In this document: positions 1 through 64,000 of the stretch, in pieces
Numbering within the stretch: position 1 is the first letter of the stretch
Layout: every line of letters begins with the position of its first letter
Source: Spiroplasma endosymbiont of Polydrusus cervinus
GTDB lineage: Bacteria; Bacillota_I; Bacilli_A; Mycoplasmatales; Mycoplasmataceae
Assembly: GCF_964019755.1 (NCBI RefSeq)
Contig: NZ_OZ026469.1
Coordinates: 248,001-312,000 of the forward strand
Length of the DNA: 64,000 nucleotides
Reading direction: 5' to 3'
The notes under the pieces: generated by a model
The model's input: only the letters and a program-made list of their open reading frames with translations
The model's database searches: none
What the model was told of the DNA's origin: nothing
Made by a program: the position numbers and the translations under genes

Positions 1-177
1 TTTTGGTTTTATTTCTTTTACTTTATATTTTTTAAATTCTTTTAAACTTTCGTGAGTTTTATAATTTTTTAAAATTCATTCATCATAATTTTCTAAATTT
101 TGTTTAATAATCTCAACACTTTGTTTATCTAAAAAATTAAAATAATTTTTAATAAAATTTTTATCAAAATTTATCAT
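1..177 (-). CDS. hypothetical protein, C-terminus outside window
   Basis: Open reading frame of 59 codons running off the left edge. ATG at 177 on the minus strand is preceded by an AGAGGG ribosome binding site about 8 nt upstream and by a good promoter at 225-253. The product starts MINFDKNFIKNYFNFLDKQ, is rich in Lys, Asn and Phe, and has no signal peptide. It contains an in-frame UGA (Trp) in ENYDEWILKN. I do not recognise the family; the neighbouring small genes suggest plasmid- or phage-derived DNA. Confidence 0.55.
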
Positions 178-224
178 TTATTTTGCCCTCTTTTCTTTTT
201 TATTTATAAATTAATATTGCTCAC

Positions 225-253
225 ACACTAACTCTATTTTAGATATTTGTCAA
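225..253 (-). promoter_or_regulatory. promoter for the minus-strand gene at 1-177
   Basis: The minus strand carries TTGACA (248-253), a 17-nt spacer and TAGTGT (225-230), then about 47 nt of leader to the ATG at 177. The -35 matches the bacterial consensus; the -10 is weak. Confidence 0.5.
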
Positions 254-265
254 ATTAATTTTAAT

Positions 266-539
266 AAAAAAAACAAGATTATTATTAATCTTGTAATAGA
301 AATAATACGGCGATAATCAAATATTATTAACTATTTTAGTTTTTTATTAAAACAGGTGGCTATGGTTATCGCCGCCTATGTCAAATTATATATGCTTTTT
401 TTCTGTCATATTATTTACTCAATCTAGCAAGGGTTTTGTATATATAGTAATACCCACTTTCGTGGGACTTTGTGCCGACCAATTTCAAGAAACTTTTTAA
501 TTCCCATTTAACGAATAGGATACCATTTTTGAATATTTC
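266..539 (-). ncRNA. candidate structured non-coding transcript
   Basis: About 270 nt without a convincing reading frame, lying between a strong minus-strand promoter (546-574) and a terminator (266-294: 9-bp stem ACAAGATTA then a T run on the minus strand). The transcript would contain a CCCAC-GAAA-GTGGG hairpin with a GNRA-type loop and a long-range 9-bp pairing CGGCGATAA (308-316) with TTATCGCCG (366-374). It does not look like tmRNA, RNase P, SRP RNA or 5S rRNA. The role is unknown; plasmid-type antisense control is one possibility. Confidence 0.35.
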
Positions 540-545
540 TTTATA

Positions 546-574
546 TAGATACTGTTATTAAAATATAATGTCAA
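546..574 (-). promoter_or_regulatory. strong promoter reading toward the candidate ncRNA
   Basis: On the minus strand TTGACA (569-574), 17-nt spacer, TATCTA (546-551). The same promoter, nearly base for base, recurs at 1232-1260 upstream of the small minus-strand gene at 1028-1198. Confidence 0.5.
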
Positions 575-575
575 A

Positions 576-600
576 TAAAAAAAGACAATTAAAATTGTCT
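576..600 (-). terminator. Rho-independent terminator
   Basis: Stem AGACAATT / AATTGTCT (583-590 with 593-600), followed on the minus strand by a T run. It would end transcripts arriving from the right just before the promoter at 546-574. From here to 770 no gene is visible. Confidence 0.45.
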
Positions 601-770
601 AAAAAAATAAATACGATATTATTAAATTAATTTAATAAATAAAAAGAATGATAAACCAACTATCACTCTATAATTTCATTATAACATAATTATTATGTTT
701 ATCAATAAAAAAATAGAAATTTAAACGGTTATAATCACTTTTTTAATTAAATTAAGGAGGTGAAAAATAC

Positions 771-968
771 ATGAATAAAAATAATGAAAATAATTTAGAT
801 TTAATTTTAAAAGAAAACAAAGAATTAAAAGAAAGAATATTTTTGTTGGAAGAAGAATTTAAAAAATATGCAAATGATACAAATATTAGATTATCTGAAC
901 TTGAAGATATAGAAGTATTAACGAATAAAGTGTGTAGATGTATGGGAAATAAAATAAATAGGAGTTAA
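771..968 (+). CDS. small coiled-coil protein, 65 aa
   Basis: ATG preceded by a strong AAGGAGGTG ribosome binding site. The 65-residue product is charged and Leu/Glu/Lys-rich (residues 8-45 read as a coiled coil: LILKENKELKERIFLLEEE), with a Cys pair near the C-terminus (CRC). There is no signal peptide or membrane segment. It converges on the minus-strand gene at 1028-1198 and they share a palindromic terminator. The family is not recognised; small coiled-coil proteins of this type are common on spiroplasma plasmids. Confidence 0.6.
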   Translation: MNKNNENNLDLILKENKELKERIFLLEEEFKKYANDTNIRLSELEDIEVLTNKVCRCMGNKINRS

Positions 969-1016
969 AAAATAAATAATATTAATTAATTATTAGTATT
1001 TTTATTTTATAAATAA

Positions 1017-1042
1017 AAATAGTTTAATTAAACTATTTTTTT
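1017..1042. terminator. shared palindromic terminator between convergent genes
   Basis: AAATAGTTTAATTAAACTATTT is a perfect palindrome followed by T residues on the plus strand and flanked by A residues on the left, so it can work in both directions. It overlaps the stop codon of the minus-strand gene. Confidence 0.5.
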
Positions 1043-1198
1043 ACTTATTTCCAAAAATTCAATAGCATCATCAATATTATTAACTGTTATAGAAATTGAT
1101 ATGGAGTCTTTAACCTTATTATAATTTTTTTCAACATTAAAATAGCCTTTTTCATTTGAGTCATTGATTTTTTTTATTTTTAAATCATTAATTTTCAT
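1028..1198 (-). CDS. small hypothetical protein, 56 aa
   Basis: Minus-strand frame from ATG at 1198 (ribosome binding site AAAGGAG) to TAA at 1028. The product starts MKINDLKIKKINDSNEKGYF and continues with an SISITVNNIDDAIEFLE segment, which looks like a compact alpha/beta fold. It has its own consensus-like promoter at 1232-1260. The family is not recognised. Confidence 0.5.
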   Translation of the reverse strand: MKINDLKIKKINDSNEKGYFNVEKNYNKVKDSISISITVNNIDDAIEFLEISKKIV

Positions 1199-1231
1199 AT
1201 ATTTACTCCTTTCGCTTTAATTTACATGACG

Positions 1232-1260
1232 ATGATACCGTCATTAAAATATAATGTCAA
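1232..1260 (-). promoter_or_regulatory. promoter of the gene at 1028-1198
   Basis: Minus strand: TTGACA (1255-1260), 17-nt spacer, TATCAT (1232-1237). Near-duplicate of the promoter at 546-574 over about 28 nt. The following stretch, 1261-1697, is very AT-rich and shows no gene or clear signal. Confidence 0.55.
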
Positions 1261-1697
1261 ATAAATAATTAAAATAATCTGCCTTTATTAAGCATTTTAA
1301 CCACCATATGAGGGATTATTTTATATTAATGTTGTTGTTAAAAATAAAAATAATATCACAAAATCAAATGTAGCACTTTATGAACTATAAAATCAAGCTT
1401 TTTAAATTTTTAAAGATTTGTTATAAAAATTAAAGCAAAAATATTTTTTATTTTATGGTTTATTTTCGTTAATTAATTACTAAAATTAATTATTAAGTTT
1501 AAAACTAATATTTTCATTTGTATAAAAAGCGCTACACTTCATAGTACAATTTACATAATTAATAAAATTATTATATATAATATATATTTATTTTATTAAA
1601 AAACATAATAAAATAACCGCTTGCCCATTTATACAATCATAATTAAAATAATAATCATTCTAATTTTCCGATATTTCTAAAATAGATTTAAAGGTAC

Positions 1698-1722
1698 TTG
1701 TATATATATATATATATATAAT
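1698..1722 (+). promoter_or_regulatory. (TA)10 repeat promoter of the propeller protein gene
   Basis: TTG followed by ten TA units and ATGTCGATAG. The end of the repeat forms a TATAAT -10 box about 50 nt upstream of the ATG at 1773. The secreted-protein gene at 14776 has the same sequence with only five TA units, so repeat number differs between paralogous promoters. Slippage here would change promoter spacing; this is an inference. Confidence 0.5.
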
Positions 1723-1772
1723 GTCGATAGATCGTGATAAAAGTTTCAAGATAAGAAAGGTAAAATAAAGTT

Positions 1773-4700
1773 ATGAAAAAACTTTTAAGTTTATTAAGTG
1801 TATTAACAATTAGCGGAACTGCAATGCCAATTGTAATTTCTACTAGTCCTTATAAAAAAGAAAAAAATAATTCGGAAATATTAAAAATAAATAGACAGGA
1901 AACAAAATCAACAAATGAATTTTTAGATTTTAAAAATAAAAATGACGATATTAAATATTTTGAAAAAATTAAAGAAATAGAAGGATCTGTTAATAATCTT
2001 TTATTTGATAAAAAACAAAATATTTATTTTAGTGTTAATGATAAGGATCTTTATATTTTAAAAAAATACGAAACAGCAGCTAAAAAAATTGAAGAAATAA
2101 AAAATGGAATAAGAGTAATTAAAACTGACATTAATAATAATATTTATATTGGAACGGATGATGGCGTTTATATTTTGAAAGAAAATGAAACAAGAGTAAA
2201 AAAATTGAAGGACTATTTGGAGGCGTATATAGTATTATTTTTGATAATAAAAATAACACTTATCTTTATAAAGATGAATTATATGTACTAAAAAATGGAA
2301 ATATAAGAGCTATTAAAATTAATAATATTAATGAAGGCTATATTTTTGATATTGCAATTGATAAAGATGATAATTTATATATTGCGACACACAACATTAA
2401 TTCATATATATTAAAGCAAGGTGAGATAAAAACAACAATAATTAATAATTTACCTAAATATGTTTATTCAATCAAAATTGATGGTAATAATAATGTTTAT
2501 TTTATAACGCTTGATAATATTTATCTTCTAAAAAAAGATGACCAAACACCAATTAAAATTAAGGGTTTACCAGAATATATTGATTCTTGTGTTATTGATA
2601 ACAAAAATAATGTTTATTTTGGTACAAATGATGGAATTTATAAATTAAAAAATAATAGTATTATGTCAGAAATAATAAATGTAAATGAAAAAAATGAATA
2701 TGTTATTCAAGATATAACTATTGATAAAAATAATAATGTATATTTTTTAATACCCCTTGATGGAATATACATAATAAAAGAAAACGAAACAAAAGCTAAT
2801 AAAATTAAAGGGATAGAAATTGATGGATATTCAGTTTCAATTTCTTTCGATAATTTTGGTAATGTTTATTTTGGAAGTACAGATGTTGCTTATAAATTAA
2901 TAAATAATAATTCAATTCCAATAAAAATTAATGGTATAAAAGGAAATATTAATTCAATTTTTTTTGATAAAAATTACACATATTTTTCAACAATAACAAA
3001 AGGTTTTTATAAATTAAAACATAGTACATATATATCAGAAGAAATAAAAGAAACTACTGATGTTGAAAGTTTCATTTTTGATAATTTTGGTAATATTTAT
3101 TTTGGAAAATATAATGGTCTTTTTTTCTTAAAAAACGGGGAAACATCCTTAATACTTAAAAAAATTTATAAAATAAAATTAAATAATAAAGAAAATAATT
3201 TTTTTATTGATGAAAATAACAATTCTTATATTATATCTAATGATAATATATATATTTTAAATAATGAAGAAAAAGAATTAACAAGGTTAAGTGTTGATTT
3301 TAATATTAACAATATTTATTCTATTAATAAAAATAAGGATAATATTTACTTTAGTGCTGATAATGGATTTTATTTCTTAAAAATTAACAAAAATAAGCCA
3401 ATATTGAAAAAAGTTTATGGAATAGAAATAAAACAAAATCAGCAAATAAAATCACTTATATTTGATAATAATGATAATATTTATGTTGCATATAATGATA
3501 GTTTTTATTTCTTAAAAAATGGTGAAACACAAGCCACAAAAATTAGTGAAATAAATAACTATGTTTCAGAAATAAAAATAGATAAAAATAATAATGTTTA
3601 TTTTGTATCAGATAATTATCTTTATAAAATAAAAAATAATGAAACACAAGCCACAAAAATTAGTGAAATAAATAATGAAAATAGTTCAATTTTAATTGAT
3701 AATGAAGATAATATTTATTTTAAAAAAAATGATAATTTTTATATTTTTAAATATGATGGAAATACTATGCCAATTAAAATTAAAGGAATAAATAACAGTT
3801 TTAACAAAATTTTGTTTGATAATGAAAATAATATTTATTTTATTACAAATAATGGTTTTTTTAAATTAAAAACTGGTGAAACACAAGCCATAAAAATTAA
3901 TGGAATAGAAATAAATAATTTTTTAGGGAAGTTGTATTTTGATAGTAAAAAAAACTTATATGTTGAAAGTTTTTCTAAAATATATTTTTTAAATAAAAAT
4001 TCTACATTTGCAAATAAAGTTGAAGGAATAAATAAAAATTCTTCAATTAATATAATAGATAAAGGTAATAATGTTTATTTTAGATCAAATAATGATTTTT
4101 ATAAATTAGAATATGGTAAAATAATAGCTAATAAAATTAATGGTCTACCTAATGATACAGATATTATCTTATCTGAAATAGATAAAAATGATAATGTTAT
4201 TTTTAAAAGAAATGTATGTGGGGCACATGGTTTTGGTCTTTGAATTTTAAAAAAAGAAAATACAACAGTAGATGAAATTATAGGAATAAAGGATTATGTT
4301 AATTCAGTATATTTTTTTGAAAATGATATATATATTAATGTTAGAAGAAGTGGGGCTTATATTTTAAAACAAAATGAAACAGAAGCAAAATTACTTAATA
4401 ATATAAATGGTTGAGTCCACGAAATAATAAAAGATAGCAAAGGTAATATTTATTTTTATGCAAATTATGGATTTTATTTTTTAAAAAACGGAGAAAATAA
4501 TCCAATTAAAATTGATGGTTTATATGAAAGTATAAATAAAATTATTGTTGATAAAAATGATAATTTATATATTTTAACTTATGATGGAGAAATTTATATT
4601 TTAAGAAACGAAATAATAAAAATTACAGAAATAAATTTAGATGTTAATCAAAAAATTAATTCTACTATTTTTAATAAAAATCAAGGCATTATAAATTTTA

Positions 4701-5029
4701 ATTTATTATTAAAATTAGCATTTTTTTTAAATTATACTAATAATTTTTTGTTTTTTAATTTAAAAGAAATAAAAGATATTGATATCAATGATTTAGATTT
4801 TGATAATGTTGAAGTAACAAGAGGTAGAGATTTAAATTGAAGTGCCGATTTCAAAAGTGTTTGTTTTACCACAAAAGAGCATAGAAACAATTCTTCAATT
4901 AAAAAAACAGTATACACCCCTAAATGTGAATATAATCAAAAATCAAAATTTATGTTTCATATTATAAAAGGAATAAATAAAAATGGGAAAGATAACGTAA
5001 AAATAGACTGCACCCAAAAAAGTAAGTAA
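1773..5029 (+). pseudogene. large secreted beta-propeller-like repeat protein (frameshifted, IS-truncated)
   Basis: If one A is restored to the poly-A tract at 2198-2204 the reading frame runs about 1086 codons. It begins with a signal peptide (MKKLLSLLSVLTISGTA) without a lipobox. The rest is over 20 imperfect units of about 40-45 residues, each with a core like FDNNNNIYF...GFYFLKNGE and a tail like TxAxKIxGI. This resembles the short Asn/Asp-rich strands of two-component-regulator or NHL-type beta-propellers. In-frame UGA codons at 4241, 4411 and 4838 are Trp. The 3' end enters the IS3 element at 5004, so the last residues are IS-encoded and the native C-terminus is lost. It is probably a surface or adhesion protein; the function is inferred. 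Alternatives are sequencing error in the A tract or phase variation. Confidence 0.6.
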
Positions 5030-5073
5030 AGAAAAAAAGTCTTTGCTAAACTTTAAAGGAGGTGCATTTTTAT

Positions 5074-5337
5074 ATGGCAAGAAAAGGACAAAAATTTAAT
5101 AAATATACAGCATATTTTCGAAAAATGATAGTACAAGAGGTTAAAAATAATAGTATAAGTTTTATTGCAAAAAAATATCAAATTAATAAAAAAACTGTTG
5201 CTTCATGGTATGAAAATTTTAAGAAAGGAATTTTAAACACCAATAAAGGTCCAAAAGAATCATTTGAAAAAAGAGATTTAAACTATTACAAAGTTAGGTA
5301 TGAATTACTAAAAAAGCTTCATGACTTTTACAATTAA
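5074..5337 (+). CDS. IS3-type transposase OrfA (copy 1)
   Basis: Start ATG at 5074 (MARKGQKFNKYTAYF) preceded by AAAGGAGG at 5055-5062; an upstream GTG at 5062 overlaps that site and is less likely. 87 residues with a helix-turn-helix of the transposase_8/IS3 type (FIAKKYQINKKTVASWYENF) and a basic, coiled C-terminal part (YYKVRYELLKK). The heptamer A-AAA-AAG at 5310-5316 is in the right phase for -1 slippage into OrfB. Confidence 0.85.
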   Translation: MARKGQKFNKYTAYFRKMIVQEVKNNSISFIAKKYQINKKTVASWYENFKKGILNTNKGPKESFEKRDLNYYKVRYELLKKLHDFYN

Positions 5338-6194
5338 ATAAAAGAAAAATTGTATCTTTTATCAAAGAAAACATTAATAAATATCCACTAAATTTATTAC
5401 TTGATATAACAGATTTAAAGCGTAGTTATTGAGATAAATATAAAAATTATTCAAGTAATGGTAAGGATAGCGAATCATTAAAAAATATTGTAAAAGTCTA
5501 TGAAGAAAATTTAAAACAATTTGGTTATCGTCGAATTACCAAATATTTAAAAGAAGATTATGGTATTGTTTATAATGCTAAGAAAGTATTGCGAATTATG
5601 AAAGAAAATAATATTCAAGCTGAATATGTAAAGCGTATGCGTAGAAAAATATTAATAAAACAAAATAGAAATAAAAATATAATTAAATATCCTGATTTAG
5701 TAAATCGTAATTTTAATGATATTAAAGAAAGATTTTCAATTTTATTTACTGATGTAACTTATTTAATTTGAAATGGTAAAAAACATTATCAATCAACAAT
5801 ACTTGATGGATATACTAAAGAAATTATTGATGTAAAATGATCAAAATTTAATAATAACAAACTTGTAATTGATAATTTAAATGATGCAATTAATAAAATT
5901 AAAAAAATAAAAAAAGATTTAAATAAAACAATAATTCATTCAGATCACGGATATCAATATACATCTAAAGATTACAATAGTAAATGTTTAGATAACAAAA
6001 TTATAATTTCAATGAGTAAAAATTATCATTGTGCAGACAACATTATTATTGAAAGTTTTCATTCATTACTTAAAAAAGGAACAATCCATAATAAAAATTA
6101 TAAATCTCATAATGAATATATTAATGATGTTAAAAAATGAAATAAATGATATTCAAACCAAAAAGAAAAATATATAATAAATGAAAGTTTGTAA
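5316..6194 (+). CDS. IS3-type transposase OrfB, DDE integrase domain (copy 1)
   Basis: Frame -1 relative to OrfA, entered at the slippery heptamer at 5310-5316. 293 codons with UGA=Trp. An HTH_21-like region (QFGYRRITKYLKEDYGI) precedes the rve catalytic core: D in TDVTYLIW, D in HSDHGYQY, E in IIIESFHSLLKKG. It catalyses cut-and-paste or copy-out transposition of the element. No inactivating change is visible in this copy. Confidence 0.85.
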
Positions 6195-6232
6195 ACCTTT
6201 TTATTAATACTTACTAAACAGGGTGCAGTCTA

Positions 6233-6282
6233 AAGTTTAGCAAAGACTTTTTTTCTTTACTTACTCTTTTGGGTGCAGTCTA
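6233..6282 (-). repeat. inverted extra copy of the IS3 left end
   Basis: Exactly abuts IS copy 1 and is the reverse complement of its first 50 bp with one mismatch, ending GGGTGCAGTCTA. The unit 5004-6282 therefore has left ends at both outer borders. The same right-end/left-end junction occurs in the mini-element at 37373-37469. Confidence 0.75.
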
Positions 6283-6587
6283 TACCCTCACTATTTTTTT
6301 GTTTTCAAAAATCATATCTACTTTCCATATCTTTTTTTCAGTTTTCATAACCAGTTATCATAGTTGGTTGAATGCCTTGAATATTATATCAACTTACTTC
6401 TGGTGATGCATAAGTATTTACTTTATCAGGTGGACACGGATACATATTATACATTAATAAATCTCTTGAATTCATTACTTTTTTATTAAATTCACCTTTA
6501 ATAATTGGTCTACAAATCACAGGCATATCAAAAAAAGATCGGATTACCATAAAATTTAACTGCCATTGCTCTAACGCCTGGATTCGC
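6283..6587 (-). pseudogene. phage virion protein, C-terminal fragment
   Basis: Minus strand encodes the region after PGVRAMAV..., matching 36290-36595 of the third phage copy (motifs NSRDLLMYN, YNIQGIQPTMITGY). It is cut at 6283 by the IS end and at 6587 by an inversion breakpoint. Its N-terminal two thirds are at 9344-10340 in the opposite orientation. Confidence 0.6.
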
Positions 6588-7677
6588 CAAGCCGGAAAGA
6601 AAAATTAAAAGCATTTGCCGATTTGAATAAATATAAATTAGTTATTGATTGAAGAGAAGAATGTGACCAATTTCAACAAAAAGATTTAAGTGATTTAGAG
6701 TTTGCTATTCGTGGTTATAAAGAAAAAATAACAATTAATACATATAATCCCGAAAGTTTAAAAAGATATATTGTTGGTTATTGTAATGAATTAATGCTTT
6801 TTAATGAAGAAATAATGCGTAGTAAATATGAACAAATTAAATATATTGAAAAATGAAGTATGAAAATTATTATTCATTATTCTAGTTGAAGATTAAATTA
6901 TGAATTACCACAAAATAAAGTTAATGAACAATTAAGATTAGAACAATTAGATATCGAACGATCAAGAGTATGGAGTTGAGGACTACCTGGTAATACTAGT
7001 GGGTCAATCTTTGCGAGATATATTGATATTATGCAAGCAACAGATATTTATTCAACCAACGAAATTATTAGGTGGTGTTGATAGTGCTAATGCCACTAGT
7101 CCAAAAGGACATACCACTGCTGCTAGTTTTTTGATTATATAATTCATTTGATAAAAAATCATATAAAGTAGCAGAATATAATCATTCAAATTCTACACAG
7201 CAATTTAAAACTGAATTAGAACAAGTAAAAGATATTTTAGAGTTTTATAACAATCAATTAAATCAATACTTTAATTTAATACAACAAGGAATATCAATTA
7301 ATGTTAATGATAGTGCTTATTCAACATTGCAAAGTTTAAATCGAGAGAAATATAATTATACTTTTGGTCAATATATGACATTTAAACCAGCACAAAAACA
7401 GAAATTTAAAATAAGACATCGTATTGAGGCATTTACAATGTTAATAAATACAAACCAATTAAAATGATTATGAGAAAAATGTCCTGTAAGTAAAACACAA
7501 TATGAATTAATTCAATGAGAAGATAAGTCAGATGCCAGAGAAGAACGAATGTTAGATTTATATGATGATACATTTGATAGTGATTTTTATGCTTTACATT
7601 TTGAATTAGTTAATATGGTTAAACATAATAGTTCAGCAGATTATAAATTATGACAGCAAAGGGAGTGAATAACTTAA
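6588..7677 (+). pseudogene. phage terminase large subunit, C-terminal part (copy A)
   Basis: Starts in mid-gene (SPSRKEKLKAFADLNKYK) and matches 22936-24029 of copy B. It contains the Walker B-like LVIDWREE and the RNase H-like nuclease start GGVD. An extra T near 7048 and a TAG at 7081 disrupt the frame. The ATPase N-terminus lies inverted at 10341-10704, so terL is split by inversion of 6588-10340. Confidence 0.65.
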
Positions 7678-7955
7678 TGAAAAAAGATATTTATGTAATC
7701 CATGATGAGCGTGTAATAAATGCAAAAAGACCTTATATGTCTGTTTGTGGACAGGTTAAAAAAAGACTTTGTCAAGAATTAAAAAAAGATAATATCGCAA
7801 TATGTAAATTAAATTTATATAACGAATATATTAAAAAATATCAAAAAATTAAAGTATGTGTACAAGTTTTAGAAAATGAACCAAATTTATTAACAGTAAA
7901 TATTATTAATTATGCACTTATCTTAAAATTAAAGGAGCAAAATAACCGTGAATAA
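7677..7955 (+). CDS. phage protein between terminase and portal, 92 aa (copy A)
   Basis: ATG overlaps the terL stop (TAATG); AGGGAG at 7660-7665 sets the start at MKKDIYVIHDERVINAKRP. Basic, with conserved CGQVKKRLCQEL. Nearly identical to 24029-24307. It overlaps the portal GTG by 8 nt, indicating translational coupling. No known family recognised; its position suggests a small head-assembly protein or a late-gene regulator. Confidence 0.6.
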   Translation: MKKDIYVIHDERVINAKRPYMSVCGQVKKRLCQELKKDNIAICKLNLYNEYIKKYQKIKVCVQVLENEPNLLTVNIINYALILKLKEQNNRE

Positions 7956-9340
7956 TACTTTTCCTAGTTTACTAAACTTAAATCATATTAATAATGTTTT
8001 AAAATTTTATAATTATGATTGAACAATTAATTTAGCAAATATTATTGCTCGCCATCAAATGCGATTAATAAATGGTAAAGATATTTTATTTAAGTCTCAT
8101 CGTAAAGACATTTTAGAAAAATTAAATTGATGATATCAAACTTATAAAATAAAAAAAGTTAGATAAAAATGAATTAACAACAAGTTTAATGGGTAAAACT
8201 ATCTTTGGTTTATTAGAAACTAGTGATGGAAATATTGATTTATGAATTAACCCTTTTAACTTTACATCTCGTGTAAGTAAAATAAACGAAATTGAACAAG
8301 GTGCTGATATTTGATTAAATTATCACCAATCAGACAGTGGATTTATTTTAAATTTAATTTGTACCAAAGATAAAATAGTTATTAAAGGTTGGCCAAAAAA
8401 TAACGAAATAGTTGTTGGATAAAGCAAAACACAAATTGAAGATAATGTTATTAGACCTGTATTAATACAAGAATTTAAAAACAAATTAGGTATTGTACCT
8501 TTTTGAGAAATGATTAATGAGCTCAATCCATTATTCTTATCAACATCAACTACTTTAAATCCATGACCCACAATGGCAAATTGTTATAAATTACAATTTG
8601 ATTTAGAAGATAGTTTTAATATTAAATCAAAAGAAAGATGAGCAAATCGTACGCACTGATATGGAATATTAGACGATGATTTAATGACTGCCTATAACAA
8701 AGGTAATAAAAAAGTATTACAAGATGCTTTTGATGATATTTTTATTCAATCAGGTCAATCAGCAGTAGATGGACAATTATCCCAATCTTTACAAGTAGTA
8801 CAAGGGACACCAACCTTAGAAACATATACTGAAGACCAAAAAGCAATTATTGAGCAAGTATATTTAGCCTGCCATTTTTCTAGTCCATTTGGTGATAAAT
8901 CAGATAATGACCAGAATAAAACCCAATCATTATTAACTAAAAAAAAAGACTTAGAAAAACAAGCATATTTACAAGCATATCGTAAACAATATTATACTAA
9001 AATGTTTGATACTGTTTTAAAATATTATGGTTTATGGAACGGTAGTGGTGAGCGCCCTTATGGATTTGATTTTATTAGTGCTAGTTTAGTTGACCAAATG
9101 CGACAAAATGAATTAATTACTGCTAGATTAGATAATGGCACAATGGAACCAGTAAGAGCCATAACTGAATATGACAATATTGATGAATTAGAAGCAAAAA
9201 AATATTATGAAAAAATAAAAGAATGACAAGATAAATTACAAACAAAAGAAATCGAACATAATAATAAATTAATGGAATATGATGAAACTTTTAATAATCA
9301 AAATGCCTTACAAGGTAGAACAGAAATAAAGGAGAATTAA
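7948..9340 (+). pseudogene. phage portal protein (copy A, disrupted)
   Basis: GTG start after AAAGGAG. Aligns over its length with the intact copy at 24300-25694, but a 2-nt deletion near 8155 shifts the frame, and CAA has become TAA at 8420-8422. The C-terminal half (MTAYNKGNKKVLQDAF onward) is open. Portal assignment rests on position after terL, size and the long alpha-helical C-terminal part. Confidence 0.6.
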
Positions 9341-9343
9341 AAA

Positions 9344-10340
9344 ATGAGTAAAATTAATCCAGGCGTTATAGAAGAATTAAGAAGACAAGCCCACGATACT
9401 TTAAATAGATATTAGAGAAAATATACGAGATAATCGCCATTGAATGGTATTTCAGTTTAATGTCTATAGTTCATATATTCCTGATACTGAAACAGGTTGA
9501 AAACCTAATAATGCTAAACCAAGTGATTATGGTAGTTATTCAAGAATATTTAATAATATGGAAAGCACTATTGCCCAATGACAAGACAGTTTAAAAATAG
9601 TTCAAAAACATAAAGGTGAAGAAATTAATATTTTAACTGTTGATGATTTTAAAAATCAACCGGTTAACTCAACTATATGAGCCAATAATGAAACACCTTT
9701 TGCGATTAAATTAAAAAATGAAAATAATAATGTTTATTGAAAATTAATTGATGGTGAAAATATTCATGATATTAATAGAATGTTAGCATACTTAAAGCAA
9801 TATAAATTAAGTTATTTTATTAATAATGATAATAAAGCCGATAATTTTTATATAAAAGAGGTTAAAGTTGGTAAATATTGAGATGCTTATATTATTGATG
9901 ATAGAAGTTCAATTCAATTTGGTGATGCTAAATTTGAACAAGTATTTACCCAACAATCAACAGAAAGACAGTATACTTTATTAATTTTAGATGAAGATGC
10001 TGATAAATTAAATATTAATGATTATTATAATTTTTATACTGTTTTTAATGATCCTGGTTTAAATATTGGTGGTGGTAATATAAATATTGCACCGCAAGAT
10101 AGACAATGATTATATCCATCAAGTGTTATTAATTATTATTCACCATATGATAGTAGTTTTTTATGACAAGAAATTACCTTTTCAAGTATTAATGACAAAA
10201 TTAGTAATAGTGGTTTATCAGTGCGACAATTTATTCAAACATCAGCGCCAGGTGAAGGTTATTGTTTTCCTAAAATAACTTATGATGAAAAAATAAATAA
10301 AGGTATTATTGAATTAGATGAGATTTTATTAAAAGACGTA
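9344..10340 (+). pseudogene. phage virion protein, N-terminal part (copy A)
   Basis: Starts MSKINPGVIEELRRQAHDTL just after the portal stop with GGAG. One inserted A near 9405 creates a frameshift (copy B lacks it). Downstream the frame is open with UGA=Trp for about 310 residues up to EILLKD at 10340, where the sequence switches to inverted terL. The remaining C-terminus is at 6283-6587. Likely a minor head or head-tail protein; no family recognised. Confidence 0.55.
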
Positions 10341-10704
10341 AATCTTTGTAATATATTTTGCTACCATTTGATAAAGTAAAAGTAAAATTTGATAAATTAA
10401 TAGTATAAGGTATATGATTTTCATCTAACATATTTCATATATTTGGAAAGACACTATCTTTTAAATCTTTACTTCAATACATACTAGCAATTATACAAAT
10501 TGGTTCTTTAATTAATAAACTAATTTTTAATAATTCACCAAACATTTTAATATTTGATATAGTCTTACCACTATATCGTGTCCCAATTTGAATAATTTCA
10601 TTTACTAATTCATATTTCTTAACAAATGGATATTTATTGCCAATACTACTATTTTGTAATAAGCAATAAGGAGTTTCTAACAAATAAGTAAAATTATTAA
10701 GCAT
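10341..10704 (-). pseudogene. phage terminase large subunit, N-terminal part (copy A)
   Basis: ATG at 10704 (MLNNFTYLLETPY). It contains the P-loop IGTRYSGKTISN and ends at the inversion breakpoint 10340/10341. The continuation is at 6588 on the opposite strand. Copy B (22567-24029) shows the ancestral continuous order. Confidence 0.65.
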
Positions 10705-10762
10705 TATTATCACTTTCTTTTTTAATATCTCTAATATCAGTTTGTAAATTAACTATTATTGG

Positions 10763-11095
10763 TTATTGATTATTTAAATTTAATTCTTTTTCAAGTTCTT
10801 TTTCTTGCAGTGAATACTTATGATTAAATGCACGCTGTCAATATAACCTAGTACCTTCTGGCGTTTTAACCATTTGTTTAATAAGTTCACTTTCTATTTT
10901 ATTAACTTGTTTTTCAAGTAAAGGTACTATCTTCTCGCTCTTGTAAGTTTCATATCTTCATCTGTTAGAAAGATTGAATTTATTGGTTAAATCATTTAAA
11001 GTATAGGGAATATTAGGTAATTTATCACTTCAAAACTGCTCTATTTTACGCTCAAATGTTCGTAAATTTGCTGTTTTTGGATTAAATTCTTTCAT
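10763..11095 (-). CDS. phage terminase small subunit-like protein (copy A, shortened)
   Basis: ATG at 11095 with AAAGGAG (MKEFNPKTANLRTFERKIEQ). 110 residues; compared with copy B (117 aa) a CAA to TAA change shortens the C-terminus. A basic helical region (LNDLTNKFNLSNRWRYETYK) looks like a DNA-binding HTH. The small-terminase role is inferred from position immediately before terL. The upstream region 11096-11392 holds a hairpin (AACCACAATGGTT) and the IS30 left end. Confidence 0.55.
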
Positions 11096-11257
11096 TTTTT
11101 ACTCCTTTTTGCATATTAAAATTGCTATTATTTAATGAATATGATTAAATAAAAGAGTAAGTTATAGAAATGTATAAAAGAACCACAATGGTTATTTTTT
11201 TATTACTTACATTTTACATCAAAATAAAAAAAGTAAATTACTTTACTCCTTTATTTT

Positions 11258-12546
11258 GTAATACAAGTAATAGAGATACAAATTTATTACTTATTACAAT
11301 TTAATTATATAATTCTTAAAATTTTTGTCAATATCTTTTTAAAAAAATAGTGTATAAATAAATTTAAATAAAAAGATTGGAGATACAAAGATATGAAAAA
11401 ATATACACATGTAAAATTTGATGAGCGAGATTTGTTTAAGGATTTATTATTATCTGATAGTTGTAAAAAGAAAAACGGCATAATTAATTTATCTGAAATA
11501 GCAAGACAAACTGGAAGAGATATTAATACTATTAAAAGAGAGATTAAGCGATTTAAAAATATAGAAGATTATACCCCGTATAAAGCACAAAAAGATTATA
11601 AACAAAAGCGGAAAAAATGTATTAAAAAACTACCCGAATTTACAGAAGAATAGAAAGAATGATTAAATTTACGATTTAATATTCTTCATGATTCACCAAC
11701 ACAAATTATTCATCGTTATTTTATAAAATTTGGTGCTAAATTTCCTGCTTGTGTTAAAACTTTTTATAAATGAATTAATTTAAAATTATTAGGTTTAAAT
11801 AAACAAAATTTACGACATCATGGTAAGAAATATAAAACGAAAGGAAAACCTGATAATCTTGGTAAATTAAATAATTTTAAATCAATATAAGATATTGAAA
11901 ATAAAAAATATAATGTTGGTTTATTTGAAATGGATACTGTAGTTGGTAAAGATCATCAATCTAGTAATTTAGTTTTAGTAGAACAATCAAGTAAAAATTA
12001 CTTTGTAATCAAATTAAAAAATAATACTGCTAATGAAGTTGTAGAAAAATTTAAAGATATTGTTATAAACAATAATTTAATTGGTAAAATTAAAGGAATA
12101 ATAACTGATAGAGGAAAAGAATTTAGTAAGTGGAGAGAAATGGAAATATTTGCTGAAACACAAGTTTATTTTTGTGATCCTGGTAAGCCACAACAAAAAC
12201 CATTAATTGAATATATGAACTCTGAACTTAGACATTGGTTTCCCAAATGAACAGATTTTAATAATGTTACGCAACAAGAAATAGATTGGGTAGTTAATAT
12301 TATAAATGATAAACTTCGACCATGTTTAAACTGAGTAAGTGCAAAAGCAATGTTTTTAAAAAATATTAAGTAAATTTTTATTAATTAAATTTAATAAATT
12401 ATTTTTTAGTGTGTCAAAATATGTTCAAAATAATAACAATTTAAAAATAATTTATTTTTTTAAAAAAATAGTTGCATTTATTTTAAATAATGTTGTTATT
12501 AATTTAACAAGAGATACAAATTTGGAGCTTGTATCTACACAATGCC
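11258..12546 (+). mobile_element. IS30-type element, family 1, copy 1
   Basis: Contains a disrupted IS30 transposase. The right boundary (...GTAGATACAC then AATGCC at 12546) is set by comparison with copy 2, which shares GGCATTGTGTAGATACAAGC and then diverges. The left border is approximate: the outside phage leader is common to both copies. It interrupts a phage gene (12547-12645). Confidence 0.6.
11393..12373 (+). pseudogene. IS30-family transposase (family 1, copy 1, two nonsense codons)
   Basis: 327 codons in one frame, interrupted by TAG at 11651 (Gln in copy 2) and TAA near 11888 (Trp in copy 2). N-terminal HTH (INLSEIARQTGRDINTIKRE). Catalytic core: D in FEMDTVVG, D in ITDRGKEF, E in PLIEYMNSELRHWFPK, followed by LRPCLNW typical of IS30. 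It is inactive as written. Confidence 0.8.
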
Positions 12547-12645
12547 ACTCACTTTATTAATTAAATTAACAAATTTATTTATTAAAGGTTTATTACCTAA
12601 ATTCTCTGCTAATAAAGTTAAAATTCGTAATATTAATAAATTCAT
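12547..12645 (-). pseudogene. N-terminus of a phage gene cut by IS30
   Basis: ATG at 12645, 6 nt after the stop of the gene at 12652, starting MNLLILRILTLLAENLGNKP. It runs into the IS30 end after about 33 codons. Family unknown. Confidence 0.4.
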
Positions 12646-12651
12646 TCTTTA

Positions 12652-13320
12652 TTAAGAATTTTTAATTACTATATCAATAGGTTTTGTTTTACCAGTAGCG
12701 TTGTTTTTACCTTCAATTTGAACTTCAACAGCTTTATCATTTGTAATATTTATTGGTCATTCTTCACCTTTACTTTCAATAAAGTAATCAAAATCATTTT
12801 CAGTTAAAGAATTATCTACTGTTTTTACTGCTTTTAAAACAACACTTTTAAATTATGGTTTTAATTCTTCTTGTGAAACACTAGCAGGATTATTTACTTT
12901 AATATTAGGTTGTTCAATTTTATTAATTTTACTAATATCAATTTTATTTGATGATGGAATTACATAATAAACAGGAACTCTAAAAGTTTTATTTAGATTA
13001 CTTTTTGCAGTATTAATTTCATCTTGTGTTGGTACTTTTTCTAAAATAATTTTACATGTTTTTGGATATAAAATAGTTGGAGTAGCATATTGTACTTTAC
13101 CAATTCATTTAGGGTTAGCAGTATCATTATCTAAAACTTGTTGAATAGTATCCATATTAATTGGACATGCTCATACTTGTTTATTAATAATTAAACCATT
13201 TACATTAGTAAAATTACAACCTTTATCACGGTTAACTTGTCCTTTTGTATATGTTTTTTCTAAATGAAAACTTTTCGATACAGGAATACCCATTGTTGTA
13301 TTTTCATATAAATTCACCAT
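12652..13320 (-). pseudogene. phage structural protein downstream of capsid (nonsense mutation)
   Basis: ATG at 13320 (MVNLYENTTMGIPVSKSFHL) to TAA at 12652, 223 codons, with an in-frame TAA at 12853-12855 after SQEELKP. The two halves read coherently. The C-terminal half ends KAVEVQIEGKNNATGK. It lies 8 nt downstream of the capsid gene. Probably a virion protein; family not recognised. Confidence 0.5.
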
Positions 13321-13327
13321 TAACCAT

Positions 13328-14018
13328 TTATTTTAATTGCGCTTGTGAACCAATTACTTTTAAATAAGCAGGTGTTAACCCTAAATATGCACGTCGTCCT
13401 AAAACCATAAACATTTTATCGGTTGGCAAACAAAAATATAAATTACTAATTTGATTTGTTAATTCAATCAAAATTTCATTTAATGTAAAGAATGCTTTAT
13501 TTGCATCATCTGCATTTTCTGATGTATAACTACGAAATGGAATTACTTCATATTGTCCATCTGCTAAACAATAATCATAAATCCCCTGAATTAATTTACA
13601 CTCTAAGTTAACAAATTTATTCTGGACAACACTAGAAATAGCGTTAGCAATAACACCATTTTTAATATTTTGTTCTATTAATGCTAAATAAAATGCTTCA
13701 TTCATTAATTTTAAATTAAATCTTTTATCAATAGGAACTGGAATTCTTGTTAATCCCATAGTTTGAGTTGTTCCACCATTTGGTAATGCATAATCATCTT
13801 GTCATACCACACGATGAGTTAAATTATATAATGCTTGTCCTGCATTAGGCAGTCAAGCAACTTGTTCGGCTGTTGCTGTTGCATATTGCATAATGCTCGC
13901 ATATTCATTAATATAAAGGTCCACGCAATAAAGCATTAACCATATCAGCATAGGCTTTTTGCCCTGTTGTATTACCTTGTAATGTAAAAGGTACTTGTGG
14001 CAAATTAATTGTTGTCAT
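13328..14018 (-). pseudogene. putative phage major capsid protein (frameshifted)
   Basis: ATG at 14018 with AGGGAG (MTTINLPQVPFTLQGNTTGQ). One extra base at about 13920 breaks the frame (RG-LYINEY expected). After that about 195 residues are open (NAGQALYNLTHRVVWQDD, MGLTRIPVPIDKRFNLKLMN). Restored length is 229 aa. The capsid call rests on its place directly after a scaffold-like gene, on size and on composition. Confidence 0.5.
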
Positions 14019-14034
14019 AATATTCACTCCCTTA

Positions 14035-14496
14035 TTATCTAAGGTTTTTAAGTGTGTAATCAGTTAATTTTTTAATTTCTTCTGGAGTATATGCTCCTTT
14101 TTCTTTAATAGTTTCAATTTCATCATTCTTATTTTCAGAAGATTTTTCAATTATATCTTTAATAAAATTACCAGGTGAAATTGATGGCTGTTCTTGTACA
14201 AACAAATCAGGTTTTAATTCTTTTAAAGTTTTCATTTTTTCATTTAAAGAACTATCACTAACTTTTTCTAAATTAGTTTTAATATCTTCAATTTTAGTAG
14301 ACGGTACATCTTTAAAAGCCTTTAATTCATCTAATTCATTAGATAATTTAATAAAGTCTTCTTTTGATATAACATCTTCGCGTTTTTGCACACTTTCTCT
14401 AATTTGTTTTGCTTCATTATTAAACTGATTTAAGATATTTTCCGCAATCCCTTCACTTAAACCTTGTTCGATTAATTGTTCTTTTGTAAGTGCCAT
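14035..14496 (-). CDS. phage scaffold-like protein, 153 aa
   Basis: ATG at 14496 preceded by AGAGGAG. The sequence MALTKEQLIEQGLSEGIAEN is typical of GP20/minor structural scaffold proteins, followed by a coiled-coil middle (LDELKAF, LEKVSDSSLNEKMKTLKEL) and a C-terminal helix (TPEEIKKLTDYTL). Such proteins guide capsid assembly. It is 16 nt upstream of the capsid gene in the same operon and intact. Confidence 0.6.
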   Translation of the reverse strand: MALTKEQLIEQGLSEGIAENILNQFNNEAKQIRESVQKREDVISKEDFIKLSNELDELKAFKDVPSTKIEDIKTNLEKVSDSSLNEKMKTLKELKPDLFVQEQPSISPGNFIKDIIEKSSENKNDEIETIKEKGAYTPEEIKKLTDYTLKNLR

Positions 14497-14726
14497 TTTT
14501 ATAAACTCCTCTTTTTTTATTCTTGTTCGATTAACAAGTCAGCATAACTCTTTTTTACGGAAAAAGATTAAACCTATGAATTAATTATATACTATTATTT
14601 TACCAATACAATACTTTTTATACATAAACACTAAACTTAATATATTTTCTTACCATTTTAGGTCTTAAAACGCGTGATAATGGTTATTTAACAAGATAAA
14701 ATTTTTAAAATAATTCATAATTTTGC

Positions 14727-14742
14727 TTGTATATATATAATG
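14727..14742 (+). promoter_or_regulatory. (TA)5 repeat promoter
   Basis: CTTG followed by five TA units and ATGTCAATAG, the shorter version of the sequence at 1698-1722, placed about 35 nt upstream of the ATG at 14776. The repeat end provides a TATAAT -10 box. The rest of 14497-14775 shows no gene. Confidence 0.45.
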
Positions 14743-14775
14743 TCAATAGAAATTGAAAAGGGGAGAAATATAAGT

Positions 14776-15862
14776 ATGAAAAAATTACTAAGTTTATTAA
14801 GCATATTAACAATTAGTGGAACTAGTGTGCGAATAATGATTGCTGATATTCCTTATCAAAAAAATACTATTAAAGATTTATCTGAATCAAATTGAACAGG
14901 TTTAAATATAAATAAAAATAAAAGAGACACAAAAAAATCAAACTAAACATATATTTAAAACTAATGGAGCTGACAGACCAACTGAAAAACAAATCAAAAA
15001 TAAAGTAAAAGAATTAAATCCTCAATTAAATATTAATAACATTAATGTTACAAAAATTACTGAAAATAGCGCGGTAATCACTCTAACTGGTTTTAGTAAT
15101 ACGAAAACAATTAATTTTATAATTGATAAATCTGTTGATTTAAATACTATAATTCCAAATAATACTAGTTTAGGTCAAATAATTGATAATGAGGAGGGTA
15201 AACAAAATATTGTAAATATAAGTGAAATACAAATTAAAAATAAATTAAAAAAATTATTTCCGTCATTAAACATTTCAAAAATTAATATTAAACTACTTAG
15301 TACACATTCTTCTAAAATTACTTCAAATGATATAAACATTTATACTGGTGAAACAGATGTTAAATATACCTTACCACTAGGTTTTTATATAAAAAATAAT
15401 AATTTGGGTGTAATAAAAACCAATCGTCTAAGTATACCAACAGATAATCAAATTAAAGATAAAATAAAAGAATTATACCCTATAATGTTAAAAAGTAGCT
15501 TTTTAAATTTTTTGAACATTAATATTATAAATTCTACAAATGCAAAAATTAGTTGTAGACCAAATAATGATACTGCTTCTGATATATTAGATATCAATTT
15601 TACAGTTGATAAATCTGTATTACTAAGTACAGTTATTAATAATAATACTTTAGACGAATTTAAAACTAATAATTTATCTAACCCAACAGCGCAACAAATC
15701 AAAAATAAAGTAAAAGAATTAAATCCACGGGTAGATATTGATAAAATAAAAGTTGAAAATATTAATAATAACAAAGCAACTATTAATTCTTCTGATTTAA
15801 CTGTTTATATTGGAAATATAGATGTTAATTATTCTATTTCAATAGATTTACTTAATTGATAA
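14776..15862 (+). pseudogene. secreted repeat protein (frameshifted in poly-A)
   Basis: Start ATG at 14776 with a GGGGAG ribosome binding site. The signal peptide MKKLLSLLSILTISGTSV is a close paralogue of the propeller gene's leader. A stop appears after about 57 codons because of a 1-nt change in the A tract at 14931-14937; removing one A continues the frame to TAA at 15862. The mature part has about four units of 85-90 residues with the signature PTxxQIKNKVKELNP, alternating with predicted beta strands ending in FTVDKSV. Likely a surface protein; binding partner unknown. Confidence 0.55.
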
Positions 15863-15878
15863 TAAAAAAAATAATTAA

Positions 15879-16378
15879 ATGAAAAAAATATTAGTCTCCT
15901 TAATAACAATCACTTTAATTGGAATAAGTACAACCAGTTTAGTTGCTTGTAATAATGTAGCAGAATATACACCCGAAGAATTAAAAGAACTAAAAGAAAA
16001 GAATAAAATAAATACAACAGATAAAACTATTAAAAACAATTTAGAATGAGTAGCACCACAAGAAAAACCATTTAATGAGAAAAATGATAAATTATACTAT
16101 GTTGTATGACGCGGTGATGAAAAAAGTAATTGAAGAATAATTAATTTTAATTATAACTTTAATGATACAAAAAAATAGATAAAGATAGTTCATTCATTCT
16201 TTATATTACAGCAATTAAAAAATTACAAATATGAGATAAAACAAATAAAAATTGAACTGAATGAAGTAATGATAAAAATAAAATACAATATAAATCAGTT
16301 TATTGTTGAAATTTAGATACTAAGGAATCTGATTTAATTTTGGATGAAAACAGTAATGTAAAAGTTAAGGGTGAATAG
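15879..16378 (+). pseudogene. lipoprotein (frameshifted in poly-A)
   Basis: ATG at 15879, 17 nt after the previous stop and without a good ribosome binding site, so translational coupling is likely. Signal peptide with lipobox TSLVAC. The frame breaks at a run of seven A (near 16165-16171) and is restored by adding one A, continuing to TAG at 16378 (about 166 codons). Rich in Trp encoded by UGA (KLQIWDKTNKNWTEWSND). A membrane-anchored surface lipoprotein of unknown role, which would be processed by Lgt. Confidence 0.55.
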
Positions 16379-16425
16379 AAAAAGAGATATTTAATTGACA
16401 TTACCATTAAATATCTCTTTTTATT
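16379..16425 (+). terminator. Rho-independent terminator after the lipoprotein gene
   Basis: Long stem AAAAGAGATATTTAA / TTAAATATCTCTTTT with a 12-nt loop, followed by T-rich sequence. Confidence 0.7.
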
Positions 16426-16477
16426 TTTAATTTGTTATAATTTTATTAACTTTTTATGATTTAGTTTTACAGTATAC
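16421..16477 (+). repeat. half copy of the palindromic GTATAC repeat
   Basis: Right arm only, ending TTTAGTTTTACAGTATAC. Compare the complete palindrome at 33873-34059. Confidence 0.65.
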
Positions 16478-16853
16478 AAATGCTAAATATGAAGAATTAT
16501 TAGAATGCTTAGAAAGCAGCACTTCTTTTATAAAAGAAGCAAAAATGAAATTTTTAAAAGAGACAATTAGATTAATTAAAAATAATGAAGAAGGTGTCAG
16601 AAATCAAACATTATGGAATAATGTTTGATTTCATATTGAAGGTGATATATCACATTACTGTAAGGGTGTTTTGGTTAAAAAAAGCAACTTATCATGAAAA
16701 ATCTTAAAAATAAATTAAATACTAGTATGATGAATTTTAAAAATAAAATTAATTTATTTAATACTAATGAACCATTAGAAGAAAATAGAATTAATTATTC
16801 AGTTAATAATTTTGTAAATAATAATTTGCAACCAAACTTATATTTTTATTAAT
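16478..16853 (+). pseudogene. ISLre2/UPF0236-like transposase, C-terminal remnant
   Basis: The reading NAKYEELLECLESSTSF ... WFHIEGDISHY ... SNLSWKIL resembles the C-terminal EGxxSH...W signature of UPF0236/ISLre2 transposases. It is frameshifted near 16690 and continues as NLKNKLNTSMMNFKNK. The 5' part is missing, cut at the repeat end at 16477. The next stretch, 16854-17030, holds only AT-rich sequence with a possible TTGACA box. Confidence 0.4.
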
Positions 16854-17219
16854 TTTATCTAATAAATTAAATGATTTTAATAAAAATATATTTTTGTCGT
16901 GGAAAAATTTAAAAAAATATAAAAATATATTGACAATAAAATTAAAAGTAATACAATTTAATTAAGTAAGTGGTATATTATTCCACAATTTCTAAGATAT
17001 TAATTAAAACCCTTAAATAATAGATACAACCTGAATATTCACGACAATTTTGTTTAATAAAAGAGACGATTCTTAATTTGCTTAATTGTAAAAGTTATGG
17101 ATTTTTTTAATAATTCATACTTTGTTTTATAATATTCTAAATCTTTTTTGCCAAAAGAGATTTTAGGTCCTTTAGGATTTGTAGACTGCACCCCGTTTAG
17201 TAAGTATTAATAAAAAGGT

Positions 17220-18098
17220 TTACAAACTTTCATTTATTATATATTTTTCTTTTTGGTTTGAATATCATTTATTTCATTTTTTAACATCATTAATATATTC
17301 ATTATGAGATTTATAATTTTTATTATGGATTGTTCCTTTTTTAAGTAATGAATGAAAACTTTCAATAATAATGTTGTCTGCACAATGATAATTTTTACCC
17401 ATTGAAATTATAATTTTGTTATCTAAACATTTACTATTGTAATCTTTAGATGTATATTGATATCCGTGATCTGAATGAATTATTATTTTATTTAAATCTT
17501 TTTTTATTTTTTTAATTTTATTAATTGCATCATTTAAATTATCAATTACAAGTTTGTTATTATTAAATTTTGATCATTTTACATCAATAATTTCTTTAGT
17601 ATATCCATCAAGTATTGTTGATTGATAATGTTTTTTACCATTTCAAATTAAATAAGTTACATCAGTAAATAAAATTGAAAATCTTTCTTTAATATCATTA
17701 AAATTACGATTTACTAAATCAGGATATTTAATTATATTTTTATTTCTATTTTGTTTTATTAATATTTTTCTACGCATACGCTTTACATATTCAGCTTGAA
17801 TATTATTTTCTTTCATAATTCGCAATACTTTCTTAGCATTATAAACAATGCCATAATCTTCTTTTAAATATTTGGTAATTCGACGATAACCAAATTGTTT
17901 TAAATTTTCTTCATAGACTTTTACAATATTTTTTAATGATTCGCTATCCTTACCATTACTTGAATAATTTTTATATTTATCTCAATAACTACGCTTTAAA
18001 TCTGTTATATCAAGTAATAAATTTAGTGGATATTTATTAATGTTTTCTTTGATAAAAGATACAATTTTTCTTTTATTTAATTGTAAAAGTCATGAAGC
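17220..18098 (-). CDS. IS3-type transposase OrfB (copy 2)
   Basis: -1 frame product entered at the A-AAA-AAG heptamer. The DDE residues (TDVTYLIW, HSDHGYQY, IIIESFHS) are all kept; open over 293 codons with UGA=Trp. Confidence 0.8.
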
Positions 18099-18340
18099 TT
18101 TTTTAGTAATTCATACCTAACTTTGTAATAGTTTAAATCTCTTTTTTCAAATGATTCTTTTGGACCTTTATTGGTGTTTAAAATTCCTTTCTTAAAATTT
18201 TCATACCATGAAGCAACAGTTTTTTTATTAATTTGATATTTTTTTGCAATAAAACTTATACTATTATTTTTAACCTCTTGTACTATCATTTTTCGAAAAT
18301 ATGCTGTATATTTATTAAATTTTTGATCTTTTCTTGCCGT
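18077..18340 (-). CDS. IS3-type transposase OrfA (copy 2, start codon ACG)
   Basis: Identical to the other copies except that the ATG start is ACG and Gly-5 is Asp (ARKDQKF). Both changes are shared with the adjacent older relative at 18411-18648. Translation would need a non-standard start or the upstream GTG at 18352, so this copy may be weakly expressed. Confidence 0.7.
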   Translation of the reverse strand, partial: TARKDQKFNKYTAYFRKMIVQEVKNNSISFIAKKYQINKKTVASWYENFKKGILNTNKGPKESFEKRDLNYYKVRYELLKKLHDFYN

Positions 18341-18693
18341 ATAAAAATGCACCTCCTCTAAAGTTTAGCAAAGACTTTTTTTCTTTACTTACTTTTTTGG
18401 GTGCAGTCTATTGTTTAATTTCCCTTTTTTGTGATTTTCTCATCAAAATTCTACTGTATTTGCATTTAGATTATATTGTTTTGCTACTATTCAACAACTT
18501 TTTTGTCTAATTTCATCAATGATTTTTGTTCTAAATTCTGATGTATATTTGTTATATTTTTGATCTTTTCTTGCCGTATAAAAATGCACCCCCCTATAAA
18601 AATTTAGCAAAATCTTTTTTTATTTTACTTACTTTTTGGGGTGCATTCTTTTTTCCGCTCTTTCTATTATTATTGTACACTCTTAAAAGTTAA

Positions 18694-20574
18694 TTATTTT
18701 CATTTTATTTTAAAACAAATATTTTTATTGAAAGAATAAAATTGGTTTTCTTTAAATTTAAATTTTGATACTTCAATTTTCTTAGCTTCTGGTTTAATTT
18801 TTAGTTCATCAAAAATAATGAAATCATTAACATCAAGGTTAAAAATTGTTGTTTTTTGTTCATTAATGTAGGGATAAAAATTATTTCAAATTGTTTTAAT
18901 TGCCGCGGTTTTTTCAGGAGAATGAATAACCTTATTTAATAACATACCAAAAAATTTTTTTGTTAATTTTAAAGTAGCAATATTCTCTGGTTTTGTTATC
19001 TCTAACGTTGTTTGTTGTAAAATTTTACTTAAATCAATTTTGAAAGTTTGATTAACAACCAAATCATCAATAAATTTATTTCCGGCTGTTGGTAAAGCAG
19101 CAATATTAAAACTATAATTTATAATTTCGGGGTTTTTTTTGCCTTGTTCATTTGTTTTAAAATATTTTAACTCAAAATATTTTTCAAAAACCTCATTTTC
19201 ATATCCTAAAAATTCCATTACTTTTGTTTCAATTACTGTTGGCAGTTTATCAACATAATTATCTTCACCAATAACAATATTATTATTTAAATACTTTCCA
19301 AATTTTCACGTTTGCAAACTATGAAAATTAACATATTCTTTTTCGTACATAAAACCATTTTTACGGAATTTTCGCGGCGCTCCTCACTGCGCATAAATTG
19401 CTAATCCTAACCCAATGACCGCAATTAAAAGTAAAACTGTATAATCTAATGCCCGATGGTTTTTAATAAATAAAGTTGATGGGTCATCTCGTTGTGTTTC
19501 TAAGACAAAACGAATTAAATTCCATAAAAAGAAATAAAAACCAGTTTGTACTCCACTCTTTGTTATTAAATAACCCTCCGGATTATTTAATTTTGTTAAA
19601 GCAGCACTATCGTTATGTCATCATTTTTTAATCTTATCCTTAAAAGTTAGTTTCTCTTTCCAGCTAAGTTGGCTTTGCATTGATTTTGGCATTTCATCTA
19701 AGACTTTTTGGTTTGGCATATAGTTAAAGTATGCTTTATCCCATGCTTCTTTTCATGTCATTTTATCGGGTTTAATGTATTTCTGATTAAAGAAATGAAT
19801 AAAATTATATTTTGAATTAAACGGATATTCTTTGGGATTTTTTTTTCATGGTTTTTTACCAAATAATTGCCCAGCAAAAGGAATGAAAAAAGTAATAAAT
19901 AACCATGCTAAGAAATTGAAAAATGATTCATATAAAAAGATTGGTTGACGGAAAACAATCTGACCACTATCCATTTCTGGTGATAAACCTTGTAATTGTC
20001 ATAAATTATCCCGAATAAAAGCTGGTAATCAACGTAGCGAATCATATGAAGTAACACTTCCTAATAGCTCATGATTAAAGAAATTACCTCAACGTCCTAA
20101 TACTTGCCCTAATAAAATATTTGGAATAATACAATCAATATAAATTAAAAGGGAAACTTTTGCTTTCCGACCAACAAAGCCAAAAACAATTAATCCTGTA
20201 ATTGTGCCAAATAAGACACCACCATGAATACTCATTCCTGCTTTTCAAAAAGCAAATAAAGATCAAAAGGGAACATCACCAGGATCTAACACTCAAGGAT
20301 GATTAACATCATTATTAAATTTACCAAAAAAACTAGCGCCGAATAATGAAAATGGAATAATAGCAAAAATTGACCAAATTAATGGCTCAATTGGGACTTT
20401 TTTTATTTTTAACCAAATAAAGCAAGCTAAAACCGAGAAAATCATTCCCAAGGTAATAAAAAAAGCATACATATGAATTCACCCCCCATATGTGGCTAAA
20501 ATATGATGTGGCGTATTGTTTGGCATAATTCATCCTGAATTTGGGGGACTACTTGTTAATAAAAGACTATTCAT
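18694..20574 (-). CDS. lgt: prolipoprotein diacylglyceryl transferase Lgt
   Basis: Transfers diacylglycerol from phosphatidylglycerol to the lipobox cysteine of prolipoproteins in the membrane, the first step of lipoprotein maturation. ATG at 20574 with AAGGAGCG. 626 aa and open throughout with UGA=Trp. Residues about 1-290 form the multi-membrane core: HGGVLFG, the signature GQVLGRWGNFFNHELLG and the PIFLYES motif. The core is followed by a further membrane segment and a soluble C-terminal extension of about 250 residues, making it roughly twice the usual bacterial length, as in some other Mollicutes. A palindromic repeat ends only 17 nt upstream of the start codon, and its arm carries a promoter-like sequence facing lgt. 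Confidence 0.9.
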
Positions 20575-20591
20575 TTAATTTTTCGCTCCTT

Positions 20592-20725
20592 GTATACTGT
20601 AAAACTAAATCATAAAAAGTTAATAAAATTATAACAAATTAAAAATAAAAAACAATAATCACAAAAAATATTAAATTAAAAATATTTTTTGTGATTATTA
20701 TTTTTTATTTTTAATTTGTTATAAT
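20592..20725. repeat. palindromic GTATAC repeat, right arm truncated by IS30
   Basis: Starts GTATACTGTAAAACTAAATC next to the lgt ribosome binding site. The left arm, the centre and most of the right arm are present; the right arm stops at ATAATT where IS30 copy 2 begins. The left arm read on the minus strand contains TTGTTT-N16-TATAAT pointing at lgt. Confidence 0.7.
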
Positions 20726-22010
20726 TGGCATTGTGTAGATACAAGCTCCAAATTTGTATCTCTTGTTAAATTAATAATAACATTATTTAAAATAAATGCA
20801 ACTATTTTTTTAAAAAATAAATTATTTTTAAATTGTTATTATTTTGAACATATTTTGACACACTAAAAAATAATTTATTAAATTTAATTAATAAAAATTT
20901 ACTTAATATTTTTTAAAAACATTGCTTTTGCAGTTACTAATTTTAAACATGGTCGAAGTTTATCATTTATAATATTAACTACCCAATCTATTTCTTATTG
21001 CGTAACATTATTAAAATCTGTTCATTTGGGAAACCAATGTCTAAGTTCAGAGTTCATATATTCAATTAATGGTTTTTGTTGTGGTTTACCCGGATCACAA
21101 AAATAAACTTGTGTTTCAGCAAATATTTCCATTTCTCTCCACTTACTAAATTCTTTTCCTCTATCAGTTATTATTCCTTTAATTTTACCAATTAAATTAT
21201 TGTTTATAACAATATCTTTAAATTTTTCTACAACTTTATTAGCAGTATTATTTTTTAATTTGATTACAAAGTAATTTTTACTTGATTGTTCTACTAAAAC
21301 TAAATTATTAGATTGATGATCTTTATCAACTACAGTATCCATTTCAAATAAACCAACATTATATTTTTTATTTTCAATATCTCATATTGATTTAAAATTA
21401 TTTAATTTACCACGATTATCAGGCTTTCCTTTCGTTTTATATTTCTTACCATGATGTCGTAAATTTTGTTTATTTAAACCTAATAATTTTAAATTAATTC
21501 ATTTATAAAAAGTTTTAACACAAGCAGGAAATTTAGCACCAAATTTTATAAAATAACGATGAATAATTTATGTTGGTGAATCATGAAGAATATTAAATCG
21601 TAAATTTAATCATTCTTTCTGTTCTTCTGTAAATTCGGGTAGTTTTTTAATACATTTTTCCGCTTTTGTTTATAATCTTTTTGTGCTTTATAAGGGGTAT
21701 AATCTTCTATATTTTTAAATCGCTTAATCTCTCTTTTAATAGTATTAATATCTCTTCCAGTTTGTCTTGCTATTTCAGATAAATTAATTGTGCCGTTTTT
21801 CTTTTTACAACTATCAGATAATAATAAATCCTTAAACAAATCTCGCTCATCAAATTTTACATGTGTATATTTTTTCATATCTTTGTATCTCCAATCTTTT
21901 TATTTAAATTTATTTATACACTATTTTTTTAAAAAGATATTGACAAAAATTTTAAGAATTATATAATTAAATTGTAACAAGTAACAAATTTGTATCTCTA
22001 TTACTTGTAT
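20726..22010 (-). mobile_element. IS30-type element, family 1, copy 2
   Basis: Left end GGCATTGTGTAGATACAAGC inserted in the palindromic repeat; the right border is approximate. As in copy 1, the far side leads into the leader of the small terminase gene, so IS and phage segment seem to have been copied together. Confidence 0.6.
20899..21878 (-). pseudogene. IS30-family transposase (family 1, copy 2)
   Basis: ATG at 21878. Inactivated by a 1-nt loss in an A run near 21655 and by TAA (Gln in copy 1) near 21568. The catalytic half (MDTVVDKDHQS, ITDRGKEF, IEYMNSELRHW) remains open. The lesions differ from those of copy 1. Confidence 0.8.
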
Positions 22011-22175
22011 TACAAAATAAAGGAGTAAAGTAATTTACTTTTTTTATTTTGATGTAAAATGTAAGTAATAAAAAAAGAACCATTGTGGTTCTTTTATACA
22101 TTTCTATAACTTACTCTTTTATTTAATCATATTCATTAAATAATAGCAATTTTAATATGCAAAAAGGAGTAAAAA

Positions 22176-22529
22176 ATGAAAGAATTTAATCCAAAAACAG
22201 CAAATTTACGAACATTTGAGCGTAAAATAGAGCAGTTTTGACGTGATAAATTACCTAATATTCCCTATACTTTAAATGATTTAACCAATAAATTCAACCT
22301 TTCTAACAGATGAAGATATGAAACTTACAAGAGCGAGAAGATAGCACCTTTACTTGAAAGACAAGTTGATAAAATAGAAAATGAACTTATTAAACAAATG
22401 GTTAAAACGCCAGAAGGTACTAGGTTATATTGACAGCGTGCATTTAATCATAAGTATTCACTGCAAGAAAAAGAACTTGAAAAAGAATTAAACTTAAATA
22501 GTCAACAACCAATAATAGTTAATTTATAA
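22176..22529 (+). CDS. phage terminase small subunit-like protein (copy B)
   Basis: ATG at 22176 after AAAGGAG; 117 aa (MKEFNPKTANLRTFERKIEQ). Basic helices and a helix-turn-helix-like LTNKFNLSNRW, with a Glu/Lys-rich coiled C-terminus (YSLQEKELEKELNL) that may oligomerise. Its position 37 nt before terL supports a DNA-recognition subunit of the packaging motor. Upstream, 22074-22096, is a hairpin AAAGAACCA/TGGTTCTTT. Confidence 0.55.
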
Positions 22530-22566
22530 ACTGATATTAGAGATATTAAAAAAGAAAGTGATAATA

Positions 22567-24029
22567 ATGCTTAATAATTTTACTTATTTGTTAGAAACTC
22601 CTTATTGGTTATTACAAAATAGTAGTATTGGCAATAAATATCCATTTGTTAAGAAATATGAATTAGTAAATGAAATTAATCAAATTGGGACACGATATAG
22701 TGGTAAGACTATATCAAATATTAAAATGTTTGGTGAATTATTAAAAATTAGTTTATTAATTAAAGAACCAATTTGTATAATTGCTAGTATGTATTGAAGT
22801 AAAGATTTAAAAGATAGTGTCTTTCAAAATATATGAAATATGTTAGATGAAAATCATATACCTTATACTATTAATTTATCAAATTTTACTTTTACTTTAT
22901 CAAATGGTAGCAAAATATATTGCAAAGGTTTACATTCGCCAAGCCGGAAAGAAAAATTAAAAGCATTTGCCGATTTGAATAAATATAAATTAGTTATTGA
23001 TTGAAGAGAAGAATGTGACCAATTTCAAGAAAAAGATTTAAGTGATTTAGAGTTTGCTATTCATGGTTATAAAGAAAAAATAACAATTAATACATGTAAT
23101 CTCGAAAGTTTAAAAAGATATATTGTTGGTTATTGTAATGAATTAATGCTTTTTAATGAAGAAATAATGCGTAGTAAATATGAACAAATTAAATATATTG
23201 AAAAATGAAGTATGAAAATTATTATTCATTATTCTAGTTGAAGATTAAATTATGAATTACCACAAAATAAAGTTAATGAACAATTAAGATTAGAACAATT
23301 AGATATCGAACGATCAAGAGTATGGAGTTGAGGACTACCTGGTAATACTAGTGGGTCAATCTCTTTGCGAGATATATTGATATTATGCAAGCAACAGATA
23401 TTATTCAACCAACGAAATTATTAGGTGGTGTTGATATTGCTAATGTCACTAGTCCAAAAGGACATACCACTGCTGCTAGTTTTTGATTATATAATTCATT
23501 TGATAAAAAATCATATAAAGTAGCAGAATATACTCATTCAAATTCTACACAGCAATTTAAAACTGAATTAGAACAAGTAAAAGATATTTTAGAGTTTTAT
23601 AGCAATCAATTAAATCAATACTTTAATTTAATACAACAAGGAATATCAATTAATGTTCATGATAGTGCTTATTCAACATTGCAAAGTTTAAATCTAGAGA
23701 AATATAATTATACTTTTGGTCAATATATGACATTTAAACCAGCACAAAAACAGAAATTTAAAATAAGACATCGTATTGAGGCATTTACAATGTTAATAAA
23801 TACAAACCAATTAAAATGATTATGAGAAAAATGTCCTGTAAGTAAAACACAATATGAATTAATTCAATGAGAAGATAAGTCAGATGCCAGAGAAGAACGA
23901 ATGTTAGATTTATATGATGATATATTTAATAGTGATTTTTATGCTTTACATTTTGAATTAGTTAATATGGTTAAACATAATAGTTCAGCAGATTATAAAT
24001 TATGACAGCAAAGGGAGTGAATAACTTAA
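22567..24029 (+). pseudogene. phage terminase large subunit (copy B, frameshifted)
   Basis: ATG at 22567 (MLNNFTYLLETPY); an upstream GTG at 22558 is less likely. The ATPase half has P-loop GTRYSGKT and Walker B-like LVIDWREECDQF. The nuclease half starts GGVDIANVTSPKGHTT. A 2-nt duplication (CTCT for CT) near 23362 shifts the frame, giving a stop about 17 codons later. Downstream the frame is open to TAA at 24027. Restored length is about 487 aa, normal for TerL. Confidence 0.75.
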
Positions 24030-24307
24030 TGAAAAAAGATATTTATGTAATCCATGATGAGCGTGTAATAAATGCAAAAAGACCTTATATGTCTGTTTGT
24101 GGACAGGTTAAAAAAAGACTTTGTCAAGAATTAAAAAAAGATAATATCGCAATATGTAAATTAAATTTATATAACGAATATATTAAAAAATATCAAAAAA
24201 TTAAAGTATGTGTACAAGTTTTAGCAAATGAACCAAATTTATTAACAGTAAATATTATTAATTATGCACTTATCTTAAAATTAAAGGAGCAAAATAACCG
24301 TGAATAA
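24029..24307 (+). CDS. phage protein between terminase and portal, 92 aa (copy B)
   Basis: Same gene as 7677-7955 with one substitution (LANEP for LENEP). Start overlaps the terL stop as TAATG and follows AGGGAG; the end overlaps the portal start by 8 nt. Lys-rich, with two Cys-containing segments (CGQVKKRLCQ, AICKLN). Unknown function; conservation and tight coupling suggest an essential packaging or head role. Confidence 0.6.
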   Translation: MKKDIYVIHDERVINAKRPYMSVCGQVKKRLCQELKKDNIAICKLNLYNEYIKKYQKIKVCVQVLANEPNLLTVNIINYALILKLKEQNNRE

Positions 24308-25694
24308 TACTTTCCCTAGTTTACCAAACTTAAATGATATTAATAGTGTTTTAAAATTTTATAATTATGATTGAACAATTAATTTAGCAAATATTATTGC
24401 TCGCCATCAAATTCTATTAATAAATGGTAAAGATATTTTATTTAAGTCTCATCGTAAAGACATTTTAGAAAAATTAAATTGATGATATGAAACTTATAAA
24501 ATAAAAGAGAAATTAGATAAAAATGAATTAACAACAAGTTTAATGGGTAAAACTATTTTTGGTTTATTAGAAACTAGTGATGGAAATATTGATTTATGAA
24601 TTAACCCTTTTAACTTTACATCTCGTGTAAGTAAAATAAACGAAATTGAACAAGGTGCTGATATTTGATTAAATTATTACCAATCAGACAGTGGATTTAT
24701 TTTAAATTTAATTTGTACCAAAGATAAAATAGTTATTAAAGGTTGGCCAAAAAATAACGAAATAGTTGTTGGACAAAGCAAAACACAAATTGAAGATAAT
24801 GTTAGACCTGTATTAATACAAGAATTTAAAAACAAATTAGGTATTGTACCTTTTTGAGAAATGATTAATGAGCCCAATCCATTATTCTTATCAACATCAA
24901 CTACTTTAAATCCATGACCCACAATGGCAAATTGTTATAAATTACAATTTGATTTAGAAGATAGTTTTAATATTAAATCAAAAGAAAGATGAGCAAATCG
25001 TACGCACTGATATGGAATATTAGACGATGATTTAATGACTGCCTATAACAAAGGTAATAAAAAAGTATTACAAGATGCTTTTGATGATATTTTTATTCAA
25101 TCAGGTCAATCAGCTGTAGATGGTCAATTATCACAATCTTTACAAGTAGTACAAGGGACACCAACCTTAGAAACATATACTGAAGACCAAAAAGCAATTA
25201 TTGAGCAAGTATATTTAGCCTGCCATTTTTCTAGTCCATTTGGTGATAAATCAGATAATGACCAGAATAAAACACAATCATTATTAACTAAAACAAAAGA
25301 CTTAGAAAAACAAGCATATTTACAAGCATATCGTAAGCAATATTATACTAAAGTTTTTGATACTGTTTTAAAATATTATGGTTTATGAGATGGCACAACA
25401 GGTGAACGTCCTTATGGATTTGATTTTATTAGTGCTAGTTTAGTTGACCAAATGCGACAAAATGAATTAATTACTGCTAGATTAGATAATGGCACAATGG
25501 AACCAATAAGAGCCATAACTGAATATGATAATATTGATGAATTAGAAGCATCAAAATATTATGAAAAAATAGAAGAATGACAAGATAAATTACAAACAAA
25601 AGAAATCGAACATAATAATAAATTAATGGAATATGATGAAACTGGTAATAATCAAAATGCCTTACAAGGTAGAACAGAAATAAAGGAGAATTAA
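24300..25694 (+). CDS. phage portal protein (copy B, intact)
   Basis: GTG at 24300 after AAAGGAG; 464 aa, continuous with UGA=Trp. The order terS-terL-unknown-portal, the size and a long helical C-terminal region (TPTLETYTEDQKAIIEQVYL ... LLTKTKDLEKQAYLQAYRKQ) fit a portal that forms the DNA entry ring at the capsid vertex. It is the only phage structural gene larger than the scaffold that is undamaged here. Confidence 0.65.
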
Positions 25695-25697
25695 AAA

Positions 25698-25796
25698 ATG
25701 AGTAGAATTAACCCAGGAGTTATGGAAGAATTAAGAAGACAAGCCCACGATACTTTAATAGATATCAGAGAAAACATAAAAGATAACAGACACTTG
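25698..25796 (+). pseudogene. phage virion protein, N-terminal stub (copy B)
   Basis: Begins MSRINPGVMEELRRQAHDTL with GGAG and ends after 33 codons at the IS3 insertion. Fuller versions are at 9344-10340 and 36044-37372. Confidence 0.65.
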
Positions 25797-25834
25797 TAGA
25801 CTGCACCCCGTTTAGTAAGTATTAATAAAAAGGT

Positions 25835-26713
25835 TTACAAACTTTCATTTATTATATATTTTTCTTTTTGGTTTGAATATCATTTATTTCATTTTTTAAC
25901 ATCATTAATATATTCATTATGAGATTTATAATTTTTATTATGGATTGTTCCTTTTTTAAGTAATGAATGAAAACTCTCAATAATAATGTTGTCTGCACAA
26001 TGATAATTTTTACCCATTGAAATTATAATTTTGTTATCTAAATATTTACTATTGTAATCTTTAGATGTATATTGATATCCGTGATCTGAATGAATTATTG
26101 TTTTATTTAAATCTTTTTTTATTTTTTTAATTTTATTAATTGCATCATTTAAATTATCAATTACAAGTTTGTTATTATTAAATTTTGATCATTTTACATC
26201 AATAATTTCTTTAGTATATCCATCAAGTATTGTTGATTGATAATGTTTTTTACCATTTCAAATTAAATAAGTTACATCAGTAAATAAAATTGAAAATCTT
26301 TCTTTAATATCATTAAAATTACGATTTACTAAATCAGGATATTTAATTATATTTTTATTTCTATTTTGTTTTATTAATATTTTTCTACGCATACGCTTTA
26401 CATATTCAGCTTGAATATTATTTTCTTTCATAATTCGCAATACTTTCTTAGCATTATAAACAATGCCATAATCTTCTTTTAAATATTTGGTAATTCGACG
26501 ATAACCAAATTGTTTTAAATTTTCTTCATAGACTTTTACAATATTTTTTAATGATTCGCTATCCTTACCATTACTTGAATAATTTTTATATTTATCTCAA
26601 TAACTACGCTTTAAATCTGTTATATCAAGTAATAAATTTAGTGGATATTTATTAATGTTTTCTTTGATAAAAGATACAATTTTTCTTTTATTTAATTGTA
26701 AAAGTCATGAAGC
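25835..26713 (-). CDS. IS3-type transposase OrfB (copy 3)
   Basis: -1 frame integrase with the DDE set intact and 293 codons open with UGA=Trp. Confidence 0.85.
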
Positions 26714-26955
26714 TTTTTTAGTAATTCATACCTAACTTTGTAATAGTTTAAATCTCTTTTTTCAAATGATTCTTTTGGACCTTTATTGGTGTTTAAAATT
26801 CCTTTCTTAAAATTTTCATACCATGAAGCAACAGTTTTTTTATTAATTTGATATTTTTTTGCAATAAAACTTATACTATTATTTTTAACCTCTTGTACTA
26901 TCATTTTTCGAAAATATGCTGTATATTTATTAAATTTTTGTCCTTTTCTTGCCAT
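26692..26955 (-). CDS. IS3-type transposase OrfA (copy 3)
   Basis: ATG at 26955, identical in protein sequence to copy 1 (MARKGQKFNKYTAYF...). HTH for end binding; the slippery A-AAA-AAG is kept. Confidence 0.85.
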   Translation of the reverse strand: MARKGQKFNKYTAYFRKMIVQEVKNNSISFIAKKYQINKKTVASWYENFKKGILNTNKGPKESFEKRDLNYYKVRYELLKKLHDFYN

Positions 26956-27025
26956 ATAAAAATGCACCTCCTTTAAAGTTTAGCAAAGACTTTTTTTCTT
27001 TACTTACTCTTTTGGGTGCAGTCTA

Positions 27026-27161
27026 CTATTATAATAAATTTAGAATGATTTTTTCAATCTTTATTTTTAACCTCTTGTTTATCTAATAAGATATTTTTTT
27101 CAAAAACAGCAATAGCAGTAGTACTGGTTTCAGATGGGTCAATACCTATTTTTATTCCCAT
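27026..27161 (-). pseudogene. RuvC/RNase H-fold phage protein, N-terminal fragment
   Basis: ATG at 27161 with GAGGAATG. Starts MGIKIGIDPSETSTTAIAVF, the beta-strand plus D-P-S/G turn seen at the start of RuvC-like nucleases, where the Asp binds metal. Cut by IS copy 3 after about 45 codons. RuvC-like Holliday junction resolvase is a plausible reading; other RNase H-fold proteins are possible. Confidence 0.45.
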
Positions 27162-27306
27162 CTTGCTCATTCCTCATTGTTATTATTAACTGTTGGTACT
27201 AAATTTGATATATCATCTTCTTTAACTATATTATCGTTTGTGTCCGCTATTTCTGTATAAGATGGGATATTTTTATTATATTATTTGATAAGGGCTCATT
27301 GCTCAT
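27152..27306 (-). pseudogene. small acidic phage protein (frameshifted)
   Basis: ATG at 27306 overlaps the end of the RecT-like gene (TAAATG). After MSNEPLSNN the frame shifts in an AT run, then reads IPSYTEIADTNDNIVKEDD to TAA at 27152, overlapping the next gene start. Acidic, about 51 codons; function unknown. Confidence 0.35.
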
Positions 27307-28018
27307 TTACCCCTGATTTTTGGCGACAGTAATATCATTAAAAGGTATGTAATCAAAATTACCATCTTCTTTAATTTCTTTTTCATCTAAATCAATGTCA
27401 GTAAATATCTATACTTAATTCTTGTGCTAATTTACGATATAATTTTGCTTCAACCATTTCTTTTGGTCATTTATTTCAAGGCGAATATTCACTATTTCCA
27501 CTTGGACTACTATTTTTTAAATGGTCAATATCTGCTTTTTTTAATAAAATACCTTGATAATTTCCATTAATATCTTTTGCAAAAGCATAAGGACCAATAA
27601 TTTCATTATAATCACTAGTATTTGCATTAAAATTAATCTCATGAATTTTGGGGCAAGAATTTATAGTATCCCATTCAAATTTTTCATCTTTAAATATAAT
27701 AGATTTTCGTGGACTGTATCCTGCTTCTTCAATTCTTTTACAATAAATTTTACTATCAATAATAGTAGTTAATTTATTTTTAAATGGAATAATATTAAAA
27801 TCTTTTCCAAAAATTAAACCTTTATTACTTAATTTAATAATTCCTAAGGCTGTAATTTTGGCATTATCTGCATTATTAATTAATTGTAAATAACTTTGTC
27901 CATTTTTCATTTTTAATTCTTCAAGTGCTAAAATATTTTCTTTTAAATATTTCTCATTAACTTTTAATTCATATTTAATAATTGCACCTTTAATATATTG
28001 TTGTAATTCATTTGTCAT
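27307..28018 (-). pseudogene. RecT-family single-strand annealing protein (frameshifted)
   Basis: ATG at 28018 with AAAGGAGAAAAAT. The first 180 residues are open and read like RecT: GQSYLQLINNADNAKITALG (central strands), then SEYSPWNKWPKEMVEAKLYR, the WxxxPxEMxxKxxxRxL region of that family. An extra T near 27409 then shifts the frame; correction gives TDIDLDEKEIKED and a stop at 27307, 236 aa in all. It would anneal single strands during phage recombination or replication. Confidence 0.6.
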
Positions 28019-28019
28019 T

Positions 28020-28799
28020 TTATTTTTCTCCTTTATTTATTTTGAATTTAATTCCATTAACTCCAATAGTATTAATATCTTTATTACTATCTCATTGTTC
28101 TTTAATTTCGTTTTTAACAACTTGTTCATCGATAATTAAATAATTTTTAATAAGATTAATAAGCCCTAACTTATCGGTATTTTGTAAAAAATCATCATTA
28201 ACACCTAAAATCTCAATATCTTTAACTAATATTTTTTCTTTACGAAATTTACCAATATTTTTTTCTAATTCCCTATCTATTTTTGCTACATCTTTCATAG
28301 CACGAACAACTTATTCATCTTCAATTTGGTCCATGTCTAACCCCATATCAGACGTTAAGTTATTAGCATATTCAACCCTACTTTCTTGTTCTTGTTTTTT
28401 AGTTTGAATAAACTGTTGTTGTTTTAAATATTGAACTTGTATTAGGATATTTTTAATTTCAATTTTATTATTTTGAAGTATTTTTTCTAAATTAATAATA
28501 TTAACTCTAATTCGATTTAATTCATCTTTAAAATCTTTTATTAATTCTAATGGTTCTCTAAAAACAAAATCAATTTTACTAATAGCACTGGGTATATCTT
28601 TTAAATGTATATCTTGATAACCATTTAATGTATAATGATTAAGGTGACGATAGATAAACTCTGTTAATTCTTGACCATGATTATCAATTCAATTTTTAAT
28701 TGGTAATGCTTTTAAACTTAATTTTTTAAAATCATTACCTTTTAAATAAAATGGATAAGTAATATTTTTAATTTGATTATTTAATGTTAAATCTGCCAT
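28020..28799 (-). pseudogene. phage early protein upstream of RecT (nonsense mutation)
   Basis: ATG at 28799 with AGAGGA (MADLTLNNQIKNITYPFYLK) to TAA at 28020; 260 codons with one internal TAA at 28311-28313. The middle is coiled coil (LNRIRVNIINLEKILQNN, YLKQQQFIQTKKQEQE). The downstream piece from 28298 (MKDVAKIDRELEKNIGKFRK) could be re-initiated. Position before recT suggests a partner nuclease or a DUF-type early protein; no catalytic motif is recognisable. Confidence 0.5.
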
Positions 28800-28801
28800 T
28801 A

Positions 28802-28948
28802 TTAAATTTCCTCTAATTGCATTTCTTCAATTAAATTATCAATATCTTCATAAGCACTTTCTTCTGAATGACATTCTTCTAATGCTATATTAAATAAATC
28901 TTCTTCTGTATAAACATAACCATCTTCATTTTTTCACATATTATTCAT
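28802..28948 (-). CDS. small acidic phage protein, 48 aa
   Basis: ATG at 28948 with GAGGTG inside the end of the previous gene; product MNNMWKNEDGYVYTEEDLFN... is strongly acidic (EECHSEESAYEDIDNLIEE). It overlaps the upstream gene by 8 nt and ends 2 nt before the next start, so it is part of a coupled early operon. Function unknown; acidic mimic or adaptor roles are only guesses. Confidence 0.55.
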
Positions 28949-29231
28949 AATTTATCACCTCGTAATCTGCTTCTTCATCTTCTAAATAATCATCTATTAA
29001 ACCTTTAACTTCATCAATTTCATATCATTTTAAATTTAAGTCAAAATCTGTTGACAATAAAATATTACCTACATATCTTTCTTCATTACCAAATTTAAGA
29101 TATAAATTTAATTCTCAACTCATATCATAATCACTATCAATTTGTGCATAAATAATATCTTTATTACTAATTTTTAATGCTTTATTATTAATTCATTTTT
29201 CATTTAAGTAATCACTAATACAATATGACAT
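28941..29231 (-). CDS. hypothetical phage protein, 96 aa
   Basis: ATG at 29231 with AGGAGG. The product starts MSYCISDYLNEKWINNKALK and is acidic with predicted beta strands (WELNLYLKFGNEERYVGNIL) and a C-terminal LEDEEADYEV. Intact. No known family recognised. Confidence 0.55.
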
Positions 29232-29244
29232 TTTCTTATTCCTC

Positions 29245-29370
29245 CTAATTCTTTTTATTGTTTAATGCTCAATGTTCATCAGTAATATCATCAAGTGATA
29301 CAAGGTAACTTTTAAGCATTATTTTATTTAATTTATTAATTATGTATTTATTTAACTTTTTCTTTTTCAT
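29245..29370 (-). CDS. small basic protein, 41 aa
   Basis: ATG at 29370 with AAGGGA. MKKKKLNKYIINKLNKIML is a basic helix, followed by SLDDITDEHWALNN with one UGA Trp. First gene of the minus-strand early operon; a structured leader lies just upstream. Function unknown. Confidence 0.45.
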
Positions 29371-29423
29371 ATATATCCCTTCGTTAAATTATTTTATTAA
29401 TTTTTTTAATTCTCTTTTTTTAA

Positions 29424-29464
29424 CTCGCTGGCACCCACTCCCAAGTGAAAAGTACCAAAGCGAG
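29424..29464 (-). promoter_or_regulatory. three-tier stem-loop in the leader of the early operon
   Basis: Minus strand: CTCGCT pairs with AGCGAG, inside it GGTAC with GTGCC, and inside that CACT with AGTG around a TGGG loop. It lies 54 nt upstream of the ATG at 29370 and is not followed by a T run, so it is a regulatory or protein-binding leader rather than a terminator. Confidence 0.45.
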
Positions 29465-29506
29465 AATTAGTTATATAATTAAGGTATTTATCTATTTATT
29501 TATTTC

Positions 29507-29542
29507 ACCGCCCGCTTCACTTTGAGGGTGAGCGGTTGCGGT
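29507..29542. promoter_or_regulatory. GC-rich hairpin
   Basis: ACCGC with GCGGT outside and CCGCT-CAC with GTGAGCGG inside, loop TTTGAGG. Very stable for this genome. Purpose unknown. Confidence 0.4.
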
Positions 29543-29939
29543 ATATTATTCAATAATCGACAGTTGTTTTTTATTGTTTACACCAGATAATTCTCTCTCT
29601 TCATCCGCACCATTTCAGGTCAAAACGTTCAGTTTTTAAAATAAATTCACTAGCACCTTGAAGAGCCTAGTGCTGCCTTTGTGGTTTGTTTTAAACCGCT
29701 GCCACTTCTAAGAAGTAATATCTATCGCAAATTTATTTATAAAGTGATCATCTCAATATTTATTGTCGTTTGATGTTGACCTTGCACTTATCACGACTAT
29801 CGCTTAGTTCTAATAAACCAGCGCCGATTTACATATTTCCTCATACACTATTTCAGTACTTGCCTCGGCTGGCTGTGGAAAATGAATTATTTAATCCATT
29901 TAGTACTTAATTATTAATTAATAACCGTTCCACACTACA

Positions 29940-30179
29940 TTAAGTTGTTTTATAAAATTTAAGTTTAAAAGAACCAGTTTTATCATCAAAGATAATTTTT
30001 GAATTTTCTAAGCATTTATAAAACCGCTTTTGTTTTTTATCTTTTGTTCGATTTAATAAATCTTTATGTTTTTCACAAGTTCATAAAACTCTATTTGATA
30101 CAAATTCTTCGGTAATGAACGATATTGTTTTATAGCAGTTATCAATATCGCAAATTTTTTGTTGCTTATTAATTGCCAT
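29940..30179 (-). CDS. hypothetical protein, 79 aa
   Basis: ATG at 30179 with AAGGAG (MAINKQQKICDIDNCYKTIS). Two Cys in CDIDNC and one in WTCEKHKDLL could bind metal with the His, hinting at a small zinc-ribbon. Basic C-terminus (KTGSFKLKFYKTT). Probably phage or plasmid derived; function not known. Confidence 0.5.
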
Positions 30180-30235
30180 TACTTACTCCTTCCTTTATTA
30201 ATTTTTTTATTTATTAGCAAATTAATTAACTAAAG

Positions 30236-30391
30236 CAGAGAAAGGACAACACCTTAAAATAGGAGAAAAACAGTTACACTTTGTAAAGATTTCTAAGATT
30301 TTTAATAAATGTCTAACACAAATTAAATACGGTAACAAAAATTGTGATAAAAAGTTTCTATTTTAAAATTTAAGATGCTGTCCTTTCTCTG
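30236..30391. repeat. 156-bp inverted-repeat element (MITE-like)
   Basis: Ends CAGAGAAAGGACAACACCTTAA and, inverted, CAGAGAAAGGACAGCATCTTAA: 20 of 22 bases match. No reading frame inside. It could be a miniature transposable element or a paired binding site; no second copy is seen in the window. The rest of 30180-30612 holds IS scraps. Confidence 0.5.
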
Positions 30392-30451
30392 AATCAATTA
30401 ATAATTTTTGTTTTATAAATAAAAAACAATTCTTTTTATTTAACAAGAGTT

Positions 30452-30600
30452 GTTTTTTGGAGCTTCATCGTACATGATGCCATTTTATTAAGTTTTTATG
30501 ATTTAGTTTTACAGTATACAGGATTTAACATTGAATATTTACGACATTGTTTTTTATTTTTATCATGTATTTTTTGTGCTTTTGTAGCATTACAATTTAC
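30452..30600. mobile_element. mosaic of IS scraps
   Basis: In order: an IS30 family-1-like end (GGAGCTTCATCGTACATGAT), the right tip of the palindromic repeat ending at 30519 (TTTTACAGTATAC), and a 70-bp piece of the IS30 family-2 transposase identical in reading to 37885-37950. Confidence 0.5.
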
Positions 30601-30612
30601 ACAACCGATTAT

Positions 30613-31221
30613 TTATTTACTATAAATGGCTACAACCTGTCCCGATAAAACTTCAATATTCCCCGTTGACCCAATAAATTCATTACTAACAGCATTCGGG
30701 GATAACTCTGCTAACTGAAATTGCTTAACATTATATTTTAAATTAGTAATTGTTACAGTTGCTGATTGCAAACTAAATAAGGAAAAATAACGATATGCCG
30801 GTTTAGCAAGCACTTCATTCATCCCTGGTTTTAATAAATAAGCATAAGTATGATCATTCATAAAAATAATATTGTAATGATAAATAAAGTAAAAACAACT
30901 CAATTGCATATCGAACCGCTCACCTTGTGCAATAAAAAAAATTTCTTGTGGTTCTAATTTAAGAGCCTCCTGAAGGGCTAATTCCCCATCAAGATAATCT
31001 TTCATTTCCAGAACTACTAAAACTTCTTTTGCCTTACTAGTAATTAACTTTGCTTCCGATGCTGTTAAACTATCTTGATCACAACAAAAAAAATCAAAAG
31101 TATCAAAAGTTTTAATTAAATCTAACGATCCCCGCTCAACCCCAATTTTATAATAATCTTGATAAGGCTGTAAATCGAGGTTTGTTTCAGAACAAACAAT
31201 TACCACCTTACTTGCTTTCAT
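30613..31221 (-). CDS. thiN: thiamine pyrophosphokinase
   Basis: Transfers pyrophosphate from ATP to thiamine to make the cofactor TPP. 202 aa, ATG at 31221 overlapping rpe by 14 nt. Features: IGVERGSLDLI and CCDQDSL, the counterparts of the G-x-D and D-x-DS motifs of the TPK catalytic domain; the C-terminal beta domain contains YFSLFSLQSATVTITNLKYN and SNEFIG, typical of the thiamine-binding domain. Last gene of prkC-rsgA-rpe-thiN, the order usual in Firmicutes and Mollicutes. Confidence 0.85.
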   Translation of the reverse strand: MKASKVVIVCSETNLDLQPYQDYYKIGVERGSLDLIKTFDTFDFFCCDQDSLTASEAKLITSKAKEVLVVLEMKDYLDGELALQEALKLEPQEIFFIAQGERFDMQLSCFYFIYHYNIIFMNDHTYAYLLKPGMNEVLAKPAYRYFSLFSLQSATVTITNLKYNVKQFQLAELSPNAVSNEFIGSTGNIEVLSGQVVAIYSK

Positions 31222-31888
31222 CAGTCATTAATTCCTTTACACGGGTTGCTAAATCAGCGTGGCCAAATAAATAACTTCCGGCAACTAAAACATCAACCCC
31301 ATATTGTTTACAAACCTTAGCCGTCTCAGCATTAATTCCACCATCAACTTCAATTAAAGTCTGCATCTTATTTTGGTCAAGATAATTTCGTAATGTTTTA
31401 ATCTTGCTTGCGGCGGTCCCTATAAAAGCTTGCCCCCCAAAACCAGGCTCAACAGTCATTATTAATACTAAATCAAGACTATTTAAATGCGAAATAAGTA
31501 GATCAATTGGTGTTGCTGGTTTAATGGCTAACCCAATTTTTAACTTTAATTTTGCGCGTAAAGTTAAAAATTCTGTTAATTGCGATGGGGTTAATGCTTC
31601 ATAATGCAATGTTATGGCTGAAGATCCCGCTTGAATAAATGGCATTAAATAATTTTCAACACTATCATTTTTAATTTTAACCATTAAATGACAATCAAGA
31701 AATAAATCACTATAATTAGTAATATCAGCTAAAATTTTTGGACCAAAAGTTAAATTTGGTACAAAGTCACCATCCATTACATCAAAGTGAATTCATTGCG
31801 CTCCGGCTGCTTTAATAGCCATTAATTCGTCTTTTAATATTAAATAATTTGCACTTAAAACACTCGGTGCAACAATATATTTTTTCAT
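31208..31888 (-). CDS. rpe: ribulose-phosphate 3-epimerase
   Basis: Interconverts ribulose 5-phosphate and xylulose 5-phosphate in the cytosol. 226 aa TIM barrel: APSVLSANY near the start, HFDVMDGDFVPN and FLDCHLMVK (metal ligands D and H), MTVEPGFGGQAF, EVDGGIN and the phosphate-binding VLVAGSYLFG. Two adjacent ATGs (31888 and 31891) follow AGAGGT; 31888 has the better spacing. 12 nt downstream of rsgA. Confidence 0.92.
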
Positions 31889-31900
31889 CATTACCTCTTT

Positions 31901-32770
31901 CTATTGTTCTTGCATAATTCGCACATAATCATTATAAAAAAACTTCGGAATAATATTTTCTTGCACTAAGGCTTTTATTTTACAATGGGGTTCATGTAAG
32001 TGTAAACAAGTTCGAAACTTACATTCACTAGCATACTGATTAAAAAAATGATACGCGAGGGCTAAACCGCTTTTTTCATAATCTCTTAAATCAAAGGTTG
32101 AAAAACCTGGCGTATCTGCAATCATACCATGTAATAGTTCATATAAGGCACTTGTTGTTGTTGTATGCTTCCCCTGCCCTAAGGCTTTTGAAATTTTTTG
32201 AGTTTTAATTATTTCCGCTTGTAATAAAGTATTTAATGTTGACGACTTGCCACTTCCCGTTTGACCAGTAAAAACTGAAATTTTATTTTGAAAAAGTTGT
32301 TCAAATTGTTGTCATGTTTTTTTGTCATCCTTTTTATTACTAATAAAATAAACATCATACCCTAAGGCTGGATATCAATTAAAATATTTTTGATAAAGGT
32401 CCTCTGTTTGTACTAAGTCTTTCTTAGTAAAAACAATCACTGGTTTTAAACTTTTATATTCAATAAATGCTAAATATTTATTTAATAAATATGAATTAAA
32501 AGTTGGCTCGATCATTGCTGTAATAATAATAACTTGATCAACATTGGTAATTCGGGGGCGATATAATTCATTTTTTCGTGGTTTAATTTGATAAATAATT
32601 CCTTGTTTGTCATTTTGGATTTCAAACTGAACATAGTCCCCAACAACTGGTTTAATCTCTTGATGGCGAAATAACCCTTTTGCTTTACATGCATAAACCT
32701 GTTGGTCAGCATCATTTTTCACATAACAAAACTGGCTAACAATGCAAATAATCATTCCTTTTTGATGCAT
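31901..32770 (-). CDS. rsgA: ribosome small subunit GTPase RsgA
   Basis: GTPase in late 30S maturation. 289 aa with an N-terminal OB fold (VVGDYVQFEI), the circularly permuted G domain in the order G4 (TKKD), G1 (GQTGSGKSS) and G3 (DTPGF), and a C-terminal zinc finger (CKFRTCLHLHEPHCKIK). ATG at 32770, 6 nt after the prkC stop, with AAGGTAAAG. In-frame UGA is Trp. Confidence 0.92.
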
Positions 32771-32776
32771 ATTACT

Positions 32777-33790
32777 TTACCTTGTTAAAAACAACCAAAG
32801 GCAAACCATCGCAATAATAAAAACAACAAACAAAAAACTAAACCATCAGACAACCTTAATTCTTAAAAACCATGGGTAAGAATAATAGCGATCATACAGT
32901 TTATGTGACTTCCCTTTTACAGCAATTAAATTAGATAATTTTAATGGTTTATCATTTTGATGTTCAATTGTTTCAACTACTTGTAAACTAGTATTAAACT
33001 CCGTAACCGTTTGAAAACGCTCACTGGGGTCTTTGGCAATTGCTTTTAAAATAACATTTTCCAAACTTTGTGGTAACATTGGATTCACTAAGCGCGGACG
33101 TAATGGTAATTCTTTAACATGCTTCACCGCAATAAATGTTGGATTTTTCCCAACAAACGGCGCTGTTCCAATTGCTAACTCATATAATATAATTCCTAAT
33201 GCATAAATATCACTGCGTTTAGTGGCTGGTTTCGACTGAACAATTTCAGGAGCCATATATTTTGAGGTTCCAATAATCTTGCTGCTTTCTAAATCTTCAC
33301 TATTTTCTAAAATTGCGACTCCAAAATCAGCAACTTTGATTTTTCCATCATATGAAATTAAAATATTTTCTGGTTTAATATCCCGGTGAATAATATCATT
33401 TTGGTGTGCTTCTGTAATTGCTAAATTAATTTCATCAAAAAAATATAATAATTCTTTAACAGTACACGGTCCTAATGTTAATAAACGGTCTTTTAAAGTA
33501 TAACCTTTCACTAATTCTAAAACTAAACAATGACGATCATATGCTTCAAATGAACCATAAACCTTAACAACATTATTATGGGAAAATTGCGCAATTGAAT
33601 TGTATTCTTTATTAAAACGTTCCACTGCTTCTTTATTCTTTGATAAAGTTAATGTCATAATTTTAATTGCAACATGGCGTTTTAATAACATATCGTACCC
33701 TTCAAAAACTTCAGCCATTCCACCATCAGCAATTTTAGCTAAAATCTGATATCGATTATGTAAAATCGTTCCAATTGTGATTGGTTTCAT
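32777..33790 (-). CDS. prkC: serine/threonine protein kinase PrkC-like
   Basis: Phosphorylates proteins on Ser/Thr. 337 aa: Gly loop GGMAEVFEG, lysine in VAIKI, catalytic HRDIKPEN, DFG in VADFGVA, MAPE, then a C-terminal membrane helix (WWFSFLFVVFIIAMVCLWLF) that follows two UGG/UGA Trp codons. No PASTA domains, as usual for wall-less bacteria. ATG at 33790 is chosen because the upstream GTG at 33799 lies in the ribosome binding site. Its usual partner prpC is on the other strand beyond a palindromic repeat. Confidence 0.9.
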
Positions 33791-33872
33791 TTTCTCCACC
33801 CTTTACTTTATTATTTCAACTTGTAAACATCATAACACAAAAAACACGAATAAAAAACAAACTGTAAATTGT

Positions 33873-34059
33873 GTATGCTGTAAAACTAAATGATAAAAAG
33901 TTAATAAAATTATAACAAATTAAAAATAAAAAACAATAATCACAAAAAATATTAAATTAAAAACAATATTTTTAATTTAATATTTTTTGTGATTATTGTT
34001 TTTTATTTTTAATTTGTTATAATTTTATTAACTTTTTATCATTTAGTTTTACAGCATAC
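33873..34059. repeat. complete 187-bp palindromic repeat (MITE-like)
   Basis: Two near-perfect arms of about 90 bp, ends GTATGCTGTAAAAC and GTTTTACAGCATAC. Each arm contains TTGTTT-N16-TATAAT pointing outward (right arm: 33996-34001 and 34018-34023), facing rlmN on one side and prkC on the other. Half or damaged copies occur at 16421, 20592, 30484, 35902, 38092, 51128 and 54600. One arm equals the 3' end region of the IS30 family-2 element, suggesting descent from it. Confidence 0.8.
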
Positions 34060-34080
34060 AATATAAAAATGGAGTGGAAA

Positions 34081-35121
34081 ATGATGACATCAATTTTTGA
34101 ATATCGGAAAGAGGAATTACAATTAGACTTAGTTGTGCATGGTTTTAAAAAATATTTGGCAGAGCAAATTTTTGATTGAATATATATCAAAAACATATAT
34201 TCTTTTGATGAAATGACAAATATTTCAAAAACGGACCGAATTAAATTACAAGAATATTATACAATTGAGCCATTAAAAATTGTTGTGCAACAACAATCAA
34301 AAGATGGAACAATAAAATTTTTATTTCAATTAGCAGATGACTATAAAATTGAAACAGTTTTAATGCCGAAAAATTATGGTAATTCAGTTTGTGTCACAAC
34401 ACAAGTTGGATGTAATATGGCTTGCACTTTTTGTGCCTCAGGGCTATTAAAGAAGACGCGTAATTTATCAACTGCTGAAATTATCCAACAAGTTATGATG
34501 GTTAACCGTTACTTAGCAGCAACGCAAGATCGTGTTAGTCACATTGTTGTAATGGGGATTGGGGAACCATTTGATAATTTTGATAATACCCTTAAGTTTG
34601 TTAACATTATTAATGATGCAAAAGGTTATCAAATTGGCGCTCGTCATATTACAATTTCAACTTGTGGTTTGATTCCTAAAATTAAACAATTTGCGGAGTT
34701 AAAAACGCAAGTTAATTTAGCTATTTCGTTGCATGCACCAAACAATACGATTCGTAATCAATTAATGCCAATTAATAAAGCTTACCCAGTGGAAAAACTA
34801 ATGGGTGCTGTGCGTTATTATATTGAATTAACTAATCGTCGGGTTACTTTTGAATATATTTTAATTGAGGATGTTAATGATAGTCGTGAAACAGCGTTAG
34901 AATTAGCAAAATTAATTCGGGGATTAAATGCTTATGTTAATTTAATTCCCTATAATACGGTCGTAGAAAATGGTTATCAACGTAGCACTAAAATTAATCA
35001 ATTTTTTGAAACTTTACAACAACAAAAAATTAATTGTATTGTACGGCGTGAATTTGGTCATGATATTGATGCTGCTTGTGGACAATTGTGCGCTAAAAAT
35101 GAAGGGATTATTAGAAAATAA
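34081..35121 (+). CDS. rlmN: 23S rRNA/tRNA adenine-C2 methyltransferase RlmN
   Basis: Radical SAM methylation of A2503 in 23S rRNA and A37 in some tRNAs. 346 aa with UGA Trp at residue 33. N-terminal HhH-like region, radical SAM motif CNMACTFC, MGIGEPFDNFDNT, STCGLIP and the C-terminal catalytic Cys in DAACGQLC. Two ATG codons (34081 and 34084) follow GGAGTGG. The palindromic repeat ends 21 nt upstream and may supply its promoter. prpC follows after 2 nt. Confidence 0.93.
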
Positions 35122-35123
35122 TT

Positions 35124-35885
35124 ATGCAAATACAGTTTGGATATAAAACTGATATTGGTGCTTATCGTAGTAGTAATCAAGATTACTTTGATTTTGCTAA
35201 TAATAGTTTTAATAATTATATTGCGATTGTTTGTGACGGAATGGGTGGCCATCAGCATGGGGAAATTGCTAGTAAAATGGCGGTTGATAGTTTAGTCGAA
35301 TATTTTAAACGAACAAATTTTAATCACTTATCGGATGAAGAAATGAACAAATGATTTCGACAGACAATTTTAGCAATTCAAGAAGAAATGGTCACTTATG
35401 CGCAAGTTTATCCTGATACGAGTGATATGGGAACAACTGTTGTGGCAGCATTAATTGCAAATGGAAAAGTATATGTAATTAATATTGGTGATTCACGGTT
35501 ATATAAATTTTATCATGATAAAATTTATCAAATTACGACTGATCAAAATATGGAAAATTCAATCGAGTATCGGGAAAAACAAGAATTAGAATTTCAAGGT
35601 CAGTATAAAAAACAATATAATATGCATACTTTTTGAAAAGTATTAACAAGTGCCTTAGGACCAACTAAGAATTTAAAAATTGATACTTATGTAATTGAAG
35701 ATATTAAGGGGCAATATTTATTAACAACAGATGGTATTCATGATTATGTTGATGAAATTGATTTGATTGAAACCTTAAAATCAGCAAATAAATTAAATGA
35801 TAAAGTTAAAATTTTAATTGATAGGGCATTAGAAAACTTATCAACCGATAATTTAACAGGCGTTGTTTTTGAAATAACAGATTAA
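35124..35885 (+). CDS. prpC: PP2C-type protein phosphatase PrpC/Stp
   Basis: Removes phosphate from Ser/Thr, opposing PrkC. 253 aa with UGA Trp. Metal-binding motifs: SNQDYFDFA, CDGMGGHQHGE, INIGDSRLYKF, LTTDGIHDYV and STDNLTG at the C-terminus. Coupled to rlmN. A terminator overlaps the stop codon, so prkC is not co-transcribed here, unlike the usual prpC-prkC overlap. Confidence 0.92.
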
Positions 35886-35901
35886 AGCCCTGTTATTTTT
35901 T
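35873..35901 (+). terminator. terminator overlapping the prpC stop
   Basis: AATAACAG (35873-35880) pairs with CTGTTATT (35890-35897), followed by six T. Immediately after it comes a palindromic-repeat tip, TACAGTATAC. Confidence 0.65.
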
Positions 35902-35910
35902 ACAGTATAC

Positions 35911-36030
35911 AACCGATAAATTTAAAAAACAAATTATTTTACTTTATCAAAATGGTAAAACCATTCTTGAAATTTTTAAGGAATATGGGGTGTCAAAATC
36001 AGTCGTATATCAGTAAATTGAAAAATTTAA
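35911..36030 (+). pseudogene. transposase OrfA fragment (HTH)
   Basis: Reads TDKFKKQIILLYQNGKTILE ... YGVSKSVVYQ then TAA and IEKFNNS: an N-terminal HTH of the IS3/IS150 type, different from the 1229-bp IS. It has a nonsense codon (Trp expected) and no start; it begins directly after the repeat tip. Confidence 0.5.
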
Positions 36031-36043
36031 TAATTCTCGATCT

Positions 36044-37372
36044 TTACCTTGTAAATTGAACTTGTCCTACAGTATTGCCAAATTCATCTTTTCTTCTAAA
36101 ATATGATGATGCTTGGGTACTGATGATATTATCAACTGTTCCACCATTTACTTTTATTTTGTTTGGTGGAGTTATTTTTCAATCTTTAGATCAATAAAAT
36201 TTAGAATCAATATTTTCTCTATGAGTAGTTTTTCCAACAGTAGGATTAGTTGCTGTTGAACTTGCTTGGTCAGTCATAACAATACCTTCATTATTTTTTT
36301 TGCTTTCAAAAATAATATCTATTTTCCATATCTTTTTTTCAATCTTTATAACCAGTTATCATAGTTGGTTGAATACCTTGAATATTATATCAACTTACTT
36401 CAGGTGATGCATAAGTATTTATTTTATCAGGAGGAGTAGGAAACATATTATACATTAATAAATCTCTTGAATTTATTACTTTTGTATTAAATTGACCTTT
36501 AATAATTGGTCTACCAATCACAGGTATATCAAAAAAGATCGGATTACGATAAAATTTAACAGCCATTGCTCTAACGCCGGGATCTTTTAATAAAACCTCA
36601 TCTAATTCAACAATACCTTTATTTAGTTTTTCATCATAAGTTATTTTAGGAAAATAATAACCTTCACCTGGCGCTGATGTTTGAATAAATTGTCGCACTG
36701 ATAAACCACTATTACTAATTTTGTCATTAATACTTGAAAATGTAATTTCTTGTCATAAAAAACTACCATCATATGGTGAATAATAATTAATAACACTTGA
36801 TGGATATAATCATTGTCTATCTTGCGGTGCAATATTTATATTACCACCACCAATATTTAAACCATGGTCATTAAAAATAGTATAAAAATTATAATAATCA
36901 TTAATATTTATTTTATCATCATATTCATCTAAAATTAATAAAGTATACTGTCTTTATGTTGATTGTTGGGTAAATACTTGTTCAAATTTAGCATCACCAA
37001 ATTGAATTGAACTTCTATCATCAATAATATAAGCATCTCAATATTTACCAACTTTAACCTCTTTTGTATAAAAATTATCGGCTTTATTATCATTATTAAT
37101 AAAATAACTTAATTTATATTGCTTTAAGTATGCTAACATTCTATTAATATCATGAATATTTTCACCATCAATTAATTTTCAATAAACATTGCTATTTTCA
37201 TCTTTTAATTTCATAGCAAACGGTGTTTCATTATTTGATCATATTGTTTAATTAATTGGTTGTTTACTAAAATCATCAATCGTTAAGATATTGATTTCTT
37301 CACCTTTATGTTTTTGAACTATTTTTAAACTATCTTGTCATTGAGCAATCGTACTTTCCATATTATCAAAAT
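36044..37372 (-). pseudogene. phage virion protein (copy C, 5' end lost, damaged)
   Basis: Runs from the IS mini-element at 37372 to TAA at 36044. It lacks about the first 75 codons of the gene seen at 9344. Nonsense codons occur at 37249 and near 36956, and an extra A near 36298 shifts the frame. It gives the only view of the native C-terminus (GIVMTDQASSTATNPTVGKT ... NTVGQVQFTR). An open middle part includes VRQFIQTSAPGEGYYFPKIT and the VKFYRNPIFFDIPVIGRP segment. A virion role is inferred from position after portal. Confidence 0.5.
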
Positions 37373-37469
37373 TAGACTGCACCCAAAAAAGTAAGTAAAG
37401 AAAAAAAGTCTTTGCTAAACTTTAGACTGCACCCTGTTTAGTAAGTATTAATAAACAGGGTGCAGTCTA
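37373..37469. repeat. 97-bp IS3-derived mini-element
   Basis: First 50 bp equal the IS3 left end; then comes an inverted right end and, after an 11-nt loop, a direct right end, forming an 18-bp perfect hairpin TAGACTGCACCCTGTTTA...TAAACAGGGTGCAGTCTA. Both outer ends match the IS termini. No coding capacity. Confidence 0.7.
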
Positions 37470-38040
37470 GTCTAATACTTGCTTTTTTACTAAATAAAAT
37501 ATGATAAAAAAGTATTTTTGATTTACGATTTACTAAAACTAACAAATAAAAATTACCACAATCAAGAGTATACATTTCTCAAATTCCACTAAAACTTAAA
37601 TCATTTCCATAATCATTTAAAAATTGCTTATAATTTCTAATATTAAGTAATTTTCCACGATTATCATTTTGTTCCCCATTTTTTGTTTTTCTTTTTTTAT
37701 TTTTAAAATATAGCATTTCTTTTTTTAAATTAAAATAACCTAATTTAATATATTTATACATTGTTTTAAAACATACACCAAATTTTACATTATATTGTAA
37801 TTCATACGAAGTAATAATATTTTGTGGCGAACAACCAAAATTATTATATTCATTAGAAAAATGACTTAATTCTTGTGAATTTAACATTGAATATTTACGA
37901 CATTGTTTTTTATTTTTATCATGTATTTTTTGTGCTTTTGCAGCATTATAATTATTAATATTATCAAAACATATTTAACTCTTGCCAAATAGTTCTATAA
38001 TCTCTATTCATTTGCTTAGAAATTTTTCGAATATTAATGT
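37470..38040 (-). pseudogene. IS30-family transposase, family 2, N-terminal fragment
   Basis: Reads NIRKISKQMNRDYRTIWQEL (HTH), a frameshift near 37970, then MLNSQELSHFSNEYNNFG ... and a start of the catalytic domain (YTLDCGNFYLLVLVNRKS). It stops at the mini-element. Same family as 54772-56997. Confidence 0.65.
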
Positions 38041-38091
38041 TTGTAAATTGTAAATACCAAATCATAAAAATATAAAGGATAGTAATTATTT

Positions 38092-38179
38092 TTAATTTAA
38101 TATTTTTTGTGATTATTGTTTTTTATTTTTAATTTGTTATAATTTTATTAACTTTTTATGATTTACTTTTACAGTATAC
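38092..38179 (+). repeat. half copy of the palindromic GTATAC repeat
   Basis: Right arm (TTTGTGATTATTGTTTTTT ... ACTTTTACAGTATAC), including the outward TTGTTT-N16-TATAAT toward 38181. Confidence 0.65.
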
Positions 38180-38180
38180 A

Positions 38181-38345
38181 ATCTATTAAAATTAAAGATG
38201 AATCAGAAAAGAAAGAAATTAATATAAAATATTTTGTTTTAAAATATTAAAATATCAAGAATTAATATTAGCCGAAGAGAAAACATTAGAGAAGCTTGTT
38301 AATCCTAGTCATATGTTAACGAACATTGATGATTTTTTTAAATAA
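38181..38345 (+). pseudogene. C-terminal fragment of an unknown protein
   Basis: SIKIKDESEKKEINIKYFVL, then after a frameshift ELILAEEKTLEKLVNPSHML to TAA at 38345. It has no start and begins exactly at the repeat end, so the 5' part was lost there. Not recognised. Confidence 0.35.
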
Positions 38346-38417
38346 TATAAAGGGAAAGATAACGAAAAATTAACAATTTAATTAGGAAAATATAATAAAA
38401 TTATTGATAGGGAACTA

Positions 38418-38445
38418 TTGCTTTATTATATTTTCTAGTTATAAT
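38418..38445 (+). promoter_or_regulatory. promoter of the Asp23-family gene
   Basis: TTGCTT (38418-38423), 16-nt spacer, TATAAT (38440-38445), 33 nt before the ATG at 38479. Confidence 0.5.
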
Positions 38446-38478
38446 TAATAATGTTAATTTAGTTTAGTGGTGATTTTT

Positions 38479-38817
38479 ATGATTGAGAAAATTAATGTAG
38501 CTAAAATTGCAGATTTGGTTCATGCAGCAGTTATTACAGTACCTGGGGTAGCTGGGTTCGCAAAAATTGATGATACTGAAAATAATGAAGAAAATGTGAT
38601 AATGTTGCTTAAAGATTACTCACAGTCAATTAAATTGAGACAAGATGGTCGTAACTTTTATATCGATATGTTTATAATTTTGCTTGAAGGAGTAAATATT
38701 AAGGATATTGCGCAAGAAATACAAATTAGGATTAAATATGAGTTAGAAAAGTTAGATATTTATTCAAATGACATTATGATTTATGTTAATGTAAATATTC
38801 AAGATTTATTAATTTAG
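38479..38817 (+). CDS. Asp23/Gls24 family envelope stress-type protein
   Basis: 112 aa. MIEKINVAKIADLVHAAVIT followed by VPGVAGFAKI and later FYIDMFIILLEGVNIKDIAQEIQIRI match the Asp23/Gls24 fold (YloU type). In Firmicutes this gene sits directly before fakA, as here. ATG at 38479 is preferred to GTG at 38467, which coincides with the weak GGTG binding site. Role not established; likely membrane or cell-surface associated. Confidence 0.8.
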   Translation: MIEKINVAKIADLVHAAVITVPGVAGFAKIDDTENNEENVIMLLKDYSQSIKLRQDGRNFYIDMFIILLEGVNIKDIAQEIQIRIKYELEKLDIYSNDIMIYVNVNIQDLLI

Positions 38818-38927
38818 GAAAGTTTATTAAAAACGAGATATTTAGAATGATGCAAGATTTACAATTATATCACTTAGGAGAGTTAAAAAAGGAAAAGTAA
38901 TTGATGAAAAATGTAAAGGTGATAGAA

Positions 38928-40547
38928 ATGGAATTTAATGCAAAATCTTTTAAAGATTCACTGATTAGCGGCTATAATAATTTATATAATTTTTATCCAG
39001 AAATTGATAAATTAAATGTTTTTCCAGTTCCTGATGGTGATACAGGAACAAATATGAATTTAACAATGAGTAATGCTGTCAAGGAAATCAATGAGTTCAA
39101 TTCGGAATCAATTAGTAAGATTGCTGATATTTTTGCGCGTGGCTTAATTATGGGCGCGCGTGGGAATTCGGGAGTTATTTTATCACAGATTTTTCGTGGT
39201 TTTGCGAACAGCTTAAAGGAATTTGATGAATTAAATTTTGATTCAGTTAAAGCGGGAATTTCCCAAGCGAATGAAGTTGCTTATAAAGCGGTAATGAAAC
39301 CGGTTGAAGGAACAATTTTAACAGTAATTCGCGAAACAGCAGAGCATGTTTCAACATTAGATCAGGAAATTTCTGTGCCAGAATTATTTCAAAAAATTGT
39401 TGATTTTGCAACAGAATCATTAAATCATACACCAGAGTTATTACCCGTTTTAAAAGAAGTTGGGGTTGTTGATTCCGGTGGTTTTGGTTTAGTAAAAATT
39501 TTTGAAGGAATTACAGAATATTGAAAAACAGGAAAAATTGTGCCACAACAAAAAAAACAAGTCGAAAATGTTGGTGAAAATATTGTGATGGCTTTGCAAA
39601 ATGAAGAATTCGGTTATTGTACTGAAGCAATTGTGATGCTCGATAGTAAGCATATTAATAAAATTAATGTTACGCAAGTTCGTCAAAAATTAGAGGACCA
39701 AGGTGGAAAATCAATTGTCGCTGTTGTTGATAATGATATTTTAAAAGTTCATGTTCATACTTTACTGCCCGGCCATATTTTAACTTTTTTACAACAACAT
39801 GGTGAAATTAAAAATATTAAAATTGAAAATATGAATTTACAAGCCGAAAAACATATTAAAACAATTAAAGTTGATCGGCAATTGAAAAATCCGGCCTCTA
39901 TTATCGCTGTTATACCATCAAATGGGATTGCTAATTTCTTTAAAACTGACTTAAATATTCAATTTACGGTTAATGGTGGTGCATCAATGAATCCATCAAC
40001 AGATGATTATTTAAGTGCTATTGAAGCGGTTGATGCAGTTGATGTCTTTATTTTGCCAAATAATAGTAATGCGATTTTAGCCGCGCAACAAGCCGCAAAA
40101 GTTGAACGTAAATCAAATGTCTATGTCATACCAACAACATCCGTTCAAGAAGGAATGGTAGCGGCGTTGTCATTTGAATCAGGAGAAGCTCCTAAAAAGA
40201 TTTATTCAACTTTAAAATCAAGTCTTAAAAATGTGACAAGTTTATCAATTACGATTTCTGCTAAAACAGCTTCAATTGATGGGATTAAGATTAATAAAGG
40301 GGAATACATGGGGATTATGAACAAAAAAATTATTTGTTCATACCCAACCTTAACAAAAACAATGAAATATTTGTTTAACCGCGCAATTAATAAATCAACC
40401 GAAATTGTTACAATTTTTACTGGTGAAGAAGCTGAAACATGGGATATCAATGCAATTCGAAAATATTTAGATGAAAGTTTCGATGTTGAATATGAATTCA
40501 TTGATGGTGACCAAACATTATATCCATTTTTAATTGCTGTTGAATAA
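38928..40547 (+). CDS. fakA: fatty acid kinase FakA (DAK2/DegV-linked)
   Basis: ATP-dependent phosphorylation of fatty acids delivered by FakB (DegV) proteins, feeding phospholipid synthesis from exogenous fatty acids. 539 aa. N-terminal DhaL domain: PVPDGDTGTNM and MGARGNSGVILSQIFRGF; middle and C-terminal FakA domains (VGVVDSGGFGL, HVHTLLPG, VIPSNGIANFF, FTGEEAET). ATG at 38928 follows AAAGGTGA; an earlier ATG at 38904 is possible. In-frame UGA at 39522 is Trp. Confidence 0.9.
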
Positions 40548-40583
40548 AAAAGAAAATAAATTTAAGTTTTTTATTTATTTGTC

Positions 40584-40611
40584 TTGAAATGAATTATGAA
40601 TATGATAATAT
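40584..40611 (+). promoter_or_regulatory. possible promoter of the tRNA cluster
   Basis: TTGAAA (40584-40589), 16-nt spacer, TAATAT (40606-40611), about 20 nt before the first tRNA. Confidence 0.35.
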
Positions 40612-40631
40612 GTTAGGGGTTTAGATTTTAT

Positions 40632-40707
40632 GGCACTATAGCCAAGGTGGCTAAGGCATGGGACTGCAACTCCCCGATCGTCGGTTCGAATCCGACTAGT
40701 GCCTCCA
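40632..40707 (+). tRNA. tRNA-Cys (GCA)
   Basis: 76 nt cloverleaf, acceptor GGCACTA/TAGTGCC, anticodon loop CTGCAAC, TTCGAAT in the T loop, encoded CCA. First of ten tRNAs. Confidence 0.95.
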
Positions 40708-40747
40708 TTTAAATCTATTTAACATTTAAATATAGTTTTACTTCTAT

Positions 40748-40824
40748 GCGCTTATAGATCAATTGGATAGATCGTTTGACTACGGATCAAAAGGCTGAGG
40801 GTTCGAATCCTTCTAGGCGCGCCA
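40748..40824 (+). tRNA. tRNA-Arg (ACG)
   Basis: 77 nt, acceptor GCGCTTA/TAGGCGC, anticodon loop CTACGGA, encoded CCA. Confidence 0.93.
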
Positions 40825-40847
40825 TTTATTTAAATGTTATTTTTTTT

Positions 40848-40924
40848 CGGAAAGTAGCTTAGCTTGGTAGAGCACTCGGTTTGGGACCGAGGGGTCGCAG
40901 GTTCGAATCCTGTCTTTCCGACCA
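40848..40924 (+). tRNA. tRNA-Pro (TGG)
   Basis: 77 nt, acceptor CGGAAAG/CTTTCCG, anticodon loop TTTGGGA, encoded CCA. Confidence 0.95.
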
Positions 40925-40941
40925 TTTTTTATACTATTTTT

Positions 40942-41017
40942 GGGCCCGTAGCTCAGCTGGGAGAGCACCTGCCTTGCACGCAGGGGGTCGACGGTTCGAT
41001 CCCGTTCGGGTCCACCA
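40942..41017 (+). tRNA. tRNA-Ala (TGC)
   Basis: 76 nt, acceptor GGGCCCG/CGGGTCC, anticodon loop CTTGCAC, encoded CCA. Confidence 0.95.
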
Positions 41018-41048
41018 TTAACATTAATAAAACAATTAAACATGATAT

Positions 41049-41125
41049 GGCGGGATAGCTCAGCTGGTTAGAGCGCTCGGCTCATACCCGGGAGGTCAAG
41101 AGTTCAAGTCTCTTTCTCGCTACCA
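41049..41125 (+). tRNA. tRNA-Met (CAT), elongator
   Basis: 77 nt, acceptor GGCGGGA/TCTCGCT, anticodon loop CTCATAC. Body resembles bacterial elongator tRNA-Met (GCTACCA 3' end). Confidence 0.85.
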
Positions 41126-41126
41126 T

Positions 41127-41203
41127 GGACCCTTAGCTCAGTTGGTTAGAGCGCTCGGCTCATAACCGGATGGTCACTGGTTCAAGTCCAGTAGGGTCCA
41201 CCA
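41127..41203 (+). tRNA. tRNA-Ile2 (CAT, lysidine type)
   Basis: 77 nt, acceptor GGACCCT/AGGGTCC, anticodon loop CTCATAA. The body is like Bacillus tRNA-Ile2 whose C34 becomes lysidine and reads AUA. Elongator Met is the alternative. Confidence 0.75.
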
Positions 41204-41244
41204 TTTATTATTTAATTGCTTTTAATTGCTTTCATCACATTTTT

Positions 41245-41337
41245 GGAAGATTACCCAAGCCTGGTTGAAGGGATCGGTCTTGAAAACCGACAGGCGGTGA
41301 AAGCCGCGCGGGGGTTCGAATCCCTCATCTTCCGCCA
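41245..41337 (+). tRNA. tRNA-Ser (TGA)
   Basis: 93 nt with a long variable arm (GGCGGTGAAAGCCGC region), anticodon loop CTTGAAA, encoded CCA. Confidence 0.95.
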
Positions 41338-41388
41338 TTTTACAGAAAAAACTTGCAATTAAAAGTTAAGTTATGATAGTATTAAAAT

Positions 41389-41463
<75 letters not shown>

Positions 41464-41465
41464 AT

Positions 41466-41541
41466 GGTCTTGTAGTGAAGTGGTTATCATGCCTCTCTGT
41501 CACAGAGGAGATCGCGGGTTCAAGTCCCGTCAAGACCGCCA
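41466..41541 (+). tRNA. tRNA-Asp (GTC)
   Basis: 76 nt, acceptor GGTCTTG/CAAGACC, anticodon loop CTGTCAC, encoded CCA. Confidence 0.94.
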
Positions 41542-41546
41542 ATCCT

Positions 41547-41622
41547 GGTTCAGTAGCTCAGTTGGTAGAGCATTTGATTGAAGCTCAAAGTGTCGGCAGT
41601 TCAATTCTGTCCTGAACCACCA
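41547..41622 (+). tRNA. tRNA-Phe (GAA)
   Basis: 76 nt, acceptor GGTTCAG/CTGAACC, anticodon loop TTGAAGC, encoded CCA. Last of the cluster, followed by a terminator. Confidence 0.94.
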
Positions 41623-41647
41623 TTGAATTTAGTTAAAAATAACCCTA

Positions 41648-41679
41648 GACTCTAGATTAATTTAGAGTCTTTTATTTTT
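41648..41679 (+). terminator. terminator of the tRNA cluster
   Basis: GACTCTA (41648-41654) pairs with TAGAGTC (41663-41669), then TTTTATTTTT. Confidence 0.75.
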
Positions 41680-41702
41680 GTTATAAATTGTAAATTGTAA
41701 AT

Positions 41703-41918
41703 ATCAAAAACTTCCCCGATATTGATTTAATGATTCGCTGTGGTGGTGAACAACGGTTAAGTAATTTCTTATTATTACAAAGTCGTTATGCTGAATTATA
41801 TTTTATGAAAGACTTTTGACCAGAATTTGATGAAAATGCTTTCACTGCGGCAATATTGGATTATAATAATAGAAATAGAAGATTTGGAGGAATTGAAAGT
41901 GATAAAAAATCAGGATAA
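41703..41918 (+). pseudogene. uppS: undecaprenyl diphosphate synthase, C-terminal fragment
   Basis: Reads [17 protein letters not shown], then YAELYF, FWPEFDE and YNNRNRRFGG: the conserved last third of UppS, which makes the C55 isoprenoid carrier. The first two thirds are absent; the fragment begins at a repeated scar (TTGTAAATTGTAAATATCAAA) after the tRNA terminator. It overlaps the cdsA start by 20 nt as in the usual uppS-cdsA operon. Either a full copy lies elsewhere or the pathway is dispensable in this wall-less organism. Confidence 0.75.
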
Positions 41919-42999
41919 TAATGTGTTTGTTAATGAAAAAGAAATGTCAGCAGGAACTAATAATGGATTAAATAAGCCAGACAAAACAAAAGACCACAAA
42001 GGCATATTTCAAAAAAAATATGTTGCTCGTCACATTACCTTTTATGCCTTATTAGTTTTTTTAACATTATATTTATTTACTGGCGTAATTACGACAGAAT
42101 GACATGGTTGAGAAAAAACACCACATATTGAAATTGCTAATTATGTTTTTATTATTATTAATGTTGTTATTTTAGGGTTAGTTAACTATGAAATTCTACG
42201 GTTACTTGGTGGAACAAGGTGACCAATTTATACCCAAGTTATTACTTACGTATTAATGATTTTTTTATTTTTATTTCCAGTTGAGGCATTGGCAGATGAA
42301 TATGGGGCCATTGGGGCAATTAATTATCCGTTTTATACCTTCATGAACTTCACTTGATTAAAACCATGAATTATTTTTGTCATTTATTTATGTATCATTT
42401 TAGTGTATTACTGTTTAGTATTTAGTTCAAAAGATATTATCTTTGGTAAAATGACTTTAGTTTTAATTTTTACCTTGTATTTAACTTTTTCTTTCAAAGC
42501 AATGAATAAATTTATGTTAAATCCGGTTTATGGTTGAAGTAGTGTTGTTTGATTAGCCTTAATTATTATTTTAACTGATACCTTTGCTTTTGTGGGGGGA
42601 GTTACTTGTGGAAAACATAAATTAGCCCCAACGATATCTCCAAATAAAACGTGAGAAGGGGCAGTGATGGGAACTGTTTTCGCTGCCGGAGTAGCAATTA
42701 CTTATGCTATCTTAATGTTTCATTTTGATTCGAATAGTCAACATTGAGTTTTTAGCTTTTTTTCAAATGATAATGACAAAAATGTTATGCGATATGTAAT
42801 CTATCTTTTATTAGCAATTGTGTTGAGTATTTTATCACAATTAGGGGATTTATCATTCTCATGAATTAAACGACGTTATGATATTAAAGATTTTAGTAAT
42901 TTATTTCCTGGCCATGGTGGGGTTTTAGATCGTTTGGATTCATTTTCATTAGTCTTTTTTGTAATGTTTATTATTTCTAATGTAGCCTTAAAACAATAA
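41899..42999 (+). CDS. cdsA: phosphatidate cytidylyltransferase CdsA
   Basis: Makes CDP-diacylglycerol from phosphatidic acid and CTP in the membrane. 366 aa with many UGA Trp codons. A polar N-terminal tail of about 50 residues precedes seven or eight membrane segments. The C-terminal signature is [20 protein letters not shown] followed by [17 protein letters not shown] at 41899 has GGAGG at the right spacing; ATG at 41941 is an alternative. Ends 3 nt before dxr. Confidence 0.92.
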
Positions 43000-43002
43000 T
43001 TA

Positions 43003-44151
43003 ATGATGCGAAATATTATTATTTTTGGTGCTTCTGGCAATATTGGTCAACAAGCTTTACAAATTATTGAATCAAATCCAAATGATTTTCAGTTAACAGC
43101 GGTTAGTATTTATCATAATGTTGCAGTGTTACATAAAATTTTACAAAAAAATCAAACAATTACAATTGTCCATCTTGGCGATGAAACCCACCAAGCAGCA
43201 TTAGCAACCCAATATCCAAATATAACATTTGTGACGGGTGAAGCGGGGATTGATGCGATGTTAGCGGTTGACCCTACAGCAATGGTTCTTAATGCAATTG
43301 GTGGTTTTGCGGGGTTATATCCAACTTTGCAAACTTTAGCGGGTAAAAACAGGACCTTATTATTAGCAAATAAAGAATCATTGGTAGTTGCTGGGGATTT
43401 AATTAATAGTTTATTAACAAAAAACAATAATCAGTTATATCCAATTGATTCGGAGCATTGTGCTATTTTTCAATGTTTAGAACAAAATAATCGTTGCCAA
43501 GAACTTATTTTAACGGCCTCGGGGGGAATGTTTGCCAATAAGACATTAGCGGAGTTAAAGACAATTGATGAGCATCAAGTTTTACAACATCCAACTTGAA
43601 CGATGGGACAAAATATTACGATTGATTCTTCAACAATGGTTAACAAAGGATTAGAAATTATTGAAGCTTACCATTTGTTTAAAACAGCGAATATTACGGT
43701 AGTCTTACATCCTCAGTCGGTGTTACATTCGGCGGTCCAATATGAAGATTATTCAATTTTAGCACAATTATCAAAACCATCAATGTTACAAGTTTTAAAT
43801 TATTTTTTATATTATCCAGTTCGGAAACATAATGCGCTCTTGCCACCTTTAGAATTTAATGAACTAATGATCTTAACTTTTCAGAAGGCGGATTTATCTC
43901 GTTGAAAAGTGCTACAATTAGCTTATCGTTGTTTAAACGAAAATAATTCTTTGGCAGTTACTTTTAATGCCGCAAATGAAGAATTACGGGGCCTTTTTTT
44001 AGCCGGAAAAATTAAGTTTTATCAAATTGTGGACTATATTGAATATTTTATGAATCAGATTAAACCACAAAAATTGGTTAATTATCTGCAAATAAAAAAA
44101 TTAAATGATATCATTAAAAGAGATATTATTAATTATTTTTCAAAGAAATAA
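43003..44151 (+). CDS. dxr: 1-deoxy-D-xylulose 5-phosphate reductoisomerase
   Basis: Second step of the MEP isoprenoid pathway (NADPH-dependent). 382 aa: nucleotide-binding GASGNIGQQALQII, LANKESLVVAG, metal and substrate residues in IDSEHCAIFQCL, MGQNITIDSSTMVNKGLEI and HPQSVLHSAV. UGA Trp at 43599 and 43903. Two ATG codons, 43003 and 43006, with a poor binding site; likely coupled to cdsA. Confidence 0.93.
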
Positions 44152-44190
44152 TATTATTTGGATTAAAACAAGTAAGGAGTTAAGAAATAA

Positions 44191-45543
44191 ATGTCGGCAG
44201 GGATGATAGTTTTAGGTTTTGTAAGTGGGATTATAATTTTACTAATACTAGTTACAATTCATGAATTTGCACACTTTGTTATTGCAAAATTAGCCAGGGC
44301 CTATGTCTATGAATTCGCAATTGGTTTTGGTCCCAAAATTTTTTCGTGAAGGAAAAAAGAAACCCGTTATTCAATTCGGATTTTTCCATTTGGTGGTTAT
44401 GTTTATATTGCTAGTGAACTAGTGGATCCACCCAAAGGACGGGAGGAGGAAAAAGTTCCTCCTGAACGAAAAATGGAAAATATTGCCAAATGAAAACGTT
44501 TAATTTTTATTGTGGCCGGCGCTTTAATGAATTTTTTTATTGCTGTTTTTATTTTTACAACAACTTTTGCGGTGTTAAGTTATAAACCATCTGATTTAAA
44601 TTATTGAGGCGCTAAGTATGATACTAATGGGGCAGCTTATCAAGCCTTAGCTACTGCAACAGATGATATTGGTCAAGATATTATTATTTTACATTATTGA
44701 TTAGGACCAGATGAAGCGAAACTTACAACGGCATGAGAATATTATTTTAAACAAGGCAAAGATAAAGATGATAATGACCAAAATCAGATTTTAGCAAGTC
44801 ACTTGGGAACAGTCGCGGATATTCCTAATTATGGAAAAACTGTTAATAATTTTATTAGTAATTTAGAAAAACAATATAATAAAAGTAATACAAAAGATAA
44901 GGTTAATTATATTACTCTTGCTTTTGCTCGGGTAAATAGTAAGAAAGAAATTACGATTGATGATAAAATTAAGTTGTTGTTTCAAACTAAAGCGGTGGAA
45001 TTAACCGTAAAAGGAAAAACCTATGTTGTTGGTATTAGAGCCCCTGACCGTTTATTTAATTCAACTGCGCAAGGATATGGGTATGGATGATGGGAAACAC
45101 TTACTCAGTCAGTAACCATTTTAAAATCATTTGGGTTATTATTTACTGACCAATGGGGACAATTATCGGGGCCAGTTGGAATTGCCAAAACAATTTCTTC
45201 AATTTTAACAAGTGGGCCAGCTGAGTTCTTCATATATGTGGGAATGTTGTCAGCTAACTTATTTGTTTTAAACTTAATTCCAATTCCACCTTTGGATGGT
45301 TATAAGTTTTTTGAAACAGGAATTGAAGGAATTGTTGGTGGCACAAAACGGTTGCATGGACGGATTCGAATTTGAAGAAAACGCCATAATCCAGCGGAGC
45401 AAAAATTATTATTAGCAGAATATGAAGGAAAAGATCAAAATTGACAGCTACCCCATAAAGCAAAAATTATTATTAATGTGACGGGAGCCGTCTTATTTAT
45501 CTTATTATTTATTGGAATAACAATTAAAGATGTCTTTTTTTAA
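44191..45543 (+). CDS. rseP: site-2 intramembrane zinc metalloprotease RseP
   Basis: Cleaves membrane proteins and remnant signal peptides within the bilayer. 450 aa: HEFAH zinc motif in the first helix, FGPKIFSW and FPFGGYVYI, a PDZ-like central region of about 200 residues, GPVGIAKTI and the C-terminal [13 protein letters not shown] with the third zinc ligand. ATG at 44191 with AAGGAG. Order cdsA-dxr-rseP-polC as in Firmicutes, but proS is missing between rseP and polC. Confidence 0.92.
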
Positions 45544-45567
45544 GCGGAAAATATAGATGAGGATTAA

Positions 45568-48500
45568 ATGATGGACCAACAATTGATAAAACTATTTACA
45601 ACAAATAATTTAGCATTCACCGAGAATTATTTTGATGATGCTAAAATCATTAAAACTGAATATAGTACTAGCGAAGGGCTCTTTCGGATTGTAATTGAAA
45701 TTAATGATTTTTTACCTCCTGAAATTTTATTAAAATTAGAAAAAACTTTATTAGAGAGTGAGATCTTACCAACCAAAATTTCATTGCGAGTATGCCAAAA
45801 AAAATATCACTTAGAAACTATTTTTCGTTATTTAGAATATATTCGGTTAAATAAATCTGAATTAAAAAATAGTTTTTTTAGTAAACTAGCCCCAGAACGA
45901 TTTGCCTTAACAGATAACATTTTAAAAATTTCTGTTCATTCTGAAAGTGAACAGAAATTAGTCGGCGAACACTGTAATTATTATCAGCAAAAACTTCGTC
46001 GTTATGGTTTTAATGACTTGCAATTAGCATTAGTAATTGATTTACGAGAAAATAATATTTTAGAAATTAATGAACAAGAGTTAATTAAATATCAAGCAGC
46101 AGTGCAAACTGCTATCCCGGTAGTTTCGAAACCACCAATGACGGCAAATGGTATACGAAAAGGAACGAATAACTATAGCAAAGGGAAAATTGGGGAAGCA
46201 AGTTATGAACGGTTAATTGATATTGATCAAGATGCTCAAAATGTTAGCATTTATGGGAAAATCTTGAATAAAGAACGTCAATTAATTTCAACGAAAAAAT
46301 TTATTTATACAATTACAATTACCGATTATAGCGATACGATTAGGGCAAAATTTTTTTCCCGAACAGAACAACCAGATGATTTTATTGAAGCATTAAAAAT
46401 AAATCAATGAGTTAGTCTTTTTGGTGACATTCGTTATGATACTTATGCCAGTGAACAAATTTTTTTTATTAAAAAAATTTCACAATTAGAGCGTGAAGAT
46501 TTATATCGCGAGGATAATGCTCCAGAGAAACGGGTGGAGTTACATTTACATACTAAAATGAGTGTGATGGATGGTGTAACTGATATTGCTGAGCTTTTTA
46601 AAACGTTACAACATTGAAATCATAAGGCAATTGCTTTTACAGACCATTTGAATGTGCAAGCTTATCCGGAAATTTATAATCTTAATAAGAAATATCCGGA
46701 TATTAAAGTTATTTATGGGGTCGAAGCGGATGTCTTAGATGATAAGGTATGATATGTTAAAAATCTCCACCATCATAATTTAAGAACTGCTAAGTATGTT
46801 ATTTTTGACTTAGAAACAACGGGGTTAAGTAGTAGTTATGATGAAATTATTGAATTTGGAGCCGTTATTATGGATGGAATTAGTGGCGAACGCCAAAGTA
46901 TTAATCATTTGTTTAAACCATCAGTCAAGTTATCATCATTTACGACGGAATTAACGGGAATTACGGATGAATTATTAGCCGATAAGCCAACCTTTATTGA
47001 ATCAATTGACCAGATTTTAATATATTTTGAAGACGCCATTTTAATTGCTCATAATGCGGAATTTGATATGGGGTTTATTCAATCATGACTAGAAAAAGCG
47101 GGACGGCCAAAAATTAATAATACGGTAATTGATACTTTACAATTATCGCGAATTTTAGAACCACATTTAAAAAATTACCGCTTGGGAACAATTGCCCGTT
47201 GTTATAGTGTTATTTATAACGAAGAAGTGGCCCATAGGGGGGATTATGACGCGATTGTATTAACTGATGTTTATGAACAACAATTGCGGAAATTAATTAA
47301 CACTTATGAGATTGAGTTTGATGATCAAATTGACCAAATTCATGATTCGGCAGTTTATAAAAAACTACGGGCAAAACACATGACTGTTTTAGCAAAAAAT
47401 CAAAGTGGTCTCCTAGAATTATTTCAATTAATTACTGCAGCCCACACCAAGTACTTTTATTTGACTCCCAAATTATTACGAAGTGTTATTGCTGAACATC
47501 GGAGTAATTTATTAATTGGTTCATCATGTGTTAATGGTGATGTTTTTGAAACAGCGCGGAATAAAGATTTAACAGAATTACAAGAAGTAATTAGTTTTTA
47601 TGATTATATTGAAATTCAACCACCAAGTGTTTATAAACATTTAGTTCAAATGGGTGATCTTTCCGAAACAAGATTATTAACAGTTATTAAAGACATTATT
47701 TTAACAGCGAAAGAATTAAATAAATTAGTTGTTGCCAGTGGTGACGTGCATTATCTTAATCCTGAAGATAAAATTTTTCGCGAAGTTTATATTAATGCAA
47801 AAGGAATTGGGGGTAGACCCCATCCCTTATATGACTATAAGCAACGGGTAAATGAGAACCCAGAGCAGTTTTTACGCACAACAACTGAAATGATAAATGA
47901 ATTTAAGTTTTTAGGGGATGATGACTTAATTTATGAAATTGTCGTCACCAATCCAAACCGGATTGCTGATCAAATTGAAAAAGTTGAAATTATTAAAGAT
48001 AAGTTATACATGCCCAAAATTGAGGGTAGTGATCAGTTATTAAAAGAGTTATGTTATCAAAATGCTTATAAAATTTATGGTAATCCCTTACCAGCAATTG
48101 TTGCTAGTCGTTTAGAGCGAGAATTAAATGCTATTATCAAACATAGATTTGCTGTTATTTATTGAATTGCTCATAAACTAGTTGATAAATCGTTACAAGA
48201 TGGTTATTTAGTTGGTTCACGAGGGAGTGTTGGAAGTAGTTTTGTTGCAACAATGAGTAATATTACTGAAGTTAACCCCTTGCAACCCCATTATTTATGT
48301 ATTTATTGTAGTTATAGCGAATTTATTGTTGATGGGTCAGTTAAATGTGGTTATGATTTACCTGCTCGCACTTGTCCAAAGTGTCAAAAACCATTAAAAG
48401 GGGAAGGCCATGATATTCCATTTGAAACCTTCTTGGGGTTTGAAGCCGATAAAGTGCCGGATATTGATTTAAACTTTTCTGGTGAATATCAACCAATTGC

Positions 48501-49929
48501 CCATGATTTTACGAAAGAAATGTTTGGTGAACGAAGTGTTTATCGTGCCGGAACAATTTCGACTGTTGCTGAAAAAACAGCATATGGTTATGTAAAAGGT
48601 TACTTTGAAAGTAAAAATATTTTACATTTAAAGCGGCACGTTGAATTGGAACGGATTGCAAAAGGATGTGAAGGGGTTAAAAGAACAAGCGGTCAACATC
48701 CAGGGGGGATTGTTGTTATTCCTAATGAATATGAAGTGGAAGCTTTTACCCCAGTTAATTTTCCAGCGGATGATATTAAATCAAATTGATTAACAACCCA
48801 TTTTGATTTCCACGCAATTCATGATAATGTTTTCAAATTAGATATTTTAGGGCATGCTGATCCAACGGCGTTACGAATGCTACAAGATTTAACGGGCGTT
48901 GACCCAAAAACAATTCCGACTAATGATGAAAAAGTTTTAAGCTTGTTCCGTAGTTTAGATGTTTTAAACATTAAACCAGAAGATATTAATGGTGAAAAAA
49001 CCGGCGTAATTGGGATTCCAGAATTTGGAACTTTTTTCGTGCGGAAAATGCTATTAGATACGAAGCCAACATCGTTCGCTGATTTAGTACAAATTTCAGG
49101 GTTATCCCACGGGACAGATGTTTGAATTGGTAATGCCCAAGACTTAATTCGTAATCAAAATATTACTATTTCTGACGTAATCGGGTGTCGCGATGATATT
49201 ATGGTTAATTTAATTTATAAAGGATTACTAGCCCAAAGTGCTTTTAAAATTATGGAAGATGTCCGAAAAGGAAAAGGTTTAACAGCGGAACAAGAGCAAT
49301 TAATGCGGGAAAATAATGTTGAGCAATGATATATTGATTCATGTAACAAGATTAAGTATATGTTTCCAAAGGCCCATGCCACAGCCTATGTTTTAATGAC
49401 ATGACGCATAGCGTGATATAAAATTAATTATCCGGTTGAATACTATGCAACATTCTTTTCAACTCGTACTGATGTTTTTGATATTAAGACCATTTTAAAA
49501 GGAGCCGAAACAATTAAGCAAGTTTTACGTGATATTCAAACGCGCTTGGATAATAAATATTTTAATGCGCCAACAAAGCCATCACAAAAAGAAAAGGATT
49601 TAATTCCTGTTTATGAAATTGCTTTGGAAATGTATGCACGGGGAATTAAAATGAGTAATATTGATTTAAAAACAAGTCACAATAAAAATTTTACTATTGT
49701 CACAAATGAAAATGATGAAAAAATTATTTTACCCCCATTTTCGGCAATTGATGGTTTAGGCGGGAATGCTGGGGATAGTATTATTAATGCCCGCCATGAA
49801 AAACCATTTTTATCAATTGCTGACTTACAAAAACGAACAAATATTACTAAAGCGCATTTAGAATCATTTGAAGAACTTGGCATTTTAAATGGTTTATCAT
49901 TAGATGACCAAATTGTATTTGAGTTTTAA
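45568..49929 (+). CDS. polC: DNA polymerase III PolC-type alpha subunit
   Basis: Main replicative polymerase of low-GC Gram-positives with its own 3'-5' exonuclease. 1453 aa, continuous when UGA=Trp. N-terminal OB region; PHP domain about 325-400 ([14 protein letters not shown]); DEDD exonuclease about 410-580 ([35 protein letters not shown]); zinc ribbon near 910-945 (CIYC...CGYD...CPKC); catalytic Asp in VPDIDLNF near 964; [19 protein letters not shown]-terminal thumb and duplex-binding region. ATG at 45568 after GAGGA. Essential, cytosolic. Confidence 0.96.
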
Positions 49930-49978
49930 ATAAGATATTTTTTTGGTGATTTTCCTTTATAATTAGACTGATTAAGAG

Positions 49979-50881
49979 GTGAAGAAAATAGCAATTAAAT
50001 CAGGATTTGTGGCAATTGTGGGGCGCCCAAATGTTGGGAAATCAACATTATTAAATACAATTTTAAATAATAAAGTAGCAATTGTAACCGCTAAAGCACA
50101 AACAACCCGTAATCGAATTCAAGGTATTTATAATGATAAAGAATCCCAAATTGTTTTTATGGACACACCAGGGATTCATAAAGCCCATCATGAAATGGGG
50201 AAATTTATGAATAAAGTTGCTTTATCAACAACGAAAGCAGCTGATGTTATCTTATTTTTAGCTCCTGTGAATGAACGGATTGGCGATAATGATCGTTATA
50301 TTATTAAAGCGTTACAAGAACGTGAAATTCCAATTATTTTAGTTGTCACAAAAATTGATTTAGTTTCAAAAAGTGATTTGATGGTAAAAATTGCTGAATG
50401 AGAAAAGATTCACCAGTTTACGGCAATTATTCCGATTTCAGCGGTAAAACATCAAAATATGGGCGAGTTATTAACTTTATTAAAAGGACATTTAACAGAA
50501 GGACCACAATATTATCCCGATGATATGTTAACTGATCAACCAGAGAAGTTTTTAATTCGTGAAATTATTCGTGAAAAAATTTTGTTATTAACAGAAGAGG
50601 AAATTCCACATAGTGTGGCAATTTTAATTGATAAGTTGGAAGACAAACTACAGTTGTTAAAAATTATGGCTTCAATTTGTGTGGAACGCGATTCGCAAAA
50701 AGGAATTATAATTGGGAAACAAGGGCGATTAATTAAACAAATTGGCACACAAGCGCGCTTAGAATTAGAGCAAATTTTAGGAACTAAAATATTTCTAGAA
50801 TTATTTGTGAAAGTTGTTGATAAATGACGCGATAAACCATCAATGATTGCTCGCTTAGGTTATAACAAAGAAAGTTATTAA
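49979..50881 (+). CDS. era: GTPase Era
   Basis: 16S rRNA-binding GTPase needed for 30S maturation. 300 aa: G1 GRPNVGKST, G2 AQTTRN, G3 DTPGIH, G4 TKID, and a C-terminal KH domain with IIIGKQGRLIKQIG. The GTG at 49979 lies inside the best binding site (AAGAGGTG), so a rarer start a few codons on (ATA or ATT before KSGFVAIVG) is possible. Followed after 6 nt by a recO remnant. Confidence 0.94.
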
Positions 50882-50887
50882 AAGATA

Positions 50888-51127
50888 ATGGCACAAAAAC
50901 TTACTGGGATGGTACTCAATAAGCAACCTTATGGCAATGATAGTGAGATTGTTACTATTTTGTCTAATAAAGAACTCGGTAAATTAGTTTTTTTGCGCCA
51001 GGAGTGCAAAAAATTACATCAAAAAATTAGTATGCAGTGCAGTTTTTAGAAAATAGTGAATTTGAAATATTTTTAGCATATCAGCATAACAAATTAAATA
51101 AATTAAAGACCAGCAATTTATTAACAT
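50888..51127 (+). pseudogene. recO: recO, N-terminal fragment
   Basis: ATG at 50888 gives MAQKLTGMVLNKQPYGNDSE, IVTILSNKELGKLVF, as in RecO OB domains. A missing base near 50997 and a TAG (Gln expected) break it, and it is cut at 51127 by the GTATAC repeat/IS30 end. The matching C-terminal part is at 54366-54599 on the opposite strand, ahead of glyS. Confidence 0.65.
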
Positions 51128-51390
51128 GTATACTGTAAAAGTAAATCATAAAAAGTTAATAAAATTATAACAAATTAAAAATAAAAAACAATAATCACAA
51201 AAAATATTAAATTAAAAATATTTTTTTAATATTTATTTTTAAAATTATAAAATTAAACACAACAAAAAATAAATTTTACTAATCTTAACAAAAACTAATT
51301 TAATTTAAAAAAATTTTTTTAAAATATTGTATTGATGTAAAATTTTCCAAGCAAGGTCTAATTGTAGTATTTAATATATTGTAAATTGTA
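51128..51390 (-). mobile_element. IS30 family-2 element, 3' end fragment
   Basis: Begins GTATACTGTAAAAG, carries one arm of the palindromic repeat and the transposase C-terminus (RPCLENFTS...YFKKIFLN) on the minus strand. Matches 54600-54860. From 51391 to 51632 there is only a GTAAATTGTAAAT scar and a terminator. Confidence 0.65.
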
Positions 51391-51459
51391 AATAACTTAA
51401 TATCACTTTATATAATTTTAACGAGTAATAAGGACAAAATCACTTATTAATATTGTTTT

Positions 51460-51490
51460 ACCACATCAAATGATTTGATGTGGTTTTTTT
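51460..51490 (+). terminator. Rho-independent terminator
   Basis: Stem ACCACATCAAA/TTTGATGTGGT with a TGA loop and seven T. Confidence 0.7.
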
Positions 51491-51632
51491 ATAAATTTTT
51501 TATTTACCGCAATTTTTATTCCCAGTGTTAATTGTAAATCATTCATTATCAAGTTTTTGAATGACAAAACTATAATTCAGACATTTTTGCAAATCAATAT
51601 CTACAACCATTAAATTATGGTTGATAGTATCT

Positions 51633-52022
51633 TTATTTTCTACTTTTTTCATAGTTATTTTGTCTATTTTCATTTTTTTTCTTCTGTTTTGCTTTTGTGT
51701 TTGATTTTTTCTTTTTTATTACCTGCTTATTTTTTCTATGATATTCTTTTTCTAATTTTTTAAAAAAATTTCCTAAACTTTCAAGCATAAAATTAAAGTG
51801 TGCTTCTTTATTATTTTCTAATAACTCTTCTAAATCAGGACTAACAGATAAATTATCCATATATTCCATAAATTGTTTTTCATGTTCTCCACACATAGAA
51901 AAAGAGGGAATTAGAAGTAATCTTATTTCTTCACAATAGGGAGAGCAATGCAAATATTTTCATATAATTTCATTGTTTATTTGATTTCTTTGATTAATTC
52001 TTTGTATGCTTATTTTTGCCAT
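51633..52022 (-). CDS. plasmid-type hypothetical protein next to parA, 129 aa
   Basis: ATG at 52022 overlaps the parA stop. Product MAKISIQRINQRNQINNEII ... with Cys/His-containing CSPYCEEIRL and a strongly basic, Lys-rich tail (VIKKKKSNTKAKQKKKNEN). Position immediately after ParA fits a plasmid partition or maintenance protein; not recognised further. Confidence 0.5.
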
Positions 52023-52742
52023 CAATAATAAGGGTTCTCCCAAATGCTATTAAAATAATTTTCGCTATTATTAAATATTTCAGAATGCCTAATAATTATA
52101 TTTAATAATTTATCATATAAATTATTTTCTTTTAATCGTTCTTTAAAAATATCTTGATTATCTGTATCTAATACAGAATTAAATAATATTTTTATTTCAG
52201 GCTTTTCAGTTTTTAATTCTTTTACAATTATTTCTAAATTATTATTTAAGTTTAAAATTACCTTATAAACTAAATTTTTAGGAACAACAATTAAATTACT
52301 AAATATTAGTCAATTTAAAATTAAATTATCTGTTGAAGGTGGATAGTCAATTAACACATAATCATAACTATCAAATGTTGATTTATATTCATTATATATT
52401 TTAAAACCAACTTGAAAATACATTTCTTTTGAATAAAATTATTTCAGTACTAATAATGATTTTTTTAAACTTTCTCCACCAGCAATAATATCAATGTTTT
52501 TATATTTTGTTTGTTGAATAATATTTTTTATATTATATTCACAATCACTTGCAATAATTTTATGTAATTTTTTTCAATACTAAAATTTTCAGTTGTTCTA
52601 GTCAATAATGTCAATGTTGATTGGGTATCTAAATCAATTAATAAAACTTTGTTGTTATCTAGTGCTAATTTATAAGCAACATTTTTACAAAGGCTCGTTT
52701 TTCTAACGCCACCTTTTTATTACAAAAACTAATCATCTTCAT
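52010..52742 (-). pseudogene. parA: ParA/Soj-type partition ATPase (several frameshifts)
   Basis: ATG at 52742 with GGAG. Traces of the deviant Walker A (K-GGV-KT, one G lost and Gly to Arg), VLLIDLDTQSTLT, DYVLIDYPPSTDNL, LIVVPKN. At least three frameshifts or stops. Ancestral role: segregation of a plasmid; spiroplasma plasmids of the pSci type carry such genes. Not functional here. Confidence 0.65.
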
Positions 52743-52888
52743 ATTTGCTATTCTCCAATCTATCAAAATAATCTGCTAAAATTTCATTTATTAAAGTTGT
52801 CTTACTCCATTTTTTTCTTCATTTTATTTAATTATTTACTATAAGAAGCAGTCTCATTAAGTAAATAATTTTTTATATCTTTTGGCAT
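52735..52888 (-). pseudogene. small partition or ribbon-helix-helix protein (broken)
   Basis: ATG at 52888 with AAAGGAGG, MPKDIKNYLLNETASYSK then TAA; another frame gives WSKTTLINEILADYFDRLEN, typical of an RHH/ParG-like DNA-binding helix pair. Upstream of parA in the same direction. Confidence 0.4.
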
Positions 52889-52950
52889 AATTATTTACCT
52901 CCTTTTATTTATTGTGTTATAAATAACACAATTAGCACTTTAAGCACAAT

Positions 52951-54312
52951 TTACACTGCTATGAAATAATTCTCTAAATTAGCAATTGCAACGCGTTCTT
53001 GTTGCATTGTATCCCGATTTCGGACGGTAACTTTCTGGTCTGTCGCTGATTCAAAATCAAACGTTACACAAAATGGTGTCCCAATAGCATCTTGGCGGCG
53101 ATAACGTTTACCAATATTCCCCGTTTTATCATAGATACATTGAAAACGCATTAATAGTTCTTCATACAACTGATATGCCGCTTTGTTTAATTGTTTGCTT
53201 AATGGAATAACCGCAATCTGATAGGGTGCTAATAAGGGACTTAATTTTAACACAACTCTTGTCTCATTATCACTAACTTTTTCAATATGATAAGCATCAT
53301 ATAAAACTGCTAACATCAAGCGGCCAACACCAACTGATGGTTCAATAACATGCGGTAAAATTTTTTCATTTGTTTCTTGATTTAAATATGTTAAATCCTG
53401 TTTACTCACTTCACTATGACGACGTAAATCATAATCGCCACGGTCGGCAATCCCCCATAGTTCACCCGTTCCAAATGGAAATTTATATTCAATATCAATT
53501 GTGCGTTTAGCATAATGAGCTAGTTCACTAGCATCATGCTCGCGGAAAAGATAGTTTTCAGCCTTTAAATTAATTAATGTTAAAAATTTCGTTACTTCTT
53601 GAACTCAGTATTCAAATCAATCAATCTTTTCCTTACTATCATAAAAAAACTCTAATTCCATTTGTTCAAATTCCCGTGTTCGAAAAATAAAATTTTCTGG
53701 CGTAATTTCATTTCGGAATGACTTCCCAATTTGGCCAATTCCAAAGGGCAATTTTTTTCGTAATGAACGTTGAACATTTTTAAAATTAACAAAAATTCCT
53801 TGGGCTGTTTCTGGTCGTAAATAAACAACTGATTTTTCATCTTCAATCACACCCTGGTTTGTTTTAAACATTAATTCAAATTGACGAATATCCGTAAAAT
53901 CATGCGCTCCACAATTTGGACAAGAAATATTTTTTTCAGTAATAAAAGCTGATAATTGTTCATTGCTTCACCCCCCACAATTAAGTTTCGGATAATTATC
54001 TTCAATTAGTTTATCAGCTCGCATTCGCATTTTACATTTTTTACAATCTAATAATGGATCAGCAAAATTACCCAGATGACCAGAAGCTTTTCATACATTA
54101 TTGTTCATTAAAATCGAACTATCAAGACCAACATTATATTTTGACTTAGCAATAAAATGTTGTCATCACAAATTTTTTAAATTTCGTTCTAATTCAATTC
54201 CCAATGGTCCAAAATCTCAACTATTTGCTAAACCACCATAAATTTCACTTCCTTGGAAAACAAAACCTTGTGTTTTTAAATGATTAACAACTTCCTTTAA
54301 TGTATATTGCAT
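52951..54312 (-). CDS. glyS: glycyl-tRNA synthetase (alpha2 type)
   Basis: Charges tRNA-Gly. 453 aa, continuous with UGA=Trp. Class II core: YGGLANSWDFGPLG near the start, a zinc-binding insertion (CKKC, CGGW, CPNCG), motif 2 around [18 protein letters not shown], motif 3 [13 protein letters not shown], and a C-terminal anticodon-binding domain ([11 protein letters not shown] ... [16 protein letters not shown]). ATG at 54312 with AAGGAGT. It faces opposite to era, whereas era-recO-glyS normally share one direction. Confidence 0.94.
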
Positions 54313-54365
54313 TAATTGTAACTCCTTCTTATTTCTCTAATCTCAATTATACTATGTTATTCTTT

Positions 54366-54599
54366 AAAATAAATTTATTTTTCCCGCATTTCATAAATAC
54401 TACACGAAAAAAATACCAACTTTCGTTAAATAATACTCACATAACATTTTAAATAACATCATCAAAGCTTTTATATTAATCTTATTATGAAAATAAAAAT
54501 TATCATGAAAATTAACATTAAACATTTTAACTAGTTCAATTGACAAAAGATAATCGCTTGATAATAAACAATTTTTGCAAAGATATCCTTTGTATACTT
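54366..54599 (-). pseudogene. recO: recO, C-terminal fragment
   Basis: Minus strand reads KGYLCKNCLLSSDYLLSIEL, VKMFNVNFHDNFYF, then an in-frame TAA and MWVLFNESWYFF. The CxxC and position directly before glyS fit the end of RecO. It starts at the IS30/GTATAC end at 54600, mirroring the break of the N-terminal piece at 51127. Confidence 0.55.
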
Positions 54600-55175
54600 G
54601 TATATTGTAAAACTAAATCATAAAAAGTTAATAAAATTATAACAAATTAAAAATAAAAAACAATAATCACAAAAAATATTAAATTAAAAATATTTTTTTA
54701 ATATTTATTTTTAAAATTATAAAATTAAACACAACAAAAAATAAATTTTACTAATCTTAACAAACACTAATTTAATTTAAAAAAATTTTTTTAAAATATT
54801 GTTTTGATGTAAAATTTTCCAAGCAAGGTCTAATTATGGTATTTAATATTTCTAAAATAGATTTTAATCTATTACGAATATTAATTAATGGCTCATTTTG
54901 AGCCAATCAACGCCTTATATCTCTATTTATTCTTTCTACTAATGCTTTCTGGCGAATTTTACCAGAATCACAAAAATAAACTCTTATTTTAAAGTGTTTT
55001 TCTATTGTTTTTCATCTATAAAATTCTTTTCCTCTATCGGTTTTAAAATACAACTAAATTTACTAATACCAATTTGTTTAATCATTTTCATTAAAATTGT
55101 TATACTAGACTGCACCCAAAAAAGTAAGTAAAGAAAAAAAGTCTTTGCTAAACTTTAAAGGAGGTGCATTTTTAT

Positions 55176-55439
55176 ATGGCAAGAAAAGGACAAAAATTTA
55201 ATAAATATACAGCATATTTTCGAAAAATGATAGTACAAGAGGTTAAAAATAATAGTATAAGTTTTATTGCAAAAAAATATCAAATTAATAAAAAAACTGT
55301 TGCTTCATGGTATGAAAATTTTAAGAAAGGAATTTTAAACACCAATAAAGGTCCAAAAGAATCATTTGAAAAAAGAGATTTAAACTATTACAAAGTTAGG
55401 TATGAATTACTAAAAAAGCTTCATGACTTTTACAATTAA
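55176..55439 (+). CDS. IS3-type transposase OrfA (copy 4)
   Basis: ATG at 55176 with AAAGGAGG; protein identical to copy 1. The -1 slip heptamer is kept. Confidence 0.85.
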   Translation: MARKGQKFNKYTAYFRKMIVQEVKNNSISFIAKKYQINKKTVASWYENFKKGILNTNKGPKESFEKRDLNYYKVRYELLKKLHDFYN

Positions 55440-56296
55440 ATAAAAGAAAAATTGTATCTTTTATCAAAGAAAACATTAATAAATATCCACTAAATTTATT
55501 ATTTGATATAACAGATTTAAAGCGTAGTTATTGAGATAAATATAAAAATTATTTAAGTAATGGTAAGGATAGCGAATCATTAAAAAATATTGTAAAAGTC
55601 TATGAAGAAAATTTAAAACAATTTGGTTATCGTCGAATTACCAAATATTTAAAAGAAGATTATGGCATTGTTTATAATGCTAAGAAAGTATTGCGAATTA
55701 TGAAAGAAAATAATATTCAAGCTGAATATGTAAAGCGTATGCGTAGAAAAATATTAATAAAACAAAATAGAAATAAAAATATAATTAAATATCCTGATTT
55801 AGTAAATCGTAATTTTAATGATATTAAAGAAAGATTTTCAATTTTATTTACTGATGTAACTTATTTAATTTGAAATGGTAAAAAACATTATCAATCAACA
55901 ATACTTGATGGATATACTAAAGAAATTATTGATGTAAAATGATCAAAATTTAATAATAACAAACTTGTAATTGATAATTTAAATGATGCAATTAATAAAA
56001 TTAAAAAAATAAAAAAAGATTTAAATAAAACAATAATTCATTCAGATCACGGATATCAATATATATCTAAAGATTATAATAGTAAATGTTTAGATAACAA
56101 AATTATAATTTCAATGGGTAAAAATTATCATTGTGCAGACAACATTATTATTGAAAGTTTTCATTCATTACTTAAAAAAGGAACAATCCATAATAAAAAT
56201 TATAAATCTCATAATGAATATATTAATGATGTTAAAAAATGAAATAAATGATATTCAAACCAAAAAGAAAAATATATAATAAATGAAAGTTTGTAA
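55418..56296 (+). CDS. IS3-type transposase OrfB (copy 4)
   Basis: -1 frame integrase, DDE set intact (TDVTYLIW, HSDHGYQY, IIIESFHS), a few conservative changes from copy 1. Confidence 0.85.
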
Positions 56297-57063
56297 ACCT
56301 TTTTATTAATACTTACTAAACGGGGTGCAGTCTACTACTATACAACACTTGCCTTTTTACTAAATAAAATATGATAAAAAAGTATTTTTGATTTACGATT
56401 TACTAAAACTAACAAATAAAAATTACCACAATCAAGAGTATCCATTTTTCAAATTCCACTAAAAGTTAAATCATTTCTATAATCATTTAAAAATTTCTTA
56501 TAATCTCTAATATTAAGTAATTTTCCACGATTATCATTTTGTTCCCCATTTTTTGTTTTTCTTTTTTTATTTTTAAAATATAACATTTCTTTTTTTAAAT
56601 TAAAATAACCTAATTTAATATATTTATACATTGTTTTAAACATACACCAAATTTTACATTATATTGTAATTCATACGAAGTAATAATATTTTGTGGCGAA
56701 CGACCAAAATTATTATATTCATTAGAAAAATGACTTAATTCTTGTGAATTTAACATTGAATATTTACGACATTGTTTTTTATTTTTATCATGTATTTTTT
56801 GTCCTTTTGCAGCATTATAATCATTAATATTATCAAACAATATTTAACTCTTGCCAAATAGTTCTATAATCTCTATCCATTTGCTTAGCAATTTTTCGAA
56901 TATTAATTGTTCCATTTTTCTTTTTAAATAATTCATTATCTTTTAATTTTTCCAAATTTACTCTTTCATTAAAATCTAATTTTTCATATTTTTTCATACT
57001 TTACCTCCTAAAATATTTAAAATATTATAATTATTGCACATAAATTATAACATTTTAAATATT

Positions 57064-57225
57064 TTAGGAGCAGTCGGATTAAAAGCAACAAGTACAACAT
57101 CATTAATTAGTTGCGAAAAACCAAATAATAGTGAAAACGGCGAGTAATAAACCAGAACCCAAACCGCAACAACCACCAGTTAGAAGTAATTGAAAGTTAA
57201 TTGAAGATTGTAAATTACGCGGGAT
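57064..57225 (+). pseudogene. lipoprotein remnant
   Basis: Starts in mid signal peptide at the IS30 end: LGAVGLKATSTTSLISC (lipobox LISC), EKPNNSENGE, stop, then in another frame NKPEPKPQQPPVRSNWKLIE. Typical spiroplasma lipoprotein start with Pro-rich linker; the 5' end and remainder are lost. Confidence 0.5.
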
Positions 57226-57228
57226 AAT

Positions 57229-57345
57229 TTATTCTTTACTTTTTAATTTCAATATCATTTGTAATCTTATTGACAGTATTAATAACAATATCTTTACCAT
57301 ACTTTTTACTAACGACCGCAAAATTAAATATTTCTTTATTTGCAT
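57229..57345 (-). other. possible small reading frame or gene remnant
   Basis: ATG at 57345 with AGGGGG, 38 codons of Leu/Ile/Lys. The neighbouring frame reads more naturally (IFNFAVVSKKYGKDIVINTV ...), so this is more likely a frameshifted fragment. The rest of 57346-57555 holds a repeat (57383-57440) and nothing else. Confidence 0.25.
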
Positions 57346-57382
57346 AATTTTAACCCCCTATAATTAACTTAAAAATTAACTT

Positions 57383-57440
57383 AAAAAAGTTAACTAAATT
57401 AATAGTTAACTTTTTATGATTTGATATTTACAATTTACAC
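57383..57440. repeat. variant of the GTATAC-type repeat end
   Basis: AAAAAGTTAACTA/TAGTTAACTTTTT hairpin followed by ATGATTTGATATTTACAATTT. The last part, inverted, matches the scars at 38043, 41685 and 51383. Confidence 0.5.
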
Positions 57441-57555
57441 TTATTAATGCTTGCATTTTCTTTCACTTCACTTTCTACTTATGATTATACCGAAATAATA
57501 ATGATGTTAAAGAAAAAAACAAGACAAAATAACTTTTAAAATGCTTATTTTTATC

Positions 57556-58314
57556 TTATTCTTCAATTTGTAATGTTCCCCGTTCAATTTCTAAAGCCAT
57601 ATTAGGGTCAACTAAATCCGTAAATAATCGTTGATGGGGCATTCTTAAATTAAAATATTGTCGAGAGTTTTTCCGAATTAATTCTTGATTCTCATCAGTT
57701 AAATTCATAAAAACCCATGCATCAGTACAAACCGGTAAATTATTAAACATAATAACTTCGGCCGCATATGTCTCAGCTAACTGAACACTATCTTTCACTT
57801 CTTCATCAAAAGGAACAATGAAACTATCATCTAAATCATTAATTTTTTCAATTGACGGATCATTGGCAATCCCAATCCCAATTCTAACTTCCCGAACTGT
57901 TTGATATTTTTCATATAACGTATAATTAATAATTTTAACAGTAGTACTAATATAATTTGCAATTTCAATTAAATAATTTAAATCGCCATCATCTTCATAT
58001 AAAACTAAATAAATATCTTCATGACGATGAATGCCAACAATACCTTCCCCCATTTGTAATGAACTTAAAATGGCTTCCTCTAAACTATTAATAATTCAGT
58101 CATAAGTTTCTTTATCATATGTTTTTTTAATTTCTTTCTCATTAATAAAACGAACAACAATTGATGAAACTGATTGATTTTTATCCTCTTTTAAATAAAA
58201 AGGTGGTAATTTTAAATTTGATAACGCCACACGATTGCGATATTCATCAAGTCGATTTTTACTATAAACATATTCTTTTAATATTTCAATCGTTTGTTGT
58301 GGATTTCATTTCAT
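57556..58314 (-). CDS. conserved hypothetical protein, 252 aa
   Basis: ATG at 58314 with AAGGGG (MKWNPQQTIEILKEYVYSKN). Soluble, acidic, alpha/beta; includes IVGIHRHEDIYLVLYEDDGD, VREVRIGIGIANDPSIEKIN and AWVFMNLTDENQELIRKNSR. No signal peptide or membrane segment. Intact, single in the window, last in the secG-rnr-smpB direction though about 120 nt apart from smpB. No recognised family; probably a spiroplasma-specific cytosolic protein. Confidence 0.75.
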
Positions 58315-58435
58315 ATTTACTTACCCCTTATTAAAATTTACCATATTTATTAATTATAGCATAAAAAACCCTTAAAATAAAGGTGATAAAGACATTCAGT
58401 AACAATCAAACAAAATTTATGATGCAACTTAGTCA

Positions 58436-58867
58436 TTAATATTTTTGGCGTAATCGTTCATTATCGCGTTGTTTAATTGCTTCGCGTTTATCATAATTCT
58501 TTTTCCCGCGGCCTAAAGAAATTTCTAATTTGGCATAGTTATTTTTAAGGTACAGTTTTAAAGGAATTAATGTTAAACGTTCTAATTTAATTCGTTGAAG
58601 AATTTTCTTAATTTGTTTCTTATGTAAAAGTAATTTTCGAGTTCGATCAGTGGGAGGGACATAGGCCGTAGAAAATTTATATTGAGCAATTACCATATTA
58701 ATAATAAACGCTTCATTCTTACGAATAATAATAAATGCTTCATTAATTGAGACATCCTTATTACGAACTGATTTAATCTCACTGCCCGTTAAAACAACTC
58801 CGGCTTCATATGTTTCAATAATTTCATAATTGTACCGTGCTTTTTTATTAACTGTAATTATCAACAT
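58436..58867 (-). CDS. smpB: SsrA-binding protein SmpB
   Basis: Binds tmRNA and guides it into stalled ribosomes for trans-translation. 143 aa: [33 protein letters not shown], a [20 protein letters not shown] segment, and a basic C-terminal tail ([10 protein letters not shown]). ATG at 58867 follows AAGGGGT; the frame is open further upstream but lacks a binding site there. 13 nt after rnr. Confidence 0.94.
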
Positions 58868-58880
58868 TAATATCAACCCC

Positions 58881-60998
58881 TTACTCAACTAAATCAAAAT
58901 CAATTTGGCGTAATTTTTTGCTTGCTTTCTTAACTCTAATTCGAACTTTTTTCCCCAAGAAAAATTCTTTTCGTTTTCGTTTTCCAATTAATTTTAAACT
59001 TTTTTCATCAAAAACATAATAGTCATTTTTCAAATTAGTAATATGGACTAATCCTTCAATGGTATTTGGTAATTCAACAAAAATACCAAACGAAGTAACC
59101 CCCGCAATAATTCCATCATATTCACAACCGACTTTATCTTCCATATATTCGGCTTCTTTCATTTTATCAACTTCACGTTCACATTCCATTGCGCGTAATT
59201 CCGCTAACGATGACTGCTGACTAGCATAACTAATAAAAGAACGAGTTTGTTCTAAATCAGGAACTTGAACTTTGCCCTGAAATAAATACGCTTTTAATAA
59301 CCGGTGCACAACTAAATCTGGATACCTACGAATTGGTGAAGTAAAATGTGTATAACACCATGATGCCAACCCAAAATGGCCATCATTAATCGCACTATAT
59401 TTAGCCTTTTCCATACTTCGTAAAACAAGCGCAGAAATAACTTTAAAATTTTCCTTATCTTTTAATTTATTTAAAATTTGTTGTAAGTCTTTTGAATGAA
59501 TATTTTCTAATTTACCTTTAATATTTAATCCTAAATAAGATAATTGCGTATACAAATCAAATAATTTCTTTGGTTTTGGTTTATCATGTACCCTATAAAT
59601 AAATGGTAAATCCATTCAATAAATTGTCTCGGCGACTATTTCATTAGCCCGAATCATAAAACTCTCAATTAATTTTTCAGCATCTGCCCGTTCACGCGCA
59701 ACAATATCTTTAATTTTCCCATTTTTATCAACAATAAACTTTGGTTCATCTAAATCAAAATCAACAACACCATCTTGCTCTTTTTTGCGAGCTAGAACTT
59801 GATATAATTGCTGCGCTAGGAAAAGCATTGGGGTAATTGTTGATGAAATTTGATTCTTTTCCTGGCAAAATAATTTGTTAACTTCATCATAAGTTAAACG
59901 AGCTTTAGAAATAATAACTGCTTCATAAATGCTGGAATTAACAACATGCCCTTGGTTATTAATTTCCATTTCACAAGTTAATGTTAAGCGTGGTTCATTC
60001 GGATTTAAGGAACAAATTCCGGTGCTTAATTTTTCTAGTAACATTGGCACAACTCTGTCAATTAAATAAACAGAGCATCCTCGTTCAATCGCTTCTTTAT
60101 CAAGATAACTATTAATTGGAACATAATGCGCCACATCCGCGATGGCAACCATTAAGACATAATTACCATTTTTATTTTTTTTAACTAAAATAGCATCATC
60201 AAAATCTTTTGAATCATTACCATCAATTGTAACAAACATTTCTGCTTGTAAATCACGGCGTGATTGGTCGGCTAACATCGTTGGAACATCAACATCTTGT
60301 TTAATTTGATTTGCTTCATCCAATGTTTTTTTATCAAATTTAGTAGGCAAATTAAACTCATGCAAAATAGCTAAAACATCAACACCAACTTGATTAACAT
60401 TCCCAATAATCTCGATAATTTTAACTTGCATTAAATTGGTTTTACTATTAATACTGCTAATAATTCCTTTAACAATGGTATTTTCAATTGCCTCAGGTGA
60501 ATTAATAATTTCAGCCCGATATTGGGTTAATCTATTATTTAAGATTTCTAAATATTTTTGCTGATGACGATTTATTTTAATAACCCCCACTACATACTCA
60601 TTATTTCGTTTTAAAACTTTAATTACTTGAACCTCTATTTTTTTAAGACTAGTTAGTTGCTTCTGCTTCTTTAAAATAAATAAAACTTGGTCTTGATCTA
60701 AAGCATTATTTAAATCCTCTTGTTTAACATAATATTCCTCTTGACCCTCACTAATTTTAATAAAACCAAAACCTTTTTTATTAACACTAATAACGCCCCG
60801 TAAATAAATTTTTGGATCAAAATAATAAAAACGATGTTGTTGCGTTACACCAATAATATTATCATTCTCTAATTTAATCAAAACTTTTAACATCATCTTA
60901 TTATTATCAATTTTATTAATTGCTAATAACTGTGCTAATTGCATTGTGTCAATTGGTTTTGCTTGTTTTTTTAAAATAGCTACAATCCGATCGTGCAT
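58881..60998 (-). CDS. rnr: ribonuclease R
   Basis: 3'-5' exoribonuclease that digests structured RNA; works with tmRNA/SmpB in mRNA clearance. 705 aa: N-terminal winged helix, cold-shock domain (KKGFGFIKI), RNB catalytic domain with the Asp cluster [32 protein letters not shown], and a C-terminal S1 domain ([11 protein letters not shown]). UGA Trp at 59616-59618. ATG at 60998 with GGGGGG. Order secG-rnr-smpB as in Firmicutes. Confidence 0.95.
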
Positions 60999-61016
60999 AT
61001 ACCGTCCCCCCTAAAT

Positions 61017-61046
61017 GAAAAAAGAGACATTTTTAAATCTCTTTTA
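61017..61046 (-). terminator. terminator or attenuator between secG and rnr
   Basis: Minus strand AAAGAGA-N10-TCTCTTT followed by T residues, between the secG stop and the rnr start. Partial read-through would set the ratio of secG to rnr-smpB. Confidence 0.55.
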
Positions 61047-61075
61047 AATTAATGGTATTTTTAAAAGCTTAATTA

Positions 61076-61372
61076 TTACAATAAAATTTTCGTTAATAAA
61101 CTTATCAATAATGTAACAATTAATAATATTGAACCAAATCCTAACATAAAAACTGATAATGTTCAATCTAACCCACGCTCTTTACTATTAGCAAATAGTT
61201 CATTATTACCACCATTTAAAGCACTTAATCCTGTCTGTGCTTTTTTGTTTTGCAATAAACCAATAATAATCATAATAATTGAAACAACTAAGGCAATCAT
61301 TTCAAAAACGTAAATAATTGTATTAACTACTTTTGGTTCAACTGCTAAAAAAATCATACTTGATAGGTTCAT
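61076..61372 (-). CDS. secG: preprotein translocase subunit SecG
   Basis: Small channel-associated subunit of SecYEG. 98 aa with two membrane helices (IIYVFEMIALVVSIIMIIIG and SVFMLGFGSILLIVTLLISL) joined by a Gly/Asn-rich loop (LSALNGGNNELFAN). A UGA Trp starts helix 2. ATG at 61372 with GAGGGATG. Confidence 0.88.
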
Positions 61373-61714
61373 TAAAACATCCCTCTCTAAAATAATTTAT
61401 GTTCCTAATAATAATACTATAAAAATAATAAAAATTAGTGGATTTTTAAATTAATTTTAATTATTTTTGCGGGAAAACATCTTAATTTTAATAAATTCTG
61501 ACCCATATAATCTAAATATCCTTTTTATTGTTTTTTTCAAGTTTTGTAAATTGTAAAAATTGAATTTTACAATTTACATGTTGCAAACACCTTTAAAATA
61601 TTTATGATTGAAAAGTGCTTTTAGGGAAACAAAATAAAAATTAGCAAAAAAGGTTATTTAAACCCATTTTTTGCTATAATGAATTATGTGCAATAATTAG
61701 TTAAGGAGTAAAGT

Positions 61715-63037
61715 GTGAAATTTAGAGCTGAAAGAATTGAGAGTAAATGAATTGGAAGATGATATGTAACCATTGATGGTACAGAATGATCCAATTATAT
61801 TAAAAAGGCCCAAAAGAAAGCAGGAGAACAATTACAAGTTCCTGGTTTTCGTAAGGGGAAAGTACCGGCTAATTTATTAAAGAAACATTTAACAGAAGAA
61901 AAAATTTTAGATGCAGCGCATCATTTAGTTGTTAATGAAGCCTATAAATTTGCGTTTGATCAAAAATCAGATATTGAGCCATTTTCTTCTCCCGTTACAA
62001 GTGTTAAAAAAATTAGTAGAGCAGTATATATTCTACAATTAGAATTTGATTTAAAACCAAAAGTTGAAATTAGTAAATATACTGGCTTTACTGGTGAGCA
62101 CTTAAAAAAAGAAAAAGTTGAAATAAAAGAAAAAGATATTGAAGATAATATTAATCAAATTCGTAATCGTTTTTCCATTTTTAAAGCAAAAAAAGAAAAA
62201 AAAGGAGAATCAGAAGTACCAGGAAAAATTGCCAAAGGTGATATCGTAATTTTTGATTTTGAAGGTTTTGTTGATGGAAAACTATTTAAAGGTGGCAAAG
62301 CAACAGATTTTACCTTAGAAATTGGTAGCAATCAATTTATTCCAGGTTTTGAAGATGCCATGATTGGTTTCAAAGCTGGGGAAAAAATATCAATTAATGT
62401 TACTTTCCCTGCGGATTATCATGTTGAAGAATTGCGTTCAGTTGCTGCTATTTTTAAATTAAATATTAAAGAGGTTAAAGAAAAAGTATTGCCACCATTA
62501 AATGACGATTTAGCAAAAGACGTTAATATAAAAGGAATTAATACATTAGCCAAATTGGAAGCGCATGTTAAAAATAATATTTATGAACAATCAATCAAAC
62601 AAGAATATGATCATTTTATTGGTCACTTATTCCATTTAATTGCCGAGGATTCAAAGATTGCTTTACCAGAGTCAATTATTCGAAAAGAAACAAATCAATT
62701 AAAACATGAATTTGAACAAAAATTGCAAGGACAACAAATGGATATCAAAACTTATAAGAAACGAACAGGAATGTCTCAAGAAGATATTTTTGATGAGCTA
62801 TTTAAAGATGTTAAAACTCGGTTAGAAAATGATATTATTCTTGATGCTGTTGTTCAAAAAGAAAAAATTACTGCAACTGAAGCAGAAATTAATGAACAAT
62901 ATGAGAAATTAGGAAAACAATTTGGGATTGATGGGAAAACATTAAAAGAAACGAAATTAGTGTCTGATCAACAAGTAAAAGAACAAGTTATTCATGATAA
63001 GGTATTTTCCTTTTTATATGAAAATAACGGAGAATAA
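61715..63037 (+). CDS. tig: trigger factor (ribosome-associated chaperone, PPIase)
   Basis: Binds nascent chains at the ribosome exit. 440 aa: N-terminal ribosome-binding domain with VPGFRKGKVP, FKBP-type PPIase domain around 160-240 (FDFEGFVDGKLFKGG, NQFIPGFEDAMIGF), and a helical C-terminal chaperone domain. GTG at 61715 after AAGGAG; four UGA Trp codons near the start. Monocistronic with its own terminator, and upstream of lon. Confidence 0.95.
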
Positions 63038-63062
63038 AAACTAACATTTTTTGTTAGTTTTT
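63036..63062 (+). terminator. terminator of tig
   Basis: AAAAACTAACA/TGTTAGTTTTT with a T-rich loop, starting inside the stop codon. Confidence 0.75.
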
Positions 63063-63108
63063 ATATTGGTGGAAGATTAGACTGTAAAGGTTCTTAATTT
63101 TCCTTCTT

Positions 63109-63179
63109 TTTGTGGTATAATATTAATATTATTAAGTACTAAAACTGGTATTTCTTATTTTAGAATATAAGATATAATA
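63109..63179 (+). promoter_or_regulatory. possible promoters of lon
   Basis: Two -10-like boxes, TGTGGTATAAT (ends near 63120) and GATATAATAAAG (near 63174), lie in the 254-nt gap before lon. No CIRCE-type inverted repeat is seen. Confidence 0.35.
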
Positions 63180-63291
63180 AAGCATAGGTGTGATGATTTT
63201 TTTGTAATTTAATTTATATTGCGATATTTCGGAAAATACGATAAGATATTGCCAATATAAGTGAAGAAAAGAAACAGGAGGTGTTTTGAAG

Positions 63292-64000
63292 ATGGATTCA
63301 AAAATAACACAATTAAAAAATGTGCCAGTTTTAGTAACACGGGGTAGTTATATTTTTCCAGGCTTTGAACAAGTATTAGAGGTAGGACGCGATAAATCAA
63401 TTTTAGCAGTAAATACAGCTAGTAAGGATTTTGATAATCATATTGTTTTAGTTAGTCAGAAAAAACCGTTAGAAGATAATCCGAAATTATCGGAAATTTA
63501 TCGAATTGGTATTTTAGCAGAATTAAAAATTCGCAAAGTATGGGAAGATGGTAGTTTAACAGTTAACTTTAAAGCCGTTGATCGGGTAAAACTTTTAGAA
63601 TTACGCAAAGGTGAATTTTATGCGGCTGATATTGATATTTTAAAATCATTTGTTCAATCAGAAGATAAAATTGTTGAAAAATTAACTGCTAATATTAAAG
63701 AATTAATGGAATTGCAAGATATTTTACCAGAAGATTTATTAGATCAAATTAGTAATTCAGTTAATGGGAATGAAGTTGTTGATACTATTGCCCAATTTTT
63801 ACCATTTATTCCAGTGGCAAAAAAACAAGAAATTATTGAAGAATTAGATGTTGAAAAAAGACTTCAAATAATTTTTGATCATTTAGTTAATAAACAACAA
63901 GCGAATGATATTGACAATAAAATTAGTAAAAAAATTAAAGAACGCGTTGATGAACAACAACGGGAATATTACTTACGGGAAAAATTAAAAGCAATTAAAG
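63292..64000 (+). CDS. lon: ATP-dependent protease Lon, N-terminal part
   Basis: Starts MDSKITQLKNVPVLVTRGSY (ATG at 63292 with CAGGAGGTG) and runs off the window after about 236 codons. The N-terminal LON substrate-binding domain is visible (VPVLVTRGSYIFPGFEQVLE, IGILAELKIRKVWEDGSLTV), then a coiled linker with DEQQREYYLREKLKAIK, the hallmark just before the AAA+ domain. Degrades damaged proteins in the cytosol. Confidence 0.93.
   Translation, partial: MDSKITQLKNVPVLVTRGSYIFPGFEQVLEVGRDKSILAVNTASKDFDNHIVLVSQKKPLEDNPKLSEIYRIGILAELKIRKVWEDGSLTVNFKAVDRVKLLELRKGEFYAADIDILKSFVQSEDKIVEKLTANIKELMELQDILPEDLLDQISNSVNGNEVVDTIAQFLPFIPVAKKQEIIEELDVEKRLQIIFDHLVNKQQANDIDNKISKKIKERVDEQQREYYLREKLKAIK

Follow-up and report, generated by a model that had tools for sequence, protein, structure and literature searches.

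The palindrome at positions 33873–34059, between the divergent starts of prkC and rlmN, raises two questions: whether such a repeat can supply promoters to the genes on either side, and from what kind of element it arose. The sequence-only reading had proposed a portable two-way promoter serving neighbouring housekeeping genes, possibly a non-autonomous derivative of an insertion sequence (IS) of the IS30 family. The window, i.e., the whole 64,000-nucleotide stretch analysed, comprises bases 248001–312000 of a 1.12-Mb single-contig genome that uses genetic code 4. Where counts refer to a sample, it consists of the window and 20 further stretches (464 kb of 1.12 Mb) that were picked for their richness in IS ends, with uncurated gene calls made in this analysis.

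The palindrome and its flanking genes

The 187-bp palindrome is real: it is self-complementary at 184 of 187 positions, the exceptions lying in the central loop. When the outer T/A pair is counted (33872–34060), its perfect arms span 33872–33963 (− strand, toward prkC) and 33969–34060 (+ strand, toward rlmN). In RNA-type folding the palindrome core reaches a z of about −9 relative to shuffles, which is far too stable for a chance palindrome. As had been noted, an outward TTGTTT-16-TATAAT occurs in both arms, with TTGTTT at 33996 and TATAAT at 34018–34023 on the + strand, and TTGTTT at 33936 and TATAAT at 33914–33909 on the − strand. The proposed −35 role of TTGTTT adds little; the hexamer matches the sigma-70 −35 at three of six positions, and no good −35 is found at a spacing of 16–18 nt. 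Extended −10 promoters can work without a good −35, and each TATAAT is part of an extended −10 of the form TG-T-TATAAT (TGTTATAAT, at 34015–34023 on the + strand and 33909–33917 on the − strand), which points outward from about 37–42 nt inside the arm tip.

Is this motif one that the organism uses? With the arms excluded, TGNTATAAT occurs 10.4 times per 10 kb at 15–110 nt before called starts, compared with 0.30 in coding DNA and 2.0 in other intergenic DNA. Its density before starts is thus 35 times that in coding DNA, and the motif behaves as the organism's own promoter motif, a −10 in use as expected of a sigma-70 promoter. Of its copies in the sample, 99 lie in arms and 101 outside them. 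A consensus promoter scan of the palindrome region was uninformative, since its matches were no more frequent than in shuffled AT-rich DNA.

As had been described, the palindrome ends 21 nt before the ATG of rlmN (34081–35121, + strand); its other end lies 82 nt before that of the prkC-like kinase gene (32777–33790, − strand). The two sides differ in what became of the native promoter. In relatives the sequence upstream of rlmN reads ...TGATAAAATTATAATATATAAAAATGGAGTGG; here ATATAAAAATGGAGTGG comes directly after the palindrome end, so the arm occupies the place of the missing native −10 and substitutes its own. The start of transcription would be expected near 34030, giving a predicted rlmN leader of about 50 nt. 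Toward prkC, the native extended −10 TGTTATGAT, conserved in the relatives G012 and G010, is intact at 33837–33829 (− strand) between the left arm and the gene, and the left arm may therefore be redundant. Promoter supply to both neighbours, as originally proposed, is thus supported for rlmN and not for prkC: at this locus only the rlmN side looks taken over, and the palindrome would be a promoter replacement in one direction and possibly a redundant promoter in the other. In G012, rlmN and prkC lie on the same strand, and prkC starts about 1.9 kb further downstream than rlmN; since the two genes diverge from the palindrome here, the locus is a rearrangement junction.

The parent IS30-family element and the origin of the palindromes

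The suggestion that the arm equals the end of an IS30-family element proved correct. The arm is in register with the right end (IRR) of such an element, 3' of its transposase gene, so that the palindrome consists of two right ends head to head; on their inner side, many arms pass into the end of a gene whose product, ERINRDIRRWLGQNEPL..., is the C-terminal part of the transposase. Left parts, found via the element's upstream reading frame (26 in 464 kb), nearly always have the tip TGTAAATTGTAAATACCAAATCATAAAAAGTTAA, which indicates one element with two related but distinct ends, IRL and IRR. The terminal inverted repeats (TGTAAATTGTAAATACCAAATCATAAAAAGTTAA on the left, TGTATACTGTAAAACTAAATCATAAAAAGTTAA on the right) are related and some 20–40 bp long, as in IS30. 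Two transposase fragments from broken copies have the IS30 model NF033563 as their best match (E 5e-17 and 8e-22; 62 and 78 bits, against an 80-bit cut-off that is set for whole proteins), and the Pfam domains HTH_38 and rve are present in transposase fragments; the transposase belongs to the IS30 family. Six full-length copies were sampled, each about 1.6 kb from IRL to IRR, and the transposase is frameshifted in all six, which bears on present activity and not on family origin. The IS30 family duplicates 2–3 bp of its target; insertions at plsY and rnj show 3-bp target duplications backed by empty sites in relatives. At plsY a complete IS lies in the native −10 region (in the order CTATAATA, IS, ATAG, with ATAGTAAA as the flank after the IS) and G010 has the empty sequence at this site; the duplication upstream of rnj is AAG. 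At the other four full-length copies no target duplication was seen, possibly because they have been shuffled by recombination. The closest named transposases are those of Spiroplasma phages R8A2B (ORF3, 36% identity) and MaM-2019a (46%), which are virus-borne; the 187-bp palindrome has no match in phage records, plasmid records or Rfam. Between the left end and the transposase there is also a broken hydrophobic frame of about 65–100 aa (e.g., genome 133098–134704), for which no Pfam match was found.

This element multiplied in the present Spiroplasma lineage and later decayed. Genome-wide, the 30-nt arm tip occurs in 212 copies (103 forward, 109 reverse; up to 3 mismatches), against none for a reversed-pattern control, and the 148 right ends in the sample comprise 54 short paired ends, 33 with at least 180 nt of IS and 61 truncated ones. 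A pattern spanning the −10 and the tip finds 188 arms here and 0–11 in each of 13 same-genus genomes, being absent from eight of them; the exact 35-nt end has no match in GTDB r220 contigs. The search of relatives that had been proposed thus returned few arms per genome, and at 20 loci taken from four relatives only 2 arms lie before a plausible start, which we count against promoter takeover. We considered the truncated solo ends as a retroelement-like truncation series and dropped the idea; many lie against other IS ends or terminators, which is better accounted for by nested insertion and deletion.

Within the window, the copy 17 nt before lgt (18694–20574, − strand) lies where it had been reported, although it is one IRR arm plus part of another (20591–20726, − strand; −10 at 20633–20628) and not a full palindrome; the native −10 that relatives have before lgt is missing. 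A half copy, a single IRR arm at 38084–38180 (+ strand; −10 at 38138–38143), had been described as facing 38181–38479. The next start (38479) is 298 nt away, too far to count, and the link to that gene is weak. A transposase fragment of this element, the same sequence by eye, lies at 37438–37887 (− strand). Four further ends had not been listed: two 3' remnants of the IS ending in IRR at 51127–51386 and 54599–54858 (both − strand; −10 at 51169–51164 and 54641–54636), a truncated IRR arm at 16418–16478 (+ strand; −10 at 16436) fused to the T-run of a hairpin that resembles a terminator, and a 38-nt IRR remnant without a −10 at 30483–30520 (+ strand) that abuts an apparent other IS end.

How the palindromes spread is a matter separate from what they do, since a mobile palindrome would be compatible with promoter function. 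Full-length copies occur elsewhere in the genome, and the palindrome could be a true MITE, a non-autonomous IRR–IRR element moved by the IS30 transposase with the promoter as a by-product, as in Correia elements. It has the form of one, in that it is short, repeated and non-coding and ends on either side in the inverted repeats of the parent IS; about 16 near-full-length copies exist, many of uniform 187-bp size, both tips are ends that a transposase could recognise, and related palindromic copies are found in the relative G002. Two complete ISs carry clean 3-bp target duplications, but none was found at 15 full palindromes, whose flanks were read by eye; for want of these duplications we refrain from classing the palindrome as a MITE, and the earlier suggestion of a transposing derivative is unproven. 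The transposase that would have to move it is broken in every full-length IS sampled. Moreover, in G012 none of the three divergent pairs tested (prkC/rlmN, nusB/tyrS and tlyA/pfpI) is found as divergent neighbours, and the palindromes between them here thus mark junctions. Finally, private variants are common to the two arms of a palindrome. The arms are identical over the outer 85 nt in 13 of 15 full palindromes, though the palindromes differ among themselves, and shared private substitutions and indels are seen in the focal copy and the 14 others. This points to local copying or correction. We thus regard a mobile MITE as possible but rather doubtful, and recombination junctions as likelier.

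A small inverted repeat of IRR, ATTAAAAA CAATA TTTTTAAT, lies exactly at the palindrome centre and could be a starting point for fold-back copying. From these features we infer that the palindromes were probably formed or corrected in place by template switching, together with recombination between copies. The flanks of several palindromes are symmetric outward (11 nt at 138242, 14 nt at 340951), which could alternatively result from IS30-type insertion into near-palindromic targets. Symmetry of 8–14 nt at genome positions 138242, 340951, 531643, 375258 and 641210 appears to exceed what chance would give in AT-rich DNA. The paired ends at genome 463992, 472737 and 478655 have identical flanks three times over, likely a segmental duplication.

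Placement of IS ends and the fate of native promoters

Intact arms lie upstream of ffh, ftsY, nusB, tyrS, rpsT, greA, rny, rnj, plsX, plsY, tpiA, tkt and relA, and of tRNA-Trp, whose start directly abuts an arm. Names are based on NCBIfam for ffh, plsY, rpsT, greA, nusB, tyrS, plsX, rny, relA/spoT, tkt, tpiA, NAD kinase (ppnK), pepA (leucyl aminopeptidase), pepF, rnj, trpS, ftsY, lgt and rlmN, those of plsY, nusB, lgt, NAD kinase and pepA falling below the curated cut-off. The genes that we take to be prkC, tlyA and pfpI were named from our own reading of their sequences, and an AcpS identity was not confirmed at E 1e-15.

An outward start lies within 60 nt of 39 of 144 right ends and 4 of 64 left ends (Fisher p = 0.0004). 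Random intergenic positions would give 7%, but because live spacers are short this control is too lenient, and it was replaced by a comparison of gene starts with gene ends and by the promoterless ends of the same IS. Within 60 nt, ends with an intact extended −10 face starts and gene ends in a ratio of 37:28, compared with 6:35 for left ends and decayed right ends together (p = 1.5e-5). In the 464-kb sample the ends are thus placed non-randomly with respect to gene starts, and the random placement that would have spoken against the original proposal is not seen. The ratio of 37:28 is not significant alone (p = 0.32); what carries the signal is how it differs from the ratio of promoterless ends. 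The difference persists among right ends alone (37:28 with the −10 and 3:15 without it, p = 0.003) and among non-palindromic ends after removal of duplicated flanks (21:15 versus 4:18, p = 0.003). The extended −10 is intact in all 44 arms of sufficient length within 120 nt before starts, compared with 48 of 56 elsewhere (p = 0.009). A point against promoter takeover is that many arms have no start close by in the direction they face.

Native promoters were followed by locating 24 genes in G012 and G010 and comparing 22 upstream regions. For 12 of these (greA, plsY, ffh, rpsT, pepA, relA, tpiA, pfpI, ppnK, lgt, plsX and rlmN), the TATAAT of the relatives lies at or up to about 40 nt upstream of the homology breakpoint, and here it has been lost or displaced, with an arm instead. 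Against takeover, pepF and prkC keep their native −10 boxes after the arm. The nusB and tlyA genes are apparently operon-internal in relatives, and the flanks of tyrS and ftsY are ambiguous. The earlier claim of promoter supply to housekeeping genes therefore gains from three findings, i.e., a −10 of the organism's own type, non-random placement, and native −10 boxes lost or displaced, as at rlmN and lgt; it does not extend to every gene next to an arm, as prkC shows.

Taken together, these comparisons make it probable that, after the IS30 burst decayed, IRR arms persisted as likely promoters of dozens of housekeeping genes, and they suggest that a decayed transposon took over part of the cell's gene control. 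Insertion upstream of a gene would cut the gene off from its own promoter. With IRR facing the gene, the insertion would be tolerated because the IRR promoter takes over; with the promoterless left end facing it, insertion would rarely be tolerated. The simplest reading of the placement data is accordingly a filter, in which a promoterless end between gene and promoter is lost by selection and an IRR there is tolerated. Arms would then outlast the decay of the transposase, and two IRRs that recombination or fold-back copying had placed head to head would form a bidirectional promoter cassette, as may be the case between prkC and rlmN. Actual transcription from the arms we infer from sequence.

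It is unlikely that target preference alone accounts for the pattern, the IS inserting into AT-rich promoter regions and its arms having no role in transcription. Breakpoints do often fall at a native TATAAT, as at plsY, and IS30 is known to favour its own ends as well as hot spots that are near-palindromic (PMC9333248). Such a preference predicts, however, that left and right ends are equally frequent before starts, whereas this position is almost never taken by left ends or by right ends without the −10, and among right ends alone it is loss of the −10 that predicts position. Slightly less probable still is a main role of the palindrome as an RNA hairpin, or as a terminator of transcription in both directions, in place of a promoter: the hairpins are very strong, and 11 of 16 of the 76-bp left-end palindromes have a gene end and no start within 60 nt, but the palindrome region holds no GC-containing stem followed by a T-run, a start lies within 60 nt of 13 of 24 IRR palindromes as against 2 of 16 IRL palindromes, and an arm directly abuts tRNA-Trp.

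A more inclusive account, which we offer tentatively, would retain promoter takeover and join several of these elements. IRRs, alone or paired in palindromes, would have replaced the promoters of many essential genes, 76-bp IRL–IRL hairpins would be portable terminators at gene 3' ends, continuing hairpin-templated correction would keep the arms identical, and palindromes would be rearrangement junctions at which both displaced neighbours acquire a promoter. Perfect 76-bp IRL–IRL palindromes occur at genome 641210–641287, 881338–881415, 398639–398716 and 375258–375335 (hairpin −47.6 kcal/mol), and palindromes of this kind lie mostly near gene 3' ends or between convergent genes, possibly as portable terminators. 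Because promoterless right ends are equally biased toward gene ends, the bias alone does not prove a terminator function of IRL.

Relation to known promoter-bearing elements

Single cases of IS-supplied promoters are well known. The closest comparisons are as follows: (i) Correia elements (CREE) of Neisseria are short repetitive elements that end in inverted repeats and carry sigma-70-like promoters; there are more than 120 copies, often directly upstream of genes (PMC10969869). The likeness is in the way of working only, as promoter-bearing repeats before genes. Sequence and host are different. In the present genome two copies of a single, identifiable IS30 right end meet head to head to form the unit, the majority of copies stand alone or belong to IS remnants, loss of native promoters is seen, and the palindromes lack target duplications. 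(ii) The high-copy IS481 of Bordetella pertussis shapes the transcriptome through its Pout and Pin promoters and drives genome rearrangement (PMC11774165). Its described effects are alternative and antisense transcripts, whereas here, to judge from placement, the primary promoters of housekeeping genes seem to have been replaced by an IS that has decayed and of which the end alone is kept. (iii) Ends of IS30-family elements can contribute to promoters, for example through the −35 hexamer of ISAba125 or an IR–IR junction promoter (PMC9330008, PMC9333248). The present element shares its transposase family with IS30 of E. coli and with ISAba125. Their promoters are hybrids that need a flanking −10, or junction promoters that drive the transposase; the right end here, in contrast, has its own complete extended −10, directed outward. 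By analogy, then, the palindrome would work like Correia elements and the IS481 promoters, and it is of the IS30 family by origin.

Three points appear to be new: the right end contains a complete outward extended −10, two right ends are joined head to head into a palindrome, and housekeeping promoters seem to have been replaced in such number within one genome. One IS end appears to replace promoters of many core genes for protein export, translation, RNA decay, lipid synthesis and a tRNA, and sister genomes within the genus keep the ancestral promoter state. How new promoters arise, how orientation filters IS insertions and what later becomes of IS ends can thereby be tested directly, one gene at a time. 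The arm could also serve as a promoter part in a group for which genetic tools are scarce.

Other repeats were seen in the window. Long near-identical phage-like blocks at 6294–12547 and 20726–25701, with frames that by eye are terminase- and portal-like, are inverted or direct copies of each other interrupted by IS elements, and positions 2010–4527 encode a protein in which a unit of roughly 117 nt (about 39 aa) recurs about 15 times.
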